36,032 nt of DNA from Anaerolineales bacterium (GCA_020354045.1 CP070639.1:127185-163216), one strand, 5' to 3'; counted from the first letter of the stretch, positions 1 to 36,032 are shown. A program made the numbers and translations. The notes: generated by a model from the sequence alone, not told the origin.

Positions 1-75
1 AGCTATTTTTTAACCAGCTGGCTTCCGAACATGATGGAACTTCATGAGGCTTACAATAATGTCGCTTACATTTAA
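1..75 (+). CDS. C-terminal tail of an unidentified upstream gene (partial)
   Basis: Frame 1 is open from the window edge to a TAA at 73-75, giving 24 residues that end in NNVAYI. The stop lies 24 bp before the start of the following response regulator on the same strand, as expected for an operon neighbour. The fragment is too short to assign a family and could be chance read-through. Only the sequence left of the window can decide. Confidence 0.3.
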   Translation, partial: SYFLTSWLPNMMELHEAYNNVAYI

Positions 76-99
76 TGATTTAACCGCTACAATAGCCCT

Positions 100-726
100 A
101 TGAGCATCCCCTATGGTCCTATCTTGGTGGTTGAAGATGTCCCCCATATCCTGGAGCTGCTGGAAGTTACCTTAAAATTTAAGGGGTATCCAGTTATGAC
201 TGCCAGGAATGGACAAGAAGCCCTCGAATTGATGGAAAGGGAACACCCTGCTCTGGTGATCACCGATATTTTGATGCCCAAGATGGATGGGTATTCACTC
301 GTACAGCGTCTACGCACCAATCCCAAAACCAACCAGGTTCCAATAATCTTCCTCTCTGCAACATATGTCACCCCAGAAGACAAAGCCTTTGCTCTGCGCC
401 TGGGTGCGATGCGCTTCCTGGAGAAACCAGTTGACACTGAAGATTTTCTATTAACCATTGCCGAGGTGCTGACCGGTGGTACAGCCTTGCTTCCCCCACC
501 ACTGGAAGAGCGAGAGTTTTTCACCGGCTACCGCATGCGGCTCGAACATAAACTCCGCCATAAACTTACCCAAATCAACCGCACGGAGCGCTTGCTGGAG
601 AATCTACCTGCTGAGCAAAAACCAACCTTCGAGGCATTGCTCAATGAAGCGCGCCAACATCGCAAAGAAATTCAGGAAGAAGTAGACCAGCTGCACCAAT
701 TACTCAGCCAGCACATCAAGCCATGA
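100..726 (+). CDS. Stand-alone response regulator with C-terminal coiled coil
   Basis: The 208-residue protein starts with a CheY-like receiver domain (about residues 7-125). The acidic pocket (E12, D13), phosphoacceptor D56 followed by LMPKMDG, S86 and K109 of the EKP motif are all present. After a proline-rich linker (about 130-137) comes a charged helical segment (about 145-205) predicted to be coiled coil; there is no DNA-binding or enzymatic output domain. It therefore probably acts by protein-protein contact or phosphotransfer. The cognate kinase is not evident nearby. The gene overlaps the following phosphatase by four bases (ATGA), so the two are translationally coupled. No clear Shine-Dalgarno precedes the ATG at 100, so the exact start is less certain than the reading frame. 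Confidence 0.88.
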   Translation: MSIPYGPILVVEDVPHILELLEVTLKFKGYPVMTARNGQEALELMEREHPALVITDILMPKMDGYSLVQRLRTNPKTNQVPIIFLSATYVTPEDKAFALRLGAMRFLEKPVDTEDFLLTIAEVLTGGTALLPPPLEEREFFTGYRMRLEHKLRHKLTQINRTERLLENLPAEQKPTFEALLNEARQHRKEIQEEVDQLHQLLSQHIKP

Positions 727-1508
727 AACCAACCTTGTCAGAAATCGAAATCCTTGCCCGCCAGGCAGGCAAAATTTTGCGCGCTGGATATGGGCAGAGC
801 CACCAGATAAATCATAAAGGCAAGATTGATTTGGTCACCGAGATCGATCATCAATCAGAGCAGTTCTTGCTGAGCGAAATTCGCCAGAAATTCCCCGATC
901 ACCAGGTACTAGCAGAAGAGAGCGGCGCCTCGGCTGGGGAGGATTGCTGCCTGTGGTATGTTGATCCTCTGGATGGAACGGTAAACTATGCCCATGGGGT
1001 ACCAGTATTTTCCGTCTCGCTAGCCTACCAGGAAGGTGGCGAGGTGCTGATGGGTGTGGTCTACGACCCAATTCGGGACGAGTGCTTCAGCGCCGAGAAA
1101 GGCAATGGCACCCGGCTGAATGGGAAGGCGATCCACGTCTCTGCAGTGGTTGAGCTCGATCAAAGTCTCTTAGTCACCGGCTTCCCCTACGACATTCGTA
1201 CAAATCCGAACAACAACCTGGATCACTTCAGGCGTTTTGCCCTGCTTACCCAGGGAGTACGTCGATTAGGCTCAGCTGCACTGGATCTTTGCTATGTAGC
1301 GGCCGGTCGCTTTGATGGGTTCTGGGAAATCCGCTTGAACCCCTGGGATGTTGCCGCTGGTGCTTTGATCACCCAGGAGGCTGGCGGCATGGTCACCAAC
1401 ATCTACGGCCAGCCGGATTACCTCGCCAGTCCACAGTCCATCCTGGCTGCTAATCCGAACATACATCCCGCCATGCTGGAAGTCTTGAAGAACCCCCCCG
1501 ACCTATAA
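723..1508 (+). CDS. Inositol monophosphatase family phosphatase
   Basis: The 261-residue product matches the length of the metal-dependent inositol monophosphatase/SuhB family. Diagnostic motifs are in order: EESGA near residue 66 (metal-binding Glu), DPLDGTVNYAHG near 81-92 (the WVIDPLDGTxNF metal-binding signature) and WDVAAGALITQEAGG near 208-222 (the C-terminal WDxAAGxLLxxEAGG signature). The enzyme should hydrolyse a small phosphomonoester such as myo-inositol phosphate, histidinol phosphate or a nucleotide-derived phosphate in the cytoplasm. The precise substrate cannot be read from sequence. The ATG overlaps the stop of the upstream response regulator. The gene ends 22 bp from the convergent surE gene, with no strong terminator hairpin between them. 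Confidence 0.9.
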   Translation: MKPTLSEIEILARQAGKILRAGYGQSHQINHKGKIDLVTEIDHQSEQFLLSEIRQKFPDHQVLAEESGASAGEDCCLWYVDPLDGTVNYAHGVPVFSVSLAYQEGGEVLMGVVYDPIRDECFSAEKGNGTRLNGKAIHVSAVVELDQSLLVTGFPYDIRTNPNNNLDHFRRFALLTQGVRRLGSAALDLCYVAAGRFDGFWEIRLNPWDVAAGALITQEAGGMVTNIYGQPDYLASPQSILAANPNIHPAMLEVLKNPPDL

Positions 1509-1530
1509 TGCTGATCATTTCGTTATACAA

Positions 1531-2349
1531 TTACTTGTCTGCAATTCCCCCACGCAATAGAGCTTCCATCTCATCCAGCTTTACCCTGGAGGTCAGATCC
1601 AGACTAAGTGGTGTGACAGACACCATGCGTTTTACACCAAGCGCATACACGTCTGAATCCTCCGGTGCCTGGAAGCGCGCTTCTGCAAGGCGATAACCGA
1701 CCGCACCTGCGTGATCCCAGGAATGACGGTCAGGTTTGACAGCCTCGAAATAACGCTGCATGGATAAACGCGTCACCATCCAGGGGGTTTCAGCTTTGGC
1801 ATCTGAAGGTACATCCACTTTCAGCACGTGCACATCTTCTGGCATCTGGCGGTTCAGCAAAAGACGTGCGAAATACCTGGAAAAATAAGCCGCCGCACTG
1901 AAATCCACCTCTGTAGAATAGGAAAGATGATGGCTTAACTCCGTTTCAAGGGAGATCGCCAGGGCTGGGATACCCAGGGAAGCCGCCTCTAGAGCTGCCC
2001 CTACTGTACCAGAGACGGTTACACCATTACCTACATTTTCACCGTAGTTGATGCCAGAGACGACCAGGTCTGGCTTACGGGGTAAGATTTCCAAGGCGGC
2101 ATGCTGCACTGTTTGGGCTGGCGTGCCTCCGACAGAAAATACTGTCCAGACCTTCCCGTTCACCGTCACCTGCTTTGTCTGGATAGTTCCATCCGACGTG
2201 CTGGGCATGCTCCGCCCTGCACCAGAGTACTGCTCGCGCGGGGCAGCCACATGCACGTATCCAATCTCAGAAAGCGCGGCAGCAGCCGACCACAACCCGG
2301 GTGAGCGAATGCCATCGTCATTGGTAAGCAAAATTTGTGCTTTTTCCAT
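1531..2349 (-). CDS. surE: 5'/3'-nucleotidase SurE
   Basis: The protein (272 residues from the chosen start) begins MEKAQILLTNDDG, the hallmark N-terminus of SurE with the two metal-binding aspartates. It continues with the family motifs APREQYSGAGRSM and VSGINYGENVGNGVTVSGTVGAA. SurE is a divalent-metal nucleoside-monophosphate phosphatase (NMP, sometimes polyphosphate) associated with stationary-phase survival and nucleotide salvage. The reading frame is open to 2400, but the ATG at 2349 places the conserved LLTNDDG close to the N-terminus as in the family. A GGAG lies about 16 nt upstream of it; an alternative ATG at 2370 would add seven residues. The gene lies 90 bp downstream of a geranylgeranyl-reductase-like gene on the same strand. 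Confidence 0.93.
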   Translation of the reverse strand: MEKAQILLTNDDGIRSPGLWSAAAALSEIGYVHVAAPREQYSGAGRSMPSTSDGTIQTKQVTVNGKVWTVFSVGGTPAQTVQHAALEILPRKPDLVVSGINYGENVGNGVTVSGTVGAALEAASLGIPALAISLETELSHHLSYSTEVDFSAAAYFSRYFARLLLNRQMPEDVHVLKVDVPSDAKAETPWMVTRLSMQRYFEAVKPDRHSWDHAGAVGYRLAEARFQAPEDSDVYALGVKRMVSVTPLSLDLTSRVKLDEMEALLRGGIADK

Positions 2350-2439
2350 AAATATTCTAGTGGACTCCATTACTTGCTCGATTCTACCGCAGATAGCCAA
2401 ACTTCTGCCTCTAAGGATAGAAAACGAACTTTTCAGATG

Positions 2440-3588
2440 CTATCCAGGATACAACGCTTCAGGTTTAGGCCACAAACGGGCTAAAATATCCCCCAGTGTC
2501 CAGAGCAGGTGCATATAGACAGACGACCAACCCAGCCGGTAGCCCCACCAGGCAACTTTCCAACGCCGTAGCAGGTAACCTCCCAATTGGGAGCTGAGCA
2601 AAACCTGACGATAATTGCGGAGCGAAAAATCCGCATGCTCAAAAGCCTGCTGCACTATCTTGGCAGCTACCTTGCCATAGCCCAAAGCTGGCGCGATCCC
2701 CTCACCAAACAAAGGGTCAGCGCCCGCAGCATCACCCACCAACAGCAGATGAGGTATTGCAAAACAATTCCCCGGGTTGAAAAGATTAATCGGATGGCCT
2801 TCCAGTTTTAATTTCTCCAGCGATTCGCCTCGCTCAGCCATCGACCTGGAGAGTATTTCTGGTAAATTTGCTTTGGGGCGCCAACTTGCCAGGCGAGCAT
2901 CATAAACGCCGTATTTAAAAGCTGGTTCACCTTCTAAACGAAATGGGAATTCCCAAAAATATCCCTGTAACCGATTAGCTAACGGCGTAAAATCAAAATA
3001 GGCTGCATGCTCTGTAAAAAGCGGGGCAGCTTGTGAGGCAGAGTTATGCACCTCTAACAATCGGGCAACCCGCTTATCTGTTCTGCCCTTGTTTACATAG
3101 CGTTGCGTAACACCTTTCGAGCCATCCGCGCCTACCACCACCCGGCTATGGTAGAGTCCCTCGTGTGTGGTAACAAACACACCCTGATCTTCCAGAACCA
3201 GTTTTTCTACTCCCTGGTTCTCAAGGATTTTGACGCCCCTGCGCCGGGCCTGGTCAGCCAGATAGGCATCCAGTTCTGGTCGGTGGAACACTACAATTTG
3301 CGGTTTTCCACGTACATGGATCATGCGTCTGGAATAAATCAGGCGAACATCCTCGATCCGCTCATGTGGGATTGGCAAAGGCAGCGCAAAACCTAGATCC
3401 CGCAAGATTTGCAAACCCAATCGGGTCAGCCCACCCCCACATAATTTAGGCCGGGGGTGGACCGCTTTTTCCAACACCAGCAGCCGCTCGCTCCAACCAG
3501 GGTTCAGCTGAAGCAGGTGCATGGCGGTGGAGATGCCAGCCGGTCCAGCACCAATAATTAGTAGGTCACAGGATTTTTCCACTGACAC
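2440..3588 (-). CDS. Geranylgeranyl reductase family FAD-dependent oxidoreductase
   Basis: The 382-residue flavoprotein has an N-terminal Rossmann FAD site (LLIIGAGPAGIST, about residues 9-21) and the CGGGLT segment near residue 50 typical of the geranylgeranyl reductase/digeranylgeranylglycerophospholipid reductase branch. VGADGSKG lies near 147, and the second FAD motif LLVGDAAGADPLFGEGI lies near 282-298. Family members reduce isoprenoid double bonds, for example in phytyl, quinone or carotenoid side chains, using reduced ferredoxin, flavin or NADPH. In a non-photosynthetic anaerobe a menaquinone-tail or membrane-lipid substrate is plausible, but that is inference. The start is a GTG at 3588; another in-frame GTG lies two codons later. 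A TTGACA-like -35 element sits about 50 bp upstream. Confidence 0.8.
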   Translation of the reverse strand: MSVEKSCDLLIIGAGPAGISTAMHLLQLNPGWSERLLVLEKAVHPRPKLCGGGLTRLGLQILRDLGFALPLPIPHERIEDVRLIYSRRMIHVRGKPQIVVFHRPELDAYLADQARRRGVKILENQGVEKLVLEDQGVFVTTHEGLYHSRVVVGADGSKGVTQRYVNKGRTDKRVARLLEVHNSASQAAPLFTEHAAYFDFTPLANRLQGYFWEFPFRLEGEPAFKYGVYDARLASWRPKANLPEILSRSMAERGESLEKLKLEGHPINLFNPGNCFAIPHLLLVGDAAGADPLFGEGIAPALGYGKVAAKIVQQAFEHADFSLRNYRQVLLSSQLGGYLLRRWKVAWWGYRLGWSSVYMHLLWTLGDILARLWPKPEALYPG

Positions 3589-3753
3589 TTCTCAGTCCAC
3601 ACGCGGGCAGACCGCTAAAGAAAGAGGGATAGCCTGTCAACAGGAGCAACCCAGCAATGTCGAATCCCCGCCATAAGTTTACACTATTTTGCAGATACAA
3701 TTCCGAGACAGTAAATTTTGATATAGGCAGGATAATCTCAGCTGCAAAAAATA

Positions 3754-3786
3754 TCCCCCAGCGATCTCTATCCATTTGCTGGGGGA
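3754..3786. repeat. 9-bp inverted repeat (stem-loop 1)
   Basis: Arms TCCCCCAGC (3754-3762) and GCTGGGGGA (3778-3786) are perfectly complementary around a 15-nt loop. The hairpin is very GC-rich, but no T-run follows on either strand, so it is not a canonical intrinsic terminator. It lies between the end of the redox cluster and the next gene. Confidence 0.75.
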
Positions 3787-3806
3787 GTAGCCACCAAACA
3801 CCCATG

Positions 3807-3837
3807 CCTGGGCTAGAAAATGCATCCATAGCCCAGG
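3807..3837. repeat. 9-bp inverted repeat (stem-loop 2)
   Basis: Arms CCTGGGCTA (3807-3815) and TAGCCCAGG (3829-3837) are a perfect inverted repeat with a 13-nt loop, 20 bp from stem-loop 1. On the minus strand this is about 60 nt past the stop codon of the last cluster gene. It could terminate or stabilise the 3' end of the long transcript. No U-tract is present. Confidence 0.75.
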
Positions 3838-3899
3838 TTTGGCATACTTAATTCATACTGTATCTATCATGCAACCCTTTTCAGGGGCAATAAACCAGG

Positions 3900-4139
3900 C
3901 TAGCCGGTGTAGTGAATTTCTTTGCGAAATTTTGTTTTCGACTCCACCTCTGCAAGTTTCAGTGAAGCATAGCTACAGGCTTCCTGCATCAGGTCTTTTG
4001 CCTGCTCCTCAGGCATCAACACTAAATCTTCGGTACTGTAGCCCTTCATAGATAAGTATTCAGCGATAAGCCTTTTTTCCAAAGCAGATTGCGGTCCTTC
4101 ACCTGCACAGCGTTCCATATCAATATTGATCTCATTCAT
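3900..4139 (-). CDS. Small conserved-looking protein of unknown function
   Basis: The 79-residue acidic, helical protein has no signal peptide, membrane segment or paired Cys cluster motif (cysteines are scattered). It is the last gene of the redox cluster, 16 bp after the SdhA-like flavoprotein. An AGGAG six bases upstream of the ATG at 4139 supports translation; a GTG one codon earlier is an alternative. The central segment (EYLSMKGYSTEDL, then EEQAKDLMQEACSYASLKLAEVE) has the amphipathic pattern of a real protein. It may be a small accessory or assembly protein for the upstream flavoenzyme. I cannot name a family. Confidence 0.65.
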   Translation of the reverse strand: MNEINIDMERCAGEGPQSALEKRLIAEYLSMKGYSTEDLVLMPEEQAKDLMQEACSYASLKLAEVESKTKFRKEIHYTG

Positions 4140-4158
4140 CACACACTCTCCTATCTAT

Positions 4159-5799
4159 TCAGGGAATTGTTCGAGCAGTTTGCGCGCGGGTGTAATCAGG
4201 TAAGATGATAGGAGCAGGCTGATCATCTTGTAAACCCGCCTCTTGGCGCATTTTTTCCCAGTTCTCAAGATGGTTCAAGCTGAAATCAGCCACCTCAGCC
4301 TGTTTTGCATACTCCGCTGCAGCTACCCCTGCCCGGCGCCCAAACACGCAAATATCCAATAAGCTGTTGCCCATTAATCGGTTACGCCCATGGATCCCGC
4401 CCGCTGCCTCCCCGGCGATAAATAAACCTGGTAACTGGGTGCCACCATTTGGGCTTATCGCGACCCCGCCATTTTGATAATGCAGGGTCGGATATACCAG
4501 GATAGGTTCGTTCAACATGTCAATTCCAAAGCGTTTATACTGGCGCACCATGGCAGGTAGCTCCCGCGCAATCGTCCCCGGTCCTTTGATCAAATCAATC
4601 ATCGGCGCGTCCAACCACACTGCTGGTTGACCTGTGGGAGTGGCTACACCCAGGTTGCGTTCCTGACATTCGCGAATAAAGGCAGCCGATTCTACATCGC
4701 GGGTTTCCAGTGGGAAGACGAACTGCTCACCCTCAACATTGCACAGCTGGGCACCCAGGCCGCGCACTTTTTCTGTGACCAGTTGACCCAGGATTTGCTC
4801 GGGGTAAGCCGCACCGGTAGGGTGATACTGCATCGTATCTATAAATGACAGCTTGGCACCGGCGCGATAGGCCAGCACCAAACCATCTCCCGTGGCCCCG
4901 TAGTGATTTGTGGTTGGGAAACCTTGATAATGTAAACGCCCACTGCCCCCAGTAGCGATGACTACCGCCCGGGCCTGGATAAGCATATATTGTCCGGTAT
5001 CCAGATCGAGGGCAACCGCTCCTGCTACCCGTCCTTGATCATCCAACAGCAATTCGACCACCGGTCGGAACTCCCAGATCAGGATAGAGGTCTGTGAGCC
5101 ATTCCCCCGTGACCTGACCTCATCGCGGAGCGTGCGCATAATCTCCGCCCCAGTGTAATCGCGAGCCGCATGCATGCGCTTTCGGCTGGTCCCGCCACCG
5201 TGGATTGTGCGCAACCTGCCATTAGGCTCTTTATCAAACATGGTTCCTAAAGCCTCCAGCCAGGCAATCACATCCGGGGCTTCATTCACTAAAACCTCAA
5301 CCAGCTCAGGGTCATTGCTAAAACCACCGCCGCCCATCACATCCAGGTAGTGTAAAGCAGGCGAATCGTTTTCCTTGTCTGCAGCCTGGATGCCGCCCTG
5401 AGCCATCATGGTGTTGGCATCACCAAAACGCAGCTTGGTGGTGAGCAAAACACTGGCGCCGTATTCCTGGGCAAGCAGGGCTGCGCATGCACCAGCCCCA
5501 CCACCCCCTATCACCAGCACATCACAGATATGTGAAACTGGATCGTTGAGAAGTTCAGGAACATGCCTGATCACCGCAGGAGCTTCGAGCGCATCAGCCA
5601 GCTCACGTGGGGCACGCTCCCCCCGATTGGGACCCAGGCGTAAAACGCGGAAAGCCTCCTCAATATAATCGGGGTGGAATTTTTTTAAGATGGTCTCGCG
5701 CTCCTGGGCAGACAGGCGTGGATGCGTTTCGGTTAAGCGTCGCTGGCGGGTGACCTCGACCTTGGTCATCGATTCACGGATTTGAGTTGGATAAGACAT
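4159..5799 (-). CDS. Soluble fumarate reductase/succinate dehydrogenase-type flavoprotein
   Basis: The 546-residue protein has the FAD-binding GGGGAG motif at about residues 98-103 and substrate-site features of the FrdA/SdhA/L-aspartate-oxidase family. These are HGGGTSRKRMHAARDYTG (about 200-217), QYHPTGAAYP, the LHYQNGGV histidine, and IAGEAAGGIHGRNRLMGNSLLD near the C-terminus. Such enzymes interconvert fumarate and succinate or reduce similar unsaturated acids via FAD. The roughly 90 residues before the Rossmann fold are an extension absent from ordinary FrdA. No SdhC/D anchor lies nearby, so a soluble complex with the SdhB-like and FrhB-like proteins of the same cluster is likely. The ATG at 5799 has a GAGGTG five bases upstream; a GTG two codons earlier is possible. 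The substrate is not proven, and L-aspartate oxidase is less likely given this context. Confidence 0.82.
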   Translation of the reverse strand: MSYPTQIRESMTKVEVTRQRRLTETHPRLSAQERETILKKFHPDYIEEAFRVLRLGPNRGERAPRELADALEAPAVIRHVPELLNDPVSHICDVLVIGGGGAGACAALLAQEYGASVLLTTKLRFGDANTMMAQGGIQAADKENDSPALHYLDVMGGGGFSNDPELVEVLVNEAPDVIAWLEALGTMFDKEPNGRLRTIHGGGTSRKRMHAARDYTGAEIMRTLRDEVRSRGNGSQTSILIWEFRPVVELLLDDQGRVAGAVALDLDTGQYMLIQARAVVIATGGSGRLHYQGFPTTNHYGATGDGLVLAYRAGAKLSFIDTMQYHPTGAAYPEQILGQLVTEKVRGLGAQLCNVEGEQFVFPLETRDVESAAFIRECQERNLGVATPTGQPAVWLDAPMIDLIKGPGTIARELPAMVRQYKRFGIDMLNEPILVYPTLHYQNGGVAISPNGGTQLPGLFIAGEAAGGIHGRNRLMGNSLLDICVFGRRAGVAAAEYAKQAEVADFSLNHLENWEKMRQEAGLQDDQPAPIILPDYTRAQTARTIP

Positions 5800-5815
5800 A
5801 TGCACCTCTTTAGTA

Positions 5816-6889
5816 TTAACTATGAGCCCAAGGCAGAGTTTGCTCAGGATCTCCTGGCGAATAGCTCATCTCCTGGCGGATACGGTGGCTGATGGAGGTG
5901 ATCAGCAAGCTGAATGGCTCCTGCTGGAAACAGTCTTCTGCGCACATGCCGCAACCAGAGCATGAAGCCAACCAGCGGCTAAGATGAACTAACTCTGAAA
6001 GCAGAGCTCGCTCGCCTGGCTGCTTCCTGCGCCTGGATGTCGCACCCTTTACTTCAAGCTCGTAAAGAGGGCATGCTGCCAGGCACTTGCCACACAAGTT
6101 ACAACTCGCCAACCAGGCAAAGAAGCTCCCCAGGTCGTTGAAACGATAGGCACCCGGCATATTCTCTATCAATGTGCGGCGCATACCCGCGCGCATATCA
6201 GACATCGCGCCTACTAAAGTCTCACGGTGTGAAGCCTGGTATTCTGTGGCTTTGCCATCGGTGATCTGATCCAGACCCAGGCGAGCATGCCTGACTTCAT
6301 CGCGGCTCACCAGAAGCAGGACCTGGTCAGTCGATACACCTATCGTCCCAATGGTCAGATCCGCAGCGCGCGGCGCAGGATGTTCACATACCAGGCAAGC
6401 TGTCCGCAGTGGCTGCACTCTCAAACCACCTGCAGCAGCATCCTGTAACGACTCACGCGCCAGTACCTGCGAGGTACGAGACTGGAGGCGCTGTTGGTAT
6501 TCCGGCACCGGATAAGTGCCTGGGCAATCCATGCCAATTAAAACCAGATTCTCAGGGTAATCCTGCCAGCCCTGACGCTTCTGCAGCTCAAAAAATGTGC
6601 ACAACTCACAGGGTCTCATGATCGCGCCAATTTTCCAACTGGGCTTTTCAGCAACTAACCTGGAGAGCAACGCAGCAGAATTGATAGGCATCAAAGGAGC
6701 AAAAGGGTTGATCGCTTGTATACCGGCACGATTTTCGATTACCGTGACAGCAACCCCTGGGGCGTCGTGCGTTTCCACCGGAGCCAGCAGCATATCAAAC
6801 CCAAATATCTTCCACCAGCTACTCATAAAATACCGTAATGTGGCTACTGCGTCGCCGTCTTTAACCTCCAGGATACAATAAACGTTCAT
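5816..6889 (-). CDS. FrhB/FdhB-type flavo-iron-sulfur protein, copy 3
   Basis: The 357-residue protein belongs with the coenzyme F420 hydrogenase/formate dehydrogenase beta-subunit family. It has an N-terminal alpha/beta part, the RPCE motif at about 92-95, an IGMDCPGTY segment at about 118-126, and two C-terminal [4Fe-4S] motifs (C263-C273 and C310-C320). The last is followed by F rather than the usual P. Family members carry a flavin and pass electrons between a dehydrogenase partner and F420, NAD(P) or ferredoxin. Here it sits between an acyl-CoA dehydrogenase-like gene and the SdhA-like flavoprotein, suggesting it wires those two. The frame is open to 7072, but a strong GGAGGTG just before the ATG at 6889 and alignment with the two paralogues fix this start. 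Confidence 0.82.
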   Translation of the reverse strand: MNVYCILEVKDGDAVATLRYFMSSWWKIFGFDMLLAPVETHDAPGVAVTVIENRAGIQAINPFAPLMPINSAALLSRLVAEKPSWKIGAIMRPCELCTFFELQKRQGWQDYPENLVLIGMDCPGTYPVPEYQQRLQSRTSQVLARESLQDAAAGGLRVQPLRTACLVCEHPAPRAADLTIGTIGVSTDQVLLLVSRDEVRHARLGLDQITDGKATEYQASHRETLVGAMSDMRAGMRRTLIENMPGAYRFNDLGSFFAWLASCNLCGKCLAACPLYELEVKGATSRRRKQPGERALLSELVHLSRWLASCSGCGMCAEDCFQQEPFSLLITSISHRIRQEMSYSPGDPEQTLPWAHS

Positions 6890-6923
6890 AGGACACCTCC
6901 AGCACCGCACCTCGCTTAGGATC

Positions 6924-8051
6924 TCAGCGATTTGGGTGCAGATCAAGCAGAGCCGTAGCGATTTCAGCCCGGGCTTTCTCCAGCGCCATCTCCAGAGTTT
7001 CAGGCGAGATAGCGCTATAACCGAACTGACTCGGCCCAATACCCCCAGCCGGTCCTGGACCGGCGTACACAAGTGTGACGCGCTCGACCGCAGCCTGGAG
7101 CAGTTTACCCGTGATCAAACGCACATTAGCAGCAGCCTGACGCAATTGATCCTCTCTGTCCAGACCAGCAAGCCAGGCAGCATGGTATACCAGCCAGCGA
7201 GCGCTCTCAAGCTCGGCATGCGTTTCAGCCAGCATCCTTTGGACTGCAGGTCGTGCTGACATTGGCGCTTCAAAAACTACCCAGTCCTTGGCATGCTCGA
7301 GCGCCATTTCAAGCAGCCGCTCCACAATGCCCACGTAGCGAGCACCCAGCCGGATTCTGGTGCTTGGAGCAGCGCTGGCAAGCATTTGCAGCGCGCCGTC
7401 CGGCTCGCCGATCAAGGCGTGCTTGCTTACCTGCATATTTACAAACTGCAGGGTAAACTCCCGGTCACCGGGTTTGCTCATCTGGCAGGTCAGCTGGCTG
7501 TTATCTGCATCCACCAGAAAAGCTGAATAACCCTGGGCTGATCTGGCCATAACCACCAAGAAATCTTCTGGTTGAGGATAGGTTTCCACCACCTTTTGTC
7601 CATTGAGTACGTAGTCCCCCTGGGCACCATTTCCACCAGGGATAGCCTGCATGTTCCAGCTCTGGGGATGGATTCTCCCAGGCTCGCGCACAGCCAGGAT
7701 CGCCCGGCGCTCTCCCGCCAGGGCTGGTTTCAGGTAGTGCGAGATTTGCTCACCAGAACAGGCGTAGAGCGACTGAGGTACCTCACCGATCTCGAGGGGA
7801 ACAAACGATTTCCCAAGCTCAATCTCCAACAGGCAAGCTGTCACCATATCCACCCCACCCCCGTGTTCCTCAGGGACGGTCAAACCCCATAAGCCCATTT
7901 GTTCGATAGCCCGGCGCAAATGGTCACGCTCTTCAGGTTCAAGCCTCCCGTTGGTGAAGTACTTCATCTCCAATGGGCGCACATCCTTTTGCACAAACCG
8001 CTTTAGCATGTCTCGCAGCATGAGTGTATCGGGAGCAAAATCGAAATCCAT
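6924..8051 (-). CDS. Divergent acyl-CoA dehydrogenase family protein
   Basis: The 375-residue length and three-part architecture match acyl-CoA dehydrogenases. There is an N-terminal helical domain with GLWGLTVPEEHGG (about residues 53-65), a middle beta domain with YVLNGQKVV, and a C-terminal helical domain. The family oxidises acyl-CoA to enoyl-CoA with FAD, normally handing electrons to ETF. Oddities: the usual LTEP/GSD active-site loop is replaced by VREPGRIHPQSW, and the canonical EGTxEI catalytic-base segment is not recognisable (SPETLEM lies at its expected place). Activity may therefore be altered, or the protein may be a flavin electron-transfer component. GAGGA lies just upstream of the ATG. 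Neighbours are SdhB-like, FrhB-like and SdhA-like genes; no etfAB genes are present. Confidence 0.82.
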   Translation of the reverse strand: MDFDFAPDTLMLRDMLKRFVQKDVRPLEMKYFTNGRLEPEERDHLRRAIEQMGLWGLTVPEEHGGGVDMVTACLLEIELGKSFVPLEIGEVPQSLYACSGEQISHYLKPALAGERRAILAVREPGRIHPQSWNMQAIPGGNGAQGDYVLNGQKVVETYPQPEDFLVVMARSAQGYSAFLVDADNSQLTCQMSKPGDREFTLQFVNMQVSKHALIGEPDGALQMLASAAPSTRIRLGARYVGIVERLLEMALEHAKDWVVFEAPMSARPAVQRMLAETHAELESARWLVYHAAWLAGLDREDQLRQAAANVRLITGKLLQAAVERVTLVYAGPGPAGGIGPSQFGYSAISPETLEMALEKARAEIATALLDLHPNR

Positions 8052-8122
8052 AAGTCATCCTCTATCGGCAGGCAATAAGAAACCTTGCACATGGCAGAGC
8101 GCATTGCATGTAAGGGCTGGTG

Positions 8123-8141
8123 TGTAGCTCAGCCAGCTACA
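8123..8141 (-). other. Stem-loop just after the SdhB-like stop codon
   Basis: TGTAGCT (8123-8129) and AGCTACA (8135-8141) form a perfect 7-bp stem with a 5-nt loop, starting about four nucleotides after the TGA at 8148-8146 on the minus strand. It lies within the 94-bp gap before the acyl-CoA dehydrogenase gene. No T-run follows, so it may affect mRNA processing or stability rather than terminate. Confidence 0.45.
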
Positions 8142-8145
8142 AGTT

Positions 8146-8811
8146 TCAGGCTTCGATTTGTCTGCTCTCATAACGGGTTTTTAGCTCAGCCAGGGGTAAA
8201 TCTTTGAGATCCTGAATCTCTGCCTGGTATTTTCCGGCTCGGATTTCCTGGACGCGCACGTGCAAGTGCTCTGCTTGTGGCGCTAGGTATTTTCCATACA
8301 ATCTGCGTCCGAGCAGGGCGACATTGGGCGGCACCAGCTCGGCAGGGCAGCGTGCTACGCAAAGCCCGCACATAATGCAATCAAATGAGGCATCCGCCAG
8401 GTTTTCAATTCCACCGCGTAATGCCGCCGCCATGTAACTCATCACATCCAGCTCCTGCGGGCACGATTTCGTACAGGTATTGCATCCAAAACAGGTCATT
8501 ATTTCTGGATAGACACCCAACAAGGTCTCACCGGTTGGTTGCAAGGTTGATAGCTCATAAGCGGGACGTTGAGCAGGGAAGAAAGGAATAGTCCCCAAAA
8601 CCATGCCGGATTGGGCAACCGTCTGGCATGCCAGCGCATAATGCAGGCGGTAATCACCAATAAAACGGTAAACCGTTCCGCATGCCCCGCAGAATCCTGC
8701 CCGGCAGCCCACGCCACGCTTCAGGTGAAACCCTGCCCATTCAAAGGCTTTTAGAATGGTTAACCCCTCAGGGACTTGGTAACGCTGACCTAGAATAGTA
8801 ATCTCAATCAC
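8146..8811 (-). CDS. SdhB/TfrB-like iron-sulfur protein ([2Fe-2S] plus 2x[4Fe-4S])
   Basis: The 221-residue protein has an N-terminal plant-type [2Fe-2S] domain (C36, C41, C44, C62). It is followed by two CxxCxxCxxxCP motifs (C107-C117 and C145-C155) resembling HdrC and the C-terminal half of SdhB. Classical SdhB carries [2Fe-2S], [4Fe-4S] and [3Fe-4S] clusters; here both C-terminal sites look like full [4Fe-4S] sites. That is more like the iron-sulfur subunits of soluble fumarate or thiol:fumarate reductases. It should connect the SdhA-like flavoprotein encoded two genes further on to other carriers. The start is a GTG at 8811 preceded by a strong GGGAGGT five to six bases upstream. An acyl-CoA dehydrogenase-like gene follows. 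Confidence 0.85.
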   Translation of the reverse strand: MIEITILGQRYQVPEGLTILKAFEWAGFHLKRGVGCRAGFCGACGTVYRFIGDYRLHYALACQTVAQSGMVLGTIPFFPAQRPAYELSTLQPTGETLLGVYPEIMTCFGCNTCTKSCPQELDVMSYMAAALRGGIENLADASFDCIMCGLCVARCPAELVPPNVALLGRRLYGKYLAPQAEHLHVRVQEIRAGKYQAEIQDLKDLPLAELKTRYESRQIEA

Positions 8812-8847
8812 AAGGACCTCCCTGATCGTTTACTAAGAATAAGGTTT

Positions 8848-8863
8848 GCTCAATGAGTTGAGC
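8848..8863 (-). other. Short perfect hairpin in the gap before the SdhB-like gene
   Basis: GCTCAA (8848-8853) and TTGAGC (8858-8863) form a 6-bp stem with a TGAG loop. It sits in the 101-bp interval 8812-8912 that separates the second Hdr set from the SdhB/SdhA set. No convincing U-tract follows, so a terminator is doubtful; the interval could instead hold an internal promoter or processing site. Confidence 0.35.
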
Positions 8864-8912
8864 GTTGTCTCCTGTAGTAGATGTGCACATGAGATCGGGA
8901 AAATTACAACAC

Positions 8913-9341
8913 TCAAGCCAGATCCAGCAGGAAAAGCTCCTCGGAGGTGGCTTTGGCTAAAAGCTCAGCCATACCCTCCGCCAGGTGAGTTTGAACCAGG
9001 TAAACCTTGAGGGTCGGGTCGACCTGTGGGCAAGCCAGGGCACAATTTCCACAACGATCACAGTCCTCTCCAACCAAAGTTTCCAGTGCCATAGAGGAGC
9101 GTGCCTCACTGCGCAACCGGCGTTTGGGATCTCGCACCAGCACTGGGCAAACATCCATGCAACAGCCGCATCCTAGGCAGGCTTTGCATCCAGCCAGCTG
9201 TTCAGAGACTTTAAGCATGTGTGCAGGGCCTAATCCAGAGCTGAGAAGCCGGCAGCGCGCCACAGGAGGGCGGTTTTGTGCCAGTATGATCTGCAAAATG
9301 GCTCGAACGTGCTGGGGGTCGGTCTGCTCTCTAAGCGGCAT
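8913..9341 (-). CDS. Small two-cluster ferredoxin-like protein
   Basis: The product (142 residues from the ATG at 9341) carries two [4Fe-4S] motifs. One is the Cys-rich CKACLGCGCCMDVCP segment in the middle; the other is CDRCGNCALACP. Spacing is HdrC-like, and no membrane helix is present. It probably shuttles electrons between the FrhB-like protein encoded just upstream and the Hdr modules. The ATG is preceded by GAGGAG seven bases upstream. An alternative TTG start at 9425 overlaps the stop of the previous gene and would add 28 residues containing a CTGCH sequence. I favour the ATG for its ribosome-binding site, but translational coupling from the TTG cannot be excluded. Confidence 0.78.
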   Translation of the reverse strand: MPLREQTDPQHVRAILQIILAQNRPPVARCRLLSSGLGPAHMLKVSEQLAGCKACLGCGCCMDVCPVLVRDPKRRLRSEARSSMALETLVGEDCDRCGNCALACPQVDPTLKVYLVQTHLAEGMAELLAKATSEELFLLDLA

Positions 9342-9421
9342 ATGGGTCTCCTCTTCGATAAAATGGCATCCGGTACATTCAACCTGTCCCGAGTGAGTTA
9401 CATTCCCACTTGGATCGCCAG

Positions 9422-10420
9422 TCAAGCAGCCAATAATGATTCAGCCAGCATTTGACTGATTCGTCCATGGATCGCTGTCAAGGCAAGCTGGCGAGGGCAG
9501 GCTTGCTCACACTGACCGCACATCACGCAGGAAGCTAGCCAGCGTCGTGCTTCTAGAGAGGCGACATCCTCGCCGTTTCCTTGGTTTGCAAGTTCACCAG
9601 CATAGATCGGGCAGGCCTCCAGGCACTTCTGGCAGGGGGTACAATTTTTCAGGTAAGCAACCAGCTCATCAGGACGCGCAGGAAGCTCGGCAGGTAATGA
9701 ATTAACGAGGCGCGTGTGCGTATTGTCGTGCGATCTAGCCAATCTAGATAGGGCGGCTTGATGTTGGATTAATAACCCATACGGTGCAATTCCAGATGTG
9801 AAACTGGCAATTCTCAAACGATCAGCAATCTCTTTACGCTTAATCTCGATGAGAATAAAGCGACGGATGGGCAATCCAATCAAACTAATGTTGATATCAA
9901 CATATTGCGGTGCAGTTGGTATGCACATTTGGCAAGCAGACCGGTAGCGATAAGGCGCAATTCCGCCCTGGCGGGCAAAGCGCAAGGTCTCCCTGACGAG
10001 CGGCTCCATCCCTCCGGCCTTTTGGGTGCGCCATTCCAGGTCCTGGATGGGATAGCTGGCCAGGCAATCTACGCCTATGAGTAGCCAGCGATGGCGGTTC
10101 TTAAAGCTGAACCTGGCATTGTAGAACAAAGCCCGTGCTTCGCAAGGGCGCAAAATTGCGCCAAAACGACCGGTAGGATGCTGAGCTGCAAATTGAGTGA
10201 CTATTTTGGCTGAATTCATCGGAACGAATGGCAAAAACGGATTCAGCGCAGCCAGTTCCTCCGGGCTTTGTAACAGCCGGTGCTGGATTTGCGCTGTTTC
10301 GTCCTGAAATGTGAGTGCTAGTATGCCTTGCAGGTTCGTTTCGATCCAAAGTGCAGCCAGGAATTTTCTTATCGCTTCCACAGGCTTTTCATTCGTTTCT
10401 AGGATATGGGTGGTGTTCAT
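9422..10420 (-). CDS. FrhB/FdhB-type flavo-iron-sulfur protein, copy 2
   Basis: The 332-residue protein is a shorter paralogue of the other two FrhB-like proteins in the cluster. It shares FLPFVPMNSAK (about 62-72), RPCEARAL (91-98), LLIGVDCLASYP (about 113-124), CQMC (163-166) and two C-terminal [4Fe-4S] sites (C260-C270 and C298-C308). By family it is a flavin-containing beta subunit that links a dehydrogenase or Hdr module to F420, NAD(P) or ferredoxin. It lies 22 bp after the QmoB-like HdrA gene and is followed by a small ferredoxin-like protein, so it belongs to the second, unfused Hdr set. AGGAAGGT precedes the ATG at 10420. No F420-biosynthesis gene is present, so its true electron partner is open. 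Confidence 0.82.
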   Translation of the reverse strand: MNTTHILETNEKPVEAIRKFLAALWIETNLQGILALTFQDETAQIQHRLLQSPEELAALNPFLPFVPMNSAKIVTQFAAQHPTGRFGAILRPCEARALFYNARFSFKNRHRWLLIGVDCLASYPIQDLEWRTQKAGGMEPLVRETLRFARQGGIAPYRYRSACQMCIPTAPQYVDINISLIGLPIRRFILIEIKRKEIADRLRIASFTSGIAPYGLLIQHQAALSRLARSHDNTHTRLVNSLPAELPARPDELVAYLKNCTPCQKCLEACPIYAGELANQGNGEDVASLEARRWLASCVMCGQCEQACPRQLALTAIHGRISQMLAESLLAA

Positions 10421-10442
10421 TTCTACCTTCCTTTCCCATTAC

Positions 10443-12188
10443 CTATTTGGCCATCAACGAAGCAGTAGGTAATAACTCTTGTTTACGCTGGTGATTTGAC
10501 CCATTCAGCAGTACCTCCAGCTGGGCCATGGTTTGTGTGAAAGTGAAGTGACTGACTGTCACTGCACCAGAGGGGCAGGCCGACGCACAGGCTCCACAGC
10601 CCTGGCATAGCACTTGGTTGACGGTCATCACATTCCTGACCGGGTGCAGTCTGAGCGCCCCATACGTGCATACCTGGGCACACTGACCACACCCGGCGCA
10701 CAATTCCTCTTCCACATAAGCGGTAGCAGCCTCCACCTGCACCTGGCCACGCAATAGCGGAATCATTGCAGCCGCCGCCGCACCACGCGCCTGGGAGATG
10801 GAATCGGCGATATCCTTGGGCCCCTGGCAGCAGCCTGCCAGGAATACCCCGGCCACAGAGGTATCCACAGGGCGCAACTTGGGATGCGCTTCCATAAAAA
10901 ATCCATCCGCTGATCGAGAGAGCTTAAGCAAGCTTGCTAAGGCGGCGCTATCCTGGCGCGGCACCATCCCCAAAGCTAGCACAACCAGGTCAGCTTCCAC
11001 CTCTACAACTTCACCGAGCAAGGTGTCCTCCGCTCGTACCAGCAGGTGCTCACCCTGACGAAGGATTTCGGAGGGATTGCCCCGGCGATAGATCACCCCG
11101 CAGGTGCGCACCTGGTCATAGAATTCTTCAAACCCTTTTCCAAAGGCGCGCACATCCATGTAGAAGATAGTCACCTCCGCCTCCGGAAGCCTCTGGCGCA
11201 CCCATTTCGCTTGGCGCGCCGCAACCATGCAGCACACGCGCGAGCAGTATGGGTTACCCAGCGACTGGTCGCGCGAACCAACGCACTGGATGAAAACCAC
11301 CTTTCTCGGTGAGTGGCCATTTACTTGCAGATTCTGTGCGGATAGGAGCTCGAAATCCAGCGTGGTAATCACCTGGGGGTAGAGGCCATAGCCAAACTCT
11401 TTTTTGATATGCGCGTCGAAGACCTCAAAACCGGTGGCGATGACGATCGACCCAGCTGACACAGTGCGCATTTCCTCACTCTGCCGCACGCTGGCTTCGA
11501 AATTACCCACAAATCCCTTGATTTCTTCGACTTCAGCAGACAGCATCACCTCGATCCGGGGGTGGGCATCCACGCGCTCCATTAAAGGCCGCAGCAATTC
11601 GCGTGCAGGTTGCATATAGGGAAAAGTAGTATGCAACTGGGCGGCATGACCTCCAGGCTGTTCAGCCCGCTCGACCAGGGTGACCTGAAAACCCGCCTCG
11701 GCAATATCCAGTGCAGCCTGCAGACCAGCAATCCCTCCCCCAATGACCAGGGCAGATGGCGACACCTCGACCTGCCTGGTTATTAGAGGTTGCAGATGGG
11801 CAGCCTTAGCCACCGCAGAAGCGATCAAATCCATTGCCTTTTGGGTAGTCGCTTCACTGCCAGGGTGGACCCAGGAACATTGCTCGCGGATATTTGCCAT
11901 TTCAAAGCAGTAGGGATTCAAGCCTGCCGAAGCTACTGCAGCGCGAAAGGTAGGCTCATGCATGCGGGGAGAACATGAAGCGACCACAACGCGGTTCAGC
12001 TTGAGCTGTTCAATATCCTCCTTAATAAGCGCCTGTCCCGGGTCTGAACACATATAGGTGTAGTCACGAGCAATGATGACCGCAGGTAGGCTGGCTGCAA
12101 AGGCAGTAACAGCCTCGATATCTACGCTAGCAGAGATATTGATGCCGCAGTGGCAGATGTAAACGCCGATACGAGGGGTAAAGGCCAT
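10443..12188 (-). CDS. HdrA-like flavoprotein, QmoB-like, with C-terminal double ferredoxin
   Basis: The 581-residue protein begins with the HdrA N-terminal domain (IGVYICHCGINI; VVVASCSPRMHEPTFR; FEMANIREQCSWVH). This is followed by the FAD-binding thioredoxin-reductase fold (VIGGGIAG at about 147-154), the CVGSRD...YCSRVCC Cys cluster and GVFLAGCCQGPKDI. Two C-terminal [4Fe-4S] sites follow (CAGCGQCAQVC and CQGCGACASACP). In Hdr complexes HdrA carries the bifurcating FAD. The Cys pair after the first FAD motif, present in the neighbouring HdrA, is replaced here by GGHAAQLHTTFPYMQP. The frame is open to 12236, but the ATG at 12188 has AGGAG upstream and matches the family N-terminus. It lies 28 bp after hdrD, and with HdrD and the QmoA-like HdrA it resembles the QmoAB-HdrBC type of soluble assembly. 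Confidence 0.88.
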   Translation of the reverse strand: MAFTPRIGVYICHCGINISASVDIEAVTAFAASLPAVIIARDYTYMCSDPGQALIKEDIEQLKLNRVVVASCSPRMHEPTFRAAVASAGLNPYCFEMANIREQCSWVHPGSEATTQKAMDLIASAVAKAAHLQPLITRQVEVSPSALVIGGGIAGLQAALDIAEAGFQVTLVERAEQPGGHAAQLHTTFPYMQPARELLRPLMERVDAHPRIEVMLSAEVEEIKGFVGNFEASVRQSEEMRTVSAGSIVIATGFEVFDAHIKKEFGYGLYPQVITTLDFELLSAQNLQVNGHSPRKVVFIQCVGSRDQSLGNPYCSRVCCMVAARQAKWVRQRLPEAEVTIFYMDVRAFGKGFEEFYDQVRTCGVIYRRGNPSEILRQGEHLLVRAEDTLLGEVVEVEADLVVLALGMVPRQDSAALASLLKLSRSADGFFMEAHPKLRPVDTSVAGVFLAGCCQGPKDIADSISQARGAAAAAMIPLLRGQVQVEAATAYVEEELCAGCGQCAQVCTYGALRLHPVRNVMTVNQVLCQGCGACASACPSGAVTVSHFTFTQTMAQLEVLLNGSNHQRKQELLPTASLMAK

Positions 12189-12216
12189 GACTTTTGCAAC
12201 TCCTGATTTGTTGAAT

Positions 12217-13344
12217 CTATAACACCTGATCAGCAATCTCGGCGATATCCATCACGCGCAGTTTATCTTCTGCGTTCTGGTGCTTGAGGGCTTCTTCCAG
12301 CGTCAGCAAGCAGAAGGGACAGGCGGTGGCGAGCACCTGAGCCCCTGTATCAAGTGCTTCCTGGATGCGCCAGCGTGCCAGGCGGGTTCCGGGATTGCTG
12401 CCTTCCAGCCACATCCGCCCCCCACCCCCTTCGCAGCATAGGCTCTTTTCGCGTGAGCGGTCCATCTCAACCAGCTTCAACCCGGGAATGCCGGTTAAAA
12501 CCTGGCGTGGCTCATCATAAATACCATTATGCTTACCCAGGTAGCAAGGGTCGTGGAAAGTGACTGTCTTTTCAAATCGGCCCGAAAATTTCAACCAGCC
12601 GTTCTCCAAGGCGCGTGATAGCAGTTGCGTGTAATGCTCAACCTGCACACCATTTTGGGGATAATCGTTCTTGAAGGCATTGAAACAATGTGGGGATGTG
12701 GTAAACATCTTGTCCACACTCATAGCTTTAAGCATTTCCTGATTTTCTTCCACGATCATCTCAAATAGACCTGCTTCACCCAGGCGGCGAATCTCACTGC
12801 CACAGCAGCTTTCTTCCTCCGCCAGAAAACCAAAGTCCAGATTTGCGTGTTGAACCAGCTTTACCAGAGAACGGGCGACCTGCTGAACACGGGGATCGTA
12901 GCTGGGTGTACAGCCGACAAAAAACAGGTATTCCACGCCCTCGCCAAAGGGTTTGATGGATAGATCGCTCGCCCATCTAACGCGCTCTTCGCGCGGCATG
13001 CTCAACGGGTTGCCGTGCCTGAAGGTGCTTTCCAGAGCGGTTTTGACGTTTGGATGTACCCGGCCTTTCTCAACAAATGCGCCGCGCAGGGCGATGACCG
13101 CTTCCATTGGGTTAACCAGCTTCGGACAACGGCTGGAGCAGGTGGCGCAGGTAGTACAATCCCAGAGCTCCTCACGCCCTTCTAGATCATAACCATTGCC
13201 CGCCACCAGTAGCCGGTAGATCAGGTTGCGTGGGTTAAGTGTCGTTTTGACAGCCATGGGACAGCCCCCTGTGCACTTCCCACACTGGATGCAGGCAAAC
13301 AGGTTGTGAGTTGTGGCAAATTGGCGACTTTCAATTTGTAGCAT
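12217..13344 (-). CDS. hdrD: HdrD-like protein (fused HdrC + HdrB type)
   Basis: The 375-residue protein has two N-terminal [4Fe-4S] sites (C18-C28 and C63-C73), as in HdrC or GlpC. Two CCG domains follow, as in HdrB: the first around GCTPSYDPR...CCGSE...SPHCF, the second DPCYLGKHNGIYDEPRQ...CCEGGGG...ACPFC. In HdrB and HdrD the CCG domains bind the noncubane clusters that reduce CoM-S-S-CoB or an analogous disulfide. The first CCG domain ends in a single Cys (SPHCF) rather than CxxC. The protein is encoded between two HdrA genes, with its start overlapping the stop of the QmoA-like HdrA by 14 bp; AGGAG precedes the ATG. The bacterial substrate is unknown; GlpC or lactate-oxidation Fe-S subunits share this architecture, but the HdrA neighbours favour an Hdr role. 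Confidence 0.85.
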   Translation of the reverse strand: MLQIESRQFATTHNLFACIQCGKCTGGCPMAVKTTLNPRNLIYRLLVAGNGYDLEGREELWDCTTCATCSSRCPKLVNPMEAVIALRGAFVEKGRVHPNVKTALESTFRHGNPLSMPREERVRWASDLSIKPFGEGVEYLFFVGCTPSYDPRVQQVARSLVKLVQHANLDFGFLAEEESCCGSEIRRLGEAGLFEMIVEENQEMLKAMSVDKMFTTSPHCFNAFKNDYPQNGVQVEHYTQLLSRALENGWLKFSGRFEKTVTFHDPCYLGKHNGIYDEPRQVLTGIPGLKLVEMDRSREKSLCCEGGGGRMWLEGSNPGTRLARWRIQEALDTGAQVLATACPFCLLTLEEALKHQNAEDKLRVMDIAEIADQVL

Positions 13345-14719
13345 AGCTGGCTCCTATTCCTACAAGGATGGCAGGTTCACCGCGCATTTTTGCCAGGGAA
13401 ATCAACGCTGCAGACGCAGCTGCTTTGGCGTGTGCAACCGTATCCGGTATATCTTTAGGACCTTGACAGCAACCAGCCAGGAATACACCCGGCAGGCTGC
13501 TCTCAACAGTCTGGAGTTTGGGGTGCTGTTCCAGGAAGTATCCGTCTTCGCCGCGAGCCAGTTTGATGGCCTGAGCAAAGCCATCTGCCTCCCGGCGCGG
13601 TTGCATACCCACCGCTAGCACCACCAGATCCGCTTCGATCTCAACCAGCTCTCCGAGCAGCGTATCTTCTGCCCTGACGACAAGATTTTCGCCGCGCCGG
13701 ATGATCTCGGAGGGATTACCGCGCCGGTAAAGCACCCCCTCATGACGCACGCGGTCATAGAATTCCTCAAAACCCTTACCGAAGGCACGTATATCCATAT
13801 AGAGCACAGTGATCTCTGCACCAGGAAGGCGATCATGCGCCAGGTGCGCTTGCTTGGCGACCGCCATGCAGCACACCCGCGAACAATTCGGCAGGTCGAT
13901 GCTCAGGTCGCGCGAGCCGACACACTGGATAAAAACCAGTTTTTCAGGTTGGTGCTCGTTCAACCTGATCTTCCCGGCAGTGGGACCCGAAGCTGAGGCC
14001 AGGCGCTCGAATTCCAGGGTCGTGATCACCTGCGGATATACGCCGTAACCAAATTCTGGCTTACGGCGGGCATCGAACACGTCATAACCGGTGGCAATTA
14101 CAATCGTGCTCACGTTTACCTCAATCAATTGCTCGCTTTGGGTGAAATCGATGGCGCCAGCTGTGCAGGCCTCCTGGCATTTGAAAGTCTTACCGCACAC
14201 GCCGCGCGTCAGGTACACACAGGCTTCTGGATCCACGGTGTAGATCAGCGGCACAGCCTGTGGGAATGGCACATAGATGGCCGCGCGCTTGGCAATCCCG
14301 GCGTTAAACTCAGTGAGTGGGTCACCGCGCACCCGCCCATTCAAGCGGCAGGCTTCGGCGCACAAGCCGCAACCGCGGCACTTGCTTTCATCCACATAGC
14401 GCGGCTTGCGCCGGATCTGTACCTGAAAATCTCCCATCTGCCCGCTTACTTTGGCTACTTCGGAGTAAGTGAGCAGCTGGATGTTTGGGTGCCTGCTGAC
14501 ATCCACCATCTTGGGGGTTAGGATGCAAGATGAACAATCCAGGGTTGGGAAGGTTTTATCGAGCTGCGCCATGCGCCCACCAATACTCGCTGAGCGCTCT
14601 ACCAGTGTGACTTGAAACCCACCATCGGCGATGTCGAGCGCGGCCTGTATCCCGGCAATCCCCCCGCCGATCACCAGTGCGGCGGGTTCAAGCCTGTTGG
14701 GCAAATCATAGGTACTCAT
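13331..14719 (-). CDS. hdrA: HdrA-like flavoprotein, QmoA-like
   Basis: The 462-residue protein has the FAD motif VIGGGIAG (about 16-23) and GGRMAQLDKTFPTLDCSSC with the paired C62/C65. A [4Fe-4S] site (C114-C124), a further Cys set (C167, C175, C181, C185), IQCVGSRD...NCSRVCC and GVFLAGCCQGPKDI follow. It lacks the CHCG N-terminal domain and the C-terminal ferredoxins of larger HdrA, as in QmoA. The conserved HdrA fold binds the FAD used for electron confurcation or bifurcation. It overlaps the preceding FrhB-like gene by four bases (ATGA) and the following hdrD by 14 bases, so the three are translationally coupled. Its C-terminal lobe is strikingly similar to that of the neighbouring QmoB-like HdrA. 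Confidence 0.88.
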   Translation of the reverse strand: MSTYDLPNRLEPAALVIGGGIAGIQAALDIADGGFQVTLVERSASIGGRMAQLDKTFPTLDCSSCILTPKMVDVSRHPNIQLLTYSEVAKVSGQMGDFQVQIRRKPRYVDESKCRGCGLCAEACRLNGRVRGDPLTEFNAGIAKRAAIYVPFPQAVPLIYTVDPEACVYLTRGVCGKTFKCQEACTAGAIDFTQSEQLIEVNVSTIVIATGYDVFDARRKPEFGYGVYPQVITTLEFERLASASGPTAGKIRLNEHQPEKLVFIQCVGSRDLSIDLPNCSRVCCMAVAKQAHLAHDRLPGAEITVLYMDIRAFGKGFEEFYDRVRHEGVLYRRGNPSEIIRRGENLVVRAEDTLLGELVEIEADLVVLAVGMQPRREADGFAQAIKLARGEDGYFLEQHPKLQTVESSLPGVFLAGCCQGPKDIPDTVAHAKAAASAALISLAKMRGEPAILVGIGASYATN

Positions 14720-15834
14720 TTCACTTCACCAATTTCGTTCCACTCATTCGCCTGGAAAGTGACCAACGGCAGAGGTTCCTGGAGGTCTTTCCCCGGGGTA
14801 TAGCCAAAGGCTGCCTGAACCTGGGTACCGATCGTGCTGAATATGAGTCCTACCGGAATATCCACCGGGCAGGCTGAGCTGCACATACCACAGCTCACAC
14901 AGGAAGCTGCCATGTGGTTCATGCGTGTCAGGTGAAACAGCAGTGTGTCTCCCAGGAGACGGATCGCGCCTTTGCGGTAGGCGGCGTTTAAATAGTGCTC
15001 AGGCGGGTGATCGAAAGCCGCTGTGCGGAACAGGCAGGTCTTGCAATAGCAAATTGGGCAGGCAGTCATACAATTGTGGCAGCGCAAACAAGCCGCAAAC
15101 ATTTGGGCAATCGAACCATTGGAGCCGAGCCTGGCTTGAAGAGCGCTAATTTCTGCTTCGCGCAGCTTTTGCTTATCTCCCAATACTTGCTCGATGACCT
15201 GCTGGCGCTTTTTTACCTGGTAATCAAGCACCGGGGTGAGACCCAGTTTTTCAGCAAGCTCTTCCCCAATCTCCACAAACAGGCCTCCAGCTAGACCCTC
15301 TCCATAGATGTGGAGATGAATATCCGCTTGTTCAGGGATAGGTTGGGTGCACATCTGGCATGCTAGGCGCAAATCAGGACCCTCCAGCTGTTCACCGCGC
15401 CCCGCTGCCTGGAGCGCATCCTCCAGTGCGAATAGGGCTTCTTTTTGAATTGCCTGATAATCCGCTAGCTCATAAGTTCCCGGGCAATCCACGCCGATCA
15501 AGAGCACATCCTCCAGAGACGCTTGCTGCAGTTTGACCAGCTCAACGAGGGCACGCGTCTCGCAGGAACGCAAAACTGCTCCCAGGCGTGCCGGCGCCTT
15601 TTTCTGTGTCAATGCCGAAATCGCCCGCGCTCCGTTTACCAGCATAACCGGCGCAAGCGGGTTCGCGCTTTCCAGCCTGGCTGGATCGGTCACCAGGGCG
15701 GGTAAGATCTGCCCCTCGGCTGATTCAAGCGGGACGTACAAGGCATCTACCACATCATTGGACAGCAGGGTCTGGAGAAAGCTCCGCACCGCTGTCAGTG
15801 CATCTCCATCTTTCAGGGGGAATAATCCAATCAT
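14716..15834 (-). CDS. FrhB/FdhB-type flavo-iron-sulfur protein, copy 1
   Basis: The 372-residue protein belongs to the F420-hydrogenase/formate-dehydrogenase beta-subunit family. RSCETRAL lies at 89-96 and IGVDCPGTYE at about 113-122. A [4Fe-4S] site (C249-C259) runs directly into an extra Cys group (ICYCKTC, about 261-267), and a second [4Fe-4S] site is C312-C322. The CPICYCKxC arrangement is typical of FdhB-type subunits. Lying next to mvhD and the giant HdrA, it probably delivers electrons from a formate- or NAD(P)-linked flavin site through MvhD to HdrA, as FdhB and MvhD do in methanogen Fdh-Hdr complexes. No catalytic FdhA lies in the window. GAGGT lies four bases before the ATG. Confidence 0.85.
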   Translation of the reverse strand: MIGLFPLKDGDALTAVRSFLQTLLSNDVVDALYVPLESAEGQILPALVTDPARLESANPLAPVMLVNGARAISALTQKKAPARLGAVLRSCETRALVELVKLQQASLEDVLLIGVDCPGTYELADYQAIQKEALFALEDALQAAGRGEQLEGPDLRLACQMCTQPIPEQADIHLHIYGEGLAGGLFVEIGEELAEKLGLTPVLDYQVKKRQQVIEQVLGDKQKLREAEISALQARLGSNGSIAQMFAACLRCHNCMTACPICYCKTCLFRTAAFDHPPEHYLNAAYRKGAIRLLGDTLLFHLTRMNHMAASCVSCGMCSSACPVDIPVGLIFSTIGTQVQAAFGYTPGKDLQEPLPLVTFQANEWNEIGEVK

Positions 15835-15898
15835 ATTTACCTCGTAGTTGCTACAACCCGTGATGACTGTATCTTTTGGTCAAATCCCGCTCAGTTCT

Positions 15899-16330
15899 TT
15901 AAATCGCCCAGGCTACTTGCATCGGGTTAGGGCCCATCTCTTTTAAAGAAGCCACCATATCGGTAATGGTATCGGCGAATTTTTGACCCTCGCTGGCGCT
16001 GATCCAGCGCAACCAGACCCGCCGTGGGTCGAAACCGCTGGCCCGTAAGATCTCCTGCATAGCAACATACCGCCGCCGTGTCTTATAGTTGCCAGTCTGG
16101 TAGTGGCAATCACCGGGGTGGCAGCCGCCAATCAGCACGCCATCTGCGCCATCCAGCAGTGGCTTCAGCACATAAACCGGGTCCACTGAACTGCTGCACA
16201 TCGTCCGGATGATCCGCACGTTGGGAGGATATTGCAGGCGCGAGGTGCCCGCCAGGTCTGCACCCGTGTAGGTGCACCAATTGCAAAGAAACGCCACAAT
16301 GCGAGGTTCAAAGTGATTGTTATCAGGCAT
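15899..16330 (-). CDS. mvhD: MvhD-type [2Fe-2S] protein linking to HdrA
   Basis: The 143-residue length and sequence match the MvhD (F420-non-reducing hydrogenase iron-sulfur subunit D) family. FLCNWCTYTGADLAG has C16 and C19, RTMCSSSVDP has C45, and GGCHPGDCHY has C70 and C75. MvhD carries a [2Fe-2S] cluster and docks hydrogenase or formate dehydrogenase onto HdrA, passing electrons to its bifurcating FAD. Here it lies between the giant HdrA fusion (38 bp upstream) and an FdhB-type protein (64 bp downstream), which fits that relay role. GGAG is eight bases before the ATG. Confidence 0.93.
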   Translation of the reverse strand: MPDNNHFEPRIVAFLCNWCTYTGADLAGTSRLQYPPNVRIIRTMCSSSVDPVYVLKPLLDGADGVLIGGCHPGDCHYQTGNYKTRRRYVAMQEILRASGFDPRRVWLRWISASEGQKFADTITDMVASLKEMGPNPMQVAWAI

Positions 16331-16368
16331 GGGTCACTCTCCAGATCTACTCAAATCTACACTCAGAT

Positions 16369-19300
16369 TTAAACTGCAGTTTCTAACATCCCAAATAGCT
16401 GCGCAAACTCGAAACCCTTCAGTTGGGAAGCCTTGTTGGGGCAGCTTGTGACGCATGCCCCACAGCCCTGGCACAGCACCTCGATCACTTCAGCATGATT
16501 CATCCCGGGCTCAAGCAGGCGCGCGCCATAAGGGCAGGCTTCAACACACATTCCACAGGCTGCACATAGCCGCGGGTTGACACTGGCCACGATCGGCGTG
16601 GCTTCCAGCTTGGTGCGGGAGAGCAAAGAAACCGCCCGGATGGCAGCCGCACTGGCCTGGGCAATAGTTTCCTGGATGCTGCGCGGTGAGTGTGCCAGAC
16701 CTGCCAGGTATATGCCTTCAGCGGCAAAATCCACCGGGCGCAGCTTCACATGAGCCTCCAGGAAGAATCCATTTTCATTCAACGGCACTTTCAGCAGCTG
16801 GGCTAAGTGGGCATTTCCACTTTCGGCTTCGATGCCAGTGCTGAGCACTACCCAATCGGCAGTCAGGCTGATCTCCTCCTCATCAGGTTGGACCGTTACC
16901 TCCACCTCCAACCATGTCTTGCCCGCCAGGTTCACCTGCGGCTTCTTATCCGGATGGTATTCCAGGAAGATTACCCCTGCCTGGCGCGCCTGTCTGTAAA
17001 GCAGCTCGCGCAAGCCGTAGCTGCGCAGGTCGCGGTACAGGATGACGACGCTCGTCTTTGGGTGGATGCGCTTGATCGCCAGGGCATTCTTTAGCGCCTG
17101 TGTGCAGCAAACCCGTGAACAGTACGGGTGGTATTCATCACGTGAGCCCACGCACTGGATGAAAACAATCGCCTGGCTATCCAGTAATAGGGAGGGGTGT
17201 TCATGAATCATCGCCTCCAGTTCGCGTTGGGTCAGCAAGCGAGGATGCTGTCCATAATGGTATTCAACAGGCGTTATTTCCCGCCCCCCGGTAGCAACCA
17301 CAGTAGCCCCATGTTCAAGGGTGAGCTCAGAGCCTGAGGCCAGCTTGATACGCGTGCAAAATTGACCCGCATAACCACCATGCTCAAGCACTTCCGCTCC
17401 AGTCAGCACCTGGATGCGCGCATGGGCATTTACCGCGGCGAGCGTCTCCCTGAGCAGGCGCTGTGGATCAAAGCTGCCGGGCATACTGGTATAGATATGT
17501 TTCAGGTTGCCGCCTAATTCGCGCTCGCACTCAACCAGGGTGACTGCAAAACCCTGTCTGGCGATAGAGAGAGCCGCGGTCATGCCAGCCAGACCCCCAC
17601 CGATGACCAGTGCATGCGGGTTGACATCAAAAAAGTTGCGCGAGAGCGGCTGTAATTTTCCAGCCTTGGCAGCTGCCATCGAAACCAGTTGCTTGGCTTT
17701 ATTCGTAGCAGCTTGATGATCCGCGCGATGCACCCAGGAATCCTGCTCACGGATATTAGCCATCTCAAACAGGTGCGGATTCAATCCGGCCTGCCGTAGC
17801 GTGTCTTGAAAGAGAGGTTCATGAGTGCGCGGCGTACAGGATGCCACCACCACCCGGTTGAGCCCCAATTCTTTGATCTGGTTGGTGATGCGCTCCTGGG
17901 TATCCTGCGAACAGGTATACAGGTTGTGCTCTGCATAGACCACACCCGGCAGCGTGCGAGCATAGTCGACCACCGCAGGCACGTCGATGACCGCGCCGAT
18001 ATTGATGCCGCAGTGACAGATAAAAATCCCAACTCGCTCCGGCTCGTCGGAGGTATCCCTTTCGGGTGGGTATTCGGGTATGCGCGTCAGGGTGCCGCGT
18101 GCTTCTGCCAGCAACTCCGAAATTCGCCCCGCGGCACAGGAGGCCTCAATCACCGATTCGGGGATATCTTTCGGCTCGATAAAAGCGCCCGCCGCATATA
18201 TCCCCGCCTGGGAGGTTTGGGTGAGGTCAATTCCAGACGATTGGATAAAACCATATTCATTCAAAGCCACCCCGAGCCTTCCAGCTAGCTCGCGGGTTGC
18301 CTGGGAGGGGCGCATGCCCACGGATAGGACGACCAGCTCGAACTGCTCCTCGTGATAGACGGGATGTTTCTGCTCTACCCCCGCATAGGAGATATATCCC
18401 AGGCGCAAATTGTGAGTGCTTGGCACCTCCTTGACCGAGGAAATCATGCATCGAAGAAAACGCACACCATGTTCCTGTGTGGCGCGCTCAATATAGGTTT
18501 CGAAACCCTTGCCAAAGGAACGGATATCCATATAGAAAATCGTCGGCTCAATGTTGGCATCATGCTCACGTGCGATGATGGCTTCTTTGGTAGCATACAT
18601 GCAACAAATCGAGGAGCAATATGCCGCTCGGCTTTCTCCGTCCAGCCTGGTGGTACAGTCCCGCGAGCCCACACACTGGATCCAGGCAACCTTACGTGGA
18701 TGTGCTCCGTCAGAAGGGCGTTGCACCACCCCCGAGAACGGGCCAGAGGCTGAGAGCATACGCTCAAACTGCAGGCTGGTGATGACATTGGGATAACGTC
18801 CGTAGCCATATTCAGGCCGAATATCTCCAGGCATGGGTTCAAGCCCAGGAGTAAGTAGCACTGCCCCCACCTGGATTTCCAACAGGTGTTCACAATCATT
18901 GTGCGCGATAGCTCCAGCACGGCAGGCATAAGCACACTGGTTGCATTCCGAGCACACACCGCAGTGCAGGCAGCGGATAGCCTCTGCTTGCGCCTGTTCT
19001 GGGGAGAGACCGGCGTATACTTCCAGGAAATCATTCCGCCGCTCAGCTGCAGCTCGTTGATAGGATTCACTACGTTTAGCTGGTGAAGCCTCTGCCAGAG
19101 TAACACGCCGCAGGGCTTCCTCGGGTGCTAGACGGGCAATCCCCGGTACCAACGGAGTCTCCTGCAGAGATAGGGCAGGCTCTCCAGTGAGGTGAGTTTC
19201 AATGGACCTGGCTGCCCGGCGACCCGCAGCAATTGCATCCACAATAAATGCTGTTCCTGTCACAGCATCTCCACCCGCGAAAATTCCCGGCACATCGGTT

Positions 19301-20907
19301 GCCAGTGTTTCAGGATCAGCCACTATGCGTTTGTTGCGCTGGCAGGTAACCTGCTTAAGGGCTTCTGATTGGGGGCGCTGACCAATTGCGAAGATGACGA
19401 CATCTGCCGGTATGATTTGCTCAGTCGCGGGGTATTCATCAAAATCCGGTTTACCATCCACAAAGCCACGGAAGTCCACCTGCACTGTGCGAACACCTGT
19501 GACCTTGTCCTGCTGACAGGTGATCTCTTTGAAAGTACGCGCCGGGAACAGCTGGACGCCCTCCTCTTGCGCGTCGGCGATCTCCCAATCATGAGCTGGC
19601 ATTTGTGCCCGGCTTTCCAGGCAGGTCATGCCCACCCAGGCGGCCCCCAAACGCAACGCATTGGTGGCTGAATCGATTGCCACATTGCCTCCGCCCAGCA
19701 CCAGCACACGCCGGCTTCGCAGGTCAGGCAACCTGGCTCCACTTTCCGGAAGGTTGACCAGCCGCAGAAAATCGGTGGCGAGCAGTACATCCGGTAAATC
19801 TGCACCAGGGATCGGCAGCTTTGCACCGGCATGCGCCCCTATAGCCACAAATACCGCCTCAAAATCCTCCAGCAGGGCTTCCACCTTGTTGACCCGCTGG
19901 TTTAGCTTCAGCTCAATCCCTAATGCCAGGATGTCATCAATCTCGCGCTGCACAATCTCAGGTGGTAGCCGGTAGATCGGGACACCGGCGCGCAGCATGC
20001 CACCAGGAACTGGCAATGCTTCAAACACCGTTACCTGGCAACCACGCCGCGCCAGCTCTTGTGCACAGGTCAGCCCGGCAGGTCCAGAACCCACAATCGC
20101 AACCTTTTTTCCAGACAAAGTTTGCTCCGAAAACTGAGCGCGCATGGTTTCTACCACCTGCCACCGTTCTTCAGGATGCTCCCAGGCCCAATCAGCTACA
20201 AAGCGCTTGACTGCCATAATGTTCACAGCCTGATCTGCCTGCGCCCGGTTGCAGGCTTCTTCACAGCGATGGTTGCACACACGTCCACAGATGGAGGGAA
20301 AAGGGTTTTCTTCCAAAATTGTGCGGTAGGCATCGGCAAAACGGCCCTCGGCAACCAGCGCCAGGTAGCCCTGGGCGCGCTGGTGAATCGGGCAAGCATC
20401 TTTACAGGGAGCAATGCCAACTTTATCGATGGTGTAGACGTTGGGAATGGCTTGTGGGTATAGCTTATAAATGGCTTTACGCCGAGAGAGGCCGCCGTTA
20501 AATTCATCGGGGAGGGTGATGGGGCAAGCCTGCGTGCATTCTCCACAGCCAGTACATTTTTGGCGATCGACAAAGCGGGGATGCTGGCGAATCAAAACTT
20601 TAAAGTTCCCCGGAACCCCGCTGATCCCTTCCACATCCGCGTTCGTGAGTAGCTCAATATTTATATGCCTGCCAACATCAACCAGCTTAGGCGACATGAT
20701 GCACATGGCGCAATCATTGGTGGGGAAGGTTTTATCGAGCTGAGCCATCTTGCCGCCAATCGCAGGCGCCCGGTCCAGCAGATAGACCTTCAGGCCTGCT
20801 TCAGCCAGATCGAGGGCAGCTTGCATCCCGGCGATTCCTGCCCCCACGACTAGTGTCGTGCCTACCGGACCTTTACCATCCCCGCGTCCGTTCTCAGGGT
20901 TTTCCAT
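16369..20907 (-). CDS. hdrA: Giant HdrA-NfnB/GltD-HdrA fusion flavoprotein
   Basis: The 1512-residue protein joins three redox units. Residues 1-163 are the start of a QmoA-like HdrA (FAD motif GAGIAG 22-27; CAMC 66-69; [4Fe-4S] C118-C128). Residues about 164-578 are a GltD/NfnB/dihydropyrimidine-dehydrogenase-type module with an N-terminal Fe-S domain (C168, C172, C207, C211, C215, C219). It has FAD site GSGPAG 273-278, NAD(P)-binding GGGN 405-408 and AGGDA near 544-548. Residues 579-940 resume the first HdrA ([4Fe-4S] C652-C662; CVGSRD at 745). Residues about 959-1512 are a complete QmoB-like HdrA (CHCGIN at 964; GGGLAG 1103-1108; two ferredoxin sites C1448-C1458 and C1479-C1489). At least three flavin sites are expected. 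The ATG at 20907 has AGGAAGG upstream; an ATG at 20943 adds 12 residues but lacks one. hdrB precedes and mvhD follows. Confidence 0.92.
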   Translation of the reverse strand: MENPENGRGDGKGPVGTTLVVGAGIAGMQAALDLAEAGLKVYLLDRAPAIGGKMAQLDKTFPTNDCAMCIMSPKLVDVGRHINIELLTNADVEGISGVPGNFKVLIRQHPRFVDRQKCTGCGECTQACPITLPDEFNGGLSRRKAIYKLYPQAIPNVYTIDKVGIAPCKDACPIHQRAQGYLALVAEGRFADAYRTILEENPFPSICGRVCNHRCEEACNRAQADQAVNIMAVKRFVADWAWEHPEERWQVVETMRAQFSEQTLSGKKVAIVGSGPAGLTCAQELARRGCQVTVFEALPVPGGMLRAGVPIYRLPPEIVQREIDDILALGIELKLNQRVNKVEALLEDFEAVFVAIGAHAGAKLPIPGADLPDVLLATDFLRLVNLPESGARLPDLRSRRVLVLGGGNVAIDSATNALRLGAAWVGMTCLESRAQMPAHDWEIADAQEEGVQLFPARTFKEITCQQDKVTGVRTVQVDFRGFVDGKPDFDEYPATEQIIPADVVIFAIGQRPQSEALKQVTCQRNKRIVADPETLATDVPGIFAGGDAVTGTAFIVDAIAAGRRAARSIETHLTGEPALSLQETPLVPGIARLAPEEALRRVTLAEASPAKRSESYQRAAAERRNDFLEVYAGLSPEQAQAEAIRCLHCGVCSECNQCAYACRAGAIAHNDCEHLLEIQVGAVLLTPGLEPMPGDIRPEYGYGRYPNVITSLQFERMLSASGPFSGVVQRPSDGAHPRKVAWIQCVGSRDCTTRLDGESRAAYCSSICCMYATKEAIIAREHDANIEPTIFYMDIRSFGKGFETYIERATQEHGVRFLRCMISSVKEVPSTHNLRLGYISYAGVEQKHPVYHEEQFELVVLSVGMRPSQATRELAGRLGVALNEYGFIQSSGIDLTQTSQAGIYAAGAFIEPKDIPESVIEASCAAGRISELLAEARGTLTRIPEYPPERDTSDEPERVGIFICHCGINIGAVIDVPAVVDYARTLPGVVYAEHNLYTCSQDTQERITNQIKELGLNRVVVASCTPRTHEPLFQDTLRQAGLNPHLFEMANIREQDSWVHRADHQAATNKAKQLVSMAAAKAGKLQPLSRNFFDVNPHALVIGGGLAGMTAALSIARQGFAVTLVECERELGGNLKHIYTSMPGSFDPQRLLRETLAAVNAHARIQVLTGAEVLEHGGYAGQFCTRIKLASGSELTLEHGATVVATGGREITPVEYHYGQHPRLLTQRELEAMIHEHPSLLLDSQAIVFIQCVGSRDEYHPYCSRVCCTQALKNALAIKRIHPKTSVVILYRDLRSYGLRELLYRQARQAGVIFLEYHPDKKPQVNLAGKTWLEVEVTVQPDEEEISLTADWVVLSTGIEAESGNAHLAQLLKVPLNENGFFLEAHVKLRPVDFAAEGIYLAGLAHSPRSIQETIAQASAAAIRAVSLLSRTKLEATPIVASVNPRLCAACGMCVEACPYGARLLEPGMNHAEVIEVLCQGCGACVTSCPNKASQLKGFEFAQLFGMLETAV

Positions 20908-20963
20908 ATTGCCTTCCTGGTAGTGAAATTCTCTTGACTTCATTCAGGTATAAAAAGCAGTGT

Positions 20964-21854
20964 TTAGAACATATCCGGTTGGAAGTACTGCACTGGTTCA
21001 GGTATCCTATAAAGTCCCAGTGAGCTGAGCAGCGGGCGTGGGTCAATCAAGTGCTTGGGCCACCAAGACTCTGCCTGCGGCAGGTCGAAAGCCAACCCGA
21101 GCAATTCCGTGAAGTAAAAGGCAGGCAGCTTCGGTGCACAGGTCTGGCGCATCTCCAGGTTGACCTGGCATAGTGGGCAGGCAGTCACCAGGGCCTCTGC
21201 ACCCGCTTCACAGGCGCGCTCTGCCAGGCGCCCGACTAATTTTTGGACGATATCTGCCCTGCTCAACGACAAACCCGCCCCACAGCACTCAGTAGCATAT
21301 GACCATGGCTGAACCTCTGCACCAAGGGCAGTCAGCAAAGCCGCCATCACCTGGGGGTGATCGGGATCATCAAACCTGGTGATCTCCGGTGGACGTAGCA
21401 GCAAACAGCCGTAATAAGCAACGACCCTTAAACCATTCAGAGGGATTTTCACCTGGGCAGTGATCTTCTGGAGGCCGTAATCCTCGTAGAGCACAGCCAG
21501 CAAGGGGCGGATGGAGAGACCCTCGCGATACTCGAAACCCACCAGTGACTGTATCTGGATTCGCTGCGCCTGGTCAGTGCGCAGGGTATGATCAGCGCCT
21601 TTAAGGCGGTTAAAACAGGCTGCACAGGGCACAATCAGGTCGCCCCCTGCTGATTGTGCCAGGGCAATGACCCGGGCAGGCAGCGCCAGGCCAAGTGTGT
21701 GGCTCAGCGCGTGGGCGGAAGAAGCGCCACAGCAATTCCAGGCTTCCAGCTCGTTGATCTCAAATTCAAGATGCTTGAGCACTGCCCGGCTGGACAAACC
21801 GTATTCAAGCCCGGTGGAATGCAAACTGCATCCCGGATAGAGGCAATAGTTCAT
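20964..21854 (-). CDS. hdrB: Heterodisulfide reductase subunit B-like protein
   Basis: The 296-residue protein has both HdrB CCG domains with classical spacing: C9, C41, C42, C77, C80 and C150, C190, C191, C226, C229. In HdrB these ten cysteines bind two noncubane [4Fe-4S] clusters that cleave the CoM-S-S-CoB disulfide. Bacterial homologues probably act on another disulfide or an electron-carrier protein. The frame is open to 21887, but the ATG at 21854 (one base after the hdrC2 stop, GGAG nearby) gives MNYCLYPGCSLH, the normal HdrB beginning. All ligands are present, so a functional catalytic subunit is expected. Confidence 0.93.
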   Translation of the reverse strand: MNYCLYPGCSLHSTGLEYGLSSRAVLKHLEFEINELEAWNCCGASSAHALSHTLGLALPARVIALAQSAGGDLIVPCAACFNRLKGADHTLRTDQAQRIQIQSLVGFEYREGLSIRPLLAVLYEDYGLQKITAQVKIPLNGLRVVAYYGCLLLRPPEITRFDDPDHPQVMAALLTALGAEVQPWSYATECCGAGLSLSRADIVQKLVGRLAERACEAGAEALVTACPLCQVNLEMRQTCAPKLPAFYFTELLGLAFDLPQAESWWPKHLIDPRPLLSSLGLYRIPEPVQYFQPDMF

Positions 21855-21855
21855 A

Positions 21856-22377
21856 TTATTTGCTCCGTTGCATGATTTGCCGGACATCAGCTGCCGCTCC
21901 AGACCGCTTGGGGATTATGGGGACTTTGCCGCGCAAGAACAGTCCGATGCCAGCGCCTACATCATTCATCAAGGGTACATGGGAAAGGACCTTGAACAAC
22001 CCTAGCATGGCTGCCTCGTGCGACCTCCCAAACACACTTAACACCCTGAGGAACAAGCGGTGGAAAAGCAGCGCATCAGGTTCACCTGCCGGGTAGCCTT
22101 GCGCCATAGCAATCTGTCGTAGGGCGTCCATGACCGCAGCCAGGTCAATATCGTTTGGGCAGCGCGCGGCACAGGAATAACAGCCTGCGCACAACCATAT
22201 ATCCCGGCTGCTGAGCAAGGGTTCCTCTTGCTCAAGCGCCAGCATACGCAATAGCCGGTCTGGTCCATACCTCATTGCACTGACTACTGGGCACCCCGCA
22301 GTACATTTATGACAGTGATAGCACTGCTCGATCGGCTGCTCACTGATTTGCTTTACCTGATCCAGTAAATTGTTCAT
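21856..22377 (-). CDS. hdrC: Heterodisulfide reductase subunit C-like protein, copy 2
   Basis: The 173-residue protein has two [4Fe-4S] motifs (C19-C29 and C63-C73) separated by about 34 residues, with the GPDRLLRML and DIWLCAGCYSCAARCP sequences typical of HdrC. HdrC relays electrons between HdrA and HdrB, and here hdrB begins one base after its stop codon. No membrane segment is evident. GGAAA lies upstream of the ATG at 22377. It is a paralogue of the HdrC-like gene located before the transporter. Confidence 0.92.
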   Translation of the reverse strand: MNNLLDQVKQISEQPIEQCYHCHKCTAGCPVVSAMRYGPDRLLRMLALEQEEPLLSSRDIWLCAGCYSCAARCPNDIDLAAVMDALRQIAMAQGYPAGEPDALLFHRLFLRVLSVFGRSHEAAMLGLFKVLSHVPLMNDVGAGIGLFLRGKVPIIPKRSGAAADVRQIMQRSK

Positions 22378-22408
22378 GCTTGATTTTCCAAATTTCGTTG
22401 GACAGTTA

Positions 22409-23332
22409 CTACTTCAACAGGCTGGTAGAATCGGTCTCCTGGAAAGGCACCCTGAGCAGGCTTCGCAGACTTGGGCGCTTCCTCCAGGCAGGCCACAAAT
22501 AAATAGACCAGTACACCAAGCCCACCATAACCGCTCCACCAATAATGTTGCCGATGGTCACCGGCAGCAAGTTTGCCAGGAAGAAATTACCCCAGGTAAG
22601 ATTTGGGAAATCCACAGCTGTCCTGCCAATCAGATCCCAGAATTCAGCACTTGCTCCAGATTTAATGAACAAGGCCACCGGGATGAAGTACATATTGGCT
22701 ATGCTGTGCTCGAAACCAGCTGCAACAAAGGCTGTAATAGGAGGGATGATCAACAACACCTTGTCTGTATCAGTCCGGGCGCTAATACACAGCCAGACCG
22801 CCAGGCAGACCAGCGCGTTACAAAAAATTCCCAGCACCAAGGCCTGCAGGAATTCCAGGTTGACCTTGGCGTGTGCGATCGTCAGCGCATTCAACCCCAG
22901 AGTACCTTTGCCAAATGTATATTGCTTGGTAAGGTACATCATGTAAGCCGTCAGGATAGAACCCAGGAAGTTCCCGATATAGACAATAAACCAGTTGCGC
23001 AGCAGTTGGGCAGTCCTGATCTTGCGCGAAGCCCAGGCCATCACGATCAAGTTGTTGCCGGTAAACAGCTCGGCTCCAGCGACTACAACCAGGATCAGTC
23101 CCAGACTGAAGGTGAGGCCCCCAATAACTCGCGTCATCCCAAAAGGCAGGTCGCCAGCGCCAGTGGTTGCCATGGTAGAGAAAACAGCCCCCATCGCGAT
23201 AAAGGCACCCGCTAATACCGCCAGGAAAAACATGCGATAAAAACCAAGGCTGGCTTTGCTAACTCCAACATCCTCGGCTTTGGCTGCCATCTCTGGTGGT
23301 AGCCAGGGATCAAAGGAAGGAAATGTTTGCAT
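22409..23332 (-). CDS. focA: Formate/nitrite transporter (FocA family)
   Basis: The 307-residue integral membrane protein has six hydrophobic segments and the family signatures AGAELFTGNNLIV (first conserved loop region) and AAGFEHSIANMYFIPVAL, which includes the conserved pore histidine. FNT channels move formate, nitrite, hydrosulfide or similar monovalent anions across the inner membrane. It sits between two HdrC genes with a 3-bp gap to the first and 31 bp to the second, so it is firmly in the operon. Together with the FdhB-type protein and MvhD downstream, this favours formate as substrate. That is inference, since channel residues alone do not settle it. AGGAG lies nine bases before the ATG. 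Confidence 0.92.
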   Translation of the reverse strand: MQTFPSFDPWLPPEMAAKAEDVGVSKASLGFYRMFFLAVLAGAFIAMGAVFSTMATTGAGDLPFGMTRVIGGLTFSLGLILVVVAGAELFTGNNLIVMAWASRKIRTAQLLRNWFIVYIGNFLGSILTAYMMYLTKQYTFGKGTLGLNALTIAHAKVNLEFLQALVLGIFCNALVCLAVWLCISARTDTDKVLLIIPPITAFVAAGFEHSIANMYFIPVALFIKSGASAEFWDLIGRTAVDFPNLTWGNFFLANLLPVTIGNIIGGAVMVGLVYWSIYLWPAWRKRPSLRSLLRVPFQETDSTSLLK

Positions 23333-23335
23333 GGC

Positions 23336-23923
23336 TTACTCTCCTGTACCTAACGCTTCAATCTCCTTGGCACGCTTAAGGATCTTATGCAGCTGATCAA
23401 TGCTCTTGATCCGTGCCGGTCGGATGGTCATACGATGTTTACTGAGCAGGCCCATCCCCATTGGTGCCATGCTTGGTAACCGCAAGGGGAAATGCCTAAG
23501 GTAATGCCTAGTTGCCAATCCCAATTCATAGCTGCGCCCGTAGTTCTCAACCATGCCTATAAAGGTCTTGGAAAAGTCAGGCGCAGTGGAGTCCCGATAC
23601 AGACCTGCCTTGATAGCCATGCTTTTCAGGGTATACATTACATCGGTAATATGAATCTCTTGCGGGCAACGTACAACACAGTGATAGCACGAGACACAAA
23701 TCCATGGGGTATTGCTGCGCAATGCCTCATCGCGCAATCCAGCCCGTACCAACGCGAATAATTGGCGAGGGGTGTAGTCCATATCAGCGGCAGCGGGGCA
23801 TGAGCCTCCACAGGTACCACACTGGATACACATTTCCAGGCGGGATTCACCCGCCGTTGCTGCGCTTACTTCTTCTAAAAAACGAATATTTGGGTAGAAA
23901 TCGGTTTCAATCTGAGTTTCCAT
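23336..23923 (-). CDS. hdrC: Heterodisulfide reductase subunit C-like protein, copy 1
   Basis: The 195-residue protein has two [4Fe-4S] motifs (C32-C42 and C76-C86), with YTPRQLFALVRAG between them and TPWICVSCYHCVVRCP at the second, as in HdrC. The C-terminal 90 residues (EIHITDVMYTLKSMAIKAG and onward) match the HdrC helical tail. It is the first gene of the Hdr cluster, 37 bp after the last V-type ATPase gene, with AGGAG upstream of the ATG. A second hdrC lies two genes later, so this copy may feed a different HdrB/HdrD partner or be an additional electron-entry subunit. Confidence 0.92.
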   Translation of the reverse strand: METQIETDFYPNIRFLEEVSAATAGESRLEMCIQCGTCGGSCPAAADMDYTPRQLFALVRAGLRDEALRSNTPWICVSCYHCVVRCPQEIHITDVMYTLKSMAIKAGLYRDSTAPDFSKTFIGMVENYGRSYELGLATRHYLRHFPLRLPSMAPMGMGLLSKHRMTIRPARIKSIDQLHKILKRAKEIEALGTGE

Positions 23924-23960
23924 CGAGTTCTCTCCTGAAAAGATCGTATGTAGAAAAGTC

Positions 23961-24635
23961 TTATGGGGAGATTTCTAATATATCGGGGGGTGCGCTAATC
24001 GCGCTTCGCCGTCGTTCAAGAATACGCTTGACCAGTTTAAGCCGAAAGTGATCGGTTCGCTCGCGCTCATCCAGTGTCATTTCGATATAGTCGCTCTCAG
24101 CCTCTAGGCGCGGGATGAGCAGATGCTCAAGGGCATTTAGACGGCGTGAAGTGCGCTGGATTTCATCTGCCAGGCGCATCAGGCGTAGCTCGCTCTCTGC
24201 AAGCTGGATGATTGCATCGACCTGCGCCTCAAACGCAGAAGCAGTCTCATCGATGCTGATAGATGTCCCAACAATGGAGTAACCTCTTCCCAACAATGGC
24301 CGGTCGACACGCTTTTGTTCAATCTCGGGTACCTTGACACCCATTACATTGGCTGTACTGACCTGCAAGGGCACTTCCTCGCTCGCAGCCAGGGCTGCGG
24401 ATACAACTGCCTCTCTGCCAGCCAATGCCTCGGCGCGTGCCAGTTTCATACGGGCATCCGCAGCCACTTGCTGTAATATATCGGAATGCTCCATCACGGT
24501 GTCAGCCAGGCGCAAAAGCTCTTTCATCAAGGCAGTCCGCTTCTGTTCAAGCAGGTCCCTTCCTTGACTTGCCAGTTTTATCTGGGCCTTACGCGCCAGC
24601 AACTCCATACGCGTGCAGGAGACTTTCGTTATCAT
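23961..24635 (-). CDS. atpD: V/A-type ATP synthase subunit D
   Basis: The 224-residue, largely alpha-helical protein has the V-type subunit D pattern. The start contains an ARKAQIKLASQGRDLLEQKRTALMKEL long helix, and the C-terminal helix includes RRLNALEHLLIPRLEAESDYIEMTLDERERTDHFRLK. Subunit D is the central rotor stalk of V1/A1 that couples ring rotation to the A3B3 head. It is the last gene of the ATPase operon and follows subunit B by 51 bp, the order seen in Thermus-type operons. AAGGA precedes the ATG. Confidence 0.95.
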   Translation of the reverse strand: MITKVSCTRMELLARKAQIKLASQGRDLLEQKRTALMKELLRLADTVMEHSDILQQVAADARMKLARAEALAGREAVVSAALAASEEVPLQVSTANVMGVKVPEIEQKRVDRPLLGRGYSIVGTSISIDETASAFEAQVDAIIQLAESELRLMRLADEIQRTSRRLNALEHLLIPRLEAESDYIEMTLDERERTDHFRLKLVKRILERRRSAISAPPDILEISP

Positions 24636-24686
24636 GGTAAATCCTTGGCTGTGTCCTTATTAAGTCACCGTCACGAGCCCGATAAG

Positions 24687-26102
24687 TTATGTATCAGGGT
24701 GATAATACTGCTCTATAAATTCCTGGGGGACGCGTTTGAGGATCGCGGCCGGCATTATCGATAATAAATTCCAGGCTAAATCCAGGGTTTCTTTGATTTG
24801 GTATTCCTGCATGCCTTGCCCAACAAAAGTCTTTTCGAATCTCTCTGCAAACTCCAAAACCTGGTGGTCCTCGGAGGAAAGTGCCGCCTCACCGATGATA
24901 GCCACCAATCGTCGCAAGTCACGTCCCTCAGCATACAGGGCATAGAGCTGGTTAGCAATAGCCCTGTGGTCAGCGCGAGTCTTTCTCGCCCCAATCGCGG
25001 CGTTCATCAAGCGGGAAAGCGACGGCAGCACATCAATGGGCGGATAGATCCCCTTGCGATGCATATCTCGGCTCAGCACGATCTGACCCTCAGTGATATA
25101 GCCAGTTAAATCAGGGATGGGATGGGTGATGTCATCATCAGGCATGGTCAGGATCACCAGTTGGGTGAGAGATCCACGCTTACCGCGGATACGCCCGGCG
25201 CGCTCATACAAGCTGGCTAAATCCGTATACATATAGCCTGGGTAACCTCGCCGACCAGGTACCTCCTCACTTGCCGCAGAAACCTCACGCAGTGCCTCAC
25301 AATAATTGGTCATATCGGTCAATATCACCAGCACGTGGCGATCATGGGTAAAAGCCAGATATTCAGCGGCAGTCAGTGCAGCTCTAGGTGTCAAGATGCG
25401 CTCAATGGTAGGGTCATCGGCTAGATTGATAAACAACACGCTGCGGTCCATGGCTTCGCTGGCACGGAATTGATCCATAAAGAAAGCAGCTTCACGATGG
25501 GTGATACCAATAGCTGCGAAGACGACGGCAAAGGGTTCACTCACACCGCTGTCTGAGCCCAATACCTTCGCCTGCGAAGCAATCTGGGCTGCCAACTCGT
25601 TAGCGGGTAATCCGGCTCCGGAAAATATTGGCAGCTTTTGTCCGCGAGTCAGGGTGTTAAGCCCATCAATGGCAGCGACGCCTGTTTGGATAAACTCGCT
25701 GGGATGTGTGCGTACGGAAGGGTTAATTGGCAGTCCGCTGATGTCCAGGGAACGTTCAGGGATAATCGCTGGTCCACCGTCAATCGGAGCACCGGAGCCA
25801 TCCAGAACTCTGCCAAGCATCGAGAGCGCCACATCCAGGCGGGCCACATCCCCGGTGAAGCGCACTCTTGTCTGGTTTAAGTCCAGGCCTGCCGTCCCCA
25901 GAAATATCCGTACCATGCAAGTTTGCCGATTTACCTCCAATACTTGTCCAGGGCGCGTCAGACCATCAGGACCTGTGATAGCCACAATTTCGTTATAAGC
26001 CACGTCGGAGATGCGTTCTACGAAAATTAAAGGCCCCTTTATTTGAGTAACTGTGCGATATTCCTTGGTGATCAGGCTGGGTCGAGGAATAGTTTCCAGC
26101 AT
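24687..26102 (-). CDS. atpB: V/A-type ATP synthase subunit B
   Basis: The 471-residue protein is the noncatalytic nucleotide-binding subunit. It has the regulatory-subunit signature [21 protein letters not shown] instead of a P-loop, the [19 protein letters not shown] region and the [42 protein letters not shown] block. It alternates with subunit A in the A3B3 head. The gene starts 6 bp after atpA with AGGAG nearby, and is followed by atpD. Confidence 0.96.
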
Positions 26103-26108
26103 TTGAGC

Positions 26109-27926
26109 TCACTCCTGTATTCCAAACTCAGCAAATCTGTGTTGGATCCTTTTCGAAAGCTCCTGGATATTCATCTCAGCTTGCTCAGTTGGTAGTTCTT
26201 TCAATCTGGCGATTTCCCCGACCTCTGGCATATCCATGACCTTTGGCAGAGGCACTTCAAGGCCTAATGCTTTTTGCACGTATTGATAAAAATCCATAAT
26301 AATGGTCAGCATCCAGTAGGCCTTTTCTATGGGACAGTAGCGATCGACTTCATGGTAGGCAGATTGTTGTAAGAAGTCTTCCCTCAACATGCGGGCCACA
26401 GCCAGGACTGCCCGCTCCGACTCCGCCAACGCATCTGGACCTACAAGTTGAACAATTTCTAAAAGTTCTGCTTCACGTTGCAACAGGCTGCTGGCCGATC
26501 TAACCCGTTCGAACCAATCAGACCCCACGTTTTGGTTGTACCAATCCTGCGTTTCGTAGAGCGAGTAACTACGTGTCCAGTTGATAGCCGGGAAGTGTCG
26601 ACGGCGGGACAATTCATAATCCAACGCCCAAAAGGTACCCACTACCCGCATCGAGTTTTGTGTCATGGGCTCCGAGAAATCACCCCCAGGTGGCGATACC
26701 GCACCGACCAGCGTAAGCGAGCCAGTACGAACATCTGGTTCTGCAGCCGCCTGTGTCTCATCTTCCTGACTGCCCAAACAAACCACCTTGCCTGAACGTT
26801 CGTAAAACTCTGCCAGTCGTGCAGCCAGATAAGCTGGGTAGCCTTCCTCACCGGGCATCTCTTCCAGCCTGCCCGAGATTTCGCGCAGTGCTTCACCCCA
26901 GCGCGAGGTTGAATCCGCCAGCACCAAAACCTGGTAACCCATATCCCGGTAATATTCGGCAATCGTGATACCGGTATAGATGCTGGCCTCACGTGCAGCC
27001 ACAGGCATATTCGATGTATTAGCGATGAGCACTGTACGAGCCATCAGTGGCTCCCCGGTGCGTGGGTCCTCTAAGATAGGGAATTCCTCCAAAACCTCGG
27101 TCATTTCATTACCCCGCTCTCCACAGCCAATATACACCACCACATCAGCATCCGCCCAGCGAGCCAGGCAGTGTTCTACCACCGTCTTCCCAGTGCCAAA
27201 TCCGCCGGGGATAATTGCCGAACCACCTCTGGCCACAGGGAATAATGTGTCGATCACACGCGTACCCGTAATCAGTGGTTCGCGCGGTGCCAGGCGAGCC
27301 TGGACAGGGCGTGGTGTGCGAACCGGCCAGGATTGGCATAGGGTGACCTCAAAATGATCCACCTTATGATTACTTTGCAGATCAATCACTGCTACAACAT
27401 CATTGAGCTTGAATTTCCCAGAGTTGATATCAACCAGCCTGCCACCTTTCCCAGGGGGAACCATGATGGCATGCTCTAGTGTGTGCGACTCAGTCACAAT
27501 TCCCAGCACACTACCAGGTGAAAGATAACTACCAATACAAGCACGCGGCTTAAACTCCCAGTAGATATCCTCACTTAATGGAGAAGCTGCCAGGCCGCGC
27601 CGGATAAAATCACCTGTTTTTTCAGCCAGCACTTCCAGTGGTCTCTGCAAGCCGTCGTACACCTGACCCAACAATCCCGGACCCAGGCGAGCTTGAAGTG
27701 GCGCACCGGTGTTCTGGATTCTTTCGCCTATTCTGATACCAGAGGTATCCTCATAAACCTGGATCGTGGCTTGTTCGCTCGAAATCTGGATAATTTCACC
27801 CACCAGACCCACTTCACCCACATAAACCACATCATGCAGCCTGGCATTATCAAGACCGCTGGCTCCCACCACTGGTCCAGCTATGCGAACGATCCTTCCA
27901 TCACCAGTTTCCACTCGCTCTATCAC
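26109..27926 (-). CDS. atpA: V/A-type ATP synthase catalytic subunit A
   Basis: The 605-residue length and motifs identify the catalytic subunit. The Walker A GGFGTGKT lies at residues 241-248, GCGERGNEMTEVL and the SLTLVGAVSPPGGDFSEP segment follow, and the roughly 90-residue non-homologous insert typical of A subunits precedes the P-loop. It hydrolyses or synthesises ATP in the V1/A1 head. The GTG start overlaps the stop of atpF by four bases and has GAGGTG upstream. No residue loss is evident. Confidence 0.97.
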   Translation of the reverse strand: MIERVETGDGRIVRIAGPVVGASGLDNARLHDVVYVGEVGLVGEIIQISSEQATIQVYEDTSGIRIGERIQNTGAPLQARLGPGLLGQVYDGLQRPLEVLAEKTGDFIRRGLAASPLSEDIYWEFKPRACIGSYLSPGSVLGIVTESHTLEHAIMVPPGKGGRLVDINSGKFKLNDVVAVIDLQSNHKVDHFEVTLCQSWPVRTPRPVQARLAPREPLITGTRVIDTLFPVARGGSAIIPGGFGTGKTVVEHCLARWADADVVVYIGCGERGNEMTEVLEEFPILEDPRTGEPLMARTVLIANTSNMPVAAREASIYTGITIAEYYRDMGYQVLVLADSTSRWGEALREISGRLEEMPGEEGYPAYLAARLAEFYERSGKVVCLGSQEDETQAAAEPDVRTGSLTLVGAVSPPGGDFSEPMTQNSMRVVGTFWALDYELSRRRHFPAINWTRSYSLYETQDWYNQNVGSDWFERVRSASSLLQREAELLEIVQLVGPDALAESERAVLAVARMLREDFLQQSAYHEVDRYCPIEKAYWMLTIIMDFYQYVQKALGLEVPLPKVMDMPEVGEIARLKELPTEQAEMNIQELSKRIQHRFAEFGIQE

Positions 27927-28273
27927 GCTTCCACCTCGCCTCCCCTGTCTTTGAAAGTGATATGAAAGCCGATCGCGCGCCGGATGGTGTGTGCAATACG
28001 CGCTCTTCGCGACGCTTCAGCACCCAAGGCGCTTCCACCAGGAATCACCAAATAGGGCATTTGATCGTAAGCCTCCAGCTGTCTCACGGTTGCAGGCTCC
28101 AGCAGCTCGAATAGCCCATCGTCAATGGCCAGTAAACCGGTTTCGCCTCTATCTAACCAGGTCGCTATCATTTCCTGGGCAGCTTCCACGTCTTCAGCCC
28201 CATATGCATCCACTCCCGCCAGATGGAACCCAGGAACGAGGGAAGGTCTGGTGATTACCAGTAATCGGCTCAT
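27923..28273 (-). CDS. atpF: V/A-type ATP synthase subunit F
   Basis: The 116-residue protein fits the small central-stalk subunit F: a Rossmann-like domain beginning RLLVITRPSLVPGFHLAGVDAY, then ETGLLAIDDGLFELL, and a C-terminal helix containing RRARIAHTIRRAIGFHI. It binds subunit D and modulates rotation. It overlaps atpC by four bases upstream and atpA by four bases downstream, so all three are translationally coupled. Confidence 0.92.
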   Translation of the reverse strand: MSRLLVITRPSLVPGFHLAGVDAYGAEDVEAAQEMIATWLDRGETGLLAIDDGLFELLEPATVRQLEAYDQMPYLVIPGGSALGAEASRRARIAHTIRRAIGFHITFKDRGGEVEA

Positions 28274-29343
28274 GCCGTCATCGCTAGGTTTTCAATGATT
28301 TCTTCAGATTTCAAGTCCAGGCTGATCCCATTTGCAATCCAGCGCAGGTTTCCAATCTCGTTTACCTTTAGCGCAAGATAACCTAAGACCAACCCTATCC
28401 CCAGGGGGTCCTGGTTGATTAATGAAGCCATCCAATTTAATCGAAAGCGATTTAATTGGCGTTCAAAATCACTTAGTCGACCTGAGGTGTGATACGCTTC
28501 TAAACCATCCCTGATAGCAGTATAGTAATTTGTGCTTGATAACAATTCCACAGCTTGCTTAATATCATCTAGTTGACTGAGATGTTCTAATAACGTAAAG
28601 GATAATCGGCCAGGCCCTATAAAAAAAACCTGAATTCCTAAGTTGTCAGTTTGTTCCTTGATCGACACTCGTTCTCTTGGGGCGTGGATAAAGCGCAGAA
28701 CTGTACGCAGGTTAATTAAGTCGGCCTCCAGATTGATCGCAGCCTCGAATAACTCCGCATCCGGTATTTCAGCAGCATATGCTTGCATCTGCTGCCAATA
28801 CCATCCCTGCAGAGCTGATTCCATCCAAGGAATACTTGCGCCTGGAACTTCAGATCTGAGACGCATAATAGGCACAGCAAATGGCAGATTCATGGAAGCC
28901 ATGATATCGATAGCAGCACGCACCCCCGGAGCTCCAGATAGTACAGACAGCGTGTGGAGATCTAACTCACCAACGGGCAAGAGTGTAGCCAGGATCTTAT
29001 CCGGGGCAATATTATTCCCAAGGCCGCGTAAGATCGTGATGAGATTGTGCAGATCATAGGGAAGGAGCATAACATTTACCATTTCGCCAGCGCTTTCGTG
29101 GTAGAAACTCCGCATTTTGCCCAATGTATTGACCAGATCCGTTTGCAGTGCTTCGTTGATGCAGTCCATCCCACTCGTGCGCGCCAACGCTGATTCAATC
29201 GGCTTGCGATAGGCAGTTTTTGTTAATGCAGTAATCAAACCTGCTAGGCTACCTGCTCCAGCCAGGTTTTCAAGCTCCCGTTGTGTCAACAGGCGAGATT
29301 TCATAGCCCTTAGGCGGGCATTGCCGTAGTCGAAACCAAGCAT
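28270..29343 (-). CDS. atpC: V/A-type ATP synthase subunit C
   Basis: The 357-residue all-helical protein matches subunit C (d/AC39 family), beginning with the conserved FDYGNARLRAMKSRLL. It caps the membrane rotor ring and links it to the D-F central shaft. The ATG at 29343 overlaps the end of atpE by 34 bp. An ATG 13 codons later with AAGGG upstream would remove the conserved N-terminal helix, so the longer form is preferred. Divergence along the rest of the protein is normal for this family. Confidence 0.92.
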   Translation of the reverse strand: MLGFDYGNARLRAMKSRLLTQRELENLAGAGSLAGLITALTKTAYRKPIESALARTSGMDCINEALQTDLVNTLGKMRSFYHESAGEMVNVMLLPYDLHNLITILRGLGNNIAPDKILATLLPVGELDLHTLSVLSGAPGVRAAIDIMASMNLPFAVPIMRLRSEVPGASIPWMESALQGWYWQQMQAYAAEIPDAELFEAAINLEADLINLRTVLRFIHAPRERVSIKEQTDNLGIQVFFIGPGRLSFTLLEHLSQLDDIKQAVELLSSTNYYTAIRDGLEAYHTSGRLSDFERQLNRFRLNWMASLINQDPLGIGLVLGYLALKVNEIGNLRWIANGISLDLKSEEIIENLAMTA

Positions 29344-29942
29344 TCTTGATTCTCAAAGCGGGCCGCTAGAAATCGGCGCAGGTATGGAGTTGCTGAAGCC
29401 AGCCGTGCTTCTAGCGTGTTGATGACCACTACTTTGGCCTCTTTGCTCTTCACGATCAAGCCACCTCCTGTCGCCAGGTCAGTCACGATGGGCACCTCCA
29501 GACCGATCTCATCCAGGATGGTTTTCATAAGCTCGAGGTCCCGCTGATCGATCTCAATGGTGACTGTGTGAATATCCCCCAGTGATCCTTCCAGATCAGC
29601 AAAAGCCTGATGTGTCAACCCGCGCAGCACGGCGGGATAACATGCCTCGGAACGCAGGCTGTCAAGACGCTCGCGCGTCATTTCTAAAGCATTCTCGACA
29701 AACTCCTGGCGTGCCTCCCCGATGATCCGTAAAGCCGCCATACGCGCCTGGTGGAGCAGGCGAGAACGCTCCCTGAATGCCGGCGTAGCAGCCTCATTGC
29801 AGGCCTGCTCTCGGATCTGATCGGCTTCACGTTTCGCTCGATCCAGAATCTCTTTTACCTGAGCCTGGGTAGCCGCTTCAATTCGGTTGACCTGCTCCTG
29901 GCCAGCCTCGCGAATGGCTTCCAGGATGGCTTCCAGACTCAT
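29310..29942 (-). CDS. atpE: V/A-type ATP synthase subunit E (peripheral stalk)
   Basis: The 210-residue protein has a long charged N-terminal coiled coil (about residues 1-100, rich in ILDRAKREADQIREQA-type repeats). A C-terminal alpha/beta head containing DLATGGGLIVKSKEAKVVVINTLEARL follows, as in subunit E. It forms the peripheral stator with subunit H/G. The frame is open to 29981; the ATG at 29942 starts MSLEAILEAIREAG one base after the atpK stop and fits the family, while the upstream codons overlap atpK. Confidence 0.9.
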   Translation of the reverse strand: MSLEAILEAIREAGQEQVNRIEAATQAQVKEILDRAKREADQIREQACNEAATPAFRERSRLLHQARMAALRIIGEARQEFVENALEMTRERLDSLRSEACYPAVLRGLTHQAFADLEGSLGDIHTVTIEIDQRDLELMKTILDEIGLEVPIVTDLATGGGLIVKSKEAKVVVINTLEARLASATPYLRRFLAARFENQECLVSTTAMPA

Positions 29943-29943
29943 C

Positions 29944-30162
29944 TCACCCACCGAGCAGCAGAACCATCGCAGCCACGGCAAAACCCAGGATCACCATCGT
30001 TTCTGGGATGGCAACCAAAAGGATGATGCTTCCTAGAGCTTCAGGCTTCTCAGCGATGACACCCGCACCAGCCGAGCCGATGCGTGCTTGTGCCAGTCCA
30101 GTGCCAATAGCAGCCAACCCAACTGCCAGTCCGGCCCCAATTGCAGTTAATCCAGCATCCAT
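29944..30162 (-). CDS. atpK: V/A-type ATP synthase rotor-ring subunit K (c subunit)
   Basis: The 72-residue proteolipid is a two-helix hairpin. A Gly/Ala-rich first helix (about 4-26), a polar loop (EKPE at 38-41) and a second helix containing the ion-binding Glu54 in the PETMVI motif are visible. It is the single-hairpin kind rather than the duplicated four-helix NtpK. Subunits assemble into the membrane ring that rotates as ions pass. The ATG at 30162 directly follows a strong GGAGGT; an ATG four codons earlier would place the ribosome-binding site inside the gene. Ion specificity (H+ versus Na+) cannot be decided from this sequence alone. Confidence 0.93.
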   Translation of the reverse strand: MDAGLTAIGAGLAVGLAAIGTGLAQARIGSAGAGVIAEKPEALGSIILLVAIPETMVILGFAVAAMVLLLGG

Positions 30163-30232
30163 AGCTACCTCCATTTTCGATTGACAATCTCGGAGTATTC
30201 TTTCATCTTACTGTTGCCCTGCAGTCCAGCTC

Positions 30233-32137
30233 TCACAACCCCTGGTCAAGAGGTATACGACTCTTGAAAGGTTGGTAGGGCCTACCACCACTTTCATAGA
30301 ATTTCCGGAAGAATTCCACGTAATGCAAGCGCAGACTGTGAATGGTGGGGCTGAACGCTCCCAAAACCAGGTTGAGAGCATGGATCAGCAAAGCGATAAT
30401 AATACCCACGATCAGGTTGCCAGCCATACCCGCGATATCATTAGCAACTTTTGCCAGGTAAACAGAAGCCAAACCAATCGCTGCAATACGCAGGTAGGAC
30501 AATATATTGCCGATCAAGCCGATGAACTCAATAGGACCCATTAAAATGCCCAGCCAGCCTAGCGAAGCGCCCATCAGCACAATTCCAAGAATTAATAGGG
30601 CGATCGCGGGTGTCATCAAGCTGCTTGGCAAAAAATCGGTCAGAACTGCAACGATCAAAAATAGTCCCATCAATCCGACCAACATGCCCCCTCGATCTAA
30701 TAGGTGTGTGCGGTTTTTCTCCTTGTAAGCTTCCCACACACCAAGGATCAATCCCAGTGTCAGGTGTATAGCTCCTACAGCTAAAGTCATCACCAATAAA
30801 CCAGCTAAATGCTCGGCACTGGCGCGTTCGAACCAGAGTGCATGCATACCTAGCTGTTCTCCAAGGGTTCCAAAAGCCTCACCATATAAAAAGCCAAACA
30901 GAATCGACCAGCCAGCCCCAATAGCCAGGATTATCAGCACATCGCGAGCTACCCCAGAGTTGAGCTTACGGGTCAAACCCAGGCTGATCAACAATAACAA
31001 CAGCCCATAGCCCACATCTCCCAGAATCATCCCAAAGAAGATGGGCAGGAACAAAGCCATCAAGCGAGTAGGATCCAGATGTCCATAGCGTGGCAAAGCC
31101 AACAGGTTCACCAGGCTCTCAAAAGGTTTGGCTGGCTGAGGGTTTCTTAAGATGATCGGGACTCGTTTTCGCAGTGTAGATGTCAAAGGGATTTGCCGCA
31201 CCAGGATGGTCTCACCCACCTGTTCCTGTAGTGATTGTTGCACCTGGCTGAACTCCTTCGCCGGGATCCAGCCCACCAGCACAAAAGTCAAATCGGTTTC
31301 TCCTAAACAGCTGAGTACGCTGCTGGCCTCCAACTCATCCTGCAGAGCATCACGCCAGGCAGCCAGTTTCTGGCACCACTCTGCCGCCAGTTCAGCCTGC
31401 ATGGCCTCCACAATCTCCAGTTCATCGGGGATAGCGGCCATGCGTCGATGTAGGGAAGCTAAAATCACATCAGGTGGCCCATCTTCCAGCTCGGTGGGCA
31501 GACGTAACCGGGAAACATCTTCACGCCCAAGCAGGCTCTCTATCTCCTGGGTGAATTCAACTGGGAAAACAATCAACATCGCTCGCGTGGATTTGTCTAC
31601 ATCTCGTGCCACTAGCTCGGCCCGCCCAGCGGTCAGGTCAAGTATGTGCTTTGCGACTGCCTCCAACACGCCCACATGCTCCCTACTGACCAGCACGCCG
31701 ATCGACCGATTGCCTGGCAGGCGCGCAGATTGGGGAATGATAGGTAGCAGAGCTCTCAAGCTGGCCTCGTAACGCGGTAAGGAAGCCAGCTCACTCTTTA
31801 GTTTTTCACTTCGATTTATCAGGGTCTGCACCTTTGGCAACAAAGTCTCTACCCCCTGACGCGCCTGCAACCGGTAATCTTGTTCTAGGGTTATATCCAG
31901 ACGGTGAGAGGCACCACCGAGATTATCGAGCAACCCTTGTAAGCGCGCCGCCAAAAAGCCCAGCTCCTCTTGCTCCTGAAGCATTTCCCGATCAAGCGTT
32001 AGAGGCCGAGCTGAAATTTCTTGAGTCTCAACCAATTCCTCAATGTGCACACAGCCTAGTTTTCGCAACGCATGCAGGATATTCTGCAGGTCTCGTTTGA
32101 GACCGATGATCTCAATCGGGAGCATTTCAACATTCAT
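30233..32137 (-). CDS. atpI: V/A-type ATP synthase subunit I (a subunit)
   Basis: The 634-residue protein has the two-part structure of subunit I. A roughly 320-residue N-terminal soluble half contains coiled coils. The C-terminal half has seven or eight hydrophobic helices, including FLPIFFGMILGDVGYGLLLLL, GWSILFGFLYGEAFGTLG and the IGNILSYLRIAAIGLASVYLAKV helix with the conserved arginine facing the ring. It is the membrane stator that forms the ion half-channels. It overlaps the upstream subunit H by four bases and precedes atpK by 70 bp. Confidence 0.95.
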   Translation of the reverse strand: MNVEMLPIEIIGLKRDLQNILHALRKLGCVHIEELVETQEISARPLTLDREMLQEQEELGFLAARLQGLLDNLGGASHRLDITLEQDYRLQARQGVETLLPKVQTLINRSEKLKSELASLPRYEASLRALLPIIPQSARLPGNRSIGVLVSREHVGVLEAVAKHILDLTAGRAELVARDVDKSTRAMLIVFPVEFTQEIESLLGREDVSRLRLPTELEDGPPDVILASLHRRMAAIPDELEIVEAMQAELAAEWCQKLAAWRDALQDELEASSVLSCLGETDLTFVLVGWIPAKEFSQVQQSLQEQVGETILVRQIPLTSTLRKRVPIILRNPQPAKPFESLVNLLALPRYGHLDPTRLMALFLPIFFGMILGDVGYGLLLLLISLGLTRKLNSGVARDVLIILAIGAGWSILFGFLYGEAFGTLGEQLGMHALWFERASAEHLAGLLVMTLAVGAIHLTLGLILGVWEAYKEKNRTHLLDRGGMLVGLMGLFLIVAVLTDFLPSSLMTPAIALLILGIVLMGASLGWLGILMGPIEFIGLIGNILSYLRIAAIGLASVYLAKVANDIAGMAGNLIVGIIIALLIHALNLVLGAFSPTIHSLRLHYVEFFRKFYESGGRPYQPFKSRIPLDQGL

Positions 32138-32493
32138 GAGCTTTCCAGACCCACTTCTTGCCCACTGACCAGGTAAAATGCCTCCAGAACAGCCATCTCT
32201 ATCAGTTGGAGACCTCTTTGGCGCAGGGAATCTGCTTTGCTCTGCGCTTCGTTGGTGATGAGTCTGGCTTCTGCTTCCGCCTGATCGACGATCTCCTGAT
32301 AATGCACTTGACCATTATGCAGCCCCATCTCGCGAGCTTGATTCTTGATTTTTGTCACTTGCGAGCGTGCCTCAGCAATGCTCCGCCCTGCCGACACGCG
32401 GGCTGCTGCAATTTGAGCGGCGATCTCGGTTTCTATTTGCCGGATCTGATCTAATGGACTCAGCTCAGATCCAGTTGTGGGTGAATCACTCAA
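32134..32493 (-). CDS. atpH: V/A-type ATP synthase subunit H/G (peripheral stalk)
   Basis: The 119-residue, highly charged coiled-coil protein (about residues 12-100, with EARSQVTKIKNQARE and DQAEAEARLITNEAQSKADSLRQRG) lies just before subunit I. That is the usual position of the stalk subunit called H in archaea and G in Thermus. It pairs with subunit E to form the stator stalk. The start is a TTG overlapping the stop of the HEAT gene (TTGA), with GGGAG about eight bases upstream; no suitable ATG exists near the N-terminus. Confidence 0.85.
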   Translation of the reverse strand: MSDSPTTGSELSPLDQIRQIETEIAAQIAAARVSAGRSIAEARSQVTKIKNQAREMGLHNGQVHYQEIVDQAEAEARLITNEAQSKADSLRQRGLQLIEMAVLEAFYLVSGQEVGLESS

Positions 32494-33485
32494 ACTTCAT
32501 TCTCCCATTCCTGCAACAGGCGTTGAGCAATCGCTGGCGCTTCAACGCCGGCTGCTGGACTCTGCAAGGCTTCTAAAATCGGTTTCAATCTTTCGCGCAA
32601 TCGGCGCGAGAGTACGCCGTGCAACGCATGGTAGGCCGCCTGACGGGTTGGTGCAGACGGAGTCGAATGGCTGATTACTTTCAGGGTCGCAGGTACAGCC
32701 GCGGGACCAATGCGAGCTAAAACGTCGGCAGTAGCCCAGCGCACCTTGTGGCTGCTATCCGAAAGTCCCTCTGCCAACACTTCAATAGAACTTGTATCCG
32801 CAAAATCACCCAGACTTCGGGCAGCATGCCAGCGAATATGGCTATCGGGGTGGTTCAGCGCCTCACGCCAGCCTTTTTCAGCCTGCGGTCCCAGATCTTG
32901 CAGGGCACGCTTGGCTTCACTGTGCAGCGCACCTCGATCCATGGCAAGCGCCTTAATCAGTGGTGGAGCACAGCGTTCTTCGCCGATGGCTGCTAAAGCG
33001 CACACTGCTCGCACCTTCCAACTTTTGAGCGCGGCATTCAGGATATCTTCCAAGAAGGGAATCATCTCCACGTCACCCCGTAGCCCAAGTAGATACGCGC
33101 CCGCATAGCGGAACTCAGCCCGTGTCTCTTGAAGCGCCTGGTGGAGTACACGCTCCTTGAGAGAGGCTTCCCAGTCATACTCATCCTCAACAAATACTTC
33201 AGTGATCGATTGGTCAATTCTTTGCGAAGCTTCCTGGTCTACACGTCGATCGCTATCACGGTGTTCCCCCCAACACTGGATCGCCAGACAGCTCAATAAT
33301 TGCTTCCAAAGCTTGGGATTATCGTAGTTGTGAATGGCTGCCTGCATAATCTGGCGCAGTCCGGGGTCAGCTGCACTCAGGTAAAGGAACACTTTGCCTA
33401 TTGATTCTTTATCGCCTTCCAGGGCTTGCCTTAATAACTCGATCTCTGACTGTTGATAGGGAACAGCGGCCTCTTGCATGAACAT
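32490..33485 (-). CDS. HEAT-repeat protein preceding the V/A-ATPase operon
   Basis: The 331-residue soluble protein is built from alpha-helical repeats. The C-terminal two-thirds show at least five HEAT/PBS-lyase-like units, for example SWKVRAVCALAAIGEERCAPPLIKAL, SEAKRALQDLGPQA, SHIRWHAARSLGDFADTSSIEVLAEGL and SHKVRWATADVLARIGPAAVPATLKVI. Such proteins are binding scaffolds. Its stop codon overlaps the start of atpH, so it is translationally coupled to the ATPase and may act in assembly or regulation. That role is inferred from position only. The frame is open to 33569; the ATG at 33485 is preceded by GGAG and avoids a Cys/Leu-rich upstream segment. An ATG two codons later is an alternative. 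Confidence 0.82.
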   Translation of the reverse strand: MFMQEAAVPYQQSEIELLRQALEGDKESIGKVFLYLSAADPGLRQIMQAAIHNYDNPKLWKQLLSCLAIQCWGEHRDSDRRVDQEASQRIDQSITEVFVEDEYDWEASLKERVLHQALQETRAEFRYAGAYLLGLRGDVEMIPFLEDILNAALKSWKVRAVCALAAIGEERCAPPLIKALAMDRGALHSEAKRALQDLGPQAEKGWREALNHPDSHIRWHAARSLGDFADTSSIEVLAEGLSDSSHKVRWATADVLARIGPAAVPATLKVISHSTPSAPTRQAAYHALHGVLSRRLRERLKPILEALQSPAAGVEAPAIAQRLLQEWENEV

Positions 33486-33546
33486 AAGCAACTCCAATCC
33501 ACAAGCCAGCAAATAAATCGGCACTCCGCTAGGCCTTGTTATCTTT

Positions 33547-33552
33547 ACTATA
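33547..33552 (-). promoter_or_regulatory. Candidate -10 element of the HEAT-ATPase operon
   Basis: On the minus strand TATAGT lies here, about 62 bp upstream of the HEAT gene ATG. There is no good -35 box at the expected 17-bp distance (CAGAGT), which would suit an activator-dependent promoter. Transcription would begin near 33540. This is pattern-based only. Confidence 0.45.
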
Positions 33553-33573
33553 CAGGACGGAGATGACAAACTC

Positions 33574-33589
33574 TGTGATAAATAGGTGA
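33574..33589 (-). promoter_or_regulatory. Imperfect second CRP/FNR-like half-site repeat
   Basis: TGTGATAAATA (33574-33584) is an exact copy of the 11 bases at 33596-33606, with a 22-bp centre-to-centre spacing (about two DNA turns). Only one half is well conserved here (the other half reads GGTGA). Its centre is about 41.5 bp upstream of the inferred transcription start, the class II activator position. Confidence 0.45.
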
Positions 33590-33593
33590 CATA

Positions 33594-33613
33594 TATGTGA
33601 TAAATATCACATA
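33594..33613. promoter_or_regulatory. Perfect CRP/FNR-family-type palindromic operator
   Basis: Arms TATGTGATA and TATCACATA surround a 2-bp spacer, giving a perfect TGTGA-N6-TCACA core (33596-33611). This is the consensus recognised by CRP-type members of the Crp/Fnr superfamily. It lies about 110 bp upstream of the HEAT gene, with its centre about 63 bp upstream of the inferred start. No other gene start is close, so it most likely controls the HEAT-ATPase (and perhaps Hdr) transcript. The cognate regulator is not in the window. Confidence 0.7.
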
Positions 33614-33630
33614 CTCATATTAAATGAAAA

Positions 33631-33657
33631 GAGAGCAGGGTCAATACCCGCCCTCTC
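33631..33657 (-). terminator. Secondary stem-loop after the two-component operon
   Basis: GAGAG (33631-33635) pairs with CTCTC (33653-33657) and GGG (33638-33640) with CCC (33647-33649), leaving a small internal loop. On the minus strand the stem is followed by TTTTCATTT. It may back up the stronger terminator at 33691-33719. Confidence 0.45.
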
Positions 33658-33690
33658 AAAGATTTTTATGACCTTCCAATGACAGATAAC

Positions 33691-33719
33691 AAAAGTACCT
33701 CAACGCGTGGTGAGGTACT
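33691..33719 (-). terminator. Rho-independent terminator of the response regulator/kinase operon
   Basis: Arms AGTACCTCA (33694-33702) and TGAGGTACT (33711-33719) form a 9-bp perfect stem with an 8-nt loop. On the minus strand the stem is followed directly by TTTTGTT. It begins about 23 nt after the stop codon of the response regulator, as expected for an intrinsic terminator, and isolates that operon from the downstream HEAT-ATPase unit. Confidence 0.82.
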
Positions 33720-33741
33720 CGTATGCCATAATTTTTTCTGC

Positions 33742-34428
33742 TCAGGTATTTGGTTGGTTCAACAGCAGTCCATAGCCATATCCAGAAACAGTGACAATAT
33801 AGGTTGGTTGAGCAGGCTCCGGCTCGATCTTGTGGCGTAACCGGTGGATAAGCTGGCGTAGCATATCCCTGTCGCCCCCTTGAGGTCCCCATACATGGTC
33901 AATAATAATATCAGCCGTCATCACCTGCCCGGCGTTAATCATCAAATACTCAAGCAAGCGCCCTTCCAGGGGTGTTAAAGATACAGTCTCACCCCGAGGT
34001 AGATTCACCTCGCGCCGGTTGGGCACTAAAAGCAAGCCTCCCACTTGATGGGGTGCGGGGGCTGGAGGTAAGCTGGTGCGACGTAGCACTGCATGCACTC
34101 TAGCCATCAGCTGGCGCGGGCTGAAAGGCTTGGTGATGTAATCATCCGCACCAAGCTCCAGTCCATGAACCACATCACTGTCCTCATTGCGCACAGTCAA
34201 CATGATAATGGGTGTATCTGCTTCGCGGCGGATGCGCTGGCAGACTGAGTACCCATCCATCTTTGGCAAGTTGATATCCAGGACGATCAAGTCTGGTTGT
34301 TCATCTGACCAGCGCTCCAGCGCGCTCAGACCATCATAGGCCTGGATCACCTGAAAACCTTCACGGCGCAACGCAAACGCCACCACATCCGCTAAAACAC
34401 GGTCATCATCTACAATCAAGGCTTTCAT
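33742..34428 (-). CDS. OmpR/PhoB-family response regulator
   Basis: The 228-residue protein has an N-terminal receiver domain (D7, D8, phosphoacceptor D51, T78, K100). After a short proline-rich linker a C-terminal winged-helix DNA-binding domain follows (VNLPRGETVSLTPLEGRLLEYLMINAGQVMT, then RQLIHRLRHKIEPEPAQPTYIVTVSGYGYGL). It should be phosphorylated by the kinase encoded immediately upstream, whose stop overlaps its ATG by four bases, and then bind promoter DNA. The target genes and signal are unknown. A strong terminator follows. Confidence 0.95.
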   Translation of the reverse strand: MKALIVDDDRVLADVVAFALRREGFQVIQAYDGLSALERWSDEQPDLIVLDINLPKMDGYSVCQRIRREADTPIIMLTVRNEDSDVVHGLELGADDYITKPFSPRQLMARVHAVLRRTSLPPAPAPHQVGGLLLVPNRREVNLPRGETVSLTPLEGRLLEYLMINAGQVMTADIIIDHVWGPQGGDRDMLRQLIHRLRHKIEPEPAQPTYIVTVSGYGYGLLLNQPNT

Positions 34429-36032
34429 GTTTCCCTCGCAATGGGTAGCGTGAACCAGAAGATTGAACCACCTCCCGGGCGCTCATCCACAAATGTACGT
34501 CCGCCATGTGCTTCAACAACAGCTTTTACCACCGATAATCCTAAACCCGCTCCCACCTTGGCTCCTCTCTCCGTCGAGTTCGAATATTCCATGCGACGAA
34601 AAATGAGGTCACGCTGCTGGATGGATATTCCTGGACCTCGATCCGCAACCTGAACCCGGACCCAGCCTTGTTGAATTTGGGCTGCAAGTGTAATTTCATC
34701 ATCCGAGGGGCCATATTTGCTGGCATTTGAAAGTAAATTCACCAGGACCTGCCCAACCCGCCGTGGGTCAGCTTGTACAAGAGGTAGTTTTGCTGGAATC
34801 TCAACAACAAGTTTTTGTTTGTACTTATCTAACAAAGGCTCCATGGTCCTGACAGCATCTTCAATAATTGTGGATAAATCATAAGCCCGCGGTGAGATAC
34901 GAAAATGGCCGGCTTCAATACTGGCGCTCTCAAGAAGATTATCCACCAGTGTTTGCAGGCTTAAAATCCCAAGATGTAGTGAGCCAAGCAGCTCGTCCAG
35001 TTCTTCCTGAGTCAGGTCAGAGGGTTGGTCCATCAACAGCTCGATGGAAGCCGCCAATGCTGAGAGCGGAGTGCGAAACTCGTGCGCTACATTCGCCAGG
35101 AAATAGCTTAAAAGGCGGTGGATGATCTCCTCTTCACTGACATCTCGGAACACAAGTGCAATTTCAGTCTCCGGCGTATCTGTTGGGCTCACTAAAGCCC
35201 TGGTGATTGAAAAGGTCGCCGGGTTGCCTCCCGCCAGTTCGACCTGCAGCTTGGATCGCTGGCCCGGTTCAGGGATCACTTGGCTGAAAGCCATGTTGCC
35301 TTCAACCAGCTTAATCACTTCATCACAAGGACGGTGCAACACCTGCTCCCTGTCCCAGCCTGTGATTCGTTCAGCACCGTGGCTGAAGAATGTGATGCGC
35401 CCAGATTCATCCAGGGTCATAATGCCTTCCACGATTGACTCCAGCAAATGATTGACCCAGTTTCTTTCATTGCGTAGCTGGCCCAGGGATTGTTGCAGAT
35501 CTTGCCGGGCAGTTTCAAGCGCCTGGCTTACCTGCACAATTTCGCGAGCGCCGCTCAGGACTCTGACAGGTGTACTCAAATCCCCCTGGCTGAAATAAGC
35601 AGCGATTTGAGCCAGCCCAACCATAGGCTGGCTGATCCGCCGGGCAAGGAGATATCCGATCCCAGACCCAACCCCCGCCACCACCAGTATGCTGCCCAAT
35701 AACAGCCAGAGCAGGCGGTTTTGAAGGCTCGCGATCTGCGCTACTGCCAAAGCCACTTGTACCTCTAAACCGGCTTCATCCAGAGGTATACGTGCCGCAA
35801 AGTAGGGTTGGTCATCCAATTCAAAAGTACAGCAAGTGCCTGGTATGGGCGTTGTTAGGAAAACTGGCTGGTCTCGGATAATTTTCAGTTTCTCGGGTAC
35901 ATAGAGATGGCTGGTAGCAATCACTGAATTGTTAAACAGGATAGCATGCTCAAGGCCAGTTTGCTGGTGCATCTGCTCAGCAAAAGCATTGTTCAAGCGG
36001 ATACCAACCACAACATGGCCATCGTAACTTTG
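34425..36032 (-). CDS. PAS/HAMP sensor histidine kinase (N-terminus cut by window edge)
   Basis: The frame is open to the right edge without a stop, reading GHVVVGIRL across the first GTG, so the start lies outside the window. Numbering from the GTG at 36011: the end of an extracytoplasmic sensor region (1-95), one transmembrane helix (about 98-122), HAMP (about 123-175), a PAS domain (about 185-292), HisKA with H310 in ANVAHEFRTPL, and HATPase_c with VLVNLLSNASKYG, DRGPGI and GAGLGLSVVK motifs. It is a membrane-bound autokinase that phosphorylates the OmpR-family regulator overlapping its 3' end. The signal is unknown; the PAS domain could bind a small ligand, but no cofactor residue is diagnostic. 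Confidence 0.93.
   Translation of the reverse strand, partial: QSYDGHVVVGIRLNNAFAEQMHQQTGLEHAILFNNSVIATSHLYVPEKLKIIRDQPVFLTTPIPGTCCTFELDDQPYFAARIPLDEAGLEVQVALAVAQIASLQNRLLWLLLGSILVVAGVGSGIGYLLARRISQPMVGLAQIAAYFSQGDLSTPVRVLSGAREIVQVSQALETARQDLQQSLGQLRNERNWVNHLLESIVEGIMTLDESGRITFFSHGAERITGWDREQVLHRPCDEVIKLVEGNMAFSQVIPEPGQRSKLQVELAGGNPATFSITRALVSPTDTPETEIALVFRDVSEEEIIHRLLSYFLANVAHEFRTPLSALAASIELLMDQPSDLTQEELDELLGSLHLGILSLQTLVDNLLESASIEAGHFRISPRAYDLSTIIEDAVRTMEPLLDKYKQKLVVEIPAKLPLVQADPRRVGQVLVNLLSNASKYGPSDDEITLAAQIQQGWVRVQVADRGPGISIQQRDLIFRRMEYSNSTERGAKVGAGLGLSVVKAVVEAHGGRTFVDERPGGGSIFWFTLPIARET

Follow-up and report, generated by a model that had tools for sequence, protein, structure and literature searches.

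A succinate dehydrogenase-like (SdhA/SdhB) pair encoded beside a relative of acyl-CoA dehydrogenase (ACAD) and an FrhB-like protein, at positions 4159-8811 of the window (the whole analysed stretch of 36,032 nucleotides from an Anaerolineales bacterium), raises the question of which substrate such a pair converts and from where it receives its electrons. All four genes were confirmed, with the identities given in the preliminary description, and lie on the minus strand. However, a module of four genes was cut too short: the four are the 3' end of a co-directional run of 16 genes on this strand, from 23923 down to 4159 in the window, which additionally encodes HdrB, HdrC, three HdrA, MvhD, and two further FrhB/FdhB-like proteins. 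Because most genes overlap or are no more than 65 bases apart (the widest gap is ~100 bases) and all lie on a single strand, the run is likely to be one operon:

4159-5799, minus strand: FrdA/TfrA-like flavoprotein, with an N-terminal extension of ~90 residues conserved in relatives; N131, no covalent-FAD histidine
5816-6889, minus strand: FrhB/FdhB-like Fe-S protein 1 (frhB1); start placed at the ATG (MNVYC...) that directly follows the stop codon of acad
6924-8051, minus strand: acyl-CoA-dehydrogenase-like protein, a putative pseudo-enzyme in which the canonical FAD contacts are lost
8146-8811, minus strand: SdhB/TfrB-N-like protein, with Cys patterns for one [2Fe-2S] and two [4Fe-4S]
8913-9425, minus strand: fd2, a small 2x[4Fe-4S] protein, kept with the SdhB-like gene in WOR-3 too
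9422-10420, minus strand: FrhB/FdhB-like protein 2 (FrhB2)
10443-12236, minus strand: HdrA-like protein 1 (HdrA2 model, 677 bits)
12217-13344, minus strand: HdrC-HdrB fusion; the best model is the C-terminal part of TfrB (183 bits)
13331-14719, minus strand: HdrA-like protein 2 (HdrA2 model, 542 bits)
14716-15834, minus strand: FrhB/FdhB/ElpB-like protein 3 (FrhB3), related as well to proteins that occupy the FlxC position in relatives
15899-16330, minus strand: MvhD/FlpD
16369-20943, minus strand: HdrA of 1524 aa, with an inserted GltD NAD(P)H-type domain and a second HdrA part
20964-21887, minus strand: HdrB, with two CCG cysteine patterns
21856-22377, minus strand: HdrC 1
22409-23332, minus strand: formate/nitrite transporter (FocA family), inside the run
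23336-23923, minus strand: HdrC 2, the first gene of the co-directional run

In the ORF of the FrdA-like protein (4159-5805), position 5799 is the most likely start because M3 is invariant in relatives, and the listed ORF of FrhB1 (5816-7072) begins too far upstream, overlapping the ACAD gene, with 6889 as the probable start. The three HdrA and three FrhB-like proteins are more than one simple complex needs, a point against their assembly as such a complex. An A/V-type ATP synthase operon precedes the run in the reading direction, and the genes before the window are of the aldehyde-oxidase/xanthine-dehydrogenase type, unrelated to the FrdA operon.

The FrdA-like protein matched FAD_binding_2 (245 bits) along the protein length, and all of the substrate-site residues expected of an FrdA-type flavoprotein were present: H328, R348, H442, and R476. 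The cluster content proposed for the SdhB-like protein was borne out by its cysteine pattern, in which both [4Fe-4S] sites are full CxxCxxCxxxCP motifs. N131 occupies the position where the histidine for covalent FAD would sit, and no Sdh_cyt match was found anywhere in the own genome, by both of which the pair differs from quinone-dependent SDH/FRD; the claimed lack of quinone-binding membrane anchors therefore agreed with the genome. SdhC/D-type anchors did not recur beside relatives either: small transmembrane (TM) genes were located near frdA in 6 of 80 loci, with no pattern, and the one scanned was FUSC-like and was rejected as an anchor.

Of 60 further genomes from the family and order of this bacterium, 14 encode an FrdA with 63-73% identity, and the order HdrC-HdrB-GltD/HdrA-MvhD-FrhB3-SdhB-FrdA was kept in most of those with enough flank. 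The four-gene order described previously was conserved only in part among these 14 carriers, in that the SdhB-like/FrdA pair recurs, but ACAD and FrhB1, together with FrhB2 and fd2, are common only to the closest two. A scan of 84,980 species genomes yielded at least 559 confirmed relatives, with the SdhB-like/FrdA pair recurring in more than 500 loci, and the neighbourhoods of the best 80 of these were analysed: judged by record title, they were mostly from Anaerolineae and other Chloroflexota, and also from WOR-3, Zixibacteria, Firmicutes, Cetobacterium, and one archaeal MAG. Within this best 80 of at least 559, 74 of the 75 loci for which sequence upstream was available contained the SdhB-like gene, and 39 of the 48 loci of at least 14 kb contained HdrA (26 MvhD and 28 HdrB). 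Six long loci of the same set contained the FrdA pair without any Hdr gene in the stretch, and Hdr is therefore not obligatory for this pair.

Neighbours in Firmicutes included class I fumarase alpha and beta, malic enzyme, succinyl-CoA ligase, CoA-transferase III, and FlxA/B/C-type genes. Since fumarase, malic enzyme, and succinyl-CoA ligase are among them, fumarate/succinate is the likely substrate of the FrdA-like protein. The earlier proposal of a soluble complex reducing fumarate was thus strengthened: the pair is anchor-free and adjoins either Hdr genes or, in relatives, these three enzymes. A point against fumarate reduction is that, although relatives have fumarase, neither class I fumarase (alpha or beta) nor the C-terminal model of FumC was matched in the own genome, the assembly of which is rated 84% complete; this may reflect an assembly gap, or fumarate may come from purine/arginine synthesis.

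The preliminary description suggested the flavin of an FrhB-like protein as a possible source of electrons. FrhB1 itself scored 22.4 bits with PF04432, just below the cut-off of 23.3 bits, and its assignment was supported by the paralogue FrhB3, which matched both in profile and in fold (TM of 0.77 and 0.75, respectively) FdhB from the Hdr complex with formate dehydrogenase (7bkb) and ElpB from the Elp-Hdr complex (8rvu); the FdhB-like fold and Fe-S cysteines were established for FrhB3 only. The relationship of FrhB3 to the FlxC-position proteins of relatives was weaker. On the other hand, HdrABC-MvhD, overlooked in that description, is encoded just upstream in the same run, and the FrhB flavin is therefore not the obvious site of bifurcation. 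The FdhB/ElpB subunit delivers to MvhD and HdrA in the Fdh and Elp complexes, and the GltD insert in archaeal 'type III' HdrA is thought to use NADH (PMC12054007). CofD for F420 was present in the own genome.

We consider it probable, from gene content and motifs, that the product of the operon is a soluble fumarate reductase coupled to an HdrABC-MvhD core of flavin-based bifurcation. If the proteins assemble as one complex, a two-electron donor would feed HdrA: NAD(P)H through the GltD insert of the 1524-aa HdrA, and/or a carrier such as F420H2 through the FdhB-like arm and MvhD. The HdrA flavin would split each electron pair: one electron would reduce ferredoxin, and its partner would travel via HdrC/HdrB and the SdhB-like Fe-S subunit as far as the FAD that FrdA binds non-covalently, at which fumarate would be reduced to succinate. 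The ACAD-like subunit would have a structural/docking role, with no acyl-CoA chemistry. Of this, the content, order, and conservation of the genes, the cofactor motifs, the lost ACAD residues, and the lack of anchors are seen in the sequence, from which the substrate, the assembly in one complex, the bifurcation, and the donor are inferred.

The best NCBIfam model for the FrdA-like protein was TfrA, ahead of the SDH/FRD and NadB models, although the score of 347 bits was under half of the curated cut-off (718 bits) and thus did not reach it, and the best model for the HdrCB fusion was TfrB. Methanogen TfrAB is likewise soluble, and these matches, as well as certain Firmicutes loci that contain HdrC-HdrB-SdhB-FrdA only (L096), would suit a thiol:fumarate reductase type without bifurcation, in which FrdA-SdhB-HdrB oxidises a dithiol or is fed by Hdr/ferredoxin. 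We regard this alternative as unlikely, because the TfrA score falls far short of the cut-off, HdrA, MvhD, and NAD(P)H- or FdhB-like input modules share the run in the window and in most relatives, and, to our knowledge, CoM/CoB are not expected in these bacteria. Unlike in methanogens, TfrB is split in the window into SdhB-like and HdrCB parts.

The divergent ACAD proposed at 6924-8051 was recognized with 54 bits, and the ACAD fold is present (Foldseek TM of ~0.7 to many ACADs, with low confidence in the C-terminal ~40 residues of the model). It belongs to a clade set apart from ordinary ACADs: when 298 genomes of the class were scanned, nine matches scored 417-553 bits, while other ACADs scored no more than 256 bits among the matches listed. 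Within the 1.5 kb of flank seen, the SdhB-like gene adjoined 9 of 9 loci of this clade but none of 21 loci with ordinary ACADs, some rows of the clade probably being one locus twice and its independent members fewer than the rows. The members of the module are changed at the positions of T136, aromatic 166, R281 (almost always Trp), and Q349 of MCAD, which we take to be residues contacting FAD, and have lost the EGT motif; ordinary ACADs mostly keep all of these. The ACAD-like protein therefore looks catalytically dead by virtue of its changed flavin contacts, and not of the catalytic Glu, which is still aligned in many members. Acyl-CoA chemistry is unlikely, so that the suggested re-oxidation of acyl-CoA was not supported, and the protein is probably a structural or docking subunit.

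Substrates vary among FrdA-fold enzymes, and the ACAD relative within the operon and the CoA-transferase III genes near some relatives would also be compatible with a reductase/dehydrogenase of another enoic acid, or with an enzyme that uses the ACAD-like subunit on acyl-CoA too. This appears quite improbable, given that relatives have genes for fumarase, malic enzyme, and succinyl-CoA ligase nearby, that the FrdA-like protein retains the canonical substrate residues, and that FAD-contact residues have been lost in the ACAD-like clade.

No ETF is encoded in the 16-gene run, consistent with the preliminary description; elsewhere in the genome, an ETF pair was found ~22 kb beyond the window end, in addition to six ordinary ACADs. 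In three WOR-3 MAGs, EtfA, fd2, the SdhB-like gene, and FrdA are consecutive, with the ACAD-like gene directly after them in two (the third contig stops there), and no Hdr genes were found in the stretches seen. We tentatively suggest that a dead ACAD might have been recruited as a structural/ETF-docking subunit of the soluble Hdr-linked bifurcating fumarate reductase, and that a cassette of fd2, SdhB-like, FrdA, and ACAD-like genes is common to Chloroflexota and WOR-3, there with EtfA instead of Hdr. If dead, the ACAD-like subunit would add a new example of enzymes taken over for a scaffolding role.

The value computed from textbook standard potentials for 2 NADH + fumarate + 2 Fd(ox) was ~-49 kJ/mol, and reduction is therefore probably the physiological direction. 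NADH-driven fumarate reduction yields far more energy than ferredoxin reduction costs, and by means of a bifurcating fumarate reductase, anaerobes would be able to conserve this surplus without a membrane. Succinate dehydrogenation by confurcation (NADH formed from reduced ferredoxin and succinate), as might occur during syntrophic growth, would fit the CoA-transferase, succinyl-CoA ligase, and malic enzyme genes of Syntrophomonadaceae-type loci as well, but is very unlikely at ~+49 kJ/mol with NADH (standard potentials). An L-aspartate oxidase (NadB) that passes its electrons to a soluble acceptor, a reading to which the NadB models (up to ~285 bits) and the missing covalent His lend themselves, is extremely improbable, since the own genome has no match to an SdhC/D anchor, NadA, or a second SdhA/NadB-type protein, NadA is absent from 7 of 8 genomes carrying the FrdA-like protein, the NadB cut-off was missed (276 vs 452.75 bits), a glycine is aligned with E121 of E. 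coli NadB (a position that presumably has a functional role), and the neighbours of relatives are C4-acid enzymes. The other FAD_binding_2 match in the genome (L002) appeared by eye to consist of glycerol-3-phosphate dehydrogenase parts, not SdhA.

The bifurcating fumarate reductase favored here corresponds to the earlier idea of a possible new bifurcation scheme in its link to flavin-based bifurcation, but it is not new in kind: in the portions of the papers available, an Hdr-linked enzyme is already proposed for a few bacteria, and is presented without enzyme assays (PMC7282089, PMC6315080, PMC11636981). For the 'succinate operon' of Pseudoclostridium thermosuccinogenes, a Flx-Hdr-linked fumarate reductase was proposed (PMC7282089, citing a 2019 preprint). 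There, a two-gene fumarate reductase adjoins an NADH-linked Hdr bifurcation complex and fumarase, similar to the window and to Firmicutes relatives such as L121. By this description, not by sequence, the window differs in lacking FlxA/FlxB, for which the GltD domain in HdrA may substitute, and in having an extra HdrA, the HdrCB fusion, the FrhB-like proteins, and the ACAD-like protein. In tubeworm/vent symbionts and Thioflavicoccus, tfrAB occurs with flxABCD-hdrABC, and direct electron transfer was proposed (PMC6315080, PMC11636981); the TfrAB-like fumarate reductase is similarly interspersed with Hdr bifurcation genes, whereas there it belongs to a gene cluster for the reverse TCA cycle that includes korABCD and ATP citrate lyase, which were not seen in the window.

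FrhB3 resembles the methanogen complexes FdhAB-MvhD-HdrABC (7bkb) and Elp-Hdr (8rvu) in fold and sequence, and its gene is next to MvhD and HdrA as in these; in contrast, no FdhA/ElpA partner was seen in the run, and the acceptor module is FrdA/SdhB, not heterodisulfide. A GltD domain inserted in HdrA and HdrA parts in tandem are shared with type III/type II HdrA of methane-metabolising archaea (PMC12054007), although the window joins both features in one bacterial protein of 1524 aa. We found no description in the literature of an Hdr/ACAD/fumarate-reductase cluster of this make-up, and judge three features to be new here: the breadth of the family, the combination of the GltD/tandem HdrA and FdhB-like arms, and the presence of an ACAD-like subunit. 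The family extends across many phyla, and as one of its carriers, Desulfofundulus thermobenzoicus, is in culture, the published idea can be put to the test.

In three loci from WOR-3 metagenome-assembled genomes that carry a relative of FrdA, the genes for EtfA, a small 2x[4Fe-4S] protein, the SdhB-like protein, and FrdA were consecutive:

L102 7892-12724
L081 4010-9001
L075 19-3984

The gene for the acyl-CoA dehydrogenase-like protein came next after this row in two of the three loci, and no EtfB adjoining EtfA was seen in any of them.

Fumarase models gave no match in the whole genome from which the window derives, whereas fumarase was present in related carriers of FrdA. One gene of the Hdr operon (window 22409-23332) encodes a formate/nitrite transporter; the window showed no formate dehydrogenase.

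Genes of the aldehyde oxidase/xanthine dehydrogenase type, together with an XdhC-like gene and CofD, preceded the window by up to approximately 23 kb:

L047 14235-17939 and L048 3185-16786

A second HdrA/GltD-like stretch of the genome from which the window derives (L049 17430-19829; G000:C1:180430-182829) was located a few kb away from the ETF pair (C1:185041-186598). In L002 (2600-2778), a further stretch of this genome, a glycerol-3-phosphate dehydrogenase-like reading frame entered a masked stretch, and a transposase-like ORF followed on the opposite strand.
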